Source: Nocardiopsis sp. FR4 (GTDB lineage: Bacteria > Actinomycetota > Actinomycetes > Streptosporangiales > Streptosporangiaceae). Taken from it: DNA of 64,000 bases. Positions 1-64,000 of the stretch are shown piece by piece. The stretch lies in contig NZ_VWVV01000005.1 in NCBI RefSeq assembly GCF_009830945.1, positions 248,001 to 312,000 of the forward strand, read 5' to 3'. The notes under the pieces were generated by a model, which saw only the letters and a program-made list of their open reading frames with translations, was not told the DNA's origin and did not search any database. Numbering within the stretch: position 1 is the stretch's first letter; each line of letters starts with the position of its first letter. Position numbers and translations under genes: made by a program.

Positions 1-450
1 GAGATCCCATCCTTCCGTACAGGGACGCGACATTGACGAGGACGCCGGCGCCCTGCGCGCGAAACCGCGGCAGGACCGCCCGAGCCCCGTGTGTCTGCCC
101 GAACAGGTTCGTTTGGACGACTTGGCGGAAGACCTCTGACGGAGTCTGCTCGAAGGTGCCGTAACTCAGCACCAAGGCATTGTTGACCCAGACGTCGATG
201 CGGCCGAAGCGTTCGACCGCGGCGCGGGCAAGGGCCCGCACGGCGTCTTCGCCGCCGACGTCGGTGGGCACCACGAGCGCCGTACCGCCTCGCCGCTCAC
301 ACTCCCGCGCCGTCTCCTTCAGGCCCTGTACACCGCGAGCGGCGAGAACGAGGCTGGCCCCGCGTTCGGCGAAGGCATGAGCGGTCGCACGGCCGTGCCG
401 CTCGAAGCGCCGCTCACGAAGACCACGCCGTTTCCGTTCGTAGCACGCAT
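1..450 (-). pseudogene. SDR-family oxidoreductase, frameshifted and cut by window edge
   Basis: The minus strand encodes the N-terminal part of a short-chain dehydrogenase/reductase. The glycine-rich NAD(P)-binding motif starts SGASSGT, the NNA-type motif reads VNNAL, and a later NVASLYG segment carries the likely catalytic Ser; the YxxxK motif would lie beyond base 1. The reading frame breaks at about 393-394: restoring one C (plus strand) in the CC run joins SGASSGT to GRATAHAFAERGASLVLAAR, exactly the expected continuation. So this is either a one-base sequencing deletion or a true frameshift. The start is ATG at 450 with only a weak ribosome site. Substrate cannot be inferred. Confidence 0.75.
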
Positions 451-800
451 GAACCGTTCGCTACCCAGGTCAGCGTGCACGAACACATCCGCGTCCTCCG
501 TCCGGGGCGCGAGCGGTCGACCCCCCACGAGCAGGTGCTGTTCGCGATCGCCGTCACACCTCGCAGTGCTTCGCGCCGGGTACGGCGGAGGCCGTGGTGC
601 GCGCCGGAACCGTCTGCTGGCGCGTCTCGCACCGAGCGGCAGCCGTTCCCCCGCAGAACCCGTCTCGAAGCCCCGCGGGGCGGGCCCGGGTTCGGCGCGA
701 CCACGTGCGGTTGAACTTGCGGCTATAGATAATCTACAGTGTAAAGGTACTGTTTTGTCGCTTTCCTGCCTCAGAGGGAAGAAGCAACGACGAACACGGA
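451..800. other. 350-bp stretch without a convincing gene
   Basis: It lies between the SDR start and the end of the PucR-type gene. Short open frames exist on both strands, but none shows a recognisable domain or a good ribosome site. It holds an AT-richer patch (722-760) with element A (731-748), described separately. Confidence 0.5.
731..748. promoter_or_regulatory. Palindrome-centred element A (shared with 36879 and 44909)
   Basis: The sequence fits AATCTACRNYGTAAARGT and is centred on the perfect 9-bp palindrome TACAGTGTA. The same 18-bp pattern occurs at 36879-36896 and 44909-44926. It resembles TACA-n-TGTA operators of BlaI/CopY-type repressors, but the binding protein is unknown. It lies about 280 bp upstream of the SDR start. 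Confidence 0.4.
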
Positions 801-1766
801 TCAGGGATGGCGGTGCAACCGGCGCAGGGCCAACGCCACCTGCAGACGCAGTCGCCCCGACACCTCGCGCACGGGCCAGCCCAGCACCCGCTCGGCCCGT
901 CCCACGCTCTCCTGGAGAGTGGAGTGGTGCACCCCCGCCCGGACCGCGGCGGCCCGCAGGCTGGGGGAGGACGCCACCGCCTCCAACGCCACCAGCAGCG
1001 GCGCGGCGTCGCGCGCCACGCGCTCCAGGGCCACCACGTCGGCCACCGGCGGGGTTCCGGGCCGCACCGCGTCGGCCAACAGCAGCAGCCCGCCCAGTTC
1101 CTCGGCGAGCACCACGCGGGGGCCCGGGTCCAGACGGGTGCCCTCGGCGGTGAAGCGCAGCGCCCGCCGTGCGTCCGCCCACGAGGACGGCAGCGCCAGC
1201 GCCTCCACCGCCGGACCCACTCCGGCCCGCTCGGCCCCGAGACGGTCGGCCGCGGCCACGACGCGGATACCGCCACCGTGCAGGGCCACCGCGCGGGCCA
1301 GCGAGCCCGGCACGATGCCGTATCTGCGGGCCGCCCGCGCACGCTGTTCCTCGGACAGGTGTGGGTCCACCAGGGCCTCGGCCAGGGCGGCGCGCCCGCC
1401 TGCCATCGGCAGGGTCGGCTCCAGGCGGGCCCGCAGGACCGCAGCCGCGCGTTCGAGCACCATCGCCGCCACCGGTCCGGGCTCCCCGGCCAGCTCCAGC
1501 CACAGCACGGCCCCGCCCACCCGGACCGAGCACCAGGAAGGGTCGGGGCCGGGAACGCCGCGCTCGACTCCGCCGTCCGGGGACACCCGCAGCGCCAAGC
1601 CGCGCGCGTGATCGGTCAGGCCGGCGGGGACGCCGGTCAGGAAGGCGGCCCCGCGCACGACGGGCTCCGTTCCGGTCCCGGTGAGTTCGTCGAAGTAGGC
1701 GATCACCCTCACCGCCGCACCCGCCTCGGGGTCCAACGCCGCGATCCTGCCCAGGAGCTCTCTCAT
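801..1766 (-). CDS. PucR/CdaR-type helix-turn-helix regulator
   Basis: This 321-residue cytoplasmic protein has no N-terminal receiver or membrane segment. The last 60 residues, from about residue 255, carry the C-terminal HTH of PucR-family regulators (HSTLQESVGRAERVLG followed by LRLQVALALRRL). The central part is Ala/Leu-rich with low complexity and probably forms the GGDEF-like degenerate domain of this family. It starts 18 bp after the esterase gene on the same strand, so the two are likely co-transcribed and the esterase or its product may be the target. The effector is unknown. Confidence 0.75.
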   Translation of the reverse strand: MRELLGRIAALDPEAGAAVRVIAYFDELTGTGTEPVVRGAAFLTGVPAGLTDHARGLALRVSPDGGVERGVPGPDPSWCSVRVGGAVLWLELAGEPGPVAAMVLERAAAVLRARLEPTLPMAGGRAALAEALVDPHLSEEQRARAARRYGIVPGSLARAVALHGGGIRVVAAADRLGAERAGVGPAVEALALPSSWADARRALRFTAEGTRLDPGPRVVLAEELGGLLLLADAVRPGTPPVADVVALERVARDAAPLLVALEAVASSPSLRAAAVRAGVHHSTLQESVGRAERVLGWPVREVSGRLRLQVALALRRLHRHP

Positions 1767-1784
1767 GCCCTCATGGTGCCCCGC

Positions 1785-2756
1785 TCAGGCGCCGATGACC
1801 CGGCGCAGCCACGGCAGCCGCTGGGCGGCGGCGTCCCGGCTGATCGCGGCCTGCGGGGCCAGACTGTCGAAGGCGTGGAAGCCGCCGGGCCACACGTGCA
1901 GTTCGGCCGAGCCGCCCGCCTTCCAGATCCGGGAGGCGTAGTCCACGACCTCGTCGCGGAAGGTCTCGGCGGAGCCCACGTCCAGGAAGGCCGGGGGCAG
2001 CCCGGACAGGTCCTCGGCACGGGCCGGGGCGGCGTAGGGGGAGACGTCGGGGCCGCCCGCGGCGTCGCCGAGCAGGGCGCCCCACCCGGTGGCGTTGGCG
2101 ACGCTGTCCCACACGCCGACACCGGTCATCTGCCGGGCGGAGACCGTGTCGTTGCGGTCGTCGAGCATGGGATAGAGCAGAAGCTGGCCCAGCAGGGCGG
2201 GGCCGCCGCGGTCGCGGGCGAGCAGGGCGGTGGCGGCGGCCAGTCCGCCGCCCGCGCTGGCGCCGCCCACGACCACGCGCCCGGGGTCCAGGCCCAGGTC
2301 GGCGGCGTTCTTGACCACCCAGGCCAGGCCCGCGTAGCAGTCCTCGACCGGAGCGGGGTGGGGGTGCTCGGGGGCCAGGCGGTAGTCCACCGAGACCAGG
2401 GCCAGGCCGAGCTCACGGGCGGTCTCCAACAGGTCGGGCAGCTCCGGGCCGCGGTGGGTGCCCATGATCATGCCGCCGCCGTGGATCCAGTACAGGACAC
2501 CGGCGGGAGCGGTCGGGGCGGTGGGCCGCCACAGCAGCAGGGGGACCTCGGCGCCGTCGTGGCCGGGGGCGTGGTGCTCGGTTTCGGTGTAGGCGCCGCC
2601 CAGGGTCAGGTCGCCCGGGTCCAGCTGGAGTTCGGCGCGCTGCGCGCGGATGGCCGGAAGCATCTCGGGGGTGATCTGGGTGGGGACGGCGTCACCGAGC
2701 AGGGTCAGAGCGGCGGCCAGTTCGGGGTCGAAGGGGGGACGGGCGGGAACGGTCAC
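1785..2756 (-). CDS. Alpha/beta hydrolase, HSL-type esterase
   Basis: A 323-residue carboxylesterase of the hormone-sensitive-lipase group (alpha/beta hydrolase fold-3). Visible motifs are the oxyanion-hole HGGG (in WIHGGGMIMG, near residue 93), the nucleophile elbow GASAGG (near 165), an acid candidate in DVGSAETF and the catalytic His in GGFHAF near the C-terminus. The GTG start at 2756 has a strong GGAGGT ribosome site. There is no signal peptide, so it acts in the cytoplasm on short-chain esters or lactones. It is followed directly by the PucR-type gene in a probable two-gene operon. Confidence 0.88.
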   Translation of the reverse strand: MTVPARPPFDPELAAALTLLGDAVPTQITPEMLPAIRAQRAELQLDPGDLTLGGAYTETEHHAPGHDGAEVPLLLWRPTAPTAPAGVLYWIHGGGMIMGTHRGPELPDLLETARELGLALVSVDYRLAPEHPHPAPVEDCYAGLAWVVKNAADLGLDPGRVVVGGASAGGGLAAATALLARDRGGPALLGQLLLYPMLDDRNDTVSARQMTGVGVWDSVANATGWGALLGDAAGGPDVSPYAAPARAEDLSGLPPAFLDVGSAETFRDEVVDYASRIWKAGGSAELHVWPGGFHAFDSLAPQAAISRDAAAQRLPWLRRVIGA

Positions 2757-2856
2757 GAGTACCTCCGGGGAGTGGTGTGGATCACCATTGTGGTCGGGGC
2801 ACGGTGGACGGGGGCAGCGCCGGATGGCGGGTGGGTGCCGCCATCCGTCGGGGAGG

Positions 2857-3774
2857 TCAGTCGGTCAGGGCGCTGGCGATGGTGACCGGTACCCGGGGCA
2901 GGGTGGTCGCGCCCTCCTCGATGCTCCACACGTACTGCTGGAGGACGCGGACCAGGGTCCAGGCGCGGGCGCGTTCGCGGTCGATTCCGGCCGTCTCGGT
3001 GAGCAGGTCGAGGCGGCGGCGGGTCTCGCGGCGGGGGTCGCCGGTGGCCGCGGCCTCGGGCCAGCGGTTGCGCAGGGCGGGCAGCAGGTCGAAGCCGGGG
3101 TGTCCGGCCAGGGGTTTGGGGTCGATGGCCAGCCAGGGTTCGCGGTCGGCTCCGGGGGGCGGGGCGAGCACGTTCCCGTAGTGCAGGTCCCAGTGCAGGA
3201 GGCGGTCGCCGCCGTCGGGGGCGATCTCGCGGGCGCGGGCGGTGAGGTCGGCGAGGCGGTCGCGGTCGCGTGGGGTGCGCAGGCGGAGCCGGGCGCGGGT
3301 GGCGCGGGCGGTGAGGTCGCGGGTGGCCCGGGTCAGGGTGCGCAGGCCCGGGGGTGCGGTGTGGGCGTGCAGGCGGGCCAGGAGGCGGCCGGTGGTGGTG
3401 AGGGCCTCGGTGATGTCGAGGCCGGCCAGGGTGCGGGCGGGGTCCAGGGCTTCGAGCAGTAGGGCGCCGGTGGCGGGGTCGTGGTCGAGCAGGCGGACGG
3501 CGCCGTGGCCCGCCCAGGTGCGCAGGGCGTCGGGTTCGCCCCGGGTCTCCTCGTCCACGGGTTGGATCTTGAGGACGGCCGGGGTGTCGTCGGGGCGGCG
3601 GACCGGGACGACGAGGGCGGCCGTGCCGTGCATGGGGGCGCCGGTGGGGCGCAGCCGCCAGCGGTGGAGCTGGCGGGCGGTGAGGTCGGGCAGGCCGCGG
3701 GCCCAGGCGGGGCCGAAGAAGCGGTTGAGGTGGGCGGTCAGGGCCGGGGGGACCGTGACGGGGTTCGGGCGCAT
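2857..3774 (-). CDS. Aminoglycoside/hydroxyurea phosphotransferase-like kinase, APH(6) type
   Basis: A 305-residue protein-kinase-fold phosphotransferase related to streptomycin 6-kinases (APH_6_hur family). The catalytic loop reads HWDLHYGNVLA and the metal-binding segment AIDPKPLAGHPGFDL, both typical of this family. The ATG at 3774 follows a good GAAGGAGGA ribosome site. Family members inactivate streptomycin or hydroxyurea, but chromosomal actinomycete copies often have no proven role, so resistance is only inferred. It stands alone on the minus strand between an esterase and a LysR gene. Confidence 0.82.
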   Translation of the reverse strand: MRPNPVTVPPALTAHLNRFFGPAWARGLPDLTARQLHRWRLRPTGAPMHGTAALVVPVRRPDDTPAVLKIQPVDEETRGEPDALRTWAGHGAVRLLDHDPATGALLLEALDPARTLAGLDITEALTTTGRLLARLHAHTAPPGLRTLTRATRDLTARATRARLRLRTPRDRDRLADLTARAREIAPDGGDRLLHWDLHYGNVLAPPPGADREPWLAIDPKPLAGHPGFDLLPALRNRWPEAAATGDPRRETRRRLDLLTETAGIDRERARAWTLVRVLQQYVWSIEEGATTLPRVPVTIASALTD

Positions 3775-3905
3775 GGCGGTGTCCTCCTTCGGTGGTGGAG
3801 TGTGGTCGAAGGAGGGGTGGGTGGGGCACGGGCCTAACGCATACCGAACACCTCGCCGTGGTGGGTTCCCTGACCGTACCGCGCGGTGGCGGTCGGCGCA
3901 CGGGG

Positions 3906-4874
3906 TCAGTCGTGGGCGGGGTCGGGCCGGTAGACGAGGGACCAGGGGCGTTCGGTGCCCGCGCTGGTCAGGGTGGGTCCGGTGGGGGCGGGGTCGGCCA
4001 GGACGCGGGCGGCGGCCTCGGCGAAGGCGGGGGCGGCGGGGTGGGCGTCGGCGGCGGGGCGTACGGCCTCGGTGCGCCGGTGCAGGGGTGTGCCGGTCAG
4101 GGGGTGCCAGGCGAGGCGGGGTTGGCGGGCGGCCACGGAGCGGGGGGCCAGGGCCAGGCCGCGGTCGGCCAGGACCAGGCCCAGGAGGAACTCGGTGTCG
4201 GCGGCCTCGCGGACGCGGGGCGGGGTCCAGCCGTGGTCGCGGCACACGGCCAGGACGTGTTCGAACCAGAGGGGTGCGTCGCGCCGGGGGGACAGGATGA
4301 GGTCGTGTCCGGCCAGGTCGGTCAGGCGGAGGGGGGTGTCGGGGGTGCCGTGGCGGCCGCGGGGGGCGATGGCGCCCAGTTCCACCTGGTGGACCGGTTG
4401 GCCGACCAGCCCGGGGCCCTCGAAGGGGGCGGTGAGCAGTCCGGTGTCGACGGTGCCGTGGGCCAGGGCCGTGAGGAGTGCGGTGCCGGTCATCTCGCAC
4501 AGGTCGACGTCCATGTCCGGTGTCTGGCGGGCCGTATGTTCGACGAGGCCGCGCAGGGCCACCGCGGGGGTGCCGGGGGGTACGGCGGCGCGCAGGGTGT
4601 CCAGGCGTCCTTCGCGCAGGCGTCGCATGGTCTGGCGCAGGCGGGCCTCGGCGGTGACCAGGTCGCGGGCCTGAGCGATGAGCAGGTGTCCCGCGGGGGT
4701 GAGTTGGACCCGGCGGCGGGAGCGGTCGAAGAGGGTGACGCCGAGTTCCTCCTCCAGGCGGCGCACGGACTGGCTGAGGGCGGGTTGGGCGATGCCGAGC
4801 TCGGTGGCGGCCGCGCCGAAGTGCTGTTCCCGGGCCACGGCCAGGAAGTAGCGCAGGTGCCGTCCCAGATCCAC
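3906..4874 (-). CDS. LysR-family transcriptional regulator
   Basis: 322 residues with the N-terminal winged HTH (FLAVAREQHFGAAATELGIA followed by QPALSQSVRRLEEELGVTLF, about residues 10-50) and a C-terminal periplasmic-binding-like effector domain. The GTG start at 4874 lies 34 bp from the divergent beta-lactamase-like gene, the classic LysR arrangement with its target (as in AmpR-AmpC). The short shared promoter region implies coupled control. The inducer is unknown. Confidence 0.9.
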   Translation of the reverse strand: MDLGRHLRYFLAVAREQHFGAAATELGIAQPALSQSVRRLEEELGVTLFDRSRRRVQLTPAGHLLIAQARDLVTAEARLRQTMRRLREGRLDTLRAAVPPGTPAVALRGLVEHTARQTPDMDVDLCEMTGTALLTALAHGTVDTGLLTAPFEGPGLVGQPVHQVELGAIAPRGRHGTPDTPLRLTDLAGHDLILSPRRDAPLWFEHVLAVCRDHGWTPPRVREAADTEFLLGLVLADRGLALAPRSVAARQPRLAWHPLTGTPLHRRTEAVRPAADAHPAAPAFAEAAARVLADPAPTGPTLTSAGTERPWSLVYRPDPAHD

Positions 4875-4908
4875 GGGGTGACCCTACCGGAGGCGGCGGT
4901 TAGGTTGG

Positions 4909-5772
4909 GTGCCCGTGACAGCCTCTGACTTCCCTTCCGTGCGTTTTCACGCGCGCGAGGTCGACGGTACCGGGCAGGTGGGCCGGTTGGCCCGGGTGCC
5001 GGTCGTGCTGGCCTCGGTCGCCAAGATCCTCATCACCGTGGAGTTCGCCCGTCAGGCCGTGGCGGGCCTGGTGGATCCGGCCGAGCGGGTGGTGGCCCGG
5101 CGGGAGGACCGTCTGGGGGGTTCGGGGCTGGCCGACTTCGCCGACGACGCGGAGTTGTCGTTGCGCGACTGCGCCCGGTTGGCGATGACGATCAGCGACA
5201 ACACGGCGGCGGACCTGTTGTTGGACCGGGTGGGGGAGGAGCCGGTGCGGTTGCTGGCGCGTGAGCTGGGGTTGGACGGTGTGCGGTTCCGGGGTGGGCC
5301 GCGTGCTTTGTTGCGTGAGGTGTTGGAGCGCAGTCGTGCGCTGGGGGTGGCTCCTGCGCAGGTGGTGGAGCATGATCCGGAGCGGGTGACCTCGGCTGCT
5401 CCGGCCGATGTCACCCGGTTGTTGCAGTTGGTGTGGACCGACGCGGCCGCGCCGCCGGGGGCGTGCGCGTTCGTGCGGTCCCTGATGGGGGCGCAGTTGG
5501 CGCGGACGCGTATCGCGTCGGGGTTCGGGACGGGGGTGCGGGTGAGCGTCAAGTCCGGGACGCTTCCGGGGCTGCGGGCGGAGGCGGGGGTGGTGGAGTA
5601 CCCGGACGGGGGACGGTACGCGGTGGCGGTGTTCGCGGTGGGCGCCGACGCGGCGGGTGAGGGGGGTCGGGGCGCGTTGGAGGCGGACATGGCTCTGGGG
5701 CGGGTGGCGCGTGAGGCGGTGGACCGGTTGCGGTCGGGGTCCGCGGGTGGGGAGGGCGGTGAGCGCGGCTGA
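4909..5772 (+). CDS. Class A beta-lactamase-like serine hydrolase, no signal peptide
   Basis: About 287 residues with the penicillin-binding/class A motifs in order: SxxK (SVAKI, near residue 36), SDN (ISDNTA, near 97) and K-S-G (VKSGT, near 215). It fits the beta-lactamase-like serine hydrolase family common in actinomycetes. No signal peptide precedes the fold, so unlike secreted beta-lactamases it should stay in the cytoplasm and may hydrolyse another substrate. GTG at 4909 or 4915 could start it, with a GGAGG about 15 nt upstream. It is divergent from a LysR gene, its likely regulator. Confidence 0.8.
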   Translation: MPVTASDFPSVRFHAREVDGTGQVGRLARVPVVLASVAKILITVEFARQAVAGLVDPAERVVARREDRLGGSGLADFADDAELSLRDCARLAMTISDNTAADLLLDRVGEEPVRLLARELGLDGVRFRGGPRALLREVLERSRALGVAPAQVVEHDPERVTSAAPADVTRLLQLVWTDAAAPPGACAFVRSLMGAQLARTRIASGFGTGVRVSVKSGTLPGLRAEAGVVEYPDGGRYAVAVFAVGADAAGEGGRGALEADMALGRVAREAVDRLRSGSAGGEGGERG

Positions 5773-5788
5773 TAGGCGAACGCCTATC
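5771..5788. repeat. Perfect 18-bp palindrome
   Basis: GATAGGCGAACGCCTATC has two 8-bp arms around AA. It overlaps the stop of the beta-lactamase-like gene and lies about 95 bp upstream of the Tat-exported hydrolase. No T-run follows, so an operator is more likely than a terminator. Confidence 0.6.
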
Positions 5789-5880
5789 GGAGGGGGGCTG
5801 TCGCTTATTGGACGCCTGGCCGGAGGGCGTGTTTGGCTGTGCGCCGTTCGGTTCTCCCCTGGTGTGAAGCGAGGTTGGCG

Positions 5881-6855
5881 ATGGCGGTCGGACGACGGGG
5901 TTTCCTGCGGGGCGCGGTGGCGGGCGGGGCGCTCACGTCCCTGGTGGCGGGGGTGCCCGTGCCCGCGGCGGCGGCCACCGCCTCGGTGTCCTCAGCGGGG
6001 CGGGGCGGTGGGGCCTCGTTCCGGTGGTTGGGGACCAGCGGGTGGCGGGTGGACATGCCGGGGCGGGCGCCGGTGCTGGTGGATCCCTTCCTCAGCCGGT
6101 TCTCCACGGGGTTGTTCGATCCGGGGCGTTCCTTCGACGCGCGTACGCCGTTGGCTGTGGACGCGGACGCGGTGGCGGAGCACACCGGGGACGTGGGCGA
6201 GGGGGCCGTGGTGCTGGTGACGCACTGCCACTGGGACCACTTCGCGGACGTGCCGCACATCGCCTCGGCCACGGGTGCGCGGGTGGTGGGCACGTTGACC
6301 GCGTACCACCTGGCGCAGGCGATGGGGGTGCCCGCGGGTCAGGTGTCGACGGTGCGCGGCGGGGAGGTGTTGGACTTCGACGGGTGCGTGGTGGAGGTGG
6401 TCTCCTCGCGGCACAGCCGCAACGCCTCGCACTCGGTGCTCTTCCCGGGGGTGCGGGTGGGGGTGCCGGAGGCTCCGGCCACGATCGCGGATCTGCCGGA
6501 GGGGGACACGCTGGCCTTCCAGGTGCGGCCGCCGTCGGGGCCGTCGGTGTTCTTCATGGGGGCGAGTGACTTCGCCGAGCGGGAGGTGGCCGGATTGGCG
6601 CCGGACGTGGCGATGGTGGCGCTGCCCTCGACCTCCAGTACGCACGAGTACGTGCCGCGGTTGTTGGAGGCGTTGGAGTTCCCGGCGACGGTGGTGCCGG
6701 TGCACTGGGACAACTTCGAGCGGGAGTTGGCCAATCCGCCGGTGGACGGTACGGGGTCGGGGATGGGTGTGGCGGAGTTCGGCGCCCTGGTGCGGCGGGT
6801 CTCGCCGCGCAGCCGGGTGGTGGTGCCCGAGTACCTGACCCCGTACACGTTCTAG
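5881..6855 (+). CDS. Tat-exported metallo-beta-lactamase-fold hydrolase
   Basis: 324 residues. The N-terminus MAVGRRGFLRG with a following hydrophobic stretch and an AAA-type cleavage region (about residues 25-31) is a twin-arginine signal. The mature part has the metal motif THCHWDHFAD (HxHxDH), then RHSRN, GASDFAE and PVHWDNFE, which fit the later metal ligands of the MBL fold. The protein therefore folds with metal in the cytoplasm and is exported. The substrate is unknown; lactonase or phosphodiesterase-like roles are possible. The chosen ATG follows a GCGAGG site; an earlier in-frame start would bury the Tat motif. Confidence 0.85.
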   Translation: MAVGRRGFLRGAVAGGALTSLVAGVPVPAAAATASVSSAGRGGGASFRWLGTSGWRVDMPGRAPVLVDPFLSRFSTGLFDPGRSFDARTPLAVDADAVAEHTGDVGEGAVVLVTHCHWDHFADVPHIASATGARVVGTLTAYHLAQAMGVPAGQVSTVRGGEVLDFDGCVVEVVSSRHSRNASHSVLFPGVRVGVPEAPATIADLPEGDTLAFQVRPPSGPSVFFMGASDFAEREVAGLAPDVAMVALPSTSSTHEYVPRLLEALEFPATVVPVHWDNFERELANPPVDGTGSGMGVAEFGALVRRVSPRSRVVVPEYLTPYTF

Positions 6856-7027
6856 CCGGGGCGGTCGGGGGGCTGTGCGCCTCCTTCCGTCGGGGGCGGG
6901 CCGGTGTCCGCGGTGCTTGTGGGGTGGCGGTGGCGTGGTCGCGGCGGCCCGGACCTTTCCAGGCGGGCTCGTCGCCTTCCAGCGGCCGGGGCGTCGTCCG
7001 GGGTGCGGGCGGTGCCGTCCCCCGCGC

Positions 7028-8203
7028 TCACCCGCCGAACGTCGGCGGGGCGGGACCGTCCGTCCTGTTCGGGTCCTTCCCCGCCCGTCTGTGTGCCCGG
7101 CGTTCGGCGGGGCGGCGGGAGAGGGCCTCGGCGATGCCGTTCAGGGCCGGTTTGGGGGTGTAGTCCTCGTCGAAGGGCAGGGCGTCGGTGTAGCCGGGGA
7201 ACCACTCGGGGATCCAGGAGTGCTGGTCGCTGACGCCCCACACGGACACGTTGACGCAGCGGGGTACCTGGAGGCAGGCCTCGACGACGTGCCGGTACTC
7301 CTCGGCCTGGCCGGCGAGGGCGTCCTCGCCGGCGGATTCGGGGATGCGCACGTCGAGTTCGGTGATGCTGACCTCCAGGCCCAGGTCGGTGAAGCGGCGC
7401 AGGTGGTCGGCGAGGTCCTCGGGGACGTGGCCGTGGACGAAGTGTCCCTGGAAGCCGATGCCGTGCAGGGGGACGCCGCGTTCGAGGAGGTCGTGGGCGA
7501 GGGTGTACAGGGCGTCGGTCTTGGCGCCGCCGCCCTCGACGCCGAACTCGTTGATGTAGAGCCTGGCCTCGGGGTCGGCCTCGTGGGCCAGGGTGAGGGC
7601 CTCGGCGATGTAGTCCTCGCCCAGGACCTGGTACCACAGGTTCTCGCGCAGGCGGGGGGAGTCGTCCTCGAAGGGTTCGTTGACCACGTCCCAGGCGGTG
7701 ACGCGTCCCTGGTAGCGGCCGAGCAGGGCCTGGGTGTGGCGGTCCATGACCTGGCGCAGTTCCTCCTGGTCCCAGGAGCCCCGGGCCAGCCAGGTGGGCA
7801 GTTGGTTGTGCCAGAGCACGGTGTGTCCGCGGACGTTGAGGCCGTTGCGTTCGGCGAAGCCGACCACGGTGTCGGGGCCGCTCCAGTCGAACTCGCCGGG
7901 TTCGGGTTGGACGTACTGCCACTTCATGGTGTTCTCGGCGGTCAGCGAGGTGTAGTGCTCGGTGACCACGGACCGGTAGGCGGGGTCGTGGACGAGGGGG
8001 TTGACCGCGACGGCGACCCCGAGGTCGATGCCGTGGGCGCGGGCCAGGCGGGGGAGTTCGCCCTGGGTCTGCTCCCGGCGGGGGAGGGTGACCGTTAGGA
8101 CCGCGGTGACCAGGAAGATCACCGCGCACAGGGCTCCGGCTGTGAACAGGACCCCGCGCCCCCGGGTCAGGGAGCGCCATCGTGGGGAGGCCGCACCGCG
8201 CAT
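7028..8203 (-). CDS. Endo-1,4-beta-xylanase, glycoside hydrolase family 10, membrane-anchored
   Basis: 391 residues. A single hydrophobic segment at about residues 18-40 acts as signal anchor or uncleaved signal peptide. The rest is a GH10 barrel: acid/base Glu in WDVVNEPF, nucleophile Glu in SITELDVRI, plus the family segments LTAENTMKW and GHTVLWHNQLP. It cleaves internal xylan bonds outside the cell. No carbohydrate-binding module is present. It begins 19 bp after the P450 gene on the same strand, so the two may share a transcript, an unusual pairing. Confidence 0.93.
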   Translation of the reverse strand: MRGAASPRWRSLTRGRGVLFTAGALCAVIFLVTAVLTVTLPRREQTQGELPRLARAHGIDLGVAVAVNPLVHDPAYRSVVTEHYTSLTAENTMKWQYVQPEPGEFDWSGPDTVVGFAERNGLNVRGHTVLWHNQLPTWLARGSWDQEELRQVMDRHTQALLGRYQGRVTAWDVVNEPFEDDSPRLRENLWYQVLGEDYIAEALTLAHEADPEARLYINEFGVEGGGAKTDALYTLAHDLLERGVPLHGIGFQGHFVHGHVPEDLADHLRRFTDLGLEVSITELDVRIPESAGEDALAGQAEEYRHVVEACLQVPRCVNVSVWGVSDQHSWIPEWFPGYTDALPFDEDYTPKPALNGIAEALSRRPAERRAHRRAGKDPNRTDGPAPPTFGG

Positions 8204-8222
8204 CGTGGTCGGTTCCTTCCCG

Positions 8223-9476
8223 TTACCCGTGACCCGTGGTGAGGGGGAAGGCGGACAGGGCGCGTACGACGCTGGTGCCGCGGTGGGTGGGGGGCGCGGC
8301 GGGGCGCAGGCGGGGCAGGCGTTCGGCCAGGGCGCGCAGGGCGATGCGTCCTTCCAGGCGGGCCAGGGGGGCGCCCAGGCAGTAGTGGACGCCGCTGGAG
8401 AAGGAGAGGTGGTCGGAGGCGTCGGGGCGGGTGATGTCGAAGCGGTCGGGGCCGGTGAAGCGTTCGGGGTCGCGGTTGGCCGCGCCGATCAGGCACAGGG
8501 TGAAGGCGCCGCGGCGCAGCGGGTGGCCCTGGACGGTGGTGTCGGCCTGGGCCCAACGGGTGGTCATCTGGACGGGGGAGTCGTAGCGCAGGATCTCCTC
8601 GACGGCGCTGTCGGCCAGGTCGGGGTCGCTCACCAGGCGTTCCCACTGCTCGCGGTGGCGCAGCAGGGCCATCACCCCGTTCCCGATCAGGTTGACGGTG
8701 GTCTCGAATCCGGCGACCAGCAGCAGCCGGCACATCGTGTTCATCTCGGTGGCGGTGAGGCGGCCGTTGTCGGTGTGGTCGGTCAGGGTCGAGATCACGT
8801 CACCGCGGGGATCGGTGCGCCGTTGGTCGGCCAGCCGCTCGAAGAGCCGGTCCAATTGTGCCGTGGCCTGTTGGATCCGGCGCAGGTGACGCGCCGATCT
8901 GGCGCCGTCCAGGGCGGCGCCGACGGTGTGGCCGATGCGGACGAACTCGGCGTCGTCGGTGTCGGGGACGCCCAGAAGGTGGCTGATGACCTTGATGGGC
9001 AGGGGCTGGGCGAAGTCGCGCATGAGGTCGAAGTCGCCCTTGGCGGTGACGGTGTCCAGGAGTTCGTGGGTGGTTTTCTCGATCTGGGCCTGGTACTGGT
9101 GCATGTGCCGGGGGCTGAAGGCGGGGCGGGCCAGGGCGCGCAGCCGGGTGTGCTCGGGCGGGTCGAGGATGAGGAAGGACAGGTCCAGGATGTCGTACTG
9201 CGGGGGTTTGGCGCCCTGGGTGGGGGGTTGGACGCCGAACTCGCGGCTACGCAGCAGGGCGCTGACCGCCTCGTAGGTGTTGGCGGTGCGAAAGCCCAGG
9301 CGGCTGGTGGTGAAGGGGCCCTGGGTGCGGAGTCTGCGGTAGGTGGGGTAGGGGTTGTGCTGCCAGGGGCGGTGGACGAGGCGGCTGGGGTGGTCCCCGG
9401 CCTGGGCGGCGAGCCATGAGAGCACGTGGGCGGTGCGCAGTTGGGCGTCGATGCGGAGGGCGTCGGGAATGTGCAT
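8223..9476 (-). CDS. Cytochrome P450
   Basis: 417 residues with the standard motifs: I-helix LLVAGFETT (near residue 245), ExxR in VEEILRYDS (near 283) and the heme loop FSSGVHYCLGAPLAR with the Cys ligand near residue 358. It is a soluble bacterial class I monooxygenase that needs ferredoxin and reductase encoded elsewhere. A nested palindrome lies just upstream (9501-9528). The substrate is not predictable. The downstream neighbour is the GH10 xylanase. Confidence 0.95.
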   Translation of the reverse strand: MHIPDALRIDAQLRTAHVLSWLAAQAGDHPSRLVHRPWQHNPYPTYRRLRTQGPFTTSRLGFRTANTYEAVSALLRSREFGVQPPTQGAKPPQYDILDLSFLILDPPEHTRLRALARPAFSPRHMHQYQAQIEKTTHELLDTVTAKGDFDLMRDFAQPLPIKVISHLLGVPDTDDAEFVRIGHTVGAALDGARSARHLRRIQQATAQLDRLFERLADQRRTDPRGDVISTLTDHTDNGRLTATEMNTMCRLLLVAGFETTVNLIGNGVMALLRHREQWERLVSDPDLADSAVEEILRYDSPVQMTTRWAQADTTVQGHPLRRGAFTLCLIGAANRDPERFTGPDRFDITRPDASDHLSFSSGVHYCLGAPLARLEGRIALRALAERLPRLRPAAPPTHRGTSVVRALSAFPLTTGHG

Positions 9477-9500
9477 GGCTGTGGGTCCCCTTTCCTGCCT

Positions 9501-9528
9501 GCATCCTCGACCCTAGGGGCGAGGATGC
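9501..9528. promoter_or_regulatory. Nested 28-bp palindrome upstream of the P450
   Basis: The arms GCATCCTCG and CGAGGATGC flank an inner palindrome CCCTAGGG, with a single mismatched pair in the whole 28 bp. It lies 25 bp upstream of the P450 start codon and is a good candidate operator or a 5'-leader hairpin. Confidence 0.55.
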
Positions 9529-9774
9529 CGTCGGGGGCGGGTTTCGCCGGACTTGGCCGCTGACGGCCAGCGAGGAGGGGACGGTGCCGCCGCGCCCGGT
9601 GCCGGGGGTCTCGTCCACCGGACACGCGTCCTCACCTCGCGGGGGCGGGGTGCGGGTGCGGCCGCCGATAGGTTGGGGCCAGACGCCTTGCCGCCGGGGA
9701 CCCGACACCCGGGGGAGGCGGTGTGCGCCCTCCGGCTCCGGGGGGTCGGCTACGTGTCGTGTGTGGAGGCTGCA

Positions 9775-11559
9775 GTGTCCCTTAGGCTCGAACCCAGTGA
9801 TCCGGAACGCATCGGCCGGTACCGGCTGATCGGCCGCTTGGGTTCTGGCGGTATGGGCCAGGTGTTCTTCGGCCGTTCGGCGGGCGGGCGCGCGGTGGCG
9901 ATCAAGCGCATCCACCCGCACATGGCAGCGGACGCCTCCTTCCGCCAGCGCTTCGCCCGGGAGATCACCGCGGCCCGGCAGGTCAGCGGCGCCTTCACCG
10001 CCCCGGTCATCGACGCGGGCCCCGAGGACGAGGTGCCCTGGCTGGTGACCTCCTACGTTCCCTCGCTGCCCCTGGACGAGGCGGTGCGGGCCCATGGTCC
10101 GCTGCCCGAGGCGAGCGTGCGGGTGCTGGCGGCGGGGCTGGCCGAGGCGCTGGCCGAGATCCACCGGGTGGGGCTGATCCACCGCGACCTCAAGCCGGGC
10201 AACGTGCTGTTGGCCGAGGACGGTCCGCGGGTGATCGACTTCGGGATCGCCCGGGCCACCGACGGGACGGCGGCCACGCAGTCGGTCATCGGCACGCCCG
10301 GGTTCATGAGCCCGGAGCAGGTGCAGGGCGAGCCGCTGACGGGGGCCAGCGACCTGTTCGCCTACGGTGCGGTGCTGGCCTACGCGGCGTCGGGCGCCGG
10401 GCCCTTCGGTGAGGGCAACATGCCGACCATGGTGATGCGGATCATCAGCCGGGAACCGGACCTGTCGGGGGTGCCCGAGTCGTTGCGCCACCTGGTGGCG
10501 GCGTGCCTGTCCAAGGACCCGAACGGGCGTCCCGGTCCGGGGGAGATCCTGGACTACCTGGGGGACGTGAACGTGGGTCCGGCCTGGCTGCCTCCGGCGG
10601 TGATGCGGGGTGTGCAGGAGCAGGTGGCCAAGGTCAACGACGCGCTGGCCACCTCGGCGGGTGAGCCCCCGGGGGCGGGCGGCCACCAGCGCACCGAGGT
10701 GTTGGGCGCGGGTGGCGCGGCGGCGCTGGGGGGTGCGGCCGGTGCGGTGGCCGGGGCCGGGGCGGCGGGTGCTCTGGGTGATGACGGTGCGACCTCGGTT
10801 CTGGGGGAGCAGGCCGCCCAGGGGCACCCGCCCACGGCCCGCTTCCCGGATGCGCAGCAGGTCCCGCCCACCGCCCAGTACGGGCAGGGGGCGACCGCCT
10901 ACGGCCAGCACGGCGCCACCGCCGCGGGGCGGGGTGCGCCCGGTGCGGGGGAGGACCCCTACGCCGACCTGTACGGCGGGCGCCGCGACCCGCGGGCCGG
11001 GGCGGCTCCCTACCAGGACCAGCAGCAGGAGCAGCTGCGCCGGCAGGAGGAGCAGCGCCAGCGCCGGATGCAGGAGCAGCAGCGCCACCAGGAGCAGGAA
11101 CGCAGGCGGATGGAGGAGCAGCGCCTGGAGCACCGCCGCCAGCAGGAGGCCGAGCGGGCCCACCGGGAGCGGGTGCGCGCCGAGCAGGAGGCGGCCCGCC
11201 GGGCCCAGACGCAGGCGCGCCAGGCCGGCCAGCCGGGTCTGTGGGGGTTCGTCAAGCTGCTGCCGCTGCTGGTCCTGCCGCTGATCCAGATCCCGCTGGG
11301 GTACGGGGCGGCGCTGGCCTGGGCGTGGTTCACCACCGAGACCGACGTGTGGACCGGGGCGCCCTTCTCGTTCGAGCCGCTGACCATGGACGCGTTCTGG
11401 CACGCGACCATGCTGGGCTATTTCCTGCTCAACAACCTGGTGGCGCTGGAGTACCTGGTGCGGTCGCTGCGCACCTCCTTCGTGACCGGGGTGGTGCTGG
11501 CGCTGGGTGTGGTCGCGGCGACCAACGGCCTGTTGTACAGCTTCGGTTTCTGGTCCTGA
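9775..11559 (+). CDS. Ser/Thr protein kinase with coiled coil and C-terminal membrane segments
   Basis: 594 residues from the GTG at 9775, chosen because a GTGGAGGC ribosome site sits five bases upstream. The kinase domain (about 15-275) shows the glycine loop GSGGMG, catalytic HRDLKPGN (136-143), DFG and the TPGFMSPEQ activation segment. An Ala/Gly/Pro/Gln-rich linker follows, then a highly charged Gln/Arg/Glu coiled coil (about 416-486). The C-terminus carries three or so hydrophobic segments (about 491-590). Kinase first and membrane bundle last, with no extracytoplasmic PASTA domain, suggests sensing through the membrane part. Confidence 0.9.
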   Translation: MSLRLEPSDPERIGRYRLIGRLGSGGMGQVFFGRSAGGRAVAIKRIHPHMAADASFRQRFAREITAARQVSGAFTAPVIDAGPEDEVPWLVTSYVPSLPLDEAVRAHGPLPEASVRVLAAGLAEALAEIHRVGLIHRDLKPGNVLLAEDGPRVIDFGIARATDGTAATQSVIGTPGFMSPEQVQGEPLTGASDLFAYGAVLAYAASGAGPFGEGNMPTMVMRIISREPDLSGVPESLRHLVAACLSKDPNGRPGPGEILDYLGDVNVGPAWLPPAVMRGVQEQVAKVNDALATSAGEPPGAGGHQRTEVLGAGGAAALGGAAGAVAGAGAAGALGDDGATSVLGEQAAQGHPPTARFPDAQQVPPTAQYGQGATAYGQHGATAAGRGAPGAGEDPYADLYGGRRDPRAGAAPYQDQQQEQLRRQEEQRQRRMQEQQRHQEQERRRMEEQRLEHRRQQEAERAHRERVRAEQEAARRAQTQARQAGQPGLWGFVKLLPLLVLPLIQIPLGYGAALAWAWFTTETDVWTGAPFSFEPLTMDAFWHATMLGYFLLNNLVALEYLVRSLRTSFVTGVVLALGVVAATNGLLYSFGFWS

Positions 11560-11603
11560 GCCGGGCCGCCGTCCCCGGGGGCGAACGGAGTGCGGGGGTG
11601 GTC

Positions 11604-12599
11604 TCAGCCGCGGGTCCGGGAGGGGTCGCGGCGGATCTCGGTCACCCGGTGGTGCACGGGGCGGCTGGGGGTCAGGGCCGAGCACGTGGCGGGGCACTCG
11701 GGGCCCTCGACCGCGGCCACCGACACCGTGTACAGGCCGCCCTGGTGGCCCAGGGTGACCCGGACCCCGTCGGCGGTCTCCTCCTCGTCCAGGTGGGTGA
11801 GGTCGTCCACGCCCACCGCGCCCAGGCGGGAGCGCAGGGCGGCCTCGGCGGCCTGGACGGCCGAGGAGTCGCTGCAGCGCCCCCGGTAGTTCTCGGGCAG
11901 GACGAGGCCGCGCTCGAAGGCGGCGACGGTGCGCCGGGCCGACTCCGGTTCCAGGCGGCCGAAGTAGACGCCCTGGGGCAGGGCCACCAGGTTGGCGGCG
12001 AAGCGGTCGCCGCCCACGTGGGTGGTCTCCCACACCTCGGCGGTGCCCCCGGTCAGGGCGGAGGCCACCGGGCGGCCCAGGACCGCGCAGCAGGGGTCCT
12101 TCTTGGCGTGGGTGCACACCAGGTACAGGGTGTGGTCCACGGGGGCGCCGAAGGCGGGGGGCCGGGGCCGCTCGGCGGCGGTGACGTCGTACTCCAGCAG
12201 GGCCGCCAGGTCGGGCAGGTCCAGGCGGCGTACCCAGGGGCTGGTGCGGCTCACGTGCGCCAGGTAGACGCGCAGCGGCCCGGTGCCGGTGCGCGCGCTC
12301 TGGCCGGGGCGCTTGATCAGCTGGGGTTTGACGTCGTGGCCCGTGATGCGGCTGGCGAGTCGGGAGACCACGGCGGGGTCCAGGCCGGGGCTGGTGAAGG
12401 CGGGGTGGCGCCAGGGGCCGGTGTGCTCGACCAGCAGCCAGCCGGTGGTGCGTCCGGCTGTTCCGGAGATCTGCTCGCCGGTGTAGCGGGCCAGGGCGGA
12501 GCAGCCCCGGCTGCCGTCGGGCGCGGTGGGAAGCCGCAACGGACACGTCCAATCGGGTGGCGGGCGCACGGTCGGCGGGGGACCGTGCGAGGGTGTCAT
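11604..12599 (-). CDS. Sucrase/ferredoxin-like (Suc_Fer) thioredoxin-fold protein
   Basis: 331 residues of the Suc_Fer-like family, which resemble thioredoxin-like 2Fe-2S ferredoxins. The cluster-ligand region reads CTHAKKDPCCA and is followed by the conserved HVGGDRFAAN block; further Cys residues occur at the N-terminus (WTCPLR, RGCSAL) and C-terminus. Family members are often found with siderophore or iron-stress genes. That fits the IdeR/DmdR-like iron box placed 9 bp upstream of the ATG at 12599. It probably acts in the cytoplasm in electron transfer linked to iron; the partner is unknown. Confidence 0.82.
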   Translation of the reverse strand: MTPSHGPPPTVRPPPDWTCPLRLPTAPDGSRGCSALARYTGEQISGTAGRTTGWLLVEHTGPWRHPAFTSPGLDPAVVSRLASRITGHDVKPQLIKRPGQSARTGTGPLRVYLAHVSRTSPWVRRLDLPDLAALLEYDVTAAERPRPPAFGAPVDHTLYLVCTHAKKDPCCAVLGRPVASALTGGTAEVWETTHVGGDRFAANLVALPQGVYFGRLEPESARRTVAAFERGLVLPENYRGRCSDSSAVQAAEAALRSRLGAVGVDDLTHLDEEETADGVRVTLGHQGGLYTVSVAAVEGPECPATCSALTPSRPVHHRVTEIRRDPSRTRG

Positions 12600-12607
12600 C
12601 GCAGAGG

Positions 12608-12626
12608 TTAGGTTAGCCTACCCATG
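12608..12626. promoter_or_regulatory. IdeR/DmdR-like iron box
   Basis: The sequence TTAGGTTAGCCTACCC and following bases match 14 of 19 positions of the actinobacterial iron-box consensus TTAGGTTAGGCTAACCTAA. It lies directly upstream of the Suc_Fer start, in the gap after the GntR gene, so that gene should be repressed when iron is plentiful. Confidence 0.65.
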
Positions 12627-12641
12627 GAGTGTTTGTCGGAT

Positions 12642-13334
12642 TCAGTCGGGGGTGTTCGCGGGTGTGTCCTGGGCGGGATCGGTGAGCATGCGCACCAGTG
12701 CCCGCCGGGCGGAGTCCACGTGTTCCTCGGCGGCCTCGGCCACCCGGGGGGTGTCGCCCGCCGCCAGCATGCGCACCACGTCCCGGTGCTCCTCCACCAC
12801 CACGGCCCGGTACTGGGCGTGGCCCAGGCGTATCCGGGTGAGCTGGAACAGGTACACCTGCGAGCGCACGCCCTCCCAGGCCCGGATGAGGCGGCTGTTG
12901 CCCGCGGTCTCGTAGACGCGGTCGTGGAAGGCCATGTCCAGGGAGAGCAGGGTGGCGCTGTCCGCGCCGGAGGCCAGGGCCTGTTCCATGGCGCTCACCA
13001 GGACGGAGAGCTCGGTCAGCCGTTCGGGGGTGGCGCGGGCGGCCGCGGTGCGGGTGGCCAGGCGTTCGAGGGCGGCCCGCACGGTGTAGACCTCGTCCAC
13101 GTCGGCGGGGCTCAGGTCGATGACGCGGGCGCCGCGGTGCCACTCGCTGCGGACCAGGCCCTCGCGTTCGAGTATGGCCAGGCCCTCGCGGACGGATCCC
13201 CGGCTGACGTCCAGGGAGGTGGCCAGTTCCACCTCGCGCAGGGCCGTGCCGGGGGGTAGCAGCCCCTCGAAGATGGAATCGCGGATGCGGTCGGCCGCCT
13301 CGTGTGCCAATCCGCGCCGCCGCGCCCTGCGCAT
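12642..13334 (-). CDS. GntR-family regulator, FadR/FCD subfamily
   Basis: 230 residues: N-terminal winged HTH (about 10-75, with SLDVSRGSVREGLAILEREG) and a C-terminal all-helical FCD effector domain with the Asp/His metal-site pattern (DMAFHDRVYETAGN and later EEHRDVVRML). It is divergent from the two-binding-protein ABC operon across a 509-bp region holding TGTTCGC operator-like repeats, so it probably represses that operon until an organic-acid-type ligand binds. Confidence 0.9.
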   Translation of the reverse strand: MRRARRRGLAHEAADRIRDSIFEGLLPPGTALREVELATSLDVSRGSVREGLAILEREGLVRSEWHRGARVIDLSPADVDEVYTVRAALERLATRTAAARATPERLTELSVLVSAMEQALASGADSATLLSLDMAFHDRVYETAGNSRLIRAWEGVRSQVYLFQLTRIRLGHAQYRAVVVEEHRDVVRMLAAGDTPRVAEAAEEHVDSARRALVRMLTDPAQDTPANTPD

Positions 13335-13593
13335 ATCGTTCCCTTCGGATCCGCCCCCCGGCCCGCGTCCCCCGACGCCGGATTGAGTGTACGGGTGTAC
13401 CGGCGATACGGCGCGTCTCGGGTGACACCGGTACTTTCCTGTTCAAATGTTGACATCCGGACAAGTTCTGTCTGAGGATGAGGCGCCGAGGGGTGCGTGT
13501 CCGGCTCCGGTCGGGTGCTCTTCCCCCTGGGGGCCGGTGTGACGACGTCCCGGCCTCCTCGCTCCTCGTGCGCGCGGCTTCCCGCGCCCCAGC

Positions 13594-13610
13594 TGTTCGC
13601 TATATGAACG
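13594..13610. promoter_or_regulatory. Operator-like site 1 for the GntR regulator
   Basis: TGTTCGCTATATGAACG is an inverted repeat (GTTC/GAAC). Its left arm is extended to CTGTTCG and finds an exact 7-bp partner, CGAACAG, at 13624-13630, giving a wider inverted repeat. Confidence 0.5.
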
Positions 13611-13738
13611 ATTATTCACATACCGAACAGTTGGACGGGTGCAACGGCGCGGTGCGCTTCGGGCCTCCAGGGCCGCGGCCAGGGCGAATCATCCCATCAC
13701 CCGCTGTTGACGAGTTCGAAATGTGCCTGACGCATGTC

Positions 13739-13767
13739 TTGACCTGGTGAAGTGGATCACTTATGTT
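13739..13767 (+). promoter_or_regulatory. Candidate sigma70-type promoter of the ABC importer operon
   Basis: TTGACC (-35, 13739-13744) and TATGTT (-10, 13762-13767) are separated by 17 bp, and the first gene starts 77 bp further on. The -10 overlaps operator-like site 2. Confidence 0.55.
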
Positions 13768-13799
13768 CGCCTGAAGAACACGTGTTCGCTAAACGTACA
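13764..13799. promoter_or_regulatory. Operator-like sites 2 and 3 overlapping the promoter
   Basis: Site 2 is TGTTCGCCTGAAGAACA (inverted TGTTC/GAACA). Site 3 is TGTTCGCTAAACGTACA, three bases later. They share TGTTCGC with site 1, and site 2 covers the -10, as expected for repression by the divergent FCD-type regulator. Confidence 0.5.
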
Positions 13800-13843
13800 G
13801 TGGTGGGCGACAGCGCCCTCCCCCGAACCAGCTGGAGTTCCCG

Positions 13844-14806
13844 ATGCGCCGAACGTTGGCCGCCCTCACCACGGGTGCCGCACTGCTGGCCGCCACCGCG
13901 TGCGGCTCCACGGAGGCCGGCTCCGACTCCGGTGGGCTGACCACGGTCGCCGCCGGAGTCATCCCCATCGTCGACGTCGCCCCCGTCTACCTCGGCGTGG
14001 ACCAGGGCTTCTTCGAGGACCGCGGCATCGACCTGCGACTGGAGTCGGGCTCGGGCGGCGCCGCCATCGTCCCCGGCGTGGTCAGCGGCGAGTTCGACCT
14101 GGCCTTCAGCAACACCGTCTCCCTCATCGTCGCCCGCGAGCAGGGCCTGCCCCTGGTCACCCTGGCCAACGGCGTCACCACCACCGGCGAACAGGGCGCC
14201 GACTTCAGCGGCGTCTTCGTCCTGGACGACAGCCCCGTGCGGGACGTCACCGACCTGGAGGGGCTCACCGTGGCCACCAACAACCTCCAGAACATCGGCG
14301 ACACCACCGTGCGCCAGTCCGTGCGCGCCGCCGGAGGCGACCCCGCCGCGGTCGAGTTCGTCGAACTGCCCTTCCCCGACATGCCCGCGGCCCTGGAGAC
14401 CGGACAGATCGACGCCGTCTGGGCGGTGGAGCCCTTCGCCTCGATCATCCGCCAGGCCGGGCACCGCGAGGTCGCCTCCAACTTCGTCGACACCCACCCC
14501 GATCTGTCGGTGGCCGCCTACTTCGCCTCCGAGCAGCGCGTGGCCGAGGACCCCGAGCTCTTCGCCGACATCACCGCCGCGCTGGAGGAGTCCTTCGCCT
14601 ACGCCGAGGACAACCCCGACGAGGTCCGCCGCATCCTGTCCACCTACACCGAGATCGACCAGGTCGTCATCGACGCCCTCGTCCTGCCCCGCTTCCCCGC
14701 CGAGATCAACAAGGACTCCGTGCGGACCCTGGCCGAGCTCATGGTCGAGGACGGCCTCATCGACGCCGAGCCCGACCTGGACGCCCTCTACGGAACCGCC
14801 AGGTAA
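13844..14806 (+). CDS. ABC transporter substrate-binding lipoprotein 1, NitT/TauT (NMT1-like) family
   Basis: 320 residues. A lipobox (AATACGS, Cys near residue 21) anchors it to the outer face of the membrane. The mature part matches NMT1/THI5-like binding proteins, with YLGVDQGFFEDRGIDL near the start and IDAVWAVEPFASII in the second lobe. Such proteins bind small organic molecules, for example sulfonates, nitriles, aromatic acids or pyrimidine precursors. It is first in a five-gene importer operon and has a close paralogue as the next gene. Confidence 0.88.
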   Translation: MRRTLAALTTGAALLAATACGSTEAGSDSGGLTTVAAGVIPIVDVAPVYLGVDQGFFEDRGIDLRLESGSGGAAIVPGVVSGEFDLAFSNTVSLIVAREQGLPLVTLANGVTTTGEQGADFSGVFVLDDSPVRDVTDLEGLTVATNNLQNIGDTTVRQSVRAAGGDPAAVEFVELPFPDMPAALETGQIDAVWAVEPFASIIRQAGHREVASNFVDTHPDLSVAAYFASEQRVAEDPELFADITAALEESFAYAEDNPDEVRRILSTYTEIDQVVIDALVLPRFPAEINKDSVRTLAELMVEDGLIDAEPDLDALYGTAR

Positions 14807-14921
14807 CCCGCCCGGGCGCCGCACCGAGCCCGGAACACGGCCCGTCGGGGACACCCGCGGCCTCCTCGTCCCCGGCGAGCCCCACCTTCCACATCCCCCT
14901 CAGCAGCCGCAGGAGAAAACC

Positions 14922-15896
14922 ATGACCGCCACACGCACCCCGCTGGCCGCCCTGGCCGCCGCTACGGCGCTCACCCTGACCACCGCCGCGTGCGGCGGCG
15001 GTCAGGGCGCCGACGCCGGAGCCTCCGGGGACGGGCTCACCCCCGTCACCGTCGGGGTCCTGCCCATCACCGCGGTGGCCCCCCTCTACCTCGGCGTCGA
15101 ACAGGGCCTGTTCGAGGAACGGGGCCTGGACGTGACCATCGAGACCGGGGGAGGCGGAGCCACGACCGTGCCCCGCGTCGTCAGCGGTGAGCTCGACTTC
15201 GCCTTCGGTAACGTGGTCTCGCTCATCATCGCCCGCGAGCAGGGCCTGCCCCTGACGGTGGTCGCCAACGGCATGACCACCACGGGCGACGCCGACACCG
15301 ACTACAGCGCGCTGGTCGTGCCCGAGGGCAGCGACATCACCTCCCCCGCCCAGCTCCAGGGCGCGACCGTGGCCATCGACAACCTCCAGAACATCGGCGA
15401 CACCTCCGTGCGGCACAGCGTGCGCCAGGACGGCGGCGACGCCGCCGACATCGACTTCGTCGAACTGGCCTTCCCCGACATGGTCGGGGCCCTGTCCAAC
15501 GGCCAGGTCGACGCCGCCTGGGTGGTCGAGCCCTTCCTGACCCTGGCCCTGCGCGAGGGCGCCACGCCCGTCGCCGCCAACTTCGTCGACCTCCACCCCG
15601 AACTGTCCATCGCCACCTACTTCACCGGCGACGAACTCATCGCCTCCGACCCCGAGACGGTCGACGCCTTCACCGAGGCCATGAACGCCTCCCTGGTCTA
15701 CGCCGAGGACAACCCCGACGAGACCGCGCGGATCCTGACCACCTTCACCGAGATCGACCCCGACCTCATCGACGACCTGCGCTGGCCGCGCTTCCGTCCC
15801 GAGATCGACCGGGACGCCCTGGAGACCGTCGGCGAACTGATGGTCACCGACGGCCTGATCGATTCCGAACCCGACCTGGACACCTTCATCCGATGA
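14922..15896 (+). CDS. ABC transporter substrate-binding lipoprotein 2, paralogue of the preceding gene
   Basis: 324 residues with lipobox TTAACGG and the same fold: YLGVEQGLFEERGLDV and QVDAAWVVEPFLTLAL align with the first protein. Identity by eye is well over half in the N-terminal lobe, so a tandem duplication is clear. The start has a good AGGAGA site. It overlaps the permease start by four bases, so translation is probably coupled. Two binding proteins for one permease pair suggest two related ligands. Confidence 0.88.
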   Translation: MTATRTPLAALAAATALTLTTAACGGGQGADAGASGDGLTPVTVGVLPITAVAPLYLGVEQGLFEERGLDVTIETGGGGATTVPRVVSGELDFAFGNVVSLIIAREQGLPLTVVANGMTTTGDADTDYSALVVPEGSDITSPAQLQGATVAIDNLQNIGDTSVRHSVRQDGGDAADIDFVELAFPDMVGALSNGQVDAAWVVEPFLTLALREGATPVAANFVDLHPELSIATYFTGDELIASDPETVDAFTEAMNASLVYAEDNPDETARILTTFTEIDPDLIDDLRWPRFRPEIDRDALETVGELMVTDGLIDSEPDLDTFIR

Positions 15897-16741
15897 CCGA
15901 AACCACCGCTCCGCCCCCGGCGGTCCCCGTCGGCGCCGCACGGCGCCCGCGCGGGGCCGCCGCCCGCACCGGCCCCAACAGACCGCTCCTCGGCACCGTC
16001 GGCATCGTGGGCTTCCTGGTGCTGTGGGAGGCCGTGCCCCGCCTGGGGCTGGTCTCCGACCGCTACCTGCCCCCCGCCTCGCGGGTCCTGGCCTCCCTGG
16101 GCCAGCGCGCCACCACACCCCAGTTCTGGACCGCGGTGGGCGACACCCTGACCGGGTGGGCGCTGGGCCTGGCCATCGCCCTCGTCGCCGCCGTCGTCCT
16201 GGGCTTCACCCTGGGATCGCTGCCGAGGGTGCGCGCCTTCACCACCTCCACGGTGGACTTCCTGCGCCCCATCCCGTCGGTGGCCCTCATCCCGCTGGCG
16301 GTGCTGATGTACGGCACCGACATCCGCTCCACACTGCTGCTGGTGGTCTACGCCTGCTTCTGGCTCATCTACATCCAGGTGCTCTACGGTGTGGCCGACC
16401 TGGACCCGGTCGCCGAGCAGACCGCCCGCTCCTACGGGCTGGGCCGCCTGGCCCGGATCCGCCACGTGCTCTGGCCCACCACGCTGCCCTACCTCATGAC
16501 CGGGGTGCGCCTGGCCGCCGCGGTCGCCCTCATCCTGTCCATCACCGCCCAGCTCATCATCGGCTCCCCGGGCATCGGCCGGGAGATCGCCGTCGCCCAG
16601 TCCAGCGGCGCCGTCGCCTCGGTCTACGCGCTCATCGTCGCCACCGGCGCCCTGGGCGTCGTGATCAACATCGGCGTGCGCGCCCTGGAGCGCCGGGTCC
16701 TGCGCTGGCACACGTCCGTCCGCGGGGAGGCCACCGCATGA
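15893..16741 (+). CDS. ABC transporter permease 1, NitT/TauT family
   Basis: 282 residues with about six hydrophobic segments and the BPD-type EAA loop (EQTARSYGLGRLARIRHVLW, about residues 175-195) that contacts the ATPase. The ATG overlaps the previous stop, and the gene overlaps the next start through ATGA. It forms the membrane channel with the following permease. Confidence 0.9.
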   Translation: MTETTAPPPAVPVGAARRPRGAAARTGPNRPLLGTVGIVGFLVLWEAVPRLGLVSDRYLPPASRVLASLGQRATTPQFWTAVGDTLTGWALGLAIALVAAVVLGFTLGSLPRVRAFTTSTVDFLRPIPSVALIPLAVLMYGTDIRSTLLLVVYACFWLIYIQVLYGVADLDPVAEQTARSYGLGRLARIRHVLWPTTLPYLMTGVRLAAAVALILSITAQLIIGSPGIGREIAVAQSSGAVASVYALIVATGALGVVINIGVRALERRVLRWHTSVRGEATA

Positions 16742-17643
16742 GCAGCCAGTCCACCACCTCCGACGCGGCACCCGGGACCGGGGCCGACGGCGCCCCCGGG
16801 CCGCAGGAGGCCCAGGCCCCCGCCCCGGCCCCGGCGGGCCGCCCCCGGCGCGGCACCGCCTCAGGAGCGGTCCGGGCGGGCGCCAAGCTCCTGCACGTGC
16901 TGCTGCTGCCCGCGCTGCTCATCGGCGTCTACGCCTACGCCAGCGCCAACTCCGACAGCTACTACACGCCCACCCCGGACCTGATCGCCGCGGCCTTCGC
17001 CGAACTGTGGTTCTCCGAGCGCTTCTTCGCCGACGTGTTGCCCAGCCTGGCCCGCCTGGCCACCGGCTTCGCCCTGGCCGCCCTGCTGGGCGTGGGGCTG
17101 GGCGTACTGCTGGGGCTCTCCGCCCGGGTGCGCGCCCTGGCCGAACCGGTCCTGGAGTTCCTGCGCGCCATCCCGCCGCCGGTGCTGGTGCCGCTGATGA
17201 TCCTGCTCGCGGGCGTCAACGACTCCATGAAGGTGCTCGTCATCGTCTCCGGCTGCGTGTGGCCCATCCTGCTCAACACCGTCGAGGGCGTGCGCGCGGT
17301 CGACCCCGTCCTGGCCGACACCGCCCGCTGCTACGGGATCCACGGCACCACGCGCCTGCGCGTGCTCGTGCTGCGCTTGGCCAGCCCCCAGATCATGGCG
17401 GGCCTGCGCCAGGCGCTGGCCCTGGCCATCATCCTCATGGTCATCAGCGAGATGTTCGCCAGCTCCAGCGGCCTGGGTTTCGCCATCGTGCAGTTCCAGC
17501 GCACCTTCGCCATCCCCGAGATGTGGGCGGGCATGGTGCTGCTGGGCCTGGTGGGCTTCGTCCTGTCCGCCCTGTTCGAACTCGTCGAGGGGCGCGCCCT
17601 GGGCTGGTACCGGGGCCTGCGCGCCGCCAACCGGGGTGAGTGA
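16738..17643 (+). CDS. ABC transporter permease 2, NitT/TauT family
   Basis: 301 residues: a 40-residue Pro/Ala-rich cytoplasmic N-terminus, then about six membrane spans and the EAA-type loop ADTARCYGIHGTTRLRVLVL. The ATG at 16738 overlaps the stop of permease 1. Two different permeases suggest a heterodimeric channel. Confidence 0.9.
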   Translation: MSSQSTTSDAAPGTGADGAPGPQEAQAPAPAPAGRPRRGTASGAVRAGAKLLHVLLLPALLIGVYAYASANSDSYYTPTPDLIAAAFAELWFSERFFADVLPSLARLATGFALAALLGVGLGVLLGLSARVRALAEPVLEFLRAIPPPVLVPLMILLAGVNDSMKVLVIVSGCVWPILLNTVEGVRAVDPVLADTARCYGIHGTTRLRVLVLRLASPQIMAGLRQALALAIILMVISEMFASSSGLGFAIVQFQRTFAIPEMWAGMVLLGLVGFVLSALFELVEGRALGWYRGLRAANRGE

Positions 17644-17684
17644 GGATGAGCGCCCCGACGAACCACCAAGGAGAACGTCCCACC

Positions 17685-18482
17685 ATGCTCAAGGTCACCG
17701 GCCTGCAGAAGATCTACAACGGGGGAGCCAACGCGGTCGAGGCCGTGCGCGACCTGACCTTCGAGCTCGGCGAGGGTGAACTCGTCTGCCTCGTGGGTCC
17801 CTCCGGTTGCGGTAAGACCACCTTGCTCAAGTGCATCGCCGGGCTCATGCCGCCCACCAGCGGCACCGTCGAACTGGCCGGGCAGGCCGTCACCGCCCCG
17901 CCGCCGGACATGGCCGTGGTCTTCCAGGAGTACGGGCGCAGCCTGTTCGCCTGGATGAGCGTGCGCGACAACGTCGAACTGCCGCTCAAGGAGAAGAAGG
18001 TGCCCAAGGGGCGGCGCGCCGAGCTGGTCGCCGAGTCCCTGGAGGCGGTCGGGCTGACGAGGTTCGCCGACTCCTACCCCTGGCAGCTCTCCGGCGGCAT
18101 GCAGCAGCGGGTGGCCATCGCCCGCGCCGTGGCCTACGAGCCCCAGGTCCTGCTCATGGACGAGCCCTTCGCCGCCGTGGACGCCCAGACCCGCGCCGAC
18201 CTGGAGGACCTCATCCGCCAGCTCTGGAAGCGCCTGGGGGTGACCGTCCTGTTCGTCACCCACGACATTGACGAGGCCGTCTACCTGGGGGAGCGGGTGC
18301 TGGTGCTGTCCTCCTCGCCGACCGTGGTGCAGGACGACATCACCGTGGACCTGCCCGTCGAGCGCGACCAGCTCACCACCCGACGCGACGAGCGCTTCAC
18401 CGAACTGCGCGCCCGCGTCTACGCCCAGATCCAGCAAGCCAAGAACGGCACCGGCGCCGCCGCCCCGGCCGCCGCCCACTGA
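17685..18482 (+). CDS. ABC transporter ATP-binding protein, NitT/TauT family
   Basis: 265 residues with Walker A GPSGCGKTT, signature LSGGMQQR, Walker B LLMDEP and the H-loop in VTHDIDEAV. Start chosen at 17685, where AAGGAGA lies ten bases upstream; earlier in-frame starts lack a site. It energises the importer of this operon and is close to the SsuB/TauB group. Confidence 0.92.
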   Translation: MLKVTGLQKIYNGGANAVEAVRDLTFELGEGELVCLVGPSGCGKTTLLKCIAGLMPPTSGTVELAGQAVTAPPPDMAVVFQEYGRSLFAWMSVRDNVELPLKEKKVPKGRRAELVAESLEAVGLTRFADSYPWQLSGGMQQRVAIARAVAYEPQVLLMDEPFAAVDAQTRADLEDLIRQLWKRLGVTVLFVTHDIDEAVYLGERVLVLSSSPTVVQDDITVDLPVERDQLTTRRDERFTELRARVYAQIQQAKNGTGAAAPAAAH

Positions 18483-18515
18483 CCCCGGCCGCCGCCCACT
18501 GACCCCGGCCGCCGA
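18470..18515 (+). repeat. Short tandem duplication at the end of the ATPase gene
   Basis: A 20-bp unit containing the last codons and stop is repeated in tandem just after the stop (about 2.3 copies). It looks like simple slippage in GC-rich DNA and does not change the encoded protein. Confidence 0.6.
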
Positions 18516-18565
18516 CCCGCCCACCGGCCCGGCGCGCCGCCCGAACCCGTCGAAGGAGACACAAC

Positions 18566-20026
18566 GTGACCCTGATCGCTGCCGAGGACTTCGCCTCCGC
18601 CATCTTCACCGGGACGTGGACACCGGCCAAGGGGGGAGACGCCCCCGTGGTCTCACCCTCCACCGGTACCGTCCTGGGCCGCACCGGCATCGCCGACGCC
18701 GAGGACGTGCGCGAGGCCGCGGCCCGCGCGGCCCGAGCCCAGCGCGGGTGGGCGGCGGCCTCCTTCGAGGAGCGCGCCGCCGTGCTGCGCCGCGCGGGCG
18801 ACCTGCTGGAGGCCAACGCCGAGGAGATCACGGGCTGGCTGCGCCGCGAGGGCGGGGCGGCGGCCGGGATGGCGGGCTTCCAAGTGCACGTGGCGGCCGG
18901 GGAGTGCTTCGAGGCCGCGGCCCTGGCCTCCCAGCCGCACGGGGAGATCCTGCGCACCGGCAAGCCCCGGCTGAGCTTCTCCCGCCAGGTGCCCGTGGGC
19001 GTGGTGGGGGTCATCGCCCCCTTCAACGTGCCCCTGATCCTGGGCATCCGCTCGGTGGCCCCGGCGCTGGCCGTGGGCAACGCCGTCATCCTCAAGCCGG
19101 ATCCGCGCACGGCGGTCTGCGGTGGCGCGGTCCTGGCCGAGGTGTTCCGCCGGGCGGGCGTTCCCGAGGGCGTGTTCCAGGTGCTGCCGGGCGGGGTGGC
19201 CGCCGGGGAGGCGCTGGTGGCCGACCCGCACGTGCGGGTGATCTCCTTCACCGGCTCCACCGAGGCCGGGCGCAGGGTGGGCGAGGCGGCCGGGCGCCAC
19301 CTCAAGCGCGCCCACCTGGAACTGGGCGGCAACTCCCCGCTGGTGGTCCTGGACGACGTGGACGTGGCGGCCGCCTCCTCCGTCGGCGCGTGGGGGTCCT
19401 TCCTGCACCAGGGGCAGATCTGCATGACCACCGGCCGCCACCTGGTGCACGAGGCGGTCGCCGACGAGTACGTGGAGCGCCTGGCGGAGCGGGCCGACGC
19501 GCTGACCGTGGGCAGCACCGAGGTGGACGGCGCCGCGCTGGGCCCGGTGATCGACACCGGCCAGCGCGACAAGATCCACGCGCTGGTCACCGGCAGCGTG
19601 GAGTCGGGCGCCCGGCTGCGCGCGGGCGGCACCTACGAGGGGCTGTTCTACCGGCCCACCGTCCTGGACCGGGTGAATCCCCAGACCCCCGCCTACGCCC
19701 AGGAGGTGTTCGGCCCGGTCGCCCCGGTGGTGCGCTTCTCCTCCCTGGACGAGCTGGTGGAGCTGGCCAACTCCACCGAGTACGGGCTGTCCCTGGGGGT
19801 GCTCACCAGCAACCCGATGCGGGGCATGGAGATCGCCGACCGGGTGCCCAGCGGCATCGTGCACATCAACGACCAGACGGTGGACGACGAGGCGGTGGCC
19901 CCCTTCGGCGGGGTGGGGGACTCCGGTACCGGTTCGCGCTTCGGCGGGACCCGCGCCAACCTGGAGGCCTTCACCGAGACCCAGTGGGTGACCATGCAGG
20001 CCGACCCGGCCCGCTACCCCTTCTAA
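18566..20026 (+). CDS. Aldehyde dehydrogenase, benzaldehyde/vanillin dehydrogenase-like
   Basis: 486 residues of the ALDH superfamily: Glu base in LELGGNSPLVV, catalytic Cys in GQICMTTG, FTGST for NAD binding and a C-terminal EVFGPVAPVV segment. The pattern with HINDQTVDDEAVAPFGG is typical of benzaldehyde- or salicylaldehyde-type dehydrogenases. The GTG at 18566 follows AAGGAGA. It lies 83 bp after the ABC operon and may belong to it, hinting that the imported substrate is aromatic. That is inference. Confidence 0.88.
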   Translation: MTLIAAEDFASAIFTGTWTPAKGGDAPVVSPSTGTVLGRTGIADAEDVREAAARAARAQRGWAAASFEERAAVLRRAGDLLEANAEEITGWLRREGGAAAGMAGFQVHVAAGECFEAAALASQPHGEILRTGKPRLSFSRQVPVGVVGVIAPFNVPLILGIRSVAPALAVGNAVILKPDPRTAVCGGAVLAEVFRRAGVPEGVFQVLPGGVAAGEALVADPHVRVISFTGSTEAGRRVGEAAGRHLKRAHLELGGNSPLVVLDDVDVAAASSVGAWGSFLHQGQICMTTGRHLVHEAVADEYVERLAERADALTVGSTEVDGAALGPVIDTGQRDKIHALVTGSVESGARLRAGGTYEGLFYRPTVLDRVNPQTPAYAQEVFGPVAPVVRFSSLDELVELANSTEYGLSLGVLTSNPMRGMEIADRVPSGIVHINDQTVDDEAVAPFGGVGDSGTGSRFGGTRANLEAFTETQWVTMQADPARYPF

Positions 20027-20033
20027 CGCCTGC

Positions 20034-20068
20034 GCGGGCGGACCCCCGCGCACGCGGGGTCCGCCCGG
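20034..20068. terminator. GC-rich hairpin between convergent genes
   Basis: The arms GGGCGGACCCCCGCG and CGCGGGGTCCGCCC form a strong stem with one bulged C, followed by GGGGGGTTT. It probably ends transcription from both sides. Confidence 0.6.
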
Positions 20069-20074
20069 GGGGTT

Positions 20075-20883
20075 TCAGGCGGAGAGTCCGCCGTCGCTGG
20101 TCAGAAGCTGCCCGTTGACCCACCGCCCCGCGGGGAGCACAGGAACTCCACCAGGTCGGCGGTGTCCTCCGGTGTGGCCAGACGGCCCAGCGGCGTGTGC
20201 CGCAGGCACTCCTCCCGGACCCGAGGCGACATCCACCCGGTGTCGACGGGGCCGGGGTCGACGACGTTGGCGGTCACGCCCAGGGCGGAGAGCTCGCGCG
20301 CGGCCGCGATCACGATGCGGTCCAGGGCGCCCTTGCTGGCCCCGTAGGGCAGGTTGCCCACGGTGTGGTCACTGGTCAGGGCCAGGATCCGGCCGGTGCC
20401 GTGCTCGCCGGTGAAGCGCAGCCCGAACTCGCGCACCAGCTGCCAGGTGGCGCGGGCGTTGACGGCGAGGTGGCGGTCGAAGCTGTCCGCGGTGGTCTCC
20501 AGCAGTCCGGAGGCCACCGACTCGCAGTGGCACATGACCAGCGCGCTCACCCCTCCCAGGCGTTCCTGGACGGTGTCCATGAGGCGGGCGGGGGAGTCGG
20601 GGTCGGCCAGGTCGGCCTCCACGGCCACGGCGGCGGCGCCGCTGCCGGTCAGCGCGGCGGGTACGGCCTCGGTGGCGCCGGGCTCGGCGCCCCAGTCCAT
20701 GCGCTCGTCGTAGGGGCTCCAGTGGCTGAAGGCGATGTCCCAGCCCGAGGCGGCCAGGCGGCGGGCGATGGCGGCGCCCAGGCCGCGGGTGCGGCCCACC
20801 CCGGTGACGAGGGCGAGCGGTCGGGCGGTGGCGGGTCGGGGAGCATGGGCCCCATCGTCGCGCGCTCCCGTGCGGGCCGCCAC
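20075..20883 (-). pseudogene. SDR-family oxidoreductase with a frameshift near its C-terminus
   Basis: The protein shows the SDR motif VTGVGRTRGLGAAIARR, an ALTSD segment at the catalytic Ser position and YGASKGALD (YxxxK). The open frame stops early at 20101 after GGGSTGSF. Restoring one C (plus strand) in the CC run at 20123-20124 gives RGGWVNGQLLTSDGGLSA and a stop at 20075, the normal SDR ending. So this is a one-base loss, sequencing error or real. The start is uncertain: GTG at 20883 is in frame but has no clear ribosome site. It is a 3-oxoacyl-reductase-like enzyme of unknown substrate. Confidence 0.72.
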
Positions 20884-20997
20884 CGGTTTTCGGGGCCGCC
20901 GATCCCGTACGTTGGAGACCCCGGGGTTCTGCGTCCGCCGCCCGGCGGGCGCGCGCCCCGGCCCCATGTCCCGGCTACCGCGAGGAGACACCACCCC

Positions 20998-21441
20998 ATG
21001 CGACGTCCCTTCCTCCTGGCCCTGGCGGCCGCGCTCACGGTGGGCCTGGCCGCCTGCTCCGACGACGGGTCCGGCGAGGCCCCGGCGGCCGAGGAGACCG
21101 CCGCCGAGCAGGAGGGCACACAGGCCCCCGGCACCGGTGAGGACACCGCGGACGGCGGTGAGGTCGTGGAGACGATCACCGTCACGGCCGAGGAGATGTC
21201 CTTCAGCGGCATCCCCGAGACCCTTCCGGCGGGCACGGTCCGGATCGACTTCGAGAACGCGGGCCGGGCCCCGCACGACCTGGTCGTCGAGGAACTCGGC
21301 GACGAGCAGGTCATCCCCGTCATCGACGGCGGGGCGAGCGAGAGCGCCACCGTCACCCTGGAGCCGGGCACGTACACGTTCTACTGCTCGGTCGGCAACC
21401 ACCGGAGCATGGGCATGGAGGCCACGGTCACCGTCGACTGA
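20998..21441 (+). CDS. Cupredoxin (plastocyanin-like) lipoprotein
   Basis: 147 residues. The N-terminus is a lipoprotein signal with lipobox LAACSD. An acidic Glu/Ala/Thr linker follows, then a blue-copper domain with ligands His in GRAPHDLVV, then Cys, His and Met in YCSVGNHRSMGM. It sits on the outer face of the membrane and should carry type I copper for electron transfer or copper handling. It stands alone between an SDR and a LysR gene. Confidence 0.85.
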   Translation: MRRPFLLALAAALTVGLAACSDDGSGEAPAAEETAAEQEGTQAPGTGEDTADGGEVVETITVTAEEMSFSGIPETLPAGTVRIDFENAGRAPHDLVVEELGDEQVIPVIDGGASESATVTLEPGTYTFYCSVGNHRSMGMEATVTVD

Positions 21442-21486
21442 CCCGTGGGAGCACGCGACCGGCGTCAGCCGGGGCCGCGCGCCCGC

Positions 21487-22440
21487 TCATCCGGTCAGGT
21501 CGGGGATGACGCGGGGTCCCACCCGGCGCACGTGGTCGCGGAACAGGGCCACCGCCGGGGGCTCGTAGCCGCCGCCCGACCCCTGGCGGGACCAGACCAC
21601 CCCGATGGGGCGCCGGGCGTCGGCGCCATGGACCGTCAGTTCCGCCGTCCCGCTCAGCGGCCCCTTGGGCCGGGCCGGGAGCACCGACACCCCCAGCCCC
21701 GCGGCGACCAGGCCGCGGGCGGTCGCGATGTCGTCGGCCTCGAAGGCCACCCGGGGGGTGAACCCCTCCCGTTCGCTGAGCCGGTCGGTGAGGTGGCGCA
21801 CCCCCCGGCCCGGTTTGAGCAGGATGAACTCCTCCGCCGAGGCGCGCGCCACCGCGATCCGCCCCGAGGCGGCCTCCCGGGTCAGCGGGTGCCCCTCGGG
21901 CACCACCAGCCGCAGCATCTGTGTGTGCAGCGTCGCCGAGGCCAGTTCCGGGCCCGAGGGCAGCGGTGAGGTCAGGGCCAGGTCCGCCCCGCCCTCCGCG
22001 ACCCGGCGCAGCGACTGCGCCCACGGCTCCTGGGTGAGGGAGAAGCGCACGCGGGGGTGCTCGGCGCGAAAGCCCCGCAGCAGGGCCGGGACCACCTCCA
22101 CGCCCAGGGTGGGCAGGAAGGTCAGCGCCACCCGGCCCTCCTCGGCGCCGGTCAGCTCCGCCAGGCCCTGGCGCAGGTCCTGGAGCGCGCGCTCCACGTG
22201 CGGCAGCAGCAGCCGCCCCGCCCGGGTCAGGCGCACCCCGCGCCCGGTGCGCTCCACCAGGGCCATGCCCAGCTCCCCCTGGAGGCGGGCCAGCGCGCGG
22301 CTCAGGGTGGGCTGGGGCGTTCCCAGCGCCTCGGCCGCCTGGGTGACGTGTTCGGTGCGGGCGACCGCCGCCACCATCGCCAGGTGGGGGGCCAGCACCC
22401 GGGCCAGGGCCTCGGCGTCGTCGTCCACGGGTCCATTCAT
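21487..22440 (-). CDS. LysR-family transcriptional regulator
   Basis: 317 residues. N-terminal winged HTH (EHVTQAAEALGTPQPTLSRA, about residues 29-48) and a substrate-binding effector domain. It is divergent from the MFS gene; the 69-bp space holds two similar CATGCRTT...TATG sequences (22438 onward and about 22469), possible LysR contact sites. It probably activates the MFS transporter, an arrangement known for YnfM-type exporters. ATG at 22440 is preferred to an upstream in-frame ATG. Confidence 0.88.
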   Translation of the reverse strand: MNGPVDDDAEALARVLAPHLAMVAAVARTEHVTQAAEALGTPQPTLSRALARLQGELGMALVERTGRGVRLTRAGRLLLPHVERALQDLRQGLAELTGAEEGRVALTFLPTLGVEVVPALLRGFRAEHPRVRFSLTQEPWAQSLRRVAEGGADLALTSPLPSGPELASATLHTQMLRLVVPEGHPLTREAASGRIAVARASAEEFILLKPGRGVRHLTDRLSEREGFTPRVAFEADDIATARGLVAAGLGVSVLPARPKGPLSGTAELTVHGADARRPIGVVWSRQGSGGGYEPPAVALFRDHVRRVGPRVIPDLTG

Positions 22441-22509
22441 GCGTTCCAGTATGGGACAAGGTGAAACCATGCATTGGACGTATGAAAAAGGTGTTTCTAG
22501 CGTGGAACC

Positions 22510-23751
22510 ATGACCGCGACCAGTGCCCCGCCCCACGACACCCGGCCGCGTGCGGGGACCGGCGCCTACCGGCGCACGGTCGTCGCGTTGGTGGCCGCCG
22601 CCGTGGCCACCTTCGCCCAGCTGTGGTCGGTCCAGCCGATCCTGCCCGCCATCGCCGACGGCTTCTCCGCCCCGGCCTCCCAGGCCGCCCTCGCGGCCTC
22701 GCTGGCCACCGGAGGGCTGGCCGGGTTCACCCTGGTATGGAGCGGGGCGGCCGACCGGTTCGGGCGCGCCCGCGTCATCGCGGTCTCGCTGCTGGCGGCC
22801 ACCGTGCTGGGCTGCGCGATCCCCCTGGCCGGGGAGCTGTGGCTGCTGCTGCTCCTGCGCGCCCTGCAGGGCGCCGCCCTGGGCGGGGTCCCGGCGGCGG
22901 CGGTGGCCTACCTGGCCGAGGAGGTCCACCCCGCCGACGCGCCGCGCGCCACGGGCCTGTACATCGCGGGCAACCCGCTGGGCGGCATGGGCGGGCGCCT
23001 GCTGGCCGGGTTCGCCGCCGAGCTGGGCGGGTGGCAGTGGGGGGTGGCGGCCAACACCCTGGTGGGCCTGGCCGCGCTGGCGGTGTTCGTCCTCGTGCTG
23101 CCCCGCGGCCGCCGGGAGGGCGCCTCCGCGCGGAGCGGGGGCACCCGGGCCGCGCCGGGCATGGCCGCGCGCCTGCGCTCGGCCCTGACCACCCGGGGCC
23201 TGCTCCCGCTCTACGCCCAGGCGCTGCTGCTCATGGGCGCCTTCATGACCGTCTACAACCTCCTGGGCTTCCGGCTGACGGCCGAGCCGTTCGGGCTCTC
23301 CCAGGCCGCCGCCTCCCTGCTCTTCGTGGCCTACACCGCGGGGATGCTCGGCTCGGCGGTGGCCGGGAACGCCACCGCCCGCTGGGGCGCATACGCCGTG
23401 CTCGCCCTCTCCACCGCGCTGATGGCCCTGGGGCTGGGCGGGCTGTTCAGCACGGCGCTGCCGGGCCTGCTGGCGGCCCTGCTGGTGATGACCTTCGCCT
23501 TCTTCGCGGCCCACGCCACCGCCTCGGCCTGGGTGGGGCGGCGCGCGGTGGCCGGGCGGGCCCAGGCCATGGCCGTCTACACGCTGGCCTACTACCTGGG
23601 CGCCAGCCTCTTCAGCTGGCTGGGCGGCCTGGTCTACGACGCGGTGGGCTGGGGCGGCGCGGTGGTCTTCGCGCTGGGGCTGTGCGCGTGCGCGGCGCTG
23701 GGGGGGCTGCGCCTGCGCCGCCTGCCGGAGGCGGGCACCCCCTCCCATTGA
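22510..23751 (+). CDS. MFS transporter, YnfM-like drug exporter family
   Basis: 413 residues with about 12 hydrophobic segments and the MFS loop 2-3 motif (SGAADRFGRARVIAVS). An Arg-rich loop splits the two six-helix halves near residue 210. LysR plus divergent MFS is a typical exporter unit. The gene ends two bases before the Zur/Fur-like box of the next gene, but nothing ties it to that regulon. Confidence 0.85.
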   Translation: MTATSAPPHDTRPRAGTGAYRRTVVALVAAAVATFAQLWSVQPILPAIADGFSAPASQAALAASLATGGLAGFTLVWSGAADRFGRARVIAVSLLAATVLGCAIPLAGELWLLLLLRALQGAALGGVPAAAVAYLAEEVHPADAPRATGLYIAGNPLGGMGGRLLAGFAAELGGWQWGVAANTLVGLAALAVFVLVLPRGRREGASARSGGTRAAPGMAARLRSALTTRGLLPLYAQALLLMGAFMTVYNLLGFRLTAEPFGLSQAAASLLFVAYTAGMLGSAVAGNATARWGAYAVLALSTALMALGLGGLFSTALPGLLAALLVMTFAFFAAHATASAWVGRRAVAGRAQAMAVYTLAYYLGASLFSWLGGLVYDAVGWGGAVVFALGLCACAALGGLRLRRLPEAGTPSH

Positions 23752-23752
23752 T

Positions 23753-23771
23753 TACGATAATCATTATCGTA
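23753..23771. promoter_or_regulatory. Perfect Fur-family (Zur-like) box upstream of the isomerase-like gene
   Basis: TACGATAATCATTATCGTA is a perfect 9-1-9 palindrome containing GATAATCATTATC, the core shared by Fur-family operators. It ends 20 bp before the isomerase-like start. With the classic Zur box at 25890 nearby, zinc control is the likeliest reading; iron is the alternative. Confidence 0.8.
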
Positions 23772-23791
23772 TTCTCGGAGGAGGAAACCCC

Positions 23792-24562
23792 ATGATCGTC
23801 CCCGGCCTGGCCTCGGTCACCTTCCGGCACCTGAAGGGCGACGAGATCGTCGACCTGGCCGCCCAGGCGCGCCTGGGCGCGCTGGAGTGGGGCGCCGACG
23901 TCCACGTGCGCCCGGGCGAGCACGCCGAGGCCCGGCGCCTGCGCCGGCGCTGCGCCGACGCCGGGCTGTACGTGCCCACCTACGGCTCCTACTACAAGGC
24001 CGGCCACACCGACCCGGCCGAGCTCGACCCCGTCCTGACCACCGCCGCCGAGCTGGGCGCCGCGCGCGTGCGGGTCTGGGCCGGAACCCTGGGCTCGGAC
24101 CGGGCCGCACCCCGGGACCGACGCCGTGTGGCCGAGGACCTGCGCCGCTGCGCGGTGCGGGCCGCCGCCCACGGGCTGGCCGTCACGGTCGAGTACCACG
24201 TGGAGTCGCTCACCGACACCTCGGACTCGGCCACCCGGCTGTTCTCCGAGGCGGGCGGTGAGCACCCGCTGGTCCCGCACTGGCAGCCGCGCGAGGAGCC
24301 CGACACCGCCCGGTGCCTGGAGGAGGTCAAGGCCCTGCTGCCCGACCTGGGCCACGTGCACGTCTTCTCCTGGGGCGCGGACGGGTTCACCGAGCGGCTG
24401 CCCCTGGCCGAGCGCGCCGACCTGTGGCGGCCCGTCCTGGAGCTGCTGGCCGGTGACGGCCGACGGCGCGAGGCCGTCCTGGAGTTCGTCCCCGAGGACT
24501 CCCCGGAGGCCTTCCTGCGCGACGCCGCCTTCCTGCGGGAGGTGATCGCCGAGGTCGCCTGA
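23792..24562 (+). CDS. Sugar-phosphate isomerase/epimerase-like TIM barrel (AP-endonuclease-2 fold)
   Basis: 256 residues of the xylose-isomerase-like TIM-barrel family. Candidate metal ligands are the Glu and His residues in LEWGADVHV, VEYHVES, GHVHVFSWG and LEFVPEDS. There is no signal peptide. A GGAGGAGG site precedes the ATG, and the Fur-family box sits just upstream, so it belongs to the metal-starvation regulon. Its role beside the RiPP operon is unknown: it may tailor the peptide, supply a precursor, or act independently. Confidence 0.8.
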   Translation: MIVPGLASVTFRHLKGDEIVDLAAQARLGALEWGADVHVRPGEHAEARRLRRRCADAGLYVPTYGSYYKAGHTDPAELDPVLTTAAELGAARVRVWAGTLGSDRAAPRDRRRVAEDLRRCAVRAAAHGLAVTVEYHVESLTDTSDSATRLFSEAGGEHPLVPHWQPREEPDTARCLEEVKALLPDLGHVHVFSWGADGFTERLPLAERADLWRPVLELLAGDGRRREAVLEFVPEDSPEAFLRDAAFLREVIAEVA

Positions 24563-24592
24563 GCGGCCCGTCCGGGGTGGCCGCCGGCGGGC

Positions 24593-25858
24593 TCAGGTCC
24601 GGCCCACGGCGGCCTCCTGCGCGGTGTCCGCGCCGCGCAGGGCCTGTCCGCGCAGCGGCGAGGCCCAGGCGGCCGCCACGCCCACCGCCAGCACCGCCAG
24701 TCCCGCGGCCAGGCCGCCGCGCGGTCCCCACGCCGTCGCCGCCACCGCGCCGGCCAGGGCCGCGCCCACGGGCTGGCCCACTCCCCAGGAGAGCATCCGC
24801 GCGGTGGTGCTCACCCGCGACTGCAGGTGGTCGGGGCTGATCCGCTGCCGGTAGGTGATCGCGTTGATCACCACCACCGAGTAGGCGGCGCCCCACAGCG
24901 ACGCGCACACCGCCGCCGCCAGCCAGTGGGTGCTCAGCACCACCGCCAGGCCGCACAGGAGCGAGACGGGCAGCCCGCCCAGGGCCAGGCGCGGTGCGCC
25001 CAGCGCCCCGGCCAGCTTGGGGGTGAGCGCCGAGGCGGCCAGCGCCCCCACGCCCCAGCAGCTGAACAGCACCGCCAGGCGGGCGTCGCCGCTGGGCGCC
25101 ACGCCCAGGGTGCGGTCGGCCCAGGGCACGAGCATCGCCAGCCACGCCCCGCTGGCCGCCGAGTGGCTGGCGCCGACCAGGGTCAGCGTGCGCACGGTGG
25201 GCTCGCGCCACAGGAACCCCAGCCCCTCGCGGACCTGGCCCACCAGGGCGCCCATCCCGTCGCGGGCGCCCGTCTGCGGGCGGGGGTGCGACAGGGGCAC
25301 GGTGATCGCGCGCAGCAGGGCGGCCGAGGCCAGGGCGGTCAGCGCGTTGAGCGCGATCAGCGGGGCGGGTGCCCAGACGGCCACCGCCAGGCCCGCCAGC
25401 GCGGGTACCACCAGTTCCACGGCGGTGGTGGTGCCGTACACGCGCGCGTAGGACTCGGTCAGGCGGGCCCGGCCCACCAGGGTGGGCAGGGCGCCGAAGT
25501 TGGCGGCGTCGAAGAACACGTACAGGGTCTGCACCGCGAAGGAGGCGGCCAGTACGTGGGCGGGGGTGAGCGCCCCCATGGCCCAGGCGGCCGGGACCGA
25601 GACCAGGGCCAGGGCGGTGAGCAGGTCGCAGGCCACCATCAGGCGGCGCCGGTCGACGCGGTCGGCCAGGGCGCCCGCGGCCAGGCCGAAGAGCAGGTAG
25701 GGCAGGGCGCCCGTGGCGGCCGCGGCGGAGGTCCAGGCCGCGGACGCGGTCATCTGGTACACGAGCACCGGCACGGCCACGGTCGCGACGAGGGTCCCCG
25801 CCGTGGACACGGCGCGGGAGAGCAGGTAGGGGCGAAAGCCCGGGGGAGCGGGAGTCAT
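24593..25858 (-). CDS. MFS exporter divergent from the RiPP operon (EntS-like)
   Basis: 421 residues with about 12 membrane spans and the MFS motif GALADRVDRRRLMVACD. It resembles the enterobactin-exporter/macrolide-efflux branch of MFS. It is divergent from the precursor-peptide gene and shares the Zur box at 25890-25908, so both directions can be repressed by zinc. The natural role is export of the mature modified peptide; this rests on location and regulation, not on sequence specificity. Confidence 0.87.
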   Translation of the reverse strand: MTPAPPGFRPYLLSRAVSTAGTLVATVAVPVLVYQMTASAAWTSAAAATGALPYLLFGLAAGALADRVDRRRLMVACDLLTALALVSVPAAWAMGALTPAHVLAASFAVQTLYVFFDAANFGALPTLVGRARLTESYARVYGTTTAVELVVPALAGLAVAVWAPAPLIALNALTALASAALLRAITVPLSHPRPQTGARDGMGALVGQVREGLGFLWREPTVRTLTLVGASHSAASGAWLAMLVPWADRTLGVAPSGDARLAVLFSCWGVGALAASALTPKLAGALGAPRLALGGLPVSLLCGLAVVLSTHWLAAAVCASLWGAAYSVVVINAITYRQRISPDHLQSRVSTTARMLSWGVGQPVGAALAGAVAATAWGPRGGLAAGLAVLAVGVAAAWASPLRGQALRGADTAQEAAVGRT

Positions 25859-25889
25859 GTGAACTGTGTCACCCTGTTCTGGTGTGGAA

Positions 25890-25908
25890 AATGAAAACGG
25901 TTTTCATT
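25890..25908. promoter_or_regulatory. Perfect Zur box in the divergent MFS/precursor promoter
   Basis: AATGAAAACGGTTTTCATT is a perfect 9-1-9 palindrome. Its core TGAAAACGGTTTTCA matches the actinobacterial Zur consensus (TGAAAATGATTTTCA in Streptomyces, similar in mycobacteria). It lies 31 bp from the MFS start and 54 bp from the precursor start, so it can control both. Confidence 0.9.
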
Positions 25909-25962
25909 ATGGTAGTACCGTCCGGCTGACACCGGCACACCCCACACCGAAAGGGAGTACAC

Positions 25963-26079
25963 ATGGACAACGTCTTCGTCCGCGTCGAGCAGGAGCGCGA
26001 GCTGCCGCACAACTCCGCCAGCCACAGCAACGCCCTGGTCGAGAACCCCTTCGAGGCCCCCGACACCGACAACGAGTAA
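25963..26079 (+). CDS. Candidate RiPP precursor peptide, 38 residues
   Basis: A small ORF directly after the Zur box and before the cyclodehydratase genes, with an AAGGGAG ribosome site and stop TAA. The N-terminal half is charged (VFVRVEQERELP, residues 4-15) and would be the leader. It is followed by HNSASHSN (16-23), rich in Ser and His. The tail is acidic (ending DTDNE). There is no Cys, so any azoles would be oxazol(in)es from Ser or Thr. His plus oxazole nitrogen would make good zinc ligands. No homologue is recognised; the call rests on size, position and composition. Confidence 0.78.
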   Translation: MDNVFVRVEQERELPHNSASHSNALVENPFEAPDTDNE

Positions 26080-26140
26080 CCCCCTCGACGCGGGGCCGCT
26101 CCCTCCGGGCGGCCCCGCCCCCACGCCCCGGGAGGCCCCC

Positions 26141-27031
26141 ATCACCCCCTCGCGTCTGCGCCCCGGAACGGCGCTGTTCACCCACCCCGAGGGCACGACC
26201 GCGCTCCGCGCCGCCGACGGATCCCTCTACGACATCGCCCTGCCCGCCGAGGACCTGGCCGCCGCCCGCACGGCCCTGAGCGGCGAGGAACCCTCCCCGC
26301 TGCTGGAACCCTTCGCCCGCGCCGGACACCTGGGCGAGCGCCCCGCCTGGCCCCGCGAGCGCGCCGCCGTCGGCCTCCTGTACACCCGCCCCGCACCGGC
26401 CGGGCACGGCACGGAGCGCCCCGCGCCGCCGCTCCCGCACACCGGGGCCCCACACCACGCACCCGTCCCGTCCGTGACGCCCCGGGACCCGGCGGCCCTG
26501 GACACGGCCCTGCGCCGCGCGGGCGCCGACCCCCACCCGCTCGACCCCGCCGACCTGCCCGCCGCCGCCCACGGCCTGGCCGCCCTGCTGTGGATCCACG
26601 ACGGCCCCGCCCCCCGGGCCTGGACCGGCCTGGACACCCTGCCCGAGCACGGCACCGCCTGCCTGCGCGTGAGCCGCGAGGGCCGCCACGCCCTCCTGGA
26701 ACCCCTCACCGCCGCACCCGGCGACCCCACCCACGCCCACGTGCGCGCCCGCCGCCTGGCCGCCGCCGGATCCGGACACCGCCACCAGAGCGCCTACTGG
26801 GCCGACCCCGCACCCCTGACCGGCCACGAGGCCCTCGACGCCGCCGACCTGGCCCTGGTCACCGCGCTGGCCGTGGCGGACCTGCGCGCCTGGGCCACCG
26901 GCGCCCCCGCACCCGCCGGCGACCTCACCCCCCGGGCCCTGCCCGCCACCCGGCGCCTGCGCGTGCTCGCCCTCGACTCCGGCGCCGTCCACGACCACCC
27001 GCTCCTGCCGGTCCCGCCCAGCGCCCCATGA
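26141..27031 (+). CDS. RiPP leader-binding (RRE) / E1-like cyclodehydratase partner protein
   Basis: About 296 residues. The first 80 (RLRPGTALFTHPEGTTALR onward) resemble the PqqD-like winged-helix leader-binding domain that opens TOMM cyclodehydratase C proteins. The end (RRLRVLALDSGAVHDHPLLP) matches the usual C-terminal block of the family, but the CxxC zinc pairs and an adenylation motif are missing, so it should be a docking scaffold. No ATG or GTG lies near the domain start: GGGAGG is followed five bases later by ATC (26141). The first GTG in frame (26474) would delete the RRE. Its stop overlaps the next ATG. Confidence 0.72.
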   Translation: MTPSRLRPGTALFTHPEGTTALRAADGSLYDIALPAEDLAAARTALSGEEPSPLLEPFARAGHLGERPAWPRERAAVGLLYTRPAPAGHGTERPAPPLPHTGAPHHAPVPSVTPRDPAALDTALRRAGADPHPLDPADLPAAAHGLAALLWIHDGPAPRAWTGLDTLPEHGTACLRVSREGRHALLEPLTAAPGDPTHAHVRARRLAAAGSGHRHQSAYWADPAPLTGHEALDAADLALVTALAVADLRAWATGAPAPAGDLTPRALPATRRLRVLALDSGAVHDHPLLPVPPSAP

Positions 27032-28500
27032 GCGTCCAGCACCTGAGCGTCCCCGCGCCCGACGGCGCACGCCTGGCCGCCACGCTCGTCCTGCCCGACA
27101 CCTCGCCCGGACCACACCCGGCCGTGCTCATCCGCACCCCCTACGACCGCGCCGCCCTGCTGCCCGAGGCCGCCGGATGGGCCCGCGCGGGCTTCGCGTG
27201 CCTGGTCAGCGACGTGCGGGGCCGCCACGGTTCCACCGGAGACTTCCGCCCCTACCGCGACGAGGCCCGTGACGGCACCGCGGTCCTGGAACACCTCCTG
27301 GCCACCGGCGCCTGCGACGGACGCGTCCTGCTCGCCGGGGCCTCCTACGGCGCCCACTGCGCCCTGACCACCGCGCTCACCGGCCACCCGGCCCTGCGCG
27401 GGGTCCTGGCCGCCGTCCCCGCCCTGGGCCCGGGCGAGACCGCCCGCGAGTACGGCGGCGCCGCCCGCCTGGCCTGCCGGGTGGGCTGGTGGACCGAGCA
27501 CGGAGGCACCTCCCGGCCCCGCGCCCCGCGACCCCACCGCCACCTGCTGGCCGCCCTGCCCCCCACCGACATCCCCCACCGCCTCCTGGGAACCACCCCG
27601 CCCGGCTGGGAGGAGCTGTGGCGGGCCCCCGAACGCTCACCGCTGTGGGCGGACCTGCCCCGCGCCCGCCCGCCCCTGCTGGCCGTCGGCGGAACCCGCG
27701 ACCCCTTCGCCGCCCACACCCTGGACCTGGCCCGCGCCTGGGGCGGACCCGTGCGCCTGCTCCTGGGCCCCTGGGGGCACACCCTGGACGCACCCGACCC
27801 CGGCGCGGCCCTGGCCGGACGCCGGATCGGCGCCTGCTACCTGGCCTGGGCCCGCGCCGCCCTGGACACCCCGCCCTCGGGCCGCCGCGCCCTGCTCGCC
27901 GTCAACGCCTCCGGCGCCTGGCGCCGCTTGGACCTGGACGCCCCGCCCACCCGCGGTGTGCCCGCGGACCTGGAGCGCACCGCCTTCCTCGCCGACCCCC
28001 GCGACCCGGTGCGCTCGGACCCGGACGGGGGCGAGAGCGCCGCCACCGCGCTCGCCCACACCGCGCCCCTGCCCGGGGGAGAGCTGCGCGGCCCCCTGCG
28101 CCTGCGGCTGACCGCCACCACCGACGCCCCCGACGCCGACTGGTCCGTGCGCGTCCTCCTCACCCCCGCCGACCCCGCATCGGCGTACGCCCCCCGCCCC
28201 GCCCTGCTCACGCACGCCATCGCCCGCCACCGCCACCGGCCCGGCCGCCCCCACCGCCTGCACCTGCGCACCCCGCCCGTGGGCGCCGTCCTGCCCGCCG
28301 GATCCCGGCTGCGCGTGGAGATCGCCGGACACCACTGGCCCGCCCACGCCCGCAACCCGCACACCGGCGCCGACCCCGCCCGGGCCCGCCGCCTGCTGCC
28401 CAGCCGGCGCACCGTCCACCAGGTACGCCTGTACCTGCCCTGGCACCCCGCCGGAACCGACCCCGTCCACCCCGACGACCTCCTCCAGGAGCTGACATGA
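27028..28500 (+). CDS. CocE/NonD (X-Pro dipeptidyl-peptidase-like) hydrolase
   Basis: 490 residues of the S15/CocE family: alpha/beta-hydrolase domain with nucleophile elbow GASYGAH (about 95-101), acid in GGTRDPFA, His in GPWGHTLD, then a C-terminal jelly-roll domain (from about residue 325) ending in the typical HHWPAHARNPHTG block. Relatives cleave after X-Pro at peptide N-termini or hydrolyse esters. Placed between the leader-binding and YcaO genes with ATGA overlaps on both sides, it may mature the peptide; the predicted leader ends in Pro (residue 15). There is no signal peptide. Confidence 0.85.
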   Translation: MSVQHLSVPAPDGARLAATLVLPDTSPGPHPAVLIRTPYDRAALLPEAAGWARAGFACLVSDVRGRHGSTGDFRPYRDEARDGTAVLEHLLATGACDGRVLLAGASYGAHCALTTALTGHPALRGVLAAVPALGPGETAREYGGAARLACRVGWWTEHGGTSRPRAPRPHRHLLAALPPTDIPHRLLGTTPPGWEELWRAPERSPLWADLPRARPPLLAVGGTRDPFAAHTLDLARAWGGPVRLLLGPWGHTLDAPDPGAALAGRRIGACYLAWARAALDTPPSGRRALLAVNASGAWRRLDLDAPPTRGVPADLERTAFLADPRDPVRSDPDGGESAATALAHTAPLPGGELRGPLRLRLTATTDAPDADWSVRVLLTPADPASAYAPRPALLTHAIARHRHRPGRPHRLHLRTPPVGAVLPAGSRLRVEIAGHHWPAHARNPHTGADPARARRLLPSRRTVHQVRLYLPWHPAGTDPVHPDDLLQELT

Positions 28501-29843
28501 CCGGCCCCGCACTCGACGTCGACGCCCTGGTCGACCCGGTCGGCGGCATCGTGCGCCGCCTCGTCCCGGTCGACCCCCTGCCCGGCATGCCGCCCCGCTA
28601 CCGCAGCCTGACCGCCGAGGTGGCCGACGCCCGCCGCCTGGGCGCCTGGCCCGCCGACCGGGTCAGCATGGGCGCCTCCTTCGGCGACACCGACGCCGCC
28701 CGCACCGCCGCCCTGGGCGAGGCCGTCGAACGCTACTGCGGCAACCGCGTCCCGCCCGGCCTGCGCCGCGCCACCCCGGCCGAACTCGCCCGCGCGGGGG
28801 AGGCCCACCTGGGCCCCGAGGAGCTGTCCTTCTTCGCCCCCTGGCAGTACGCCCAGCCCGGTTTCCCCTACCAGCCCCTCACCGAGGACACCGCGCTGCT
28901 GTGGGCGCGCGGCACCGAGGGCGGCGACCCCTGCTGGGTGCCCGCCTCCTGGGCCTACCTCAACTTCCACACCGGCCGGCGACGCGGCGAGCCCCGCACG
29001 CACCACCTCAACTACGCCGGGATCGCCACCGGCGCCGACCACGCCGACGCCGCCCGCCGCGGCCTCCTCGAACTCCTCGAACGCGACGCCCTGGAACTGT
29101 GGTGGCACCTGGACGGCCCCACCACCGCCATCGACCCCGACTCCGTGCCCGGGCTGACCGCCGAACTCTCCGGCACCCGCCTGCGCGTCCACCTGGTCCA
29201 CCTGCCCACCGAACACCCCGTGGCGTGCGTGGCGGCCGTGGTCGTGGACCCCGAGACCGGTGTGGTCGGCGGGGGAGGGGCCGCCCGGCTGGACCCCGCC
29301 GAGGCCTGCGTCAAGGCGGTCCTGGAGGCCGTGCACACCTGGGTGTTCACCCAGGGGCTGACCGATCCCGAGGGCTGGGTGTTCCAGGCCGTGCGCACCG
29401 GCATCCTCGCCGAGGGCCTCTACCTGCCCTTCCGCCCCGACCGCGACTACCTCGGCCACACGGGGGAGCGCTTCGAACGCGTGCGCGACCTGGGCGCCCA
29501 GGTCCAGGTCTGGCTCGACCCGCGCGTGCAGAAGGACCTGCTGGACCGCTTCACCCGGCCCGAGCGCACCGTGCGGGCCGCCGACCTGCCCGCCGCCACC
29601 GAGGCCGACCTGCGCGCCAGCCTGTCCGCCCGCGGGGTGCGCGTGGTGGAGGTGGACCTGACCACCCCCGACGTGGCGCACACCCCCTGGCGGGTGGTGC
29701 GCACCTGCGCCACCGGGCTGGTCCCCAACGCCCCGGCGGCCTTCCGCTACCTGGGCCTGCCCCGCTGGGGACAGGCCGCACGCGAGCGCGGCTGGGCCGA
29801 CCCCGACACCGGCGCGGTCCTGGCCCCGCCCCCGTTCCTGTGA
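28497..29843 (+). CDS. YcaO-domain cyclodehydratase
   Basis: 448 residues. The YcaO ATP-site signatures are visible: GEAVERY (74-80), ELLERDA (192-198) and AEACVKAVLEAVHTWVF. The C-terminus ends APPPFL, a Pro-rich tail like, but not identical to, the PxPxP end of azoline-forming enzymes. YcaO enzymes phosphorylate the peptide backbone to form azolines, thioamides or amidines. With a leader-binding partner and a SagB-like dehydrogenase beside it and no TfuA, azoline formation on Ser/Thr is most likely. The gene is coupled on both sides by overlapping start/stop codons. Confidence 0.92.
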   Translation: MTGPALDVDALVDPVGGIVRRLVPVDPLPGMPPRYRSLTAEVADARRLGAWPADRVSMGASFGDTDAARTAALGEAVERYCGNRVPPGLRRATPAELARAGEAHLGPEELSFFAPWQYAQPGFPYQPLTEDTALLWARGTEGGDPCWVPASWAYLNFHTGRRRGEPRTHHLNYAGIATGADHADAARRGLLELLERDALELWWHLDGPTTAIDPDSVPGLTAELSGTRLRVHLVHLPTEHPVACVAAVVVDPETGVVGGGGAARLDPAEACVKAVLEAVHTWVFTQGLTDPEGWVFQAVRTGILAEGLYLPFRPDRDYLGHTGERFERVRDLGAQVQVWLDPRVQKDLLDRFTRPERTVRAADLPAATEADLRASLSARGVRVVEVDLTTPDVAHTPWRVVRTCATGLVPNAPAAFRYLGLPRWGQAARERGWADPDTGAVLAPPPFL

Positions 29844-31084
29844 GCGCCCTCCGGGCCCCGGCCGACCCGGTGGCCGCGGCCCTGCACGCCGCCTGGCGCG
29901 GCGCGGACCCCGGCCCCACCCCGTCCGCCGCCCGCCCCCCGGCCGCCCGCCGCTGGCCCGGGCCGGTCCACCCGCTGGAGCGCGCCCCGGGCCGCGGGGC
30001 GGGCGCCCTGCTCGACCTCGCCCTGGCCGCCGACCCCGACCGGGTGACCGGGGGAGTGCGGCTGCGCCGGGTCCCCTCGGCCGGGGGCCGCTACCCGGTG
30101 GAGGCCCACCTGGTCGACTCCGGGACGGTATGGCGCTACGACCCGCTGCGCCACGCCCTGTGCGCCCCCGCCGCCACCGACCACCCGGGCACGGCCGTGG
30201 TGCTGGGCCTGGTGCCCGCGCGCACCGTGTGGCGCTACGGTCCGCGCGCGCTGCCGGTACTGCTGCTGGACCTGGGGCACGCGGTGGCCGCCCTGGGCGC
30301 CGCCGCCTCCGCCTGCGGTCTGCGCGCACGCGCCCTCCTGGCCCCGGGCCCCGAACTGGCCCGCGCCGCCCGCCTGCCCTGGCGGGACGGGGCCGTGCGC
30401 TGGCCCGGCGCCGCCCCCGAGTACCCCCTGGCCGTCGTCTCCCTGGAAGCCGGACCCCCCGGCCGGGAGGCCGACGCGGTGCGGCCCGCCCCCGCGATCG
30501 GGCGGGCCGCACCTTCCCCGCGCCCTCCCGCCGCCGAGTGGGAGGGCGCCCCGCCCCCGCAGGTGGACGGCGCCGCCGCGCAGATGGTGGCGGCGGCCCT
30601 GGCCCGTCTGTGCGCCGCACCCGCGGCGGAACCGCCCCTGCCCGCGGACACGGTCGGCCCCGCCGTCCTGCTGGAGCGCCGCAGCGCCCCCTGGGCGGCG
30701 CTCGCCTCCCGTTCGGACGCGCCCTCCCCCGACCCCGCGCCGGTCCTGGCCGCGGCCGCCGCCCACCTGGGCGCCGACCGGGTCGTGTGCCTGGACCCGC
30801 GCGGGCACGCCGAGGCCCTGGCCGCCCTGGCCCCGCGCTCGTGCGGCCAGCCGGCCGTGGCCGAAGCCGACCGGCTCCTGCTGCTGCTCGGCTCCCCCGC
30901 GGCGGGTCCGCACACGCTGTCCGAGCACGTGGGAGCCGGTGCCGCCGCCCACGCCGCCTGGTTGGCGGCCGCCGCCCAGCGCCGCCCGGCCCGCCCGGTG
31001 GGCTGCTGGATCGACACCCTCCTGAGCACACCCCACGGCAGGCGCCGCGTCCTGCACGCCCTGGCCCTGGGCCCCGCTGCCTGA
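29840..31084 (+). CDS. SagB-type nitroreductase-fold dehydrogenase
   Basis: 414 residues from a GTG overlapping the YcaO stop. The N-terminal half has the SagB/McbC signature RRVPSAGGRYPVEAHLV and the hydrophobic LLLDLGHAVAALGAAASACGL helix that packs on FMN. The second half is a degenerate repeat with little recognisable sequence. In linear azole peptides this enzyme oxidises azolines to azoles. Its presence separates this cluster from thioamide and amidine YcaO pathways. The sequence is unusually Ala/Pro-rich, so the catalytic Lys/Tyr could not be assigned. Confidence 0.78.
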   Translation: MSALRAPADPVAAALHAAWRGADPGPTPSAARPPAARRWPGPVHPLERAPGRGAGALLDLALAADPDRVTGGVRLRRVPSAGGRYPVEAHLVDSGTVWRYDPLRHALCAPAATDHPGTAVVLGLVPARTVWRYGPRALPVLLLDLGHAVAALGAAASACGLRARALLAPGPELARAARLPWRDGAVRWPGAAPEYPLAVVSLEAGPPGREADAVRPAPAIGRAAPSPRPPAAEWEGAPPPQVDGAAAQMVAAALARLCAAPAAEPPLPADTVGPAVLLERRSAPWAALASRSDAPSPDPAPVLAAAAAHLGADRVVCLDPRGHAEALAALAPRSCGQPAVAEADRLLLLLGSPAAGPHTLSEHVGAGAAAHAAWLAAAAQRRPARPVGCWIDTLLSTPHGRRRVLHALALGPAA

Positions 31085-31111
31085 GAAAACCGCTGGACAT
31101 ACCGGAACGAT

Positions 31112-31130
31112 TGCGATAACCATTTCCATT
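31112..31130. promoter_or_regulatory. Degenerate Zur/Fur-like box at the start of the importer genes
   Basis: TGCGATAACCATTTCCATT shares 13 of 19 positions with the perfect box at 23753 and abuts the ATG of the binding protein. A TGGACA sequence upstream could be a -35. It suggests that the importer genes can also be transcribed separately under the same regulator. Confidence 0.5.
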
Positions 31131-32132
31131 ATGAATCTCCGCTCCTCCCTCGCCGTGCCCGCCACCGTGTGCGCGCTCGCCCTGACCGCCTGCTCCGCCC
31201 CCGACGACGGCCAGGCCGCCGAGGACACCTCCGAGGCCTCGGTCCGGGCCGCCGGCCTGACGGCCGAACCCGTCGAGGCCTCCCTGAGCATCACGGACCC
31301 GCGCGGCACCGCCGTCGAACTCGACGCCGTCCCCGAACGCGTCGTCTGCCTCGTGGCCCTGTGCGACGACATCCTGCTCGAGCTGGGCCTGGAACCCGCC
31401 GCCAGCACCAGCGCCAACCTGCTCGCCCACCCCGCCTACCTCGGTGAGGACCACGGGGTCCCGATCATCCCCGGCGGGTTCGGCGGCGAGGACGTCGAGG
31501 AGATCCTGCGCCAGGAACCCGACCTGGTCATCGGCCTGGCCGGAAGCCACGAGGGCCTGGTGCCCGCCCTGTCCGAGACCACCACCGTCTGGCTCACCGA
31601 CTCCCGCAGCTGGAACGACTCGGTGGAGTACCTGCGCAACGTGGCCGCCCTGACCGACCGGGGACAGGAGCAGGCCGCCGCCGAGCAGGCCTTCTACGAC
31701 ACCCTCGCCCAGGCCCAGGCCACCGCCGCCGAGACCGGCCGGGACGAGCTCACCCCGATCGTCATCTACGGCAGCGACGGCAGCTTCCAGGTCGACTCCC
31801 GGGGATCCATCGTCGGCGGCCTGCTCGGTGAGATCTTCGACTACCCCTGGGAGGACCGCGCCACCGGCGGCCACCAGGCCGGGGGCTCGGACTACTCCAT
31901 GGAGGAGATCCTGGCCGGGGACCCCGACGTGATCTTCCTGGAGTCCTTCACCTTCTCGCCCGAGGACACCACTCTGAGCGAGCAGTTCGCCGAGGACCCC
32001 GTCTGGAACCGGATCACCGCCGTCCGGAACGGCGACGTCCACGAGGTCGACCTGGCCCCCTGGGCCACCGGGCGGGGCACCCGCGCCCTGACCGTGGTCA
32101 TCGAGGACGCCATGGAACTCACCCAGCGGTGA
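31131..32132 (+). CDS. Metallophore-binding lipoprotein (FecB/BtuF type)
   Basis: 333 residues with lipobox LTACSA (Cys near residue 21). The class III binding-protein fold is seen in ERVVCLVALCDDILLELGLE at the start of lobe 1 and DPDVIFLESF in lobe 2. It binds metal chelates for the two permeases that follow. There is no ribosome site between the box and the ATG, so the separate message may be leaderless. Together with the upstream biosynthetic genes it is the expected receptor for the modified peptide. Free metal or haem binding is less likely with this fold. Confidence 0.88.
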   Translation: MNLRSSLAVPATVCALALTACSAPDDGQAAEDTSEASVRAAGLTAEPVEASLSITDPRGTAVELDAVPERVVCLVALCDDILLELGLEPAASTSANLLAHPAYLGEDHGVPIIPGGFGGEDVEEILRQEPDLVIGLAGSHEGLVPALSETTTVWLTDSRSWNDSVEYLRNVAALTDRGQEQAAAEQAFYDTLAQAQATAAETGRDELTPIVIYGSDGSFQVDSRGSIVGGLLGEIFDYPWEDRATGGHQAGGSDYSMEEILAGDPDVIFLESFTFSPEDTTLSEQFAEDPVWNRITAVRNGDVHEVDLAPWATGRGTRALTVVIEDAMELTQR

Positions 32133-33187
32133 GCCAGGAACCCTCCCCCGTGCGGACCCCCTCCCGCACCCGGCGACCGGGGCCGCGCCCTTCCGCGGCC
32201 CCGGTGCTGGTGCTGGCGGGGGCCCTGGCCGCGGCCTGCCTGGCCGCACTGTGCCTGGGCCGCCCCTTCGTCGCCCCCGCCCAGATCCCCGCCGCCCTGG
32301 CGGGCGAGGGCCTGGACAACGTGGTCCTGATCCACATCCGCCTGCCCCGGCTGCTCCTGGGCCTGTTGGCCGGGGCCGCCCTGGGCGCCGCCGGGCTCCT
32401 GCTCCAGGAGGCCCTGCGCAACCCCCTGGCCGTCCCCGAACTGCTGGGGGTCTCCGCGGGAGCGGCGGCCGTGGTCGCCACCGTCACCGTCTTCTCCCTG
32501 CCCCTGGCCGCCCCGCTGCTGCCCGCGGCGGCCCTGGCCGGGGGCGTGGCGGGCGGCGCGGTGTGCCTGCTGGCCGCCCGCCGCGCCCGCGCCGCCGACT
32601 CCATGCTGCTCACCGGCGCGGCCGTCTCCACCGCCCTGACCGGGGTGGTCTACGCCGTCACCAGCATGGCCGACCAGTTCCAGCTGGGCCTGGTGCTGCG
32701 CTACCTCATGGGCTCGCTCGTGGGCGCCGACTGGCAGGACGTGGCCCTGGTGGCGCCCTGGGTGGGCCTGGCCCTGCCCGCCGTGGTGCTGTGCCTGCCC
32801 CTGCTGGGGGTGCTGGCCCTGGGCGACGACGGCGCCTCGGCCCTGGGCATGCGCCCGCGCACCGCCCGCGCGGTGGTCCTGGCGGTGGCCGCGACCCTGG
32901 TGGCGGTCGTGGTCGCCGCCTGCGGGCCCGTGGCCTGGGTCGGGTTCCTGGCCCCCATGCTCGCCCGCCGCCTGGCCCCGCTGGCCTCCCCGGCCGCCCG
33001 CGCGGGGTGGGCGGTGCTGCTGGGCGCCACCCTGACCGTCGCCGCCGACGTGGCCGCCCGCACGCTGCTGTACCCGATCGAACTGCCCCTGGGCGCCTTC
33101 ACCGGAACCGTCGGCGTGGTCGGCGGCCTGCTGTTGCTGCGCGGCCGCACCGGGGGAGAGGCCCTGGACTCCGGAGGAGACCGGTGA
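32129..33187 (+). CDS. FecCD-family ABC permease 1
   Basis: 352 residues, about ten membrane spans. Family segments are IRLPRLLLGLLAGAALGAAG, LRNPLAVPELLGVSAGAA and GPVAWVGFLAPMLAR. The GTG start overlaps the lipoprotein stop. It is half of the metal-chelate channel. Its coding strand is extremely C-rich, as in the neighbouring genes. Confidence 0.92.
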   Translation: MSQEPSPVRTPSRTRRPGPRPSAAPVLVLAGALAAACLAALCLGRPFVAPAQIPAALAGEGLDNVVLIHIRLPRLLLGLLAGAALGAAGLLLQEALRNPLAVPELLGVSAGAAAVVATVTVFSLPLAAPLLPAAALAGGVAGGAVCLLAARRARAADSMLLTGAAVSTALTGVVYAVTSMADQFQLGLVLRYLMGSLVGADWQDVALVAPWVGLALPAVVLCLPLLGVLALGDDGASALGMRPRTARAVVLAVAATLVAVVVAACGPVAWVGFLAPMLARRLAPLASPAARAGWAVLLGATLTVAADVAARTLLYPIELPLGAFTGTVGVVGGLLLLRGRTGGEALDSGGDR

Positions 33188-34296
33188 ACGCCCCCGCCAC
33201 CCCCCCTGCTCCCACCACTCCCGCCGCTCCGGCCGTCCCCGCACCCCCCGCACGTCCCCCCGTGCCGCCCGCCCCCTCCTCCCGGCGCCGCTTCCTGGCC
33301 CTGACCGCCCTGCTGCTGGCCGCCGCCGCCCTGGGCGCGCTGGGGCAGCTGCTCAGCGGGCGCGGGCTGGCCCCCGACCAGCTGTGGGCGGTCCTGACGC
33401 TGGACGGCACCGACCCGGTGGGCGAGCGCATCCTGTGGGGCCTGCGCCTGCCCCGGGCCGGGGTCGCCCTGCTGGCCGGGGCCGCCCTGGGCGTGTCCGG
33501 ACTGCTGCTCCAGACCACCCTGCGCAACCCCCTGGCCTCGCCCGAGCTCACCGGTGTGGGCGGCGGCGCGGTCCTGGGCGTCCTCCTCGCGCTGCGCCTG
33601 GGGCTGGCCTCCGGGCAGGCGCACACCACCGTGGTCGCCGCCATGCTCGGCGGCCTGGCCGGGGGAGCGCTGCTGTGGCTGCTGGCCGGGCGCCGCCGCG
33701 CCGACCCGGTCTGGCTCACGATCAACGGCGTCATCGTCGGTGTGGCCCTGGCCGGGGCCAACGCCATCCTGCTCGTGCTCAGCCAGGCCGAGGCGGCCGG
33801 GGCGATGCGCTGGCTCACCGGTTCGCTGACCGGTATGACCACCTCCCACCTGGCCCTGCTGGCCCCCTGGGCGCTGGCGGGCCTGGCCCTGGCCTGGGTG
33901 TACGCACCCGTCCTGGAGATCCTGCACGGCGGCGACGAGCACGCCGCGTCCGTGGGCCTGGCGCCCTCGCCCACCCGGCTGGCCGCCCTGTCCTGCGCGG
34001 TCCTGCTGGCCTCGGCCGCCGTGGCCGTGGTCGGCGTCCTGGGCTTCGTCGGACTCCTCGCCCCGCTGATCGCCACCTCCCTGGTGGGACGCCGCCCCCG
34101 CCAGCTCGTCGTGCTCTCGGCCCTGGTCGGCGCCGCGGTGGTCGCCGGAGCCGACGCCGTGGCCCAGGCGGTCACCACCCTGGTTCCCACCGGCCCCCAG
34201 ACCCAGCGCCTGGGCCTGCCCGCCGGATCGGTCACCGCCGTCGGCGGGGCCGCCCTGCTGGTGTGGGCGCTGCGCCGCCACACACCCCACGCCTGA
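33184..34296 (+). CDS. FecCD-family ABC permease 2
   Basis: 370 residues beginning at a GTG overlapping the previous stop. A 35-residue Pro/Ala-rich N-terminus precedes about ten spans with LRLPRAGVALLAGAALGVSG, LRNPLASPELTGVGGGA and GFVGLLAPLIATSLVG. It pairs with permease 1. Confidence 0.92.
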   Translation: MNAPATPPAPTTPAAPAVPAPPARPPVPPAPSSRRRFLALTALLLAAAALGALGQLLSGRGLAPDQLWAVLTLDGTDPVGERILWGLRLPRAGVALLAGAALGVSGLLLQTTLRNPLASPELTGVGGGAVLGVLLALRLGLASGQAHTTVVAAMLGGLAGGALLWLLAGRRRADPVWLTINGVIVGVALAGANAILLVLSQAEAAGAMRWLTGSLTGMTTSHLALLAPWALAGLALAWVYAPVLEILHGGDEHAASVGLAPSPTRLAALSCAVLLASAAVAVVGVLGFVGLLAPLIATSLVGRRPRQLVVLSALVGAAVVAGADAVAQAVTTLVPTGPQTQRLGLPAGSVTAVGGAALLVWALRRHTPHA

Positions 34297-34307
34297 AGGA
34301 GAGTTCC

Positions 34308-35099
34308 GTGGACACCGACACCGACACCGTCTACCGGGTGGAGGGGGTCTCCTTCGGGTACGGGGACACCGCCGTGCTGGAGGAGGTGGACCTGCGCCTG
34401 TCCGCCGGGCAGACCCTGGCCCTGGTCGGGCGCAACGGCTGCGGCAAGTCGACCCTGCTGAGGCTGCTCGCGGGCACCCTGCGCCCGCGCCGGGGCCGGA
34501 TCCTGCTCCGGGGCCAGGACCTGTCCCAGATGTCGCGCCGGGCCGTGGCCCGGCGGGTGGCGGTGCTGCACCAGTCGCTGCCCCCGGTACACGGGATGAC
34601 GGTGCGCCGCCTGGTGCGCCAGGGCCGCTTCGCCCACCGGGGCGTGCTGGGAATGCTCAACGAGGCCGAGGACGAGGCCACGCGTTCGGCGATGGAGCGC
34701 GCGGGGGTGGCGGGTCTGGCCGACCGGCCCCTGGAGCACCTCTCGGGCGGGGAGCGCCAGCGGGTGCGCCTGGCCCTGGCCCTGGCCCAGCAGACGCCCG
34801 TGCTGCTGCTGGACGAGCCCACCACCTACCTGGACGTGCGCCACCAGTTGGAGGTGCTGGAACTGGTGGCCGCCTTCGGCCGGGAGCTGACCGTGGTGAT
34901 GGTGCTGCACGACCTGGACCACGCGGCCCGCTACGCCGACCGGATCGTGGCGCTGCGCCGGGGTCGGGTGGCCGCCCAGGGCACCCCGGAGGAGGTGGTC
35001 ACCGAACCGGTGCTGCGCGAGGTGTTCGGGGTGCGGGCGCGCGTGCTGCGCGACGAGCGCTTCGGCACCCCCTACTGTCGCCTGGACGCACCCGTGTGA
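34308..35099 (+). CDS. ABC ATP-binding protein of the metallophore importer (FepC/BtuD type)
   Basis: 263 residues: Walker A GRNGCGKST, signature LSGGERQR, Walker B LLLDEPTTYLD and H-loop VLHDLDHA, the standard pattern for iron-chelate/B12 importer ATPases. The GTG start has an AAGGAGAG site. It is the last gene of the operon; a hairpin follows at 35119-35148. Confidence 0.93.
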   Translation: MDTDTDTVYRVEGVSFGYGDTAVLEEVDLRLSAGQTLALVGRNGCGKSTLLRLLAGTLRPRRGRILLRGQDLSQMSRRAVARRVAVLHQSLPPVHGMTVRRLVRQGRFAHRGVLGMLNEAEDEATRSAMERAGVAGLADRPLEHLSGGERQRVRLALALAQQTPVLLLDEPTTYLDVRHQLEVLELVAAFGRELTVVMVLHDLDHAARYADRIVALRRGRVAAQGTPEEVVTEPVLREVFGVRARVLRDERFGTPYCRLDAPV

Positions 35100-35118
35100 G
35101 TCCGGGCGGCGCGCCGCG

Positions 35119-35148
35119 CCGGCCTCCTTGTCCCGGGTGGGAGGCCGG
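35119..35148 (+). terminator. Hairpin after the importer operon
   Basis: CCGGCCTCC and GGAGGCCGG form a 9-bp stem 19 bp after the ATPase stop. No clear T-run follows, so it is a GC-hairpin-type terminator at best. Confidence 0.5.
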
Positions 35149-35178
35149 GGGAGGGTGGGGGAGACGGGAACGACAATA

Positions 35179-35196
35179 TAGTTTAAAATTAAACTA
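35179..35196. promoter_or_regulatory. Perfect AT-rich palindrome, MarR-type operator candidate
   Basis: TAGTTTAAAATTAAACTA has 8-bp arms around AA and stands out in GC-rich DNA, 40 bp before the dioxygenase start. MhqR and related MarR-family repressors bind sites of this kind in front of mhq genes. No MarR gene is present in the window. Confidence 0.65.
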
Positions 35197-35235
35197 CATT
35201 CCGCCGCACCGACGACCTCGACGGAGGGTGAGGAC

Positions 35236-36186
35236 ATGGACGTGCGCCCCGCGGGAATCCACCACGTGACCGCGATCGCCAGCGACCCCCAGGCCAACGC
35301 CGACTTCTACCTCAACGCGTTGGGCATGCGCATGGTCAAGCGCACGGTCAACTTCGACGCGCCCGAGACCTACCACCTGTACTACGGCGACCGGGCGGGC
35401 AACCCCGGCACCATCCTGACCTTCTTCCCCTGGCCCGGCGCCCCCCGCGGGCGGCTGGGCGCGGGGCAGGCCACCACCACGACCTTCTCCGTGCCCGAGG
35501 GCTCCCTGGGCTGGTGGGCCCGCCACCTGGCCGCCCGCGGCGTGGAGGCCACCCGCCCCGCCGAGCGCGGCGAGGAGGACGTGCTCAGCCTGCGCGACCC
35601 CGACGGGCTCGTCCTGGAACTGGCCGCCAGCGCCGACGCCCACGACACCGAGCCCTGGGACCAGGCGGAGGTGCCCGCCGAGCACGCCATCCGCGGCATC
35701 CGCGCGGTCACCCTCACCGAGCACGACGTGGAGGGTACCGTGGAGATGCTCGGCGACCACCTGGGGTTCCGCCTGGCCGACGAACAGGGCGAGCGGCTGC
35801 GCTTCCGCACCAACGCCTCCGGCGAGGGGGTGGGCACCATCGTCGACGTCCTGGCCCGGCCCCGGGCCCCGCGCGGACTGGTCGCCGCCGGGACCGTCCA
35901 CCACGTCGCCTACCGCGCCCCGGACGGCCCCGTGCAGCAGGCCTGGCGCCAGCGGTTGGAGGAGGACGGCGTGGGCGTCACCGAGATCCGCGACCGCTGC
36001 TACTTCACCTCCATCTACTTCCGCGAGCCCGGCGGCGTGCTGCTGGAGATCGCCACCGACGGCCCCGGATTCGACTACGACGAACCCCTGCTGGAGCTGG
36101 GCCGCTCCCTCAAGCTCCCGCCGTGGCTGGAGCCCGACCGCGAGCAGATCGCCGCCCGCCTGCCCGCGATCGAGGTGGACCAGTGA
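35236..36186 (+). CDS. Ring-cleaving dioxygenase, MhqO-like (glyoxalase/VOC superfamily)
   Basis: 316 residues forming two VOC modules. The first has GIHHVTAIASDPQANADFYLNAL, with metal-ligand His, and an LRDPDGLVLELA Glu strand. The second has VHHVAYRAPD and FREPGGVLLEIATDGPGF. It fits hydroquinone-specific extradiol dioxygenases of the MhqO/MhqA group, which protect cells from quinones. Its stop overlaps the start of an MhqD-like esterase, the usual partner. The palindrome upstream suggests control by a quinone-sensing MarR repressor. Confidence 0.88.
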   Translation: MDVRPAGIHHVTAIASDPQANADFYLNALGMRMVKRTVNFDAPETYHLYYGDRAGNPGTILTFFPWPGAPRGRLGAGQATTTTFSVPEGSLGWWARHLAARGVEATRPAERGEEDVLSLRDPDGLVLELAASADAHDTEPWDQAEVPAEHAIRGIRAVTLTEHDVEGTVEMLGDHLGFRLADEQGERLRFRTNASGEGVGTIVDVLARPRAPRGLVAAGTVHHVAYRAPDGPVQQAWRQRLEEDGVGVTEIRDRCYFTSIYFREPGGVLLEIATDGPGFDYDEPLLELGRSLKLPPWLEPDREQIAARLPAIEVDQ

Positions 36187-36815
36187 CCGCCGTTGACGAC
36201 TTCGTCCACGTCTTCACCCCGGCCGCCGCCCCGGACGCGCCCACCCTGCTGCTGCTCCACGGCACCGGCGCCGACGAGCACGACCTGCTGCCGCTGGGCC
36301 GGGCCCTGGCCCCGGGGGCGGCTCTGCTTTCACCGCGCGGCAAGGTGGACGAGAACGGCATGAACCGGTGGTTCCGCCGCCTGCGCGAGGGCGTCTTCGA
36401 CGTCGAGGACCTCATCCGCCGCACCGCCGAGCTGGCGGAGTTCGTCTCCGCCGCCGTCCGCGCCTACGGCCTGGACCCCGGGCGGATCGTGGTCAGCGGC
36501 TTCTCCAACGGCGCCAACACCGGCGCGGCCCTGCTGCTGCGCCACCCCGGCCTGCTGCGCGGCGCGGCGCTGTTCGCGGCCGGGGCACCGCTGCAGGGGC
36601 GCGAGCCCGATCCGGTGGACCTGTCGGGGACGCGGGTGTTCCTGGGCTCGGGGACGGCCGACCCGATCACCACCATCGACCAGGCGCGCCTGCTGGCCGC
36701 CCAGCTGGGGGAGCGGGGCGCCGAGGTGGAGGCCTGCGAGCACCCCGGCGGACACCAGCTGGACCCCCGGGTGCTGGAGCGGGCCCGAGCCTGGTTCGAG
36801 GCCTCCCGGTTCTGA
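36183..36815 (+). CDS. Carboxylesterase/phospholipase family hydrolase, MhqD-like
   Basis: 210 residues of the abhydrolase_2 family: oxyanion region LLLLHGTGADEHDLL, nucleophile GFSNGAN (about 108), Asp in GTADPITT and His in GGHQLDP. The GTG overlaps the dioxygenase stop, so the pair is co-translated. In Bacillus the mhqD and mhqO products act together against quinone electrophiles; the same is inferred here. Confidence 0.88.
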   Translation: MTAVDDFVHVFTPAAAPDAPTLLLLHGTGADEHDLLPLGRALAPGAALLSPRGKVDENGMNRWFRRLREGVFDVEDLIRRTAELAEFVSAAVRAYGLDPGRIVVSGFSNGANTGAALLLRHPGLLRGAALFAAGAPLQGREPDPVDLSGTRVFLGSGTADPITTIDQARLLAAQLGERGAEVEACEHPGGHQLDPRVLERARAWFEASRF

Positions 36816-36878
36816 CCGGGCACCGGCCGCGGCGGCGCCCCCTGACCCGGGCGTCGCCACTCCTTTCCGACCAATATG

Positions 36879-36896
36879 AATCTACGTTGTAAAAGT
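36879..36896. promoter_or_regulatory. Palindrome-centred element B
   Basis: The second copy of AATCTACRNYGTAAARGT, centred on TACGTTGTA. It lies 140 bp upstream of the TauE/SafE gene and just before a 14-codon ORF. Confidence 0.45.
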
Positions 36897-36903
36897 GGAC
36901 ATC

Positions 36904-36948
36904 ATGTTCAACCCACTCAGACGACCCCAAGGCGAAGAACCGTACTGA
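36904..36948 (+). CDS. Possible 14-residue leader ORF
   Basis: ATG to TGA encodes MFNPLRRPQGEEPY, starting eight bases after element B with AAGTGGA as a weak ribosome site. It has no known family. It may be a leader peptide of the TauE/SafE gene or chance. Confidence 0.25.
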   Translation: MFNPLRRPQGEEPY

Positions 36949-37002
36949 ACGACGGATAGGCTTCCGGCGTCGCCACACCATCCCGCCACGAAGAGAGATC
37001 CC

Positions 37003-37035
37003 ATGACCACCTCTCCCTTCAGGCGCGTGCGGTAG
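37003..37035 (+). CDS. Possible 10-residue leader ORF abutting the TauE/SafE start
   Basis: A short ORF (MTTSPFRRVR) with a GAAGAGAG site; its TAG stop is immediately followed by the ATG of the transporter, which has no ribosome site of its own. This predicts translational coupling. Alternatively the transporter starts elsewhere. Confidence 0.4.
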   Translation: MTTSPFRRVR

Positions 37036-37803
37036 ATGGACCCCGAGATCCTGGGCCTGCTCCTGCTGGTCGGCGTGGCCGCCGGCTGGGTCGACGCCGT
37101 CGTGGGCGGCGGGGGACTCCTGCTGCTGCCCGCCCTGCTGGTCGCCGCCCCCACCACACCCCTGGCCACCCTGCTGGGCACCAACAAGCTCGGCGCCGTC
37201 TTCGGCACCACCTCCGCCGCCATCGCCTACGCCCGCAAGGTCCCCCTCGACCGGCGCGTCGTGCTGCCCACCGCAGCCCTGGCCCTGCTCGGGGCGGGCC
37301 TGGGCGCGGCCCTGGCCGCCGCGCTGACCGCCGACGTCCTCAAACCCGTCATCATGGTCGTCCTGGCCGGGGTGGCCCTGACGGTCTACTTCCGCCCCGC
37401 CATGGGAGCCACGACCGACCCGGCCCTGCGCACGCGCAACCGCCTGCTGGCCGCCGTCGTCCTGGCCGGACTCGGCGTCAGCTTCTACGACGGGCTCATC
37501 GGCCCCGGCACCGGGGTCTTCCTCATCATCAGCTTCACCGCCGTGCTGGGCATGGACTTCGTCTCGGCCTCGGCCGCGGCCAAGATCGTCAACGTGTGCA
37601 CCAACCTCGGCGCGCTGGTGGTCTTCGCCCTGGGCGGGCACATCGACTGGTTCCTGGGCCTGGGGCTGGCCATCTGCACCATCATCGGCGCCCAGATCGG
37701 CGCACGCATGGCCCTGCGGCGCGGCTCGGGGTTCGTGCGCGCCGTGCTGCTCGTGGTCGTGCTGGCCCTGCTGGCGCGCATGGGCTGGGACGTCTTCGCC
37801 TGA
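37036..37803 (+). CDS. TauE/SafE (TSUP) family membrane transporter
   Basis: 255 residues with about eight hydrophobic segments and the two TSUP repeats (GWVDAVVGGGGLLLLPALL and the GLIGPGTGVFLIISFT segment). The family exports or imports sulfite, sulfonates and small organosulfur or carboxylate anions. The direct upstream leader ORF may drive its translation. The substrate is unknown. Confidence 0.88.
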   Translation: MDPEILGLLLLVGVAAGWVDAVVGGGGLLLLPALLVAAPTTPLATLLGTNKLGAVFGTTSAAIAYARKVPLDRRVVLPTAALALLGAGLGAALAAALTADVLKPVIMVVLAGVALTVYFRPAMGATTDPALRTRNRLLAAVVLAGLGVSFYDGLIGPGTGVFLIISFTAVLGMDFVSASAAAKIVNVCTNLGALVVFALGGHIDWFLGLGLAICTIIGAQIGARMALRRGSGFVRAVLLVVVLALLARMGWDVFA

Positions 37804-37810
37804 TCCGGCG

Positions 37811-37835
37811 GGGGCCGTCGGCCGGGGGCGGCCCC
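37811..37835 (+). terminator. GC hairpin after the TauE/SafE gene
   Basis: GGGGCCG and CGGCCCC form a short stem 8 bp after the stop. No T-run follows, so support is modest. Confidence 0.4.
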
Positions 37836-37978
37836 GGGGCGGGAGGAGCCGTTCCCGGAGGCGGCAGTCCTCGCGGCCCGGACGGGACCGGGGGAGCGGC
37901 GGCTGCGGTTACCCTGACCAGGGCGCGTGGAAAACGGGCGAAACGTGTGTGACCGGGGCCCTTGCGTAGGAACAAGGC

Positions 37979-37997
37979 GTAGGTAAGGCTAACCTGT
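37979..37997. promoter_or_regulatory. IdeR/DmdR iron box upstream of the FecCD operon
   Basis: GTAGGTAAGGCTAACCTGT matches 15 of 19 positions of TTAGGTTAGGCTAACCTAA and keeps the central dyad. It lies 88 bp before the first permease start, so this importer should be iron-repressed, unlike the Zur-boxed importer. Confidence 0.8.
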
Positions 37998-38084
37998 CCC
38001 GGGGCGTGTGGTCTCCCGCCCCGCCACCGGAGCCGCTCCGCGCGGCCCCACACCACCTTCGCGACAACGAACGGGGAAGCCGCC

Positions 38085-39107
38085 GTGGCCCTGCGCGCGC
38101 CCACCCTCCCGCGCCCCACACGCACCAGGCGCGTCATCCGCCCCCTCGGCCTCCTCCTGGCCCTGGGCGCACTGGCGCTGTGCGTGCTGCTCAGCGTCAC
38201 CGTCGGCGCCAAACCCATCCCCGTCGCCGACGTCTGGGCCGCCCTGACCGCCTACGACGGCACCTACGACCACGACGTCATCCGCACCCTGCGCGTGCCC
38301 CGCACCGTCCTCGGCGTCTTCGTCGGCGCCGCCCTGGGCCTGGCCGGGGCCCTCATGCAGGTCCTGACCCGCAACCCACTGGCCGAACCCGGCATCCTCG
38401 GCGTCAACTCCGGCGCCGCCGCGGCCATGGTCGTCACCACCCTGGCCCTGGGCGCCAGCGCCTCGGTCTGGCCCGCCTTCGCCGGCGCCGCCCTGGCCTC
38501 CGTCGCCGTCTACGCCCTGGGCTCACGCGGCCGGGCCAGCCCCGTACGCCTGGCCCTGGCCGGAACCGCCGTCGCCGTCGTCCTTCAGGGGCTCATCCAC
38601 GGCGTCTTCGTCCTCAACGACTTCGTCTTCGACCGCCTCCGCTTCTGGCAGGTCGGCTCCCTGACCGGCCGCGACCTGGACGTCTTCTGGCAGGTCGCCC
38701 CCTTCCTCGTCACGGGCGTGGTCCTGACCCTGTGCCTGGGCCCCTCCCTGAACGCGGTCGCCCTGGGCGACGACCTGGCCGCCAGCCTGGGCGCCAACAT
38801 CCCCCTCATCCGCGCCGCCACCGCCGTCGGCGTCATCCTGCTGTGCGGCTCGGCCACCGCCGCCGCCGGACCCATCTGGTTCGTGGGCCTGGTCATCCCG
38901 CACGCCGCCCGGCTGGTCACCGGCCCCGACCAGCGCTGGCTGCTGCCCTACTCCGCGCTGCTGGGCGCCATCCTGCTCACCGCCGCCGACACCGTCGGCC
39001 GCGTCGTCGTCCCCAACGCCGAACTGGAGGTCGGGATCATCACCGCCCTCGTCGGCGCCCCCCTGTTCATCGCCCTGGTCCGCAGCAGAAAGATGGCCCG
39101 CCTGTGA
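38085..39107 (+). CDS. FecCD-family ferric-siderophore permease 1
   Basis: 340 residues, about nine or ten spans. Family signatures are LRVPRTVLGVFVGAALGLAG, TRNPLAEPGILGVNSGAAA and GPIWFVGLVIPHAAR. GTG at 38085 starts it. It overlaps the next gene by four bases. The iron box upstream indicates siderophore import. Confidence 0.92.
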   Translation: MALRAPTLPRPTRTRRVIRPLGLLLALGALALCVLLSVTVGAKPIPVADVWAALTAYDGTYDHDVIRTLRVPRTVLGVFVGAALGLAGALMQVLTRNPLAEPGILGVNSGAAAAMVVTTLALGASASVWPAFAGAALASVAVYALGSRGRASPVRLALAGTAVAVVLQGLIHGVFVLNDFVFDRLRFWQVGSLTGRDLDVFWQVAPFLVTGVVLTLCLGPSLNAVALGDDLAASLGANIPLIRAATAVGVILLCGSATAAAGPIWFVGLVIPHAARLVTGPDQRWLLPYSALLGAILLTAADTVGRVVVPNAELEVGIITALVGAPLFIALVRSRKMARL

Positions 39108-40195
39108 GCGACACCCTGGCCCCGCCGCACCGCCCCGCGGCCCCGGCGAGCACCGCGCCCCGAGGCTCCTTCGCCCTGCGCCTGTTCGGCGACCGCCTGT
39201 CCCTGCTGGTGCGCCCGCGCACCCTCACCGTCGCCCTGGTCCTGGTCGCCGTCAGCGCCGCGACCCTGGCCGTGTCGGTCTCCGTGGGCGACTACGCCGT
39301 CCCGCTGGGCGGGGTGCCCGCCGCCCTCCTCGGGCACGGCGAGCGCCTGGACGTCCTCTTCGTCCGGGACGTGCGCCTGCCCCGCGCCCTGACCGCGATC
39401 GGCGTCGGGGCCGCCCTGGGCATCGCCGGGGCCGTGTTCCAGAGCCTGTCCCGCAACGCCCTGGGCAGCCCCGACATCATCGGTTTCACCGCGGGCGCCG
39501 CCACCGGCGCCGTCGCCGTCATCCTGCTGGTCGGCGCCGGGCGCCTGGCGGTCTCCCTGGGCGCCGTGGGCGGGGGCCTGCTCACCGCCCTGGCGGTCTA
39601 CCTGCTGGCGATGAAGAAGGGCGTCCAGGGCTACCGCCTGGTCCTGGTGGGCATCGGCGTCTCCGCCATGCTCGGCGCGGTGCGCGACTACCTCATGACC
39701 CGCGCCGACCTCACCGACGCGATGGCCGCCCAGATCTGGATGATCGGCAGCCTCAGCGGCCGGGGCTGGGGCGAGGTCGCGGCGGTGTGGACCGGCCTGG
39801 GCCTGCTGGGTCCCGTCCTGCTGGCCCTGGGCCAGCGCCTGCGCTTCATGGAACTGGGGGAGGACACCGCCCGCGGCCTGGGGGTGTCCACCCAGGCCAC
39901 CCAGCTCCTGGCGCTGGTCGCGGCCAGCGCCCTGACCGGCGCCGCCATCGCGGTGGCGGGCCCCGTGGGCTTCGTGGCCCTGGCCGCGCCCCAGCTGGCC
40001 CGGCGCCTGACGCGGGGCGGCACCACCCTGGTCGGCTCAGCCCTGATGGGCGCGGCCCTGCTCGCGGTCGCCGACCTGGTCGCCATGCGCGCCCTGGCCC
40101 CCCAGCAGCTGCCCGTCGGCGTGGTCACCGCCGTCATCGGCGGCAGCTACCTGATCTGGCTGCTGTACACCGAGTGGCGCGGCTCCCGTGCCTGA
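39104..40195 (+). CDS. FecCD-family ferric-siderophore permease 2
   Basis: 363 residues from a GTG overlapping the previous stop. A 45-residue cytoplasmic N-terminus is followed by about ten spans with VRLPRALTAIGVGAALGIAG, SRNALGSPDIIGFTAGAAT and GPVGFVALAAPQLARRL. It resembles FepG-type permeases. Confidence 0.92.
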   Translation: MSDTLAPPHRPAAPASTAPRGSFALRLFGDRLSLLVRPRTLTVALVLVAVSAATLAVSVSVGDYAVPLGGVPAALLGHGERLDVLFVRDVRLPRALTAIGVGAALGIAGAVFQSLSRNALGSPDIIGFTAGAATGAVAVILLVGAGRLAVSLGAVGGGLLTALAVYLLAMKKGVQGYRLVLVGIGVSAMLGAVRDYLMTRADLTDAMAAQIWMIGSLSGRGWGEVAAVWTGLGLLGPVLLALGQRLRFMELGEDTARGLGVSTQATQLLALVAASALTGAAIAVAGPVGFVALAAPQLARRLTRGGTTLVGSALMGAALLAVADLVAMRALAPQQLPVGVVTAVIGGSYLIWLLYTEWRGSRA

Positions 40196-40214
40196 GCGAG
40201 ACCGAGGAAGAACC

Positions 40215-41024
40215 ATGACCACCCCAGCCGCCTCCCGCCTCAACGGCCAGGAGCTCACTCTGGCCTACGAGCAGCGCGTCATCTCCCGGGAGCTGTCCGT
40301 CACCATCCCCGACGACTCCTTCACGGTGATCGTGGGCCCCAACGCCTGTGGCAAGTCCACGCTGCTGCGGGCCCTCTCGCGCACCCTCAAGCCCGCGGGC
40401 GGGCACGTGCACCTGGACGGCCGGGTCATCAGCTCCTACCCCGCCAAGGAGGTGGCCCGCCGCCTGGGCCTGCTCCCGCAGGCCTCGATCGCCCCCGACG
40501 GCATCGGCGTGGCCGACCTGGTCGCCCGCGGCCGCTTCCCCCACCAGGGGTTCCTGCGCCAGTGGTCCAAGCAGGACGAGGCCGTGGTCGCCGAGGCCAT
40601 GGCGGCCACCGGTGTGGCCGAGCTGGCCGAGCGCCCGGTGGACGAGCTCTCCGGCGGCCAGCGCCAGCGGGTGTGGCTGGCGATGGTCCTGGCCCAGCAG
40701 ACCCCGCTGCTGCTGTTGGACGAGCCCACCACCTACCTGGACATCGCCCACCAGATGGACATGCTCGACCTGTGCTCGCACCTGCACGCCGAGCGGGGCC
40801 ACACCCTGGTGGCGGTCCTGCACGACCTCAACCACGCCTGCCGCTACGCCACCCACCTGATCGTGATGAAGGACGGCGCCGTCGTCGCCGAGGGCGACCC
40901 GGCCGCCGTGGTGACCGCCGAGCTGGTGGAGGAGGTCTTCGGCCTGCCGGTGCGGATCATCGACGACCCCGAGACCCACACGCCGATGATCGTGCCCGTG
41001 GACCGGCGCGGCGCGGCCCGCTGA
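40215..41024 (+). CDS. ABC ATP-binding protein, FepC-like
   Basis: 269 residues: Walker A GPNACGKST, signature LSGGQRQR, Walker B LLLDEPTTYLD and H-loop VLHDLNHAC. It completes the iron-boxed importer. No binding-protein gene lies in the operon, so the receptor must be encoded elsewhere. Confidence 0.93.
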   Translation: MTTPAASRLNGQELTLAYEQRVISRELSVTIPDDSFTVIVGPNACGKSTLLRALSRTLKPAGGHVHLDGRVISSYPAKEVARRLGLLPQASIAPDGIGVADLVARGRFPHQGFLRQWSKQDEAVVAEAMAATGVAELAERPVDELSGGQRQRVWLAMVLAQQTPLLLLDEPTTYLDIAHQMDMLDLCSHLHAERGHTLVAVLHDLNHACRYATHLIVMKDGAVVAEGDPAAVVTAELVEEVFGLPVRIIDDPETHTPMIVPVDRRGAAR

Positions 41025-41039
41025 CCCCGGGCCGCCGGT

Positions 41040-41636
41040 TCAGGCGCCGGACAGCTCCAGGCGCAGCACCAGGGCCACCAGCGCGCCCAGCACCTCCTTG
41101 ACCGACTCGCGCTCGCGCGCGTCGCACAGCAGCAGGGGCGTGTGCCCCTCCAGGTCCAGGGCCACGCGCACGTCCTCGGCGCGGTGGGTGCGCTGGCCGT
41201 CGAAGCAGTTCACCGCCACCACGAACGGCAGGCGGCGCGACTCGAAGAAGTCGATCGCGTCGAAGGAGTCGGTCAGGCGCCGCGTGTCGGCCAGCACGAT
41301 CGCTCCCAGCGCACCCTCGGCCAGTTCCTCCCACATGAAGGAGAACCGCCGCTGCCCCGGTGTGCCGAACAGGTACACCACCGTGGAGGCGTCCAGGGTG
41401 ATGCGGCCGAAGTCCAAGGCCACGGTCGTGGTGATCTTGCCCTCCACCCCCGCCAGATCGTCCACCCCGACGCTCTGGGAGGTCATCACCTCCTCGGTGT
41501 GCAGCGACTCCACCTCGCTCACCGCCGAGACCAGGGTGGTCTTGCCCGCCCCGAAGCCCCCCGCGACCACGATCTTCACGGTGTCGGGAACCGGTCCCGC
41601 GCCCATCACGCCCAACGCCCCATCACTCCACGTCAC
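41040..41636 (-). CDS. Conservon GTPase (CvnD-like)
   Basis: 198 residues of the small MglA/Ras-like GTPase group: P-loop GGFGAGKTT, FGTPGQRRF switch II and NCFD in place of NKxD. It is the last gene of a four-gene conservon (sensor kinase, roadblock, DUF742, GTPase), which in Streptomyces forms a membrane complex resembling a G-protein-coupled sensor that affects development. It starts 7 bp after the DUF742 gene. Confidence 0.92.
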   Translation of the reverse strand: MTWSDGALGVMGAGPVPDTVKIVVAGGFGAGKTTLVSAVSEVESLHTEEVMTSQSVGVDDLAGVEGKITTTVALDFGRITLDASTVVYLFGTPGQRRFSFMWEELAEGALGAIVLADTRRLTDSFDAIDFFESRRLPFVVAVNCFDGQRTHRAEDVRVALDLEGHTPLLLCDARERESVKEVLGALVALVLRLELSGA

Positions 41637-41642
41637 GTCGTC

Positions 41643-42017
41643 TCATAGTTGTCGGATGCGCTCCAGCACCGAACGCAGCGTTCCCGCGTCCGGCCGTTCC
41701 CGTGCCCAGTCCGAGGAGCGCACCGCCACGCGTCCCTGGTCCGCCAGGTCCGACAGCAGGATCCGCACCACGCCCAGGGGGAAGCCCGAGCGCGAGGCGA
41801 CCTCGGCCACCGACAGCGGCCGGGCGCACAGGGACACGATCAGTTCCGCCTCGGGGTCCAGGTGCCCGGGCGGGGCCGGTGCGTGCGCCACCACCTGTGA
41901 GGTCATCGCCAGGTCCGCGCGGGAGGGGCGCGTGCGCCCGCCCGTCAGCGAGTAGGGCCGGATCAGGCTCGGCTCGAAGGACCACTCCTGCCCGGGCCCG
42001 GGCGGCACCGCGGTCAT
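41643..42017 (-). CDS. Conservon DUF742 protein (CvnC-like)
   Basis: 124 residues. It shows the DUF742 pattern: SLIRPYSLTGGRTRP near the N-terminus and a winged-helix-like region (PLSVAEVASRSGFPLGVVRI). It is the third gene of the conservon. Its biochemical role is not established. Confidence 0.92.
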   Translation of the reverse strand: MTAVPPGPGQEWSFEPSLIRPYSLTGGRTRPSRADLAMTSQVVAHAPAPPGHLDPEAELIVSLCARPLSVAEVASRSGFPLGVVRILLSDLADQGRVAVRSSDWARERPDAGTLRSVLERIRQL

Positions 42018-42023
42018 GGCCGT

Positions 42024-42440
42024 CTACCCCCCTCCGCCCCTGCCGCCGCGCCGGGGCAGCGCCGACAGGTGCGGGCCCACCTGGCGCACCAGACGGTTGA
42101 GCTCGAAGGCTGCCTGCCCCATGTCGCAGGTGTCGACGGTGGCCAGGGCCAGGGAGGTGCCCTGTCCGGCGGCCAGGACGAAGAAGAACGCGCTGTCCAT
42201 CTCCACCACCGTCTGGCGCACCTCCGAGGCGCCCAGCTGTCCGCGTGCCCCGCGGGCCAGGCTGGCGAACCCGGCGGCGATCGCGGCCAGGCGCTCGCCG
42301 CGTTCGGAGTCCAGGCCGGGGGAGGCGGAGAGCACCAGGCCGTCCGCCGACAGCAGCAGCGCGTGCCGTGCTCCGGCGACCCGTTCCACCAGGTCGCCCA
42401 GCAGCCAGTCCAGTGTGGTGGTCGCGGTGTTGGCCGTCAT
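42024..42440 (-). CDS. Conservon roadblock/LC7 protein (CvnB-like)
   Basis: 138 residues with the roadblock/LC7 fold (LDWLLGDLVERVAGARHALLLSADGLVLS), related to GTPase-activating partners such as MglB. The second gene of the conservon, it starts 4 bp after the kinase stop and probably regulates the CvnD-like GTPase. Confidence 0.92.
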   Translation of the reverse strand: MTANTATTTLDWLLGDLVERVAGARHALLLSADGLVLSASPGLDSERGERLAAIAAGFASLARGARGQLGASEVRQTVVEMDSAFFFVLAAGQGTSLALATVDTCDMGQAAFELNRLVRQVGPHLSALPRRGGRGGGG

Positions 42441-42444
42441 GACC

Positions 42445-44718
42445 TCACCCTTCCGCGTTCTCGGGACGCGCCCGGTGCGCGTCCTCCTCGTGTTCGGCGG
42501 CCGTTCCCGCGCGTGCGCGCCGGGTTCCAGCCTGGAAGGCGCTCATCATCGACCTGATCTGGGCCAGTGACCTCTGACCGCCGGTCGTCTCGGGTTCGGG
42601 TGCCGCCCGCCGTGCCGTGGGGGCGCCGGCCTCCCGTCGGCGCCGCCGGGGCAGTCCCCGGTAGGTGCCGGTGCCCGCTTCGGGGGCGGGGGGAGCGGCC
42701 ACCGCCGTCTCGGCGGCCCGGGGCGGGGCCGTGCCCGGTCGCGGGCCGGACGGGGCACCGGTGATGTCCAGGCGCCGGTGGGGTCCGGTCGCCTCCACCG
42801 CGCGGGTGGGTTCCTCCGGTGCGGCCAGGGCGCTCTCGGGCACGGTCACGACCGCGCGCACGCCCCGGGAGGCCGAGGCGAGCAGGCGCACGCCCAGGCC
42901 GTGCCGGGCCGCGATGGTGGCCACCACGAACAGTCCCAGCTGGGAGTCCTCGCGGATGGTGGCCAGGTCGAACCGGGGCGGGTCGCCCAGCAGCGCGTTG
43001 GCCGTCTCCCGCTGGTCCTCGGCCATGCCCAGCCCGTGGTCCTCCACCTCCAGGACGCAGCCGCCCTCGGGGGCGTCGTGTCCCCGTACGGTCACCTCGG
43101 TGTCCGGCGGGGAGAAGGAGGTGGCGTTCTCCAGCAGTTCGGCGAGCAGGCGCACCGTGTCCGCGCCCGCCTCGCCGCCCAGGGCCCGGGCGGGCAGGGC
43201 CAGGACGCGCACGCGCGCGTAGTCCTCGATCTCGCTGGCGGCGGCGCGCACGGCCTCGTGCAGCCGTACGGGGCCCAGGCCGCGGCGGACCGGAGCGTCC
43301 CCGCTCAGCAGCATGAGGTTCTCGGCGTTGCGCCGCATCTGGGTGCTGAAGTGGTCGATGCGGAAGAGCGCTTCCAGGGTGCGGGGGTCGGTCTCGTTGC
43401 GTTCCAGGGTGTCCAGCAGGCTCAGCTGCCGGTGGACCAGGGCCTGGGTGCGGCGCGCGATGTTGCGGAACATGTTGCGCACCCCGGCGCGTACCTGGGC
43501 CTCCTCCACGGCGGCGGTGACCGCGGCGCGCTGGGCGTCGTTGAAGGCCTCGGCGACCTGTCCGATCTCGTCGCGGGTGTGGACGCGCAGCCGGGGGGCC
43601 TCGGCGTCCACGTCGACGCTGCCGCCCGCGCGCAGCCGGGCGGTCACCTCGGGGAGGCGGACGCGGGCGTGTTCCAGGGTGGCCGTGCGCAGGTCCTGCA
43701 GGCGCCGTCCGAGACGGTGGGTGCCGCCGACGGCGATGGCGGTGGAGGCCAGTGCGGCGACCAGGGCGGGCACGCTCACCAGCAGGACACTGGTGCCCAG
43801 TTCGGCGGACTGGGCACGGCTGAAGGCGAGGACGTGTTCGGTCTGGACCTGTTCGGCGCTGCTCATGCGCGCGTCGACGGCCTCGGCGGCGCCCTGCCAG
43901 GCGGTGGCGTTGACGGGGATGGTGGAGGTGCCGCGCAGGGGCATGCCGATGATGCTCTCCTGGAGCTGGTAGACGCGTTGCAGCGCGGAGTAGGACTCCA
44001 GGAGCACGTACTCCTCGCGGTCCTCCTCGCTCAGTTCGGCGCCGACGCGGTCCCAGGTGTAGTGCTGGGCTCCGGCGGCCGCGGCGAACCGGGCGTGGGC
44101 CTGGGCGGGGAAGCTGTTGGTGGCCACCGCGTGGGCCAGGACGGTGTCCTGTTGGTTGAGGAGTTCGCGGGTGCGCATGAGGGAGGTCAGGGAGCGCAGG
44201 TGGGGGACCTGGGCGGGGTCGGCCCGCTCGACCTGGCCGTCCCACACGCGCAGGCCCCGTTCGATGACCTCGGTGTAGACGGTGGCGGCTCCGTCCAGGG
44301 TGAGGTCGTGGGGGGCGGTGGCGTCGACGCGGGAGCGGTGGGTGTCGATCCGTTGGAGCGCCTGGCGGAAGTCCTGGGCCTGTTCGGGCAGGTGGTCGGG
44401 GTCGAAGGCGTCGAGGTTGTCCAGGAGGGTGTCCACGGCCGTGTCGGTGCGCTGGCGGTCGCGCGTCAGGAGCAGGTCGGTGCGTTCGGAGCCGCGGGCG
44501 GAGTCCATGGTGGCGCGGCGTTCGCGTTGCAGGGCGCCGATGGTGTCCATGACGGGGATGCCGATCTGTTCGGTCAGGTCGGCGGTGGTGCGCAGTTCGC
44601 GGATGTCGTGGACCAGCAGGGCGGTGAAGGCCGCCCACAGGATGAGCAGCGCGGTGCTGGGGATGAGGACCAGCGTGATCATGCGGGCGCGAAGCGACCG
44701 GCGCGTGCGGTGGGGCAT
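42445..44718 (-). CDS. Conservon sensor histidine kinase (CvnA-like)
   Basis: 757 residues. Membrane segment at about 15-38, then an extracytoplasmic helical nitrate/sulfonate-sensor-like domain, a second membrane segment near 310-330, a HAMP-like region, and the HATPase domain with the N box LAELLENATSFSPP and G boxes EDHGLGMA and SQLGLFV. A long Pro/Ala/Arg-rich tail (about 640-757) is disordered. The usual phospho-His motif is not evident, as in other CvnA proteins. Upstream lie element C and an AT-rich palindrome. Confidence 0.9.
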   Translation of the reverse strand: MPHRTRRSLRARMITLVLIPSTALLILWAAFTALLVHDIRELRTTADLTEQIGIPVMDTIGALQRERRATMDSARGSERTDLLLTRDRQRTDTAVDTLLDNLDAFDPDHLPEQAQDFRQALQRIDTHRSRVDATAPHDLTLDGAATVYTEVIERGLRVWDGQVERADPAQVPHLRSLTSLMRTRELLNQQDTVLAHAVATNSFPAQAHARFAAAAGAQHYTWDRVGAELSEEDREEYVLLESYSALQRVYQLQESIIGMPLRGTSTIPVNATAWQGAAEAVDARMSSAEQVQTEHVLAFSRAQSAELGTSVLLVSVPALVAALASTAIAVGGTHRLGRRLQDLRTATLEHARVRLPEVTARLRAGGSVDVDAEAPRLRVHTRDEIGQVAEAFNDAQRAAVTAAVEEAQVRAGVRNMFRNIARRTQALVHRQLSLLDTLERNETDPRTLEALFRIDHFSTQMRRNAENLMLLSGDAPVRRGLGPVRLHEAVRAAASEIEDYARVRVLALPARALGGEAGADTVRLLAELLENATSFSPPDTEVTVRGHDAPEGGCVLEVEDHGLGMAEDQRETANALLGDPPRFDLATIREDSQLGLFVVATIAARHGLGVRLLASASRGVRAVVTVPESALAAPEEPTRAVEATGPHRRLDITGAPSGPRPGTAPPRAAETAVAAPPAPEAGTGTYRGLPRRRRREAGAPTARRAAPEPETTGGQRSLAQIRSMMSAFQAGTRRARAGTAAEHEEDAHRARPENAEG

Positions 44719-44908
44719 GGGCTCGCTTCCGGGGGGAGAGGCGGGCGGCGGTGCGGGGGTCCGCGGGGTGGGGGAGGGGCCGGAGTTCCCCAGAGTGAAC
44801 CGTTCTGTGGGGGATTTCGCAAGCCTTCCGGGTGTCCCGGGGTGAGCTTGAACGGTGTTTTTGCAGGTCAGGGGCTGGGCCTCAGCTTGGTAACACGCAC
44901 CTGTTAAG

Positions 44909-44926
44909 AATCTACGTCGTAAAGGT
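44909..44926. promoter_or_regulatory. Palindrome-centred element C
   Basis: The third copy of AATCTACRNYGTAAARGT, centred on the perfect palindrome TACGTCGTA. It is followed by GACAG and then the AT-rich palindrome. It lies 190 bp from the kinase start and 180 bp from the pterin dehydratase start. Confidence 0.45.
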
Positions 44927-44930
44927 GACA

Positions 44931-44955
44931 GTTTTTTGTTTAAAAAACAAAAAAC
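44931..44955. repeat. Perfect AT-rich 25-bp palindrome
   Basis: The arms GTTTTTTGTTT and AAACAAAAAAC flank AAA. Such a run of A/T is exceptional in this genome. It could be a protein-binding site, a rho-independent-like hairpin or a bent-DNA element. Confidence 0.6.
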
Positions 44956-45107
44956 ATTCAGGGGAGCGGCTTCGCCGCACCTATCACACAGAGCCCTGTC
45001 GGGTGTCCGGGCACAGGTGATCCCACCGGTGGTCACGGGTAGGTAGCCCCCCGTCAGCACTGCGGTACGCGGCCGCGTACCGCGGGCAGTGGGGGAGAGG
45101 AGCCGCC

Positions 45108-45392
45108 ATGAAACTCACCGAGGACCAGATCCGCGAGGGCCTGACCCGACTCACCGGCTGGGAACTGGACCCGGAGGGGCCCGCCATCCGCCGCACCGTC
45201 CGCCTGTCCGGCTTCCCCGCGGCCATCGCGCTGGTCAACGAGATCGCCCAGGCCGCCGAACAGGCCGACCACCACCCCGACATCGACATCCGCTACGACA
45301 CGGTGCACCTGGCCCTGAGCACCCACTCCGAGGGCGCCGTCACCGACCGGGACATGGCCCTGGCCGCACGCGTGGACGAACTCGTTCCCTGA
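45108..45392 (+). CDS. Pterin-4a-carbinolamine dehydratase (4a-hydroxytetrahydrobiopterin dehydratase)
   Basis: 94 residues, full length for the family. The active-site block AEQADHHPDIDIRYDTVHLA carries the conserved His pair and the following THSEGAVTDRD segment. It dehydrates 4a-hydroxypterins, recycling the cofactor of pterin hydroxylases, or acts as a moonlighting protein. No hydroxylase gene is adjacent. GGGGGAGAGGAG precedes the ATG. Confidence 0.92.
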   Translation: MKLTEDQIREGLTRLTGWELDPEGPAIRRTVRLSGFPAAIALVNEIAQAAEQADHHPDIDIRYDTVHLALSTHSEGAVTDRDMALAARVDELVP

Positions 45393-45446
45393 CCCCGGCG
45401 CGGCCGCGCGCCCCGGGCGCCTGCCGGCCGCGGGAGCGGGCGGGGC

Positions 45447-47075
45447 TCAACGCAGCCGGGCGCGCCGCATCTTGCCCGAGGCCGTCCTGGGCAGCTCGTC
45501 CACGAAGTCCACCACGCGGGGCGCGGCGTGCTCGGCGATGCGCCCGCCCACCCACGCGCGCAGCTCCTCGGCCAGCTCCGGGGTGGCGGCCCGGCCCGCC
45601 TCCAGGACCACGCGGGCCCCGATGACCTGGCCGGCCAGCTCGTCGGGGATGGAGTAGACCCCGCACTCCTCCACCGCGGGGTGGTCGTTGAGGGCCGTCT
45701 CCACCTCGGTGGGGCCGATCCGGTACCCGTAGGTCAGGATGGCGCCGTCGTCGCGGGTGGAGAAGTACAGGGCCCCCTCGCGGTCGCGGATGCCCGTGTC
45801 GCCGGTCAGGTAGTAGGCGCGGTCGGGGGTGAAGCGGACCTGGGCGGCGCTGTCGTTGCCGTCGTAGCCCTCGAACCAGGCCAGCGGGCTGCGGTTCAGG
45901 TCCACCGCGACGCGGCCGTAGGAGCCCGGGGGAGCGGGGTCGTCGGAGATGGCCTCCAGGACCTCCACGTGCCAGCCGGGCAGGGCGGGGCCCACGGAGC
46001 CGGGGGCGGGGTCCTTGGGGGCCTGCCCGGTGTCGCCGTTGGGCACGCCCACGCACCAGCCCAGTTCGGTCTGTCCGTAGTGGTCGCGTACCGGTACGCC
46101 GAAGACGTCGGTGACCCAGTCGATGACGTCGGGGGAGAGGGGCTCTCCAGCGCTGGCCAGGCTCTGGACCATCACCTCGGGTGGCAGGGTCTTGGTGGCG
46201 GCGCGCAGGGTGCGGTAGGTGGTGGGGTCGGCGGCGAGGTTGGTGACGCCGTGGATGCCCAGGACGTCGAGGGTGAGTTCGGGGTCGAAGAATCCCGCGC
46301 GCAGGGCCAGTGAGCCGTGTCCGGCGAGCAGGGGTGAGATGAGGCCGTGGTAGAGGCCGTAGGCGGAGCCGGGGTCGGCGGTGTTCCAGTACACGTCGTC
46401 GTCGTGTACGCCCAGGCCGTAGTGGTGGTAGGCGTGCATGGCGGCCAGGGCGCGTACGGGGACGCGGACGCCGCGCGGGGGTCCCACGACGCTGGAGACG
46501 TGGACGATGGCCAGGAGTCCGTCGCCGCCGACGGCGGCGTCGGGGACGGGGGTGGTGTCGGCGCCGCGCCGGATGAGGGCGGTCAGGGTGTGGTCGCCCT
46601 CGCGCAGGGGGTCGGTGCCGGTGGTGGCGATGTGGGGGGTGGGGGTGTCGTCGTCGGGGAGGGGGTCGAGTTTGGTGCGGTACTCGGCGTCGCAGACGAT
46701 GAGGCGGGCGTGGGAGTCGGTGAGGCGTTGGGCGATGGCGGAGGGGGCGTAGGAGGACAGGAGGGGGACGAGGACGGCTCCCAGGCGCCAGACGGCCAGG
46801 GCGGTGACGGTGAGGTCGATGCCCTTGGGGATGAGGGTGGCGACGCGGTCGCCGGTGGTGATGCCCAGGTAGGACAGGCCGGCGGCCAGGGCGCGGGAGC
46901 GTTCGGCGAGTTCGCCGAAGGTGAGGGTGGTGGCCTGGAGGGTGGGGCCGATCTCGGTGGTGGCGGTGGTGTGGGGGTTGTGGCGGTCGCAGAGGAGGTG
47001 GGCCACCGATGTGGTGGGTGTGTCGTAGGTGGCGATCCAGTCGCGGACGTGGTGCGCCGGGTCGGGCACGGGCAT
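45447..47075 (-). CDS. AMP-forming acyl-CoA synthetase (acetyl-CoA-synthetase-like)
   Basis: 542 residues of the ANL superfamily. Motifs: a P-loop variant HVSSVVGPPRGV in place of the usual TSGTTGxPKG, adenylate-contact DHYGQTELGWC, hinge region TGDTGIRDREGALYF and the C-terminal catalytic Lys in RTASGKMRRARL. The altered P-loop is worth noting. It activates a carboxylate as acyl-AMP and transfers it to CoA; substrate unknown. It is divergent from a GNAT-like acyltransferase 118 bp away. Confidence 0.85.
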   Translation of the reverse strand: MPVPDPAHHVRDWIATYDTPTTSVAHLLCDRHNPHTTATTEIGPTLQATTLTFGELAERSRALAAGLSYLGITTGDRVATLIPKGIDLTVTALAVWRLGAVLVPLLSSYAPSAIAQRLTDSHARLIVCDAEYRTKLDPLPDDDTPTPHIATTGTDPLREGDHTLTALIRRGADTTPVPDAAVGGDGLLAIVHVSSVVGPPRGVRVPVRALAAMHAYHHYGLGVHDDDVYWNTADPGSAYGLYHGLISPLLAGHGSLALRAGFFDPELTLDVLGIHGVTNLAADPTTYRTLRAATKTLPPEVMVQSLASAGEPLSPDVIDWVTDVFGVPVRDHYGQTELGWCVGVPNGDTGQAPKDPAPGSVGPALPGWHVEVLEAISDDPAPPGSYGRVAVDLNRSPLAWFEGYDGNDSAAQVRFTPDRAYYLTGDTGIRDREGALYFSTRDDGAILTYGYRIGPTEVETALNDHPAVEECGVYSIPDELAGQVIGARVVLEAGRAATPELAEELRAWVGGRIAEHAAPRVVDFVDELPRTASGKMRRARLR

Positions 47076-47193
47076 CGGTGGTGGTCCTCGTTTTCGGTCG
47101 GTGTGGTGGTTTCTGTGGGTTACGTCAACACTATGCCCACCTGTGAGGCTGGCCTCACTGGTGTGGGGTGGGGGGTTTGGCCATGATGTGGGC

Positions 47194-48222
47194 ATGGATA
47201 GCGATGCTGTGGTGAAGAGGTTCGGTCTGGGTGCGGATGTGCGGGCGTGGTTGGAGGAGGCGGAGCGGTTGCCGGAGCCGGTGAGGGCTCTGGAGGTGCC
47301 GGTGGGGGAGCGGGCCGCGCGGGTGTTGGACCTGTTCGGGTTGGCGGAGGCGGACCGGGCCGAGGTGGAGGCGTCGTGGCCGGGGTCGGGTTCCGCTGGG
47401 GGGGAGTGGCCGCCGGAGTTGTGGCATCTGGTGGGGTGTATGTACCGGCGGTTGTGCGCGGACGCCGATCTGCCGGTGGGGGTGTGGCGGGACTGGCCGA
47501 CGTTGGTGGGTGCGGAGGATCCGCGGGTGCGGGCGGCGTCGTTGTGGGCGTTCGCGGCGCGGGTGGAGGCGCAGTTCGAGGCGCACGGGGCGTTGGGGGT
47601 GGATCCGTCGGTGACGGCGGCGACGCTGGCTGACGTGGGGGTGCAGGTGGCGCGTTCGCGGCGGATGTTCGGGCGGTTGAGCGTGGAGACGGCGGCGTGG
47701 GTGGCGGCGCAGTTTCGGGGGCGGTTGTTCTGGGTGGGGGGTTTGCAGTTGGAGCCGGCGTTGCTCGGGCGGCAGGGGGATGTGGAGTGGTACGGGCCGG
47801 AGGAGGAGGCCGGGCTGGAGCCGGGGATGAGGTCGGGGGAGGCGGCGCTGCGGTTGCACATTCCCTCGGGCGGGTTGGATCCGGTGGGGGTGGAGGAGTC
47901 GTTGGGTCGGGCGCGGGGGTTCGCTCGGGCGCATTTGGGGTGTGATCCGGTGGTGGCCACGTGTACGTCGTGGTTGTTGGATCCGCGGTGGCGTGAGGTG
48001 TTGGGGGAGGGTTCGAACATCGTGCGGTTCCAGCGGCGGTTCACGTTGGTGGGTGAGGGTCGGCCGGGTGAGGGGGATGTGTTCCGGTTCGTGTTCGGGA
48101 TGCCCGTGGTGGATGTGGGGGCGGCGCCGAGGCGGACGCGGTTGGAGCGTGCGGTGGTGGAGCGGTTGGAGTCGGGTGGTGGGTGGCAGGTGCGTACGGG
48201 GTGGTTGCGGTTGTCTGGGTGA
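47194..48222 (+). CDS. Acyltransferase-domain protein with GNAT-like C-terminal half
   Basis: 342 residues. It matches actinobacterial proteins with an N-terminal helical domain and a C-terminal GNAT-like domain (ALRLHIPSGGLDP, FARAHLGCDPVVATCTSWLL, GEGSNIVRFQRRF). The reaction is not established. ATG at 47194 is taken because earlier frames overlap the divergent promoter. Its coding strand is strongly G-rich, unlike the genes to the left. Confidence 0.72.
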   Translation: MDSDAVVKRFGLGADVRAWLEEAERLPEPVRALEVPVGERAARVLDLFGLAEADRAEVEASWPGSGSAGGEWPPELWHLVGCMYRRLCADADLPVGVWRDWPTLVGAEDPRVRAASLWAFAARVEAQFEAHGALGVDPSVTAATLADVGVQVARSRRMFGRLSVETAAWVAAQFRGRLFWVGGLQLEPALLGRQGDVEWYGPEEEAGLEPGMRSGEAALRLHIPSGGLDPVGVEESLGRARGFARAHLGCDPVVATCTSWLLDPRWREVLGEGSNIVRFQRRFTLVGEGRPGEGDVFRFVFGMPVVDVGAAPRRTRLERAVVERLESGGGWQVRTGWLRLSG

Positions 48223-48245
48223 GGGGCGTGGGCCGCCTTGGCCCT

Positions 48246-48273
48246 ACTTGACATAATGTGAATTATCGGCGTT
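48246..48273 (-). other. dif-like chromosome dimer resolution site
   Basis: Read on the minus strand, the 28 bp consist of a left arm AACGCCGATAA, centre TTCACA and right arm TTATGTCAAGT. This agrees with the actinobacterial dif consensus as I know it (GCCGATAA, a six-base centre ending ACA, then TTATGTCAAGT). XerC and XerD bind the two 11-bp arms and cut around the six-base centre to resolve chromosome dimers. It marks the replication terminus region. A tyrosine recombinase gene lies 685 bp downstream. Confidence 0.85.
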
Positions 48274-48597
48274 ATGGGAGGGATGCGGGGAAGGGGCTGG
48301 GTGGCTTCCGTGGACCCCGTGTGTGCGGGTTTTCGTGGTGGCCGGGTGCTGGCGGGCGGGTGCGGCGTCGCGTTGGTGCGGCTGGCTGTCGGGGCGGCGG
48401 CGGGGGCCGCACCCTGCTCGCGGTCCTGGTGGCTGGACGCCGGCCTGCCGGGGTTCGGCGGGTTCGCGGGTTCGCGGAGTCGCCGTGTCGGGCGTGGCGG
48501 GATCGGTGCGGGCCGTGGTTGGTCGCGGTGTGTCTTGTCGGTCCCCCGGCGCCGGGTGGGGTCGTGTGTGCCGTGGGGTGCCGCTTCTCGCCATGTT

Positions 48598-48623
48598 TCA
48601 TGCATAAACGGTGTTATGCATGA
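48598..48623. repeat. Perfect 10-6-10 inverted repeat
   Basis: TCATGCATAA and TTATGCATGA flank ACGGTG. It lies 336 bp before the tyrosine recombinase and is AT-rich against its surroundings. It may be an operator or an additional recombinase-binding site; no protein can be assigned. Confidence 0.65.
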
Positions 48624-48958
48624 TTTTGTGGTGTTCTATAGCTCCGTGCGTGGTTTGTGAGGATGTGTTGCCCTTGCCGCCTTCTGTGGTGCGCGGCTGG
48701 GCGGCCCCGCTGCCTCGGCGGCCCGGCCCTCCCCCCGCTGTCACCTTCCGGCGCGCCCCGGGCCGCCGCTCCCCCGGCGCGGTCCTCCCTCCGGGGGCGG
48801 CGCCGCACCCCTCCCCTCCCCCGGAGCCCCCTTCACCGGTGTTTGTTACACAGAGTGACGACTGTGGTTTCGCGGGCACTCCCCCGGGCGTCGAACGGGT
48901 TCGAACACCGGGGCCGGGTGCGGTGGAAGTACCCGCGGAATCGGGGATGCTGTGGGGT

Positions 48959-49957
48959 ATGAGTGGTCAGACGGGGCCCGTGGTCGAGGCCGTGGAGCAG
49001 TACCTGGTGGCGCGTCGGGCCGCCAAGCCCTCCCCCCATACGGTGGCCGCCTACCGCCGCGACCTGCACGGGGTGCTGCGGTGTGTGGCCCAGGTGGTGG
49101 GGGCCGAGCCGGGGCGGGTGGGGTGGGCGGATCTGGGGGCGCCGGTGCTGCGGGCGGCCTTCGCCGAGTTCGCCGCCGAGCGGGCGGCCTCCAGTGTGCT
49201 GCGGGCGTGGTCGACGTGGAACGGGTTCTTCGACTTCTGGGTGTCGGAGCAGGTGGTGGCGGGCAATCCGATGTCGGCGGTGCCCCGGCCCCGGGTGCGG
49301 CCCTCGGCGCCCAAGCCGTTGATGGGTGAGGACACCCCCGAGCGGTTGTTGGAGGCGTTGGCGCGGGGGGCGCGTCGGGCGCGTGATCCGTGGCCGGAGC
49401 GGGACCTGGCGGTGCTGGCGCTGGCGTTGCTGACGGGGATGCGGTCGGCGGAGATGCTGGGGCTTCGGGTGGACTCGGTGGGCGGTCGTGCGGGTGAGCG
49501 GCGGATCCGGGTGGTGGGCAAGGGCGGCGGTGAGCGGGTGCTGCCGATCGAGGTGCCGTTGGAGGCGTTGTTGGAGGCCTACCTGGACTCGCGGCGGAGG
49601 CGTTTCGGGGCGGTGCGCGGGTCCGATCCCCTGTTGGTGGACAACCGGGGCCAGGGGTTGCGCCGGGGTGGGCTGCAGTACCTGGTGCAGCAGTGCTACA
49701 AGCACGCGGGGGTGCGTGACCGGGTGGCGCGGGGGACGTTGGTGCACGCGTTGCGGCACACCTTCGCCACGCGGTTGGCGGAGGACGGGGCGTCGGTGAG
49801 CGAGATCATGCACCTGTTGGGGCATTCCTCGGTGGCGTCCTCGCAGGCCTATATCGAGGTGACGGCGCGTGCGCAGCGTGAGGCGGCCTCGTCGAACCGT
49901 ACCTACGGGGTGTTGCGGCGGTTGGTGGCGGAGGGCGGGGGTGGCGGGGGTGGTTAG
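48959..49957 (+). CDS. Tyrosine recombinase (XerC/integrase-like)
   Basis: 332 residues. N-terminal SAM-like core-binding domain (about 8-100) and C-terminal catalytic domain with Arg in LTGMRSAEML, Lys in VVGKGGGER, HALRHTFATRL, LGHSS and the nucleophile Tyr in SSQAYIEVT. The overall form is Xer-like, but the HxLR and LGH surroundings differ from standard XerC/D, so it could be a single-gene recombinase or a domesticated integrase. Its closeness to the dif-like site suggests it acts there. Confidence 0.88.
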   Translation: MSGQTGPVVEAVEQYLVARRAAKPSPHTVAAYRRDLHGVLRCVAQVVGAEPGRVGWADLGAPVLRAAFAEFAAERAASSVLRAWSTWNGFFDFWVSEQVVAGNPMSAVPRPRVRPSAPKPLMGEDTPERLLEALARGARRARDPWPERDLAVLALALLTGMRSAEMLGLRVDSVGGRAGERRIRVVGKGGGERVLPIEVPLEALLEAYLDSRRRRFGAVRGSDPLLVDNRGQGLRRGGLQYLVQQCYKHAGVRDRVARGTLVHALRHTFATRLAEDGASVSEIMHLLGHSSVASSQAYIEVTARAQREAASSNRTYGVLRRLVAEGGGGGGG

Positions 49958-49967
49958 GCTCTTGCCT

Positions 49968-50786
49968 GTGAGTACGAGTGCTTTGACGGTGTCGACGGTG
50001 AACGTGAACGGTCTGCGGGCCGCGGCGAAGAAGGATCCGGGGTTCGTGGGGTGGTTGTCGGCGACGGAGGCCGACGTGGTGTGCCTGCAGGAGACGCGGG
50101 CGGAGGCGGACCAGCTTCCGGCGGGGGTGGCCTCTCCTGCGGGGTGGCATGTGGTGTTGGCTCCGGCGGCGGCGCGGGGGCGTGCGGGTGTGGCGGTGTA
50201 CTCGCGGCGTGAGCCCGATGAGGTGCGTGTGGGGTTCGGCCATGCCGAGTTCGAGGAGTCGGGCCGGTATGTGGAGGTGGATCTGGGTGAGGTGACGGTG
50301 GCGAGCCTGTACCTGCCCTCGGGTGAGGTGGGGACGGAGCGTCAGGAGGAGAAGGAGCGCTTCATGGAGGCGTTCTTGCCCTATCTGGTCAAGCGGCGTC
50401 GGCAGGTGGAGGAGCGCGGGCGTGAGCTGGTGGTGTGCGGGGACTGGAACATCGCGCACGCGGAGGTGGATCTGAAGAACTGGCGGGGCAACCGGAAGAA
50501 CGCGGGGTTCCTGCCGGAGGAGCGGGCGTGGTTGTCGCGGGTCTACGGCGAGGCCGGGTACGTGGACGTGGTGCGGTCGTTGCATCCGGATCAGGAGGGG
50601 CCGTACACGTGGTGGTCCTACCGGGGGCGGGCCTTTGACAACGACGCGGGGTGGCGGATCGATCTGCAGGTGGCCACGCCGGGGTTGGCGGGGCGTGCGG
50701 AGTGGGCGCGGGTGGAACGTGCGGTGGAGCACGGGGGTCGCTGGTCGGATCATGCTCCGGTGACGGTGCGCTACCGGGGGCGGTAG
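49968..50786 (+). CDS. xthA: Exodeoxyribonuclease III
   Basis: 272 residues of the exonuclease III/AP endonuclease family: VNVNGLRAA, metal-binding Glu in CLQETRAE, GDWNIAHAEVDLKN and the catalytic SDHAPV at the end. It incises abasic sites and degrades 3' ends in base-excision repair. The GTG at 49968 was chosen because it is ten bases after the recombinase stop and begins directly before the fold; a longer in-frame start would overlap the recombinase. Confidence 0.93.
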   Translation: MSTSALTVSTVNVNGLRAAAKKDPGFVGWLSATEADVVCLQETRAEADQLPAGVASPAGWHVVLAPAAARGRAGVAVYSRREPDEVRVGFGHAEFEESGRYVEVDLGEVTVASLYLPSGEVGTERQEEKERFMEAFLPYLVKRRRQVEERGRELVVCGDWNIAHAEVDLKNWRGNRKNAGFLPEERAWLSRVYGEAGYVDVVRSLHPDQEGPYTWWSYRGRAFDNDAGWRIDLQVATPGLAGRAEWARVERAVEHGGRWSDHAPVTVRYRGR

Positions 50787-50797
50787 GAGGAGGCGTC

Positions 50798-51592
50798 ATG
50801 GGTGTGCCGATCGTTCTGGTGCACGGGTTGCGGGTGTCGGGGACGATGTGGCGTCCTCAGGTGGAGTTGTTGGAGGCGCAGAGGCGCAGGGTGGTGGCGC
50901 CTGATCTTCCGGGGCACGGGACGCGTCGGGGTGAGGAGTTCTCGCTGGGGCGTGCGGTGGACGCGGTGTTGGGGGCGATCGATGGTGTGGGTGGTCGGGC
51001 CCTGTTGGTGGGGTTGAGTCTGGGGGGCTTTGTTTCGATCGCGGCGGCGGGGGCTGCCTCGGACCGGGTGGCGGGGTTGGTGGCGGCCAGTTGTACGGCC
51101 AAGCCGGCGCAGTTGTTGGCGCAGGTGTACCGGATTCCGGCGGTGTTGATGGAGCGGTTGCCGGACAAGGGTGCGGCGGTCAATGAGCGGTTTCACCGGT
51201 TGACGTTGCGCGATGGTGCGGCTGAGGCGGTGTTGGGCGGTGGTCTGGCGGTGGAGGCGGCCACGGCGGTGATCGACGCGGTGTCGGAGATGGACGTGTT
51301 GTCGGCGTTGTCGGCGTATACGGGGCCGACGTGGTTGATCAACGGGGCGCGGGATCACTTCCGGATCCATGAGAAGCAGTTCTTTGAGGCGTGTGCGGAT
51401 GGGCGGTTGGTGAATGTGCCGCGTGCGGGGCACATGGTGAGTTTGGATCAGCCGGTGAATTTTTCGCGGATCGTGGCGGATGCGGCTGATGTGGTGGGGG
51501 TGCGTGAGCGGGCTCGGGCGGAGGGGGCCGGGCCGGTGGCGGAAGTGGAGTCGGGTTCGCAGGCGGGTGCGGTGGAGCCTGAGGAGGGCTGA
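50798..51592 (+). CDS. Alpha/beta hydrolase
   Basis: 264 residues: HG in LVHGLRVSG, nucleophile GLSLGG (about 68-73), Asp in INGARDHF and His in RAGHMVSLDQP. A typical small single-domain hydrolase (esterase or haloperoxidase-like group). The tail after residue 235 is Glu/Ala/Gly-rich and disordered. A GGAGGAGG ribosome site precedes the ATG, 11 bp after exonuclease III. Substrate unknown. Confidence 0.87.
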   Translation: MGVPIVLVHGLRVSGTMWRPQVELLEAQRRRVVAPDLPGHGTRRGEEFSLGRAVDAVLGAIDGVGGRALLVGLSLGGFVSIAAAGAASDRVAGLVAASCTAKPAQLLAQVYRIPAVLMERLPDKGAAVNERFHRLTLRDGAAEAVLGGGLAVEAATAVIDAVSEMDVLSALSAYTGPTWLINGARDHFRIHEKQFFEACADGRLVNVPRAGHMVSLDQPVNFSRIVADAADVVGVRERARAEGAGPVAEVESGSQAGAVEPEEG

Positions 51593-51608
51593 GGGGTTGG
51601 TGGTGTGC

Positions 51609-51641
51609 GGGGCGGGGGCCTGGTGGGCCCTCGCCCCTTTT
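51609..51641. terminator. Terminator between convergent genes
   Basis: A GGGGCGGGGGCC...GGGCCCTCGCCCC hairpin is followed by TTTT. It lies between the hydrolase and the methyltransferase stops and could serve both. Confidence 0.6.
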
Positions 51642-51651
51642 GTGTGTGGGC

Positions 51652-52386
51652 TCAGGCGGAGGCGTGGGTGTTGGTGTGCGGGGCGGGGCGGTGGGGGCGT
51701 GGGGGCAGGCGGAAGTAGATGGTGGGGTTGCGGTGGCCGGGGTGGAGGGGGTCGGCGAGGCCGAGTTCGGTTTTGAGGTCGAGGAGGGCGCGGTGGGTGT
51801 GGGGTGCGCGGGCGGCGGAGGCGGTGAAGAAGCCGGTGGTGTGGTTGGTGAGCCAGGTCAGGACCAGGGCGCCGGGGGTGAAGGGCGGGGTGTGGGCGCG
51901 GGGGAAGACGCCGTGGACGTTGACGGGGGTGTGGGCGGGCAGGGTGGGCAGCAGTTCGCGCAGGGTCCAGCGGGTGAGCCAGGGTTCGTGTGCGGTGTCC
52001 ATGAGGAGGTGGTCGATGTGTGGGGGCAGGTGGTGGGTGTGGGTGCGGATGTCGCCGCGGATGAGGGTCCAGCGTTGGTCGGCCAGGTGGGTGGGGACGG
52101 TGGGGGGTGTGTGGTCGCGGGTGTCGAAGGAGTGCAGGTGTCCGGTGCCGTTGTCGTGGAGGGCGGAGAGGATCCAGGTGGTGGCGTGGCCGTGTCCGGT
52201 GCCGATCTGGACGGTGTGGGCGGGGGTGTGGGCGCGTAGGAGCAGGTAGGTGATCTCGGCTTCGATGTCGTTGAGGTGGGGTGCGGGGTGGGTGCGGGTC
52301 TGGGCGCGGACGCGGGCGAGGTCGTCGCGGTGGGTGCGGTAGAGGGCGCTGATGTGGGCGAGGTCGATGGCGGGTGCGGTGGTCAT
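51652..52386 (-). CDS. Class I SAM-dependent methyltransferase
   Basis: 244 residues. Rossmann motif I appears as VQIGTGHGHATTWIL, followed by an acidic post-motif in LHSFDTRDH and the DHLLMDTAHEPW segment typical of the O-methyltransferase-like (Methyltransf_24) group. The protein is very His/Thr-rich, largely a result of the C-rich coding strand here. Substrate unknown. Confidence 0.8.
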   Translation of the reverse strand: MTTAPAIDLAHISALYRTHRDDLARVRAQTRTHPAPHLNDIEAEITYLLLRAHTPAHTVQIGTGHGHATTWILSALHDNGTGHLHSFDTRDHTPPTVPTHLADQRWTLIRGDIRTHTHHLPPHIDHLLMDTAHEPWLTRWTLRELLPTLPAHTPVNVHGVFPRAHTPPFTPGALVLTWLTNHTTGFFTASAARAPHTHRALLDLKTELGLADPLHPGHRNPTIYFRLPPRPHRPAPHTNTHASA

Positions 52387-52450
52387 ACTCCCCCTACTGC
52401 TGGTGGTGGCTGATGTGAGTGCTGAACGTAGCAGTGTTGTTGCTGTGTGT

Positions 52451-53143
52451 TCATCTGGTGGTGGGCGTGTCGTGGGTGGGGTCAGCGTGGGGGTGGGGGG
52501 TGCCGGGGCGGACGAGGCCGGAGTCGTAGGCGGCGATGACGGCTTGGGTGCGGTCGCGGACGTGGAGTTTGGTGAGGATGTGGGAGACGTGGGTTTTGAC
52601 GGTTTCGGTGCCCAGGAACAGGTGGGCGGCGATTTCGGCGTTGTTGAGGCCTTGGGCCATGAGGGTGAGGGTTTGGGTTTCGCGTTCGGTGAGGGTGGCG
52701 ACGGCGCGGGCGGCGGGGGTGGGTGTGGGGGGTTGGGTGGCGGCGAGGTGGCGTAGGGCGGTGGGGAAGAGGAGGGTGTCGCCGCGGTGGGCGAGGCGGA
52801 TGGCGGCGAGGATGTCCTCGGGTGGGGTGCGTTTGAGGAGGAATCCGGTGGCGCCGGCGCGTAGGGCGCCCCAGACGTAGTCGTCGTTGTCGAAGGTGGT
52901 CAGGACGATGACACGGGGCGGGTGGGGCAGGGTGTGCAGGGTGCGGGTGGCCTGGATGCCGTCGAGGCGGGGCATGCGCACGTCCATGAGGACGAGGTCG
53001 GGTCGGGTGCGGCGGACCAGGTCCAGGGTGTGGGTGCCGTCGTCTGCCTGGCCGGTGACGTGCATGTCCTCTTCGGCGCTGATGAGGGCGTGCAGGCCGT
53101 GTCGGATGAGGGTGTCGTCGTCGATGAGGGCGATGCCGATCAC
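52451..53143 (-). CDS. NarL/LuxR-family response regulator
   Basis: 230 residues. Receiver domain: acidic DDD near the N-terminus, phospho-Asp in VLMDVRMPRLDG (about 54), Thr in VLTTFD and Lys in FLLKRTPP. The LuxR-type HTH is at about 148-205 (LTERETQTLTLMAQGLNNAE). It overlaps the sensor-kinase stop (GTGA), so the two form a cognate pair. Confidence 0.95.
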   Translation of the reverse strand: MIGIALIDDDTLIRHGLHALISAEEDMHVTGQADDGTHTLDLVRRTRPDLVLMDVRMPRLDGIQATRTLHTLPHPPRVIVLTTFDNDDYVWGALRAGATGFLLKRTPPEDILAAIRLAHRGDTLLFPTALRHLAATQPPTPTPAARAVATLTERETQTLTLMAQGLNNAEIAAHLFLGTETVKTHVSHILTKLHVRDRTQAVIAAYDSGLVRPGTPHPHADPTHDTPTTR

Positions 53144-54420
53144 GGGTGTTCTTTCCAGGTCAGGTGGAGGGTGAGGTGCCAGGTGTCGTGGTGGGGGCGG
53201 GCGGTGAGGGTGCCGCCGAGGAGGCGGGCGCGTTCTTGCATGCCGGTGATGCCGTGGCCGCCGCGGGGGTGTGGGCGGTGGGTGCGGTGGGCGGGGGTGA
53301 GGGGGTTGGTGAGGGTGAGGGTCAGGGCGCCGGGGGTGATGTCCAGGTGCAGGGTGGGGGGTGCGGTGGGGGCGTGGCGTAGGGCGTTGGTGAGGGCTTC
53401 TTGGGTGATGCGGTAGGTCTCGCGGGAGAGCAGGGCGGGGACGCGGGCGGGGTCGCCGGTGATGTGGCAGGTCAGGGGGGTGCCGGTGTGGTGGGTGGCC
53501 TGGGCCAGGTGGGGCAGGTGGGTGAGGTCGGGCGGTGGGGTGCGGGGGGTGGTGGTGTCCTCGCGCAGGACGCCCAGGGCGTGGTCGAGGTCGGCGGTGG
53601 CGGTGCGGGCCTGGTCGGCGATGTGGGTGAGGGCTTGGCGGGCGAAGTGGGGGTCGGTGTCCAGGAGGCGGGCGGCGGTGGCGGCTTGGAGGGTGACCAC
53701 GGACAGGGCGTGGCCGAGGGAGTCGTGGAGTTCGCGGGCGATGCGGTTGCGTTCGGCGAGGGTGTGGGCGCGGGCGTGGGCGGCGGCGAGCAGGTCGGTG
53801 GGTGAGGGTCCCAGGAGGTGGGGTGCGGTGCGGGCGAGGAGGTGGCCGGTCAGGGCGAGGGTGTAGATGAGGGCGGTGAGCAGGGCCAAGCCCAGGAGGG
53901 GGCCCAGGAGACGTTGGGTGGGGGTGAGGGGGTGGTGGCCGGTGAGGGTGAGGGGTCCTTGGGCGATGGTGGCGGTGGTGGGGGTCAGTGGTGTGGCGGC
54001 CAGGAGGGCGGCTTCGGTGAGGGCGGTCATGGTGAGCAGGCAGGAGGCCATGCCCAGGGTCAGGTGCAGGCACAGCCAGGCGCTGGTGCGGGTGGTGGTG
54101 CGCCAGGTGGGTGTGGGGTGGGGGGTGTTGGTGAGGGGGCCTTGGAGGAGGGCGCGGGCGAGGAGGGTCTGGGCGTGTCGGGTGCCGGGCAGGTAGGCGG
54201 TGGCGGCGACGGCGGCCAGGGCGGTGAGCAGGGCCAGGGTGTGGGTGGGGATGGGGGGTGCGGTGGTGTGGTCGGTGATGAGGGTGGCCAGGACGAGGGC
54301 GGCGACGGCGTAGGGGGTCAGGAGTGCGCCGCCGATGACGAGGTAGGCCCAGCGGCGGTAGGTGTGGGCGCTGGTCAGGGGGCGTAGGAGCAGGCGTGGG
54401 TGGGGTGTGGGGTGGCGCAC
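53140..54420 (-). CDS. NarL-type sensor histidine kinase
   Basis: 426 residues from a GTG at 54420. About five membrane spans fill the first 220 residues. The HisKA_3 motif ERNRIARELHDSLGHALSVV carries the phospho-His, and a short HATPase domain ends with GGHGITGMQERARLLGG. There is no large extracytoplasmic sensor, so the stimulus is probably sensed in the membrane (cell-envelope-type kinases of actinobacteria). Partner: the overlapping response regulator. Confidence 0.92.
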   Translation of the reverse strand: MRHPTPHPRLLLRPLTSAHTYRRWAYLVIGGALLTPYAVAALVLATLITDHTTAPPIPTHTLALLTALAAVAATAYLPGTRHAQTLLARALLQGPLTNTPHPTPTWRTTTRTSAWLCLHLTLGMASCLLTMTALTEAALLAATPLTPTTATIAQGPLTLTGHHPLTPTQRLLGPLLGLALLTALIYTLALTGHLLARTAPHLLGPSPTDLLAAAHARAHTLAERNRIARELHDSLGHALSVVTLQAATAARLLDTDPHFARQALTHIADQARTATADLDHALGVLREDTTTPRTPPPDLTHLPHLAQATHHTGTPLTCHITGDPARVPALLSRETYRITQEALTNALRHAPTAPPTLHLDITPGALTLTLTNPLTPAHRTHRPHPRGGHGITGMQERARLLGGTLTARPHHDTWHLTLHLTWKEHP

Positions 54421-54681
54421 AGGGGTGATCGTGGCACAGGTGGGGGTGGGTGCGCTTCCCTCTGGGGGGTGAGGGGGTGTGGTGTGTGTGCCTCTCCCCC
54501 GGTCTGGTGGGTGTTGTGGTGGTGTGGGGGCGGGGGGCGGGTGGGGTTTTCGGTGGTGGGGTGGGGGGTGTTGGGTGTGGTCCGGTTTTGCGGGGGTTGT
54601 TTCCTCGTAGTGGTGGGTTGATGGGTTGTTTTGGTGGGAGTGTTGGGGTGTGGGGTTGGGAGGGTGCCTAAGGTGGTCCGG

Positions 54682-56157
54682 GTGACAAGCGGTGTGACGC
54701 CGCCTTCGGGGGCGGCCAATGAGAGTACGACTGCTGGTAGCGGGCTGGCGCATTCCCTGCGCCGCCGCCACATGGCGCTGATCGCGATCGGTGGCTCGGT
54801 GGGGGCCGGGCTGTTCATCGGTTCGGGTTCGGTGATCCAGGTGGCGGGTCCGGCCGCGGTGCTGTCCTACGTCCTGGCCGGGGCGCTGGTGTTCTTCACC
54901 CTGCGGGCCCTGGGCGAGATGGTGGTGGCGGTGCCGGCGGGGGGTTCCTTCTCCGACTACGCCCGGTTGGCGTTCGGGCCGCGCGCGGGGTTCACCATCG
55001 GGTGGGTGTACTGGTGGATGTACGCGGTGTTGGTGGCCGCGGAGTCTGTGGCCGGTGCGGCGATCCTGGGAGGGTGGGTGCCGCAGGTGCCCGGGTGGGC
55101 GCTGGCGTTGGCGGTGCTGTTGTCGATGACGGTGGCCAACCTGGTCTCGGTGCGTTTCTTCGCCGAGACCGAGTCGCTCTTCTCCGTGGTCAAGGTGGCC
55201 ACGATCGTGGCGTTCCTGTTGGTCGGCGGCCTGTGGGTGGTGGGGTGGTGGAGCGGTTCGCCGGGGCCTGGGCTGTCGCATCTGTGGGAGCACGGCGGGG
55301 TGGCGCCCAACGGCTGGGTGGCGGTGCTGGCGGCCACGGTGGTGGTGCTGTTCGCCTTCGGCGGGGTGGAGATCATCACGGTGGCGGCCGGGGAGAGCGA
55401 GGAGCCCGAGCGCGGGGTGGCCTCGGCGGTGACCAACGTGCTGTGGCGGATCGGGTTGTTCTACGTGGCCTCGATCCTGGTCGTGGTGATGGTGCTGCCG
55501 TGGGACACGGTGGAGCCGGGGCGCAGCCCGTTCGTGGCGGTGATGGAGCGGGTGGGGGTGCCCGGTGCCGCGCTGATCATGGAGGTCGTGGTCCTGGTGG
55601 CGGTGTTGAGCGTGCTCAACGCGGCGATGTACACCTCCTCGCGGATGTTGTTCGCGCTGACCCGGCAGGGGGACGCGCCGCGGGTGCTGAGGGGGGTCAA
55701 CCGGCGGGGTGTGCCGGTGCGGGCGATCCTGTTGGGCACGGTGGTGGGGTATGCGGCGGTGGCGGCCGACTACCTGTGGCCGGGGCGGGTCTTTCCGTTC
55801 CTGGTGGCCTCGATCGGCGCGATCCTGCTGATCCTGTTCCTGACGATCTGCGCCTCGCAGCTGGTGGTGGGCGCGCGGGTGCGCGCGCGGGAGCCGCACC
55901 GGTTGACGCTGCGGATGTGGGCGTTTCCGTACCTGACGTGGGCGGTGCTGGTGGGTCTGGTGGTGGTGTTCGTGGCGATGGCGGTGCTGCCGGAGCAGCG
56001 TCAGGCGTTGGTGGCGTCGGTGGGTTCGGTGGCGGTGGCGCTGGTGGCCTATGAGTTGCGGCGCCGTTGGGGGGCGCGGGCGCCCTCGGAGGGGGTGTTG
56101 GAGGTGCCGGGCCGGGCGGGGGCCGGGGGGCTGCGCCGTGATGCGGGGGCCGGGTAG
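54682..56157 (+). CDS. Amino-acid permease, APC superfamily
   Basis: 491 residues with about 12 spans. The N-terminal signature HMALIAIGGSVGAGLFIGSG is the unwound-helix substrate site of AAT-type amino-acid permeases (GabP/CycA/AnsP-like). GTG at 54682 has AAGGTGG upstream; an earlier frame start adds only a low-complexity lead. It imports amino acids by proton symport; specificity is not readable. Confidence 0.9.
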   Translation: MTSGVTPPSGAANESTTAGSGLAHSLRRRHMALIAIGGSVGAGLFIGSGSVIQVAGPAAVLSYVLAGALVFFTLRALGEMVVAVPAGGSFSDYARLAFGPRAGFTIGWVYWWMYAVLVAAESVAGAAILGGWVPQVPGWALALAVLLSMTVANLVSVRFFAETESLFSVVKVATIVAFLLVGGLWVVGWWSGSPGPGLSHLWEHGGVAPNGWVAVLAATVVVLFAFGGVEIITVAAGESEEPERGVASAVTNVLWRIGLFYVASILVVVMVLPWDTVEPGRSPFVAVMERVGVPGAALIMEVVVLVAVLSVLNAAMYTSSRMLFALTRQGDAPRVLRGVNRRGVPVRAILLGTVVGYAAVAADYLWPGRVFPFLVASIGAILLILFLTICASQLVVGARVRAREPHRLTLRMWAFPYLTWAVLVGLVVVFVAMAVLPEQRQALVASVGSVAVALVAYELRRRWGARAPSEGVLEVPGRAGAGGLRRDAGAG

Positions 56158-56222
56158 TCCCGTGCCCCGGGGTGTGGGGCCCGGTCCGGGTGCGGGCCGG
56201 GCCCCTGGTGTGTGGGCCGGGC

Positions 56223-56627
56223 TCAGTTTCCGAAGAGGGCGAGCAGGTCCTGTTTGTCGAACATGCGGGCGGTCTGGCGGGCGGTGGGGGTGCCGGCGTC
56301 GGGGTCGGCACCGTGTTCGGCCAGGAGGCGGACCACGGCGTTCTCGCCCTTGAAGACGGCTCCGGCCAGCGGGGACTGTCCGCGGTCGTTGAGGCGGTCC
56401 AGGTCGGCTCCGCGTTCGATGAGGGCGGCGACGGTGTCGGTGTGGCCGTGGTAGGCGGCCAGCATGAGCAGGGTGTCGCCCTTGTCGTTGGTGAGGTTGA
56501 CGGGGAGGCCGGCGTCCAGGTACTGGGTCAGGGTGCTGGTGTCGCCCCGGCGTGCGTGGTCGAACATGCGGCTGGCGAGTTCGATGACGTCGGGGTCGGG
56601 TTCGGGGTGGTCGTTGGTCATGTTCAC
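56223..56627 (-). CDS. Ankyrin-repeat protein
   Basis: 134 residues (132 if the ATG at 56621 is used instead of the GTG at 56627). About three ankyrin repeats are visible: KGDTLLMLAAYHGHTDTVAA, RGQSPLAGAVFKGENAVVRL and a final degenerate one. It is a cytoplasmic protein-interaction module with no enzymatic motif. Stand-alone copies of this length are common in actinomycetes and of unknown partner. Confidence 0.85.
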   Translation of the reverse strand: MNMTNDHPEPDPDVIELASRMFDHARRGDTSTLTQYLDAGLPVNLTNDKGDTLLMLAAYHGHTDTVAALIERGADLDRLNDRGQSPLAGAVFKGENAVVRLLAEHGADPDAGTPTARQTARMFDKQDLLALFGN

Positions 56628-56765
56628 CCAGCTTAGCGGGGGTGGGGGCGGCGGTGTCGGCGGCGTCGGCCGGGTGCCGGTATTGGGGTGTTGTTTGGTG
56701 GGATGTGGTGCTTGCGGACGTTTTTGCCGCTAGGGTGCTGCGCAACCACTGAGAGGAGCACCCCC

Positions 56766-57302
56766 GTGCGACATTTCGTCGGCTTCCTGGCTGGTCTGGT
56801 ACTGGGGCCCGTGCTGGTGCTGGTGCTGGTCACCGGTTGGGCTTTCTCCCACCTGCGCGGCCTGCACGGCGCGGGTCTGGGCGTGCTGCAGGGGGCCGGC
56901 CCCCTGGCGGTGGCGGGCCTGGTGGCCGTGGGTCTGCTGGTGGCGTTGGCCGCGGTGCCCCCCAGGCTCACCCCCATGCTGCCCCTGGGGGCGGCGTTGA
57001 CGGTGGGGGCGCTGACCGCGGCGGCCGTGCTGAGGATGCACCTGGTGGAGCGGCTGCCGCAGGTGCCGGGCAGTGCCGGTGCGCTGGTGCTGTTGCCCCT
57101 GGGCGTGTTCGTTCCGCTGGTGGTGGTGCTGGTGGCCCCGGTGTTCGTGGGCGGGCGCTGGGTGCGGCGCGAGGAGGAGGGGCCCACGGAGGAGGAGGAG
57201 TACTTCGAGGGTTTGTATGAGGAGGACGGGGACGAGGCGGGTGCGGGACGTGCCCGGGCGGCGCGGGGCAGGACCTCGCACGCGCCCCGGCACCGGGCCT
57301 GA
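56766..57302 (+). CDS. Small membrane protein, four spans
   Basis: 178 residues from a GTG with GAGAGGAG upstream. Four hydrophobic segments (about 5-25, 38-60, 68-88, 100-125) are followed by an acidic Glu-rich cytoplasmic tail and a basic C-terminus. No family is recognised. Confidence 0.75.
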   Translation: MRHFVGFLAGLVLGPVLVLVLVTGWAFSHLRGLHGAGLGVLQGAGPLAVAGLVAVGLLVALAAVPPRLTPMLPLGAALTVGALTAAAVLRMHLVERLPQVPGSAGALVLLPLGVFVPLVVVLVAPVFVGGRWVRREEEGPTEEEEYFEGLYEEDGDEAGAGRARAARGRTSHAPRHRA

Positions 57303-57329
57303 AGGGGGTGCCGGTCCGCTCCCCCGCTC

Positions 57330-57379
57330 CCCCGCGGCGAGGGCCCGCGTGCAGGTGAACGCGGGCCCTCGCCGCGGGG
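57330..57379. terminator. Very strong bidirectional terminator hairpin
   Basis: A 21-bp perfect stem around an 8-base loop; inner arms GCGAGGGCCCGCGT and ACGCGGGCCCTCGC. It sits 27 bp after the membrane-protein stop and 5 bp from the stop of the convergent gene. Confidence 0.85.
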
Positions 57380-57384
57380 CGGGG

Positions 57385-58764
57385 TCAGCGCCAGGTGGGT
57401 CCCCACTGGGAGCTTTGGGACACCCCCGGGGGCAGGGGTGGCAGGAATCCCCGGCGGGGGGTGGCCGCGGTGTCGGCGGGCGGGGCCGGCCGGGGGGCGG
57501 GGGGTTCCTCCGTCGCGGGTGCCGGGGCGGGCGGGGGGCCGGGCTCGGTGCGCGGTTCGGGTTCGGGGGCGGGTTCGGTGGTGACGGGTTCGGGGGCCTG
57601 CGGGGCCTCCTCGGCCAGGAAGCCGCGGACGCGTCCGGGTTCGGGTGTGTCCTCGGTGGGCAGGACCACGGGTTCGGGCAGGGGCGGGTGGTCGGTGTCG
57701 TCGGCGGTGGGGATGGCCGGTTCGGTGGGGGCCACCCGCTCCCACCACAGGGCCGCCTCCTGGGGGTCCAGCTCGGAGTCGACCTCCAGCCAGCCGCGGA
57801 CCTGGGGGTGTCGGCGTCCGGCGTTCCAGGAGCGGGGGTAGGGCTGTTCGTCCAGGACCAGGACGCGTTCGCCGTCCAGGGTGGGGATCTCGGCGGGTAC
57901 GCCCTCGTTCCAGACCCAGGTGCCGTCGTGGGCGACCAGGTTCCACCATCCCCGGACGGTGTGGGCCTGGGGGTCGGGCGGGCTGTCGCGGAAGGCGCGG
58001 GTCCAGCGCGGGTCGGGGGGATCGCCGGGCAGGCCCTGGCCGGCGGGGCCGATGAGGGCGTCGGCGAGCAGGGTGTGGAGTTGGAAGTTGTCGCCGATGC
58101 CGTCGAAGAGGACGCGGAAGGCGCGTTGGGTGGTGCGGTCCAGGACCAGGGCGTTGGTGGCCTCGGCCATGCGCAGGAGGGCGCGGACCTCGTCGAACTC
58201 GGTGAGCAGGTCGCTGAGCTGGTTGGCGGTGGCCACGAGTTCGGCGTGCAGGGCGGGGTCGCGGCGGATGTGGGTGCGCACCGAGGATTCGCTGAGCATG
58301 GTCTTGGCGGCCAGGCCGTGGCGGCGGATGGTCCACCAGCACATGGTGGCGCCGGGGGCGTCGGGGCCCAGGTCGGCGGCCACGCGCGCCTCGGCGTCGG
58401 CGGTGACGGCGTCGGGGTCGGGCGGGGGGTCCTCGCCGGTGCGTTCCCAGGCGCGCAGGAAGACGATGGCGCCCTTGCCCATGGCGCGCAGGCGGTGCAG
58501 GACCTCCACGCCGGTGGGGCCGGGGTCGGTGCCCATCTCGACGAGGGCTCCGGCGACCACGCACAGGTCGGCGATGATGCCGGGGGCGGCGTGGCCTGCG
58601 GCCAGGAGGGGGGCCAGGGCCTCCAGGGCGAGTTCGCGTTCGGAGGCGGGGATCTGGGAGGCCAGGACGTAGACCCTGTGGACGGCCGGGGGGAAGTTCT
58701 GGGGGTCGGTGGCGACGGAGGCGTCGATCAGTTCTTGGAAGGCTGCGCGAAACTCGTCGACCAT
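57385..58764 (-). CDS. Hypothetical protein with Pro/Glu-rich C-terminal tail
   Basis: 459 residues; family not recognised. The N-terminal 220 residues are helical and repeat-like (VHRVYVLASQIPASERELALE and VEVLHRLRAMGKGAIVFLRAW). The middle (about 245-345) has Trp-rich strands (RGWWNLVAHDGTWVWNEGVP). The last 110 residues are a disordered Pro/Glu/Ala tail. ATG at 58764 has AAAGGGGA upstream. There is no signal or membrane segment. Confidence 0.7.
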   Translation of the reverse strand: MVDEFRAAFQELIDASVATDPQNFPPAVHRVYVLASQIPASERELALEALAPLLAAGHAAPGIIADLCVVAGALVEMGTDPGPTGVEVLHRLRAMGKGAIVFLRAWERTGEDPPPDPDAVTADAEARVAADLGPDAPGATMCWWTIRRHGLAAKTMLSESSVRTHIRRDPALHAELVATANQLSDLLTEFDEVRALLRMAEATNALVLDRTTQRAFRVLFDGIGDNFQLHTLLADALIGPAGQGLPGDPPDPRWTRAFRDSPPDPQAHTVRGWWNLVAHDGTWVWNEGVPAEIPTLDGERVLVLDEQPYPRSWNAGRRHPQVRGWLEVDSELDPQEAALWWERVAPTEPAIPTADDTDHPPLPEPVVLPTEDTPEPGRVRGFLAEEAPQAPEPVTTEPAPEPEPRTEPGPPPAPAPATEEPPAPRPAPPADTAATPRRGFLPPLPPGVSQSSQWGPTWR

Positions 58765-58897
58765 CAGAGCGTCCCCTTTCTCACGCAACCAACCTAATGT
58801 CTCCTCAGGTGAGGATCGCACTTTAACGGGTGTTTTCGAGGGCTGCTGGGGTGTTTGTTGACAAGCTGAGACACCCCGGTTCGCCGGGTAACGCGGG

Positions 58898-60124
58898 TCA
58901 CAGTCCCAGGCGGGTGACCGCGTTGTCCTCCAGCGGGTTGGCGGTGCGGATGTAGTCGTGCACCGTGCGCGGGTTGGTCCACCGGCCCTGGCGCATGATC
59001 TCGCGGTCGGTGGCCCCGCCCAGCGCGGCCTGGGTGGCGAAGCCCGAGCGCAGGGAGTGGCCGCCGAAGGCGTCGGGGTCCAGCCCGGCCCGGCGCGCGT
59101 AGCGTTTGACCAGCTCCCCCACGGCCCGGCCCGACATGGGGCGCTCCCCCACGTGGCCGTGGCGGTCCACGGTGGGCAGCAGCGGGCGGGCGGAGCCGTC
59201 GGCCAGGTCGGTGCCCGTCCAGCCCTGGCAGTGGTGCGCCAGCGCCGAGGGGGACTCGTCCTCGCGCAGCAGGTCGCGCACGGCCTCCTCTCCCCCCTCG
59301 CGCCGGACCTGGAGCAGGTGCGACCAGCGGGCCAGGGCGCACACGGGGCAGGTGTGCCGGTGGCGGCCGCGGGGCAGGGCCACCACCTGGCCGTGGCGGT
59401 CCTCCTGGTCGGTCTTGGTCGGTCCCAGGCGCAGGACCAGGGCGGGGGCGCCGGTGGCGGCGTCGGTGCGCACCGTGAGGTCGTCGAAGGTCAGGGCGGC
59501 CAGTTCGCCGCGGCGCAGGGCCCCGCCGAACCCGGTCAGCAGCAGCAGGGTGTCGCGCCGCCGGGCCACGCCGTGGGGGTGTTCGGGGGCGGGTCGCACG
59601 GCCAGCAGGGCCTCCAGGGTGGCCAGCACCACGGGGTCCTTGCGGCGCGGGCGGGCCCGGCGGGTGCGGCGGATACCGCGCAGGGTCATGCGGACCACCT
59701 CGGCGCGGGTGGGTGAGGGCAGGCCGTGGGCGCCGTGGACGGCGGCGATGGCGGCGGCGCGCCGTTCGATGCTGGAGGGGGCCAGGGCCCAGGCGGTGCC
59801 GTCGGGGGTGCGGGCCTGGGCGCAGGCGGCCAGGTAGACGGCCACGTCCACCGGGTCGGCGGGCAGGGACTGGCGTTGCTCGCCCAGGCACCAGGCGGTG
59901 AACTGGGTCCAGTCGGTGCGGTAGGCGCGCAGGGTGTTGGGTGACTGGGCGTTGGCGAGGTAGCGGCCCAGGGTCTGGGCCTGTTCGGTGTCGAAGCGTT
60001 CGCGTACGCGGGCCAGGGCGCGGGTGTCGACCAGGACGCTGGGGGTGGTGTGGTCCAGGCGTTCGCGCACGGGGTCGGGCAGGGCCAGGTCCTGGCCCGT
60101 CCGGTCCTGGTGGGGGGCGCTCAC
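58898..60124 (-). CDS. Tyrosine recombinase/integrase 2
   Basis: 408 residues from a GTG at 60124. The core-binding domain (about 45-150, NTLRAYRTDWTQFTAWC) is followed by a catalytic domain with Arg in GALRRGELA, Lys in LGPTKTD, HSLRSGFATQA, GRW and Tyr in TVHDYIR. An inserted CPVCALARWSHLL segment is seen in related plasmid- or phage-type integrases. No excisionase or att repeat was found beside it, so mobility is unproven. Confidence 0.9.
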   Translation of the reverse strand: MSAPHQDRTGQDLALPDPVRERLDHTTPSVLVDTRALARVRERFDTEQAQTLGRYLANAQSPNTLRAYRTDWTQFTAWCLGEQRQSLPADPVDVAVYLAACAQARTPDGTAWALAPSSIERRAAAIAAVHGAHGLPSPTRAEVVRMTLRGIRRTRRARPRRKDPVVLATLEALLAVRPAPEHPHGVARRRDTLLLLTGFGGALRRGELAALTFDDLTVRTDAATGAPALVLRLGPTKTDQEDRHGQVVALPRGRHRHTCPVCALARWSHLLQVRREGGEEAVRDLLREDESPSALAHHCQGWTGTDLADGSARPLLPTVDRHGHVGERPMSGRAVGELVKRYARRAGLDPDAFGGHSLRSGFATQAALGGATDREIMRQGRWTNPRTVHDYIRTANPLEDNAVTRLGL

Positions 60125-60244
60125 CGGGTCCGACCGGGGGTGGGGTGCGGCTCGGCGGGCGGGGTCGGGGCGGGGTTGTGGGGTGGGCGTGCGCGCATGC
60201 GGTGTCTGTATCCTCCCGGGGCCGTGGGTGTGCGGAGTGGTCGG

Positions 60245-60739
60245 TCAACCCAGCAGGTGGGTGCGCAGGGCGTCCCAGAGTTCGGCGGGCGGCATGACCC
60301 ACAGCAGGGGTAGGGCGGAGACCGCCAGGGCGGTGGTGAAGCCGATGGCGGCGATCCTGCGGCGCAGGGCCAGGGCGGCCGCCGCGGAGGCCGCGGGCAC
60401 GGCCAGGGCCAGGACCAGGACCCACACCAGGGCGTTGCCGACCGCGTCCACGCTGGCCTGGGGCAGGGGCGCGGTGGGGTCGGTGGCGGTCAGGGCAGCC
60501 TCCTGCAGGTCCATGACCACGAACAGCAGGTGGGCCAGGGACAGGGGGGTGCCCAGCGCCCAGACCAGGGCCAGGACCACCCACAGGGCGGTGATGCGGC
60601 GGTCGGGCGGGTCGGCGATCACCACGGGGGTGCGGCTCACGGGTGCGCTGGCCGGGCGCGGGCCGCCGTCCGCCGGGCGCGGCGCGTCGCCGGGCGCAGT
60701 GCGGGGGGCCTTGCGGCGTCTGCGTTTCTTGGGTGACAC
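60245..60739 (-). CDS. Hypothetical membrane protein
   Basis: 164 residues. A very basic N-terminus (KKRRRRK) and a Pro-rich stretch precede three or four hydrophobic segments (about 48-75, 100-125, 130-150). No family recognised. GTG at 60739. It may form a pair with the next small membrane protein, although a gap separates them. Confidence 0.65.
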   Translation of the reverse strand: MSPKKRRRRKAPRTAPGDAPRPADGGPRPASAPVSRTPVVIADPPDRRITALWVVLALVWALGTPLSLAHLLFVVMDLQEAALTATDPTAPLPQASVDAVGNALVWVLVLALAVPAASAAAALALRRRIAAIGFTTALAVSALPLLWVMPPAELWDALRTHLLG

Positions 60740-60817
60740 GCGGGTAGCCTACCGCCGCTGGTGGCGGGGCCCGGCCCGGCGGGCGCGGCGCGTCGCCGGG
60801 CGCGGTGCGGGGGCGGG

Positions 60818-61138
60818 TCAGCCGCCCTGGGTCAGGTGCAGGGCGGCGACGAAGACGACCGGCCAGGCGAGCAGGGCCAGGGACCACAGGGCGGCCTTGC
60901 GGTCCCCGGCGACGGTGGCCACGGCGGCGGCGAGCAGGGGGATGCCCACGGCGGCGCCGAAGGCCAGGGTGAACCACTCGGCGGCCGAGCCGGCGTGGGC
61001 CTCGGCGTTGAGGCCGCGCAGGTAGCCCGCGGGGCCCAGGACCAGGGCGAACAGGGCCAGGAGGGCGACGACGACGCGGATGCCGGTGGGGTGGCGGGTG
61101 TTGCGGCCGCCGCCGGGGGCGGAGGGACGGTCAGACAC
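60818..61138 (-). CDS. Small hypothetical membrane protein
   Basis: 106 residues with three hydrophobic segments (about 20-42, 55-75, 82-100). GTG at 61138 with no strong ribosome site. No family recognised. Confidence 0.6.
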   Translation of the reverse strand: MSDRPSAPGGGRNTRHPTGIRVVVALLALFALVLGPAGYLRGLNAEAHAGSAAEWFTLAFGAAVGIPLLAAAVATVAGDRKAALWSLALLAWPVVFVAALHLTQGG

Positions 61139-61312
61139 GGGGGCCGGGGTGCCTTTCGGGAAAAGGGGTGGTCCACACGGGGCGCGGGCGCCGCCGGACA
61201 GGGGGAGGGCGCCCGTCCGGTGCGCGGTGGCGTCGGGGTCGGGTGCGCCGCTGGATAAAACGTACTCCACGCGGGAGGTGTCCGAAACCGGTGCCCGGGG
61301 TGGCGGGTGTGC

Positions 61313-64000
61313 TCAGGGGGGCCAGGGGCGGGCTCCCCTGACCAGGCCGGTGAAGCCCGCCAGCAGGCGCAGTTCGTCGATGCTGCGCGGGGTGGTGGTG
61401 AGCAGGTCGGCGGAGTGGACGACGGTGGCCACGAGCTGGGCGCGGGAGAGGGCCACGTTGAGCCGGTTGCGGTCCAGGACGAAGGCGGGTCCGCGGCTGG
61501 TGTCGGCGGCGTTGGAGGTGGTCATGGAGCAGATGACCGCGGCGGCCTCCTGGCCCTGGAAGCGGTCCACGGTGCCCACGCGCACCCCTTCCAGGGCGGG
61601 GGTGGTACGGGCGGCCTGGGCCAGGGCGCGGCGCAGGGCGCGTACCTGCAGGTTGTAGGGGGCCACGACGAGGATGTCGGTGCCGGTGAGGGGGCGTGGT
61701 CCCTGGTCGGGGTGGGGGGTGAGTTTGTCGTTGACCAGGCGGGTGGCCACGGCGACGACGGCCTCGACCTCCTCGGGGCTGTGGGTGGTGCGGCCTCGGT
61801 GGTGCAGGGCCAGGGTGTACACGCCCGGCGGGGTCTGGGCCAGGGTGCGCCGGGTGGTGTGGGGGTGGGCGTGCAGGCGGCCCTGGTAGGACAGGGCGGA
61901 GACGGTGGCGCACACGGCGGGGTGCATGCGGCGGGTCTGGTCGAGGAAGTAGCCGCGGGCGGGGTCGATGATGTGGCGTCCGGCCATGAGGTGTTGCAGG
62001 GCGGAGGCGTCGGCGCCCTCGCCGTGGGTGCCCTGGACGACTTGGGGCAGTTGTTGGGGGTCGCCCAGCAGGACGAGGTTGGAGGCGCTGGCGGAGACGG
62101 CGAGGGTGTCGGCCAGGGCGAACTGTCCGGCCTCGTCGATGATGAGGACGTCCAGGGGGTCGGCGAGCATGGCGGCGTTGGTCATGGCCCAGGCGGTGCC
62201 GCCGATGAGGACCGGTTCGCCCTGGGCGGTGTGCCTGGTGCGCCAGGTGGCCAGGGCCTGGGGGGTGGAGGGCTGGTCCCAGGGGGTGGGGTCCCCGGCG
62301 GGGGTGCGGCCCTTGGCGCGTTTGGCGGCGGGCAGGCGCACGCCCTGGTCGTGGGCGGCGCGCAGGGCGGCGGACATGACGTTCTCCACGGCCTTGTGGC
62401 TGGTGGAGCACACGCCCACGCTTTTGCCCCGGCGGGCCAGGTGGGTGATGAGTTGGGCGGCCAGGTAGGTCTTGCCGGCGCCGGGGGGTCCCTGGACGGC
62501 GAGGTAGGAGTGGTCCAGGGCGTCGACGGCGGCGATGGCGGCGGCCACGGTGTCGCCGTCGTGGTCGGCGGGGTCGGGCAGGGGGCCTGGGGGGTTGAGG
62601 CGGGGCGGCAGACGGCGCAGGACGTCCAGGCCGGGGTGGCGGGGCCAGTCGGGCAGGTGGTTCAGGGCGGTGCGGGCCACGGTTTCCAGGGCGCCGTCCT
62701 TGGGGGCGGGGTTGACCGGGGAGCCGGGCAGGACGGCCACGGGCGGGCGGGAGTAGGTGGCGTCGGGGTCGCAGGTCTCGGTGAGGGTCAGGGCGGTGGC
62801 GTCGGCGTCGGTGACGCGGGCCTGGGTGGTGGTGGCGGGTTGTCCGGGGGCGCCGGGGTAGAGCAGGTGGACGTCCTGGCCGGTGGTGAAGGGGTGGGGG
62901 TGGGCGGTGTCCAGGCGCAGGGCCAGGTCGCGGCGGGCCTTGCGCTGGCGGCCGGTGGGTTCGGTCCACTCCCCCGCGTGGACCTGCCAGGGGACGGCGC
63001 AGTCGGTGTCGGACTCCAGGTCGGTCAGGGGTGCGCTGGTGCGCCGGTAGTGCTCGCGCCAGGGGGGCAGGTTCTCGCGCTGGTAGTAGCCGACCAGGGC
63101 GGCGAGTTGGGCGCGGGGGTGGTGGTCGCCGTGGCGGTCGGCGGGGTCGTCGGGGACCTCTTCGAGCAGGGGTCGGGTCAGCGCGGCGTGGCGGGCGGCC
63201 TTCTCGGCGCGTTTGCGGGCGCGTTCGGCCTCGGACTCGGTGAGTTCGAGTTGGATCTGGGGGCGGTGGGTGATGCCCTGGCGGGTGCGGTGGTCCTCCA
63301 GCCAGTCGCGCAGGCGGGCGGTGGAGTGGCAGTCGTCGCGGTTGTAGGCGGCGATGCCTTCCAGGACGTGGCGGGCCCGGTCGTGGTCGCCCTGTTCGGT
63401 GGCGGCGAGGTAGGCGGCGTAGGCGTCGATGCTGGAGGTGGCGGTGGTGACCTGTCCGGTGCGGGCGGCGGGCAGGTAGAGGGGTTCGAGGTACTTGATG
63501 GAGTAGGAGCGCTGGGACACGCGCAGGCTCTTGCGGACCACGGTGTACAGGTCGATGAGGCGGTTCTCGCGCAGGAGCCGGTTGACCTCCTCCTCGCGGG
63601 TGGCGAACTCCGAGCTCAGGTGTTTGAGGCGGTCCACCTCGTAGGAGGCGTAGTGGTAGATGTGGGCGCCGGGGTCGGCGTCGACGCGGGCCAGGGCGAA
63701 GTCGACGAAGTCCTCCAGGGCCCTCTTCTCCTGGGCGCGGTCGTGGGCCCAGAAGGCGTGGAAGGTCTCGGTGCCGTCGGGGTCCTCGGTGGTGGCGCCG
63801 AAGAGGTACTCCAGGCCGCGGCCGCCGTGGGAGGCGGCATGGTAGGGGTAGCCCTCCATGTCGAAGAAGACGTCGCCGGGGCTGGGGGCGGGCAGGCTGG
63901 CCAGGCCGTCGGGTGAGAAGACCTCGGCGGTGACGGTGCCCTGGGGGTTGTCGGGGGTGCGGGTGGTGTCCTGGCGGACCTGGAGCGCGGCCTGGGCGCG
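61313..64000 (-). CDS. TM0106-like RecB-type nuclease fused to a superfamily 1 helicase, N-terminus outside window
   Basis: At least 895 residues visible. First comes an RNase H-like DEDD exonuclease domain (VFFDMEGYPYH, YHYASYEVDRLKHL, IAAYNRDDCHST), then a helicase: Walker A QGPPGAGKTYLAAQ, Walker B LIIDEAGQFA, GDPQQLPQVV, TRRMHPAV, VGTVDRFQGQEAAAVI and NVALSRAQ. This is the arrangement of TM0106-family RecB-like nuclease/helicases, which act in DNA repair; a defence role has been suggested for relatives but not shown here. The coding frame runs open to base 64000. Confidence 0.88.
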   Translation of the reverse strand, partial: RAQAALQVRQDTTRTPDNPQGTVTAEVFSPDGLASLPAPSPGDVFFDMEGYPYHAASHGGRGLEYLFGATTEDPDGTETFHAFWAHDRAQEKRALEDFVDFALARVDADPGAHIYHYASYEVDRLKHLSSEFATREEEVNRLLRENRLIDLYTVVRKSLRVSQRSYSIKYLEPLYLPAARTGQVTTATSSIDAYAAYLAATEQGDHDRARHVLEGIAAYNRDDCHSTARLRDWLEDHRTRQGITHRPQIQLELTESEAERARKRAEKAARHAALTRPLLEEVPDDPADRHGDHHPRAQLAALVGYYQRENLPPWREHYRRTSAPLTDLESDTDCAVPWQVHAGEWTEPTGRQRKARRDLALRLDTAHPHPFTTGQDVHLLYPGAPGQPATTTQARVTDADATALTLTETCDPDATYSRPPVAVLPGSPVNPAPKDGALETVARTALNHLPDWPRHPGLDVLRRLPPRLNPPGPLPDPADHDGDTVAAAIAAVDALDHSYLAVQGPPGAGKTYLAAQLITHLARRGKSVGVCSTSHKAVENVMSAALRAAHDQGVRLPAAKRAKGRTPAGDPTPWDQPSTPQALATWRTRHTAQGEPVLIGGTAWAMTNAAMLADPLDVLIIDEAGQFALADTLAVSASASNLVLLGDPQQLPQVVQGTHGEGADASALQHLMAGRHIIDPARGYFLDQTRRMHPAVCATVSALSYQGRLHAHPHTTRRTLAQTPPGVYTLALHHRGRTTHSPEEVEAVVAVATRLVNDKLTPHPDQGPRPLTGTDILVVAPYNLQVRALRRALAQAARTTPALEGVRVGTVDRFQGQEAAAVICSMTTSNAADTSRGPAFVLDRNRLNVALSRAQLVATVVHSADLLTTTPRSIDELRLLAGFTGLVRGARPWPP

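What the first reader, a model, noticed from the sequence alone, without database searches (positions are those of the whole stretch)
23753..35099. Candidate zinc-regulated azol(in)e peptide metallophore: synthesis, export and re-uptake in one locus
Seen: a perfect Zur-consensus palindrome sits between an MFS exporter and an operon of small peptide, leader-binding protein, CocE-like hydrolase, YcaO, SagB-like dehydrogenase, binding lipoprotein, two FecCD permeases and ATPase. Biosynthetic genes overlap by start/stop codons. Two more Zur/Fur-like boxes mark the importer start and an isomerase-like gene. Known: YcaO plus SagB enzymes install azoles in peptides; FecCD systems import metal chelates; Zur controls zinc-starvation genes. 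Inference: the cell makes a ribosomal, Ser/His-rich oxazol(in)e zincophore. I know of no described YcaO-made zincophore.
Basis: partly seen in the sequence, partly recalled or inferred. Interest (0 to 1): 0.95.

Follow-up and report, generated by a model that had tools for sequence, protein, structure and literature searches.

The report
Zinc-controlled streptamidine-type peptide gene cluster
The locus makes a small amidine peptide of the known streptamidine family, whose purpose has been a puzzle since 2021, and a zinc-starvation switch in front of this family's gene clusters across many actinobacteria suggests that the peptide helps cells obtain zinc.

Summary
The anatomy is confirmed; the chemistry read from it is not. 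The precursor (25963-26079) is a streptamidine-family RiPP (NF040714, 66 bits, cut-off 40) and the operon matches the published ami cluster. That family makes an amidine, not an azole, and its role is unknown (PMC8442711). The Zur observation is the real find. In the window's 6.1 Mb genome the box, within 3 mismatches, occurs at four places: this operon, znuA, an L33/L31 operon and an SBP_bac_5 gene. A Zur-like box lies upstream of amiA in 74 of 74 named loci scored (20 genera by title; control windows 44 of 4668), in 18 of 21 loci of an unnamed sample and, weaker, in 7 of 7 motif-B loci. Of 20 YcaO loci without amiA, none has a box of 14 or more. My searches found no paper reporting this. Best reading: a zinc-starvation peptide, probably a zincophore, exported and re-imported. 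Against: purified streptamidine bound no zinc by LC-MS and the mutant showed no phenotype (PMC8442711). Zur control is near certain; the zincophore role is about even odds.

The parts
23747..23771 (.). Two overlapping Zur-like boxes; the 9-1-9 palindrome TACGATAATCATTATCGTA is 23753-23771; 20 bp upstream of the TIM-barrel gene
   Evidence: 13 of 19 to the consensus; a box of 13 or more within 260 bp upstream of the TIM relative in 6 of 13 loci: L051, L053, L063, L065, L067, L068
23792..24562 (+). Xylose-isomerase-like TIM-barrel protein, accessory gene of this ami sub-type; role unknown
   Evidence: PF01261, 40.6 bits over cut-off 31.1; relatives 51-80% identical in 13 of 80 named ami loci, mostly beside the importer genes or amiD/amiE
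24593..25858 (-). MFS transporter, probable exporter of the peptide (inference); shares the Zur-box intergenic region with amiA
   Evidence: PF07690 62.6 bits; an MFS relative found in 23 of 63 loci longer than 20 kb, divergent beside amiA in the Nocardiopsis-like and many Pseudonocardiaceae-type loci, elsewhere in others
25890..25908 (.). Zur box (core 15-mer 25892-25906), perfect palindrome AATGAAAACGGTTTTCATT
   Evidence: 17 of 19 to the consensus; only 4 places in the genome, the others at znuA, L33-L31, SBP_bac_5
25963..26079 (+). amiA: 38-aa streptamidine-family precursor, predicted core HNSASH followed by SNALVENPF
   Evidence: NF040714 E 1.5e-18, 66.4 bits over cut-off 40
26141..27031 (+). 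amiB-like protein (partner of YcaO in the published cluster); probable ATC start
   Evidence: no hit to a family at a meaningful E-value; tblastn relatives in 55 of 63 loci longer than 20 kb, between amiA and amiC
27028..28500 (+). amiC: CocE/NonD hydrolase (S15 peptidase-like), expected to remove the leader
   Evidence: TIGR00976 129.3 bits over cut-off 66.3; PF02129 117.1 bits
28497..29843 (+). amiD: YcaO cyclodehydratase
   Evidence: TIGR03604 223.5 bits, cut-off 219.25; PF02624 150.8 bits; 52-63% identical to nine other AmiD proteins
29834..31084 (+). amiE: divergent SagB-like flavin dehydrogenase
   Evidence: TIGR03605 27.6 bits, below its cut-off 78.4; relatives found in 45 of 63 long loci
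31112..31130 (.). Zur-like box directly before amiF1
   Evidence: 13 of 19; same place in L051; a box of 13 or more upstream of F1 in 57 of 68 named loci scored
31131..32132 (+). amiF1: FecB-like substrate-binding lipoprotein with C73-L-x3-C78-x-D80
   Evidence: PF01497 59.9 bits; C73, C78, D80 invariant in 19 aligned, motif in 70 of 70 named loci with an F1 match; AlphaFold model pLDDT 88 matches siderophore-binding proteins
32129..33187 (+). amiF2: FecCD permease
   Evidence: PF01032 209.2 bits
33184..34296 (+). amiF3: FecCD-type permease
   Evidence: FhuB/FecD-family models up to 174 bits, below their curated cut-offs
34299..35099 (+). amiF4: FecE-like ATPase
   Evidence: PF00005 123.1 bits; best NCBIfam match FecE 257.1 bits, below cut-off 375

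Best explanation
This is a streptamidine-family (ami) gene cluster of a Nocardiopsis-like actinobacterium under Zur control. With zinc present, Zur sits on the box at 25890-25908 and shuts amiA-E and the divergent MFS gene; it probably does the same at the weaker boxes before the importer and the TIM-barrel gene. In zinc starvation the 38-aa precursor is made; AmiB/AmiD (with AmiE) activate the backbone, AmiC cuts off the leader, and the free amine of His1 closes a six-membered amidine on residue 2, giving a hexapeptide HNSASH minus one water (predicted [M+H]+ 634.269) or a larger labile relative. The MFS protein exports it; two imidazoles, the amidine and the C-terminus hold zinc; AmiF1 captures the product outside and AmiF2-F4 bring it in. 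SHOWN here: family membership; identity of the box as the genome's zinc-gene box and its conservation; conserved importer genes; two His and Ser3 in every motif-A core counted. TAKEN from the 2021 paper: gene requirement and amidine chemistry for the Streptomyces product. INFERRED: repression itself, export by the MFS, zinc binding and zinc re-uptake.
For: Precursor over the streptamidine cut-off. Own-genome boxes at ami, znuA (PF01297 260 bits), the operon of L33 and type-B L31 (NF002462 over cut-off) and an SBP_bac_5 gene only. In other ami genomes, among 15 of 34 sites whose loci were fetched, the box marks L33-L31-L32 (G206, G223), a zinc transporter pair AztA/AztB over cut-offs (G277), an SBP_bac_5 relative 69% identical to the own one (G348), a CobW-type GTPase near MRF/ZigA but below those cut-offs (G206), and ami loci. 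Box upstream of amiA: 74 of 74 named loci scored plus L068 by eye; unnamed sample, the window's own locus included, 18 of 21 loci at 13 or more; motif-B precursors 7 of 7 at 12-17 of 19. Controls: 44 of 4668 other windows; median of shuffled palindromes 1 of 74; non-ami YcaO loci 0 of 20 at 14 or more. Published Zur motif tGaNNatSatNNtCa (PMC5472717, passages). Importer kept with a siderophore-binding fold. Core types HLSATH 21, HNSASH 19, HDSASH 18, THSAGH 7, HASASH 7, THSATH 1, HASATH 1 of 74: always Ser3, His6 and a second His at 1 or 2.
Against: Russell et al. found no metal binding by streptamidine in a CAS assay or in LC-MS assays including Zn(II), and no phenotype of the amiD mutant under metal starvation. 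Motif-B cores lack the paired His, so His-His chelation cannot be common to all boxed relatives. In the published heterologous cluster, deletion of amiF1-F4 abolished production, odd for a simple importer. In the unnamed sample one of three precursor copies in G081 (L027) has no box (best 9) and two loci (L013, L016) reach only 12, for L016 equalled by 3 of 100 shuffles. Of 68 F1 upstream regions 11 score under 13. Of the 15 fetched sites in other genomes, five (L131, L132, L140, L141, L145) showed no zinc gene that I could name with a tool. No expression data were examined.
Confidence: 0.52

Rival explanations
1. Zur-controlled but not a chelator: the peptide is a zinc-starvation signal or a communication peptide, read through AmiF1-F4 import, in line with the 2021 authors' suggestion of signalling or development.
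For: No metal binding or starvation phenotype found; authors propose signalling or development. Importer deletion abolished production, as in an auto-induction loop. Motif-B cores without paired His keep the box.
Against: AmiF1's best structural matches are siderophore-binding proteins; a pair of His is kept in all 74 motif-A cores counted.
Confidence: 0.22
2. A metallophore for another metal (cobalt, nickel, copper), put under Zur because that metal substitutes for zinc or because zinc blocks it.
For: The co-boxed SBP_bac_5 protein is nearest to nickel-binding proteins, far below their cut-offs. The Cys pair of AmiF1 would suit a soft metal.
Against: LC-MS binding assays included Co, Cu and Ni and were negative. 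The shared box set is a zinc set.
Confidence: 0.12
3. One reading: an oxazole peptide (TOMM) zincophore, with azoles on Ser/Thr.
For: YcaO just over the TOMM SagD cut-off and a SagB-like protein; oxazoline-like shunt products in the amiE deletion, and AmiE needed although streptamidine is not oxidised.
Against: Streptamidine NMR shows Ser3 and Thr5 unmodified. SagB-like protein far below its cut-off. The core has two Ser only.
Confidence: 0.06
4. The palindrome belongs to another Fur-family regulator (iron, peroxide or nickel), not Zur.
For: Three FUR-family genes in the genome; Fur-family boxes look alike (recalled). Which of the three is Zur was not tested.
Against: The only other close copies in the genome stand before znuA, an L33/type-B-L31 operon and an SBP_bac_5 gene; similar company in other genomes.
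Confidence: 0.03

Closest known systems
Streptamidine (ami) gene cluster of Streptomyces albidoflavus J1074 (MIBiG BGC0002115 as printed in PMC8442711)
   Same: Precursor family, amiB-C-D-E, FecBCDE-type importer; core HxSAxH
   Different: Core HNSASH not HLSATH; importer genes downstream of amiE; MFS gene divergent from amiA and no amiT1-T2 in the published place; extra TIM-barrel gene. Zinc control is not mentioned in the parts of that paper I read. The J1074 locus itself was not among my fetched named loci; other Streptomyces loci with the same core HLSATH were
Coelibactin, a Zur-repressed zincophore cluster of Streptomyces coelicolor (PMC5472717, passages)
   Same: Zur box of the same 7-1-7 type before a metallophore pathway
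   Different: Non-ribosomal peptide; unrelated enzymes
Staphylopine/pseudopaline opine zincophores (search listings and recall; not read)
   Same: Starvation-induced zinc carrier with export and re-import
   Different: Opine chemistry, no ribosomal precursor
Methanobactin (recalled)
   Same: Ribosomal peptide metallophore
   Different: Copper; other enzymes (MbnB/MbnC), not YcaO
Klebsazolicin and bottromycin (as described in PMC8442711)
   Same: YcaO-made amidine ring
   Different: Antibiotics; no zinc regulation known to me

Membership tests
Streptamidine-family RiPP cluster | AmiA precursor | tested here: met
   NF040714 66.4 bits, cut-off 40
Streptamidine-family RiPP cluster | AmiD-clade YcaO | tested here: met
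   52-63% identity to nine AmiD from loci with amiA; a YcaO on a Streptomyces plasmid with no amiA listed nearby is 36%. No tree was built
Streptamidine-family RiPP cluster | AmiC hydrolase, AmiB partner, AmiE dehydrogenase | tested here: met
   AmiC over cut-off; AmiB and AmiE by position and tblastn relatives only; AmiE below the SagB cut-off
Streptamidine-family RiPP cluster | FecBCDE-type importer amiF1-F4 | tested here: met
   PF01497, PF01032, FecE-like ATPase
Streptamidine-family RiPP cluster | ABC transporter pair amiT1-T2 | tested here: not met
   Not downstream of amiE, where the importer follows directly; an MFS gene is divergent from amiA. An ABC ATPase-like stretch at about 17.7-18.4 kb (30% to F4) was not examined. 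The paper found T1-T2 important but not essential
Streptamidine-family RiPP cluster | Six-membered amidine in the product | not testable with these tools
   needs mass spectrometry and NMR
Azole peptide (TOMM) cluster | Ser/Thr/Cys-rich core and true SagB dehydrogenase | tested here: not met
   Core HNSASH; TIGR03605 27.6 bits against cut-off 78.4
Zur regulon | 7-1-7 Zur box shared with canonical zinc genes of the same genome | tested here: met
Zur regulon | Zinc-dependent repression and Zur binding | not testable with these tools
   needs transcript and gel-shift data
Zincophore | Binds zinc and feeds it to the cell | not testable with these tools
   the published tests on the relative streptamidine were negative
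Zincophore | Co-regulated dedicated importer | tested here: met
   F1 in 61 of 63 long loci, own box upstream of F1 in 57 of 68; co-regulation itself is inferred from the boxes

The most novel reading that the evidence does not exclude
The streptamidine family, spread over hundreds of actinobacteria, is the first class of ribosomally made zincophores. The hexapeptide amidine described in 2021 is either the zinc-free form or a breakdown product of a larger labile zinc ligand (which would explain why the unoxidised product still needs the dehydrogenase AmiE), and the zinc complex is handed to a FecB-type protein through its Cys-x4-Cys-x-Asp site.
Probability: 0.45. Interest if true: 0.92.

Novelty: new variant of a known kind. 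Interest (0 to 1): 0.8.

Why it matters
Streptamidine-like clusters were found in over 230 species and their role was left open, with metal uptake suspected and then not confirmed (PMC8442711). A Zur box before the precursor gene in nearly every member examined fixes the condition under which the peptide is wanted: zinc starvation. That turns an orphan natural product into a directly testable zinc-uptake (or zinc-signalling) hypothesis, tells where to look for the true product, and may add a new chemistry, a ribosomal amidine peptide, to the few known zinc carriers.

Tried and rejected
Azole product: set aside (precursor family, published NMR). Chance palindrome: rejected by the genome count, shuffles, control windows and non-ami YcaO loci. 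Shuffled palindromes are not a perfectly clean control: the best of them, which keep the letters GAAAA, reached 58 of 74, because they share most of the real box. A firmicute test of the same idea with another Zur box was wanted: the plasmid collection gave only weak Lactiplantibacillus YcaO hits, which I did not open, so it was not done. TIM-barrel identity: one weak solved-structure hit, AsbF, E 0.0077; nothing concluded. A search for the Cys motif in the more divergent importers of some unnamed ami loci (L035, L041, L042, L046, L047) gave nothing convincing.

Literature: no hit for zincophore with YcaO; four papers for Zur with YcaO, none with a related title; streptamidine alone gave 12 papers, streptamidine with zinc the 2021 paper and one strain report; zincophore with RiPP, RiPP with metallophore and Zur, zincophore with Zur and Streptomyces and a broader search of which 12 of 48 papers were listed showed no title about a zinc-regulated YcaO peptide. 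The library holds open-licence papers only, so a closed-access report or preprint could exist.

Rows dropped before counts: of 80 named loci, 6 were left out of the 74: L068 because my filter missed its amiA (seen; box 15 of 19 at 7592), and L076, L089, L098, L106, L119, which are cut at contig ends. The named and unnamed samples may overlap, most named loci are Streptomyces, and three Williamsia-like loci (L080, L081, L083) are close copies. F1 regions: 68 loci; some of the 11 low scores arise because my stretch began 60 bases upstream of the match (L051) or because the TIM-barrel gene lies between (7 loci, of which 3 have a box before it). Control windows left out only the amiA, F1 and TIM surroundings, so some of the 44 may be true boxes. 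One search kept 80 of 203 relatives, the best-scoring ones.

Full report
What is there. The operon of the finding is real. The 38-aa ORF at 25963-26079 matches the NCBIfam model of streptamidine-family RiPPs at 66.4 bits, cut-off 40. The following genes are, in the nomenclature of Russell et al. 2021 (PMC8442711; text read in parts 1-4 of 5, plus a term search), amiB, amiC (CocE), amiD (YcaO), amiE (SagB-like), amiF1-F4 (FecB, two FecCD, FecE-like). The closest named relative is Nocardiopsis sp. TSRI0078 (AmiD 86% identical), so the window is Nocardiopsis-like.

What the family is known to do. [quoted passage not shown] The authors suspected metal import because of the fecBCDE-like genes, tested iron, cobalt, copper, magnesium, manganese, nickel and zinc, and saw no binding and no mutant phenotype. 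The paper's main text has the word zinc once, in that negative test.

The box is the genome's zinc-gene box. In the own genome the 17-mer ATGAAAACSGTTTTCAT with up to 3 mismatches occurs at four places and the reversed control at none. The other three stand before an operon of L33, type-B L31 and an L32-like gene (the last by reading), a ZnuA protein and an SBP_bac_5 lipoprotein. The published S. coelicolor motif is tGaNNatSatNNtCa and the actinobacterial znuA motif taaTGaNAANNNTTNtCANta (PMC5472717, passages seen). My scoring consensus AATGAAAATGATTTTCATT was recalled and fits both. In ten other ami genomes searched with TGAWAAYSRTTWTCA at up to 1 mismatch, nine had sites, 34 in all. Of the 15 loci fetched from these, two are at L33-L31-L32, one at an SBP_bac_5 relative, one at an AztA/AztB zinc transporter pair, one at a CobW/MRF-ZigA-like GTPase, five at the ami loci themselves (L133-L136, L143), and five (L131, L132, L140, L141, L145) gave no zinc gene named by a tool, though an ORF beside L131 reads like the metal-transport protein CbiM (recalled). 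G192 had no site under that pattern, and its ami box scores only 12.

Conservation. Of the 21 distinct loci (19 genomes, two extra copies in G081), 18 have a box of at least 13 of 19 within 350 bp upstream, two have 12 (L013, L016), one has none (L027, best 9). Sample 2: the best 80 of 203 relatives of AmiD in named genomes: 74 of 74 loci scored have a box of 13 or more upstream of amiA (13: 3, 14: 6, 15: 15, 16: 24, 17: 10, 18: 16), against 44 of 4668 control windows of equal length in the same loci; L068 adds a 75th. By record title these cover 20 genera, most loci being Streptomyces; the Kitasatospora record L083 looks like Williamsia DNA (20127 of 21347 positions equal to L081 without gaps). 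Sample 3: the related motif-B precursors (NF040715) occur in 7 of the 394 genomes, all of one family; in all 7 a box-like palindrome scoring 12 to 17 starts 31-45 bp before the matched stretch, and L155 has a further one, 15 of 19, at -193. Negative control: 20 YcaO loci without amiA, 9 to 11 kb each, best score 10-13, none at 14; the ami loci reach 14 or more in 73 of 80.

Importer and accessory genes. A second box stands upstream of amiF1 in 57 of 68 loci. Among the 11 others, seven have the TIM-barrel gene directly before F1, and three of these (L063, L065, L067) carry a box before that gene. In L135 and L143 the box lies between amiF1 and a divergent large ORF in the place of amiX (no Pfam or NCBIfam hit for the L135 ORF). 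The TIM-barrel gene is kept in 13 of 80 loci, 51-80% identical. Most Streptomyces-type loci have two further ABC ATPase matches downstream, in the place of amiT1-T2, and no divergent MFS gene. The F4 counts include such other ATPases.

AmiF1. The alignment of 19 shows C73, C78 and D80 invariant; the pattern CLxxxCxD is in 70 of 70 named loci with an F1 match. The AlphaFold model (mean pLDDT 88) matches FecB, HtsA, YfiY and other siderophore-binding proteins. In the model the motif spans the end of strand 71-73 and the start of helix 76-84; in this fold that region borders the ligand cleft (recalled, not measured). Whether the pair is a disulphide or a metal site is open. The importer lipoprotein of a Rhodococcus plasmid ami locus (L160) lacks the motif by reading, so it is not universal.

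Precursor cores. In the 74 named precursors the six residues before SNALV are HLSATH 21, HNSASH 19, HDSASH 18, THSAGH 7, HASASH 7, THSATH 1, HASATH 1. Positions 1 and 2 vary, yet there is always a second His at one of them, besides His6. That is what a pair of imidazole ligands would need, but a kept His may equally reflect enzyme recognition. Motif-B precursors lack it.

How it likely works, and how sure I am. Family membership: about 0.99. Zur control of this operon: about 0.95. A part in zinc acquisition of any sort: about 0.65. A true zincophore: about 0.5. The published negative tests are the main counter-evidence. They may not be decisive: acidic LC-MS would strip zinc from imidazoles, a mutant that keeps other zinc importers need not show a defect, and the tested hexapeptide may not be the final product, since AmiE is essential but leaves no trace in it. 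These three remarks are inference; I did not see the assay conditions.

Literature limits. Searches and 88 of an open-licence library showed no title reporting Zur control of streptamidine clusters or a ribosomal zincophore; of the papers listed only two were opened (PMC8442711, PMC5472717), the rest were seen as listings.

Noticed in passing
window 26141; L051 about 7699: amiB appears to start with ATC behind a strong GGAGG site in two Nocardiopsis-like loci; an unusual start codon that may explain why gene finders miss it.
   Followed up: partly
L031 (own genome G000:C37:21178): A Zur box stands before an SBP_bac_5 lipoprotein nearest to nickel-binding proteins, below their cut-offs; a relative in G348 has such a box too. 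Possibly a second metal importer in the zinc regulon.
   Followed up: no
L021 and L049 (G384): A same-genus genome holds a streptamidine precursor interrupted by TAG, with an altered core, yet a box of 16 of 19; tblastn found no amiB-E relatives in the 20 kb around it: perhaps a decaying cluster.
   Followed up: partly
L083: A record titled Kitasatospora arboriphila carries an ami locus with 94% of positions equal to Williamsia muralis L081: likely contamination or a mislabelled genome.
   Followed up: partly
L160 (Rhodococcus rhodochrous plasmid pNit): A streptamidine cluster with core HLSATH on a linear plasmid, annotated amiA, with a box of 14 of 19 about 0.1 kb upstream: the cluster can lie on a plasmid.
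   Followed up: partly
window 35236-36186 and 38085-40195: A glyoxalase/dioxygenase-like gene follows the importer and a FecCD permease gene lies at 38085, with a further permease-like frame after it. No box of 14 or more there; one of 13 at 36894 is unexplained.
   Followed up: no
G081 (L019, L025, L027): One genome has three precursor genes, two of them boxed and one not.
   Followed up: no
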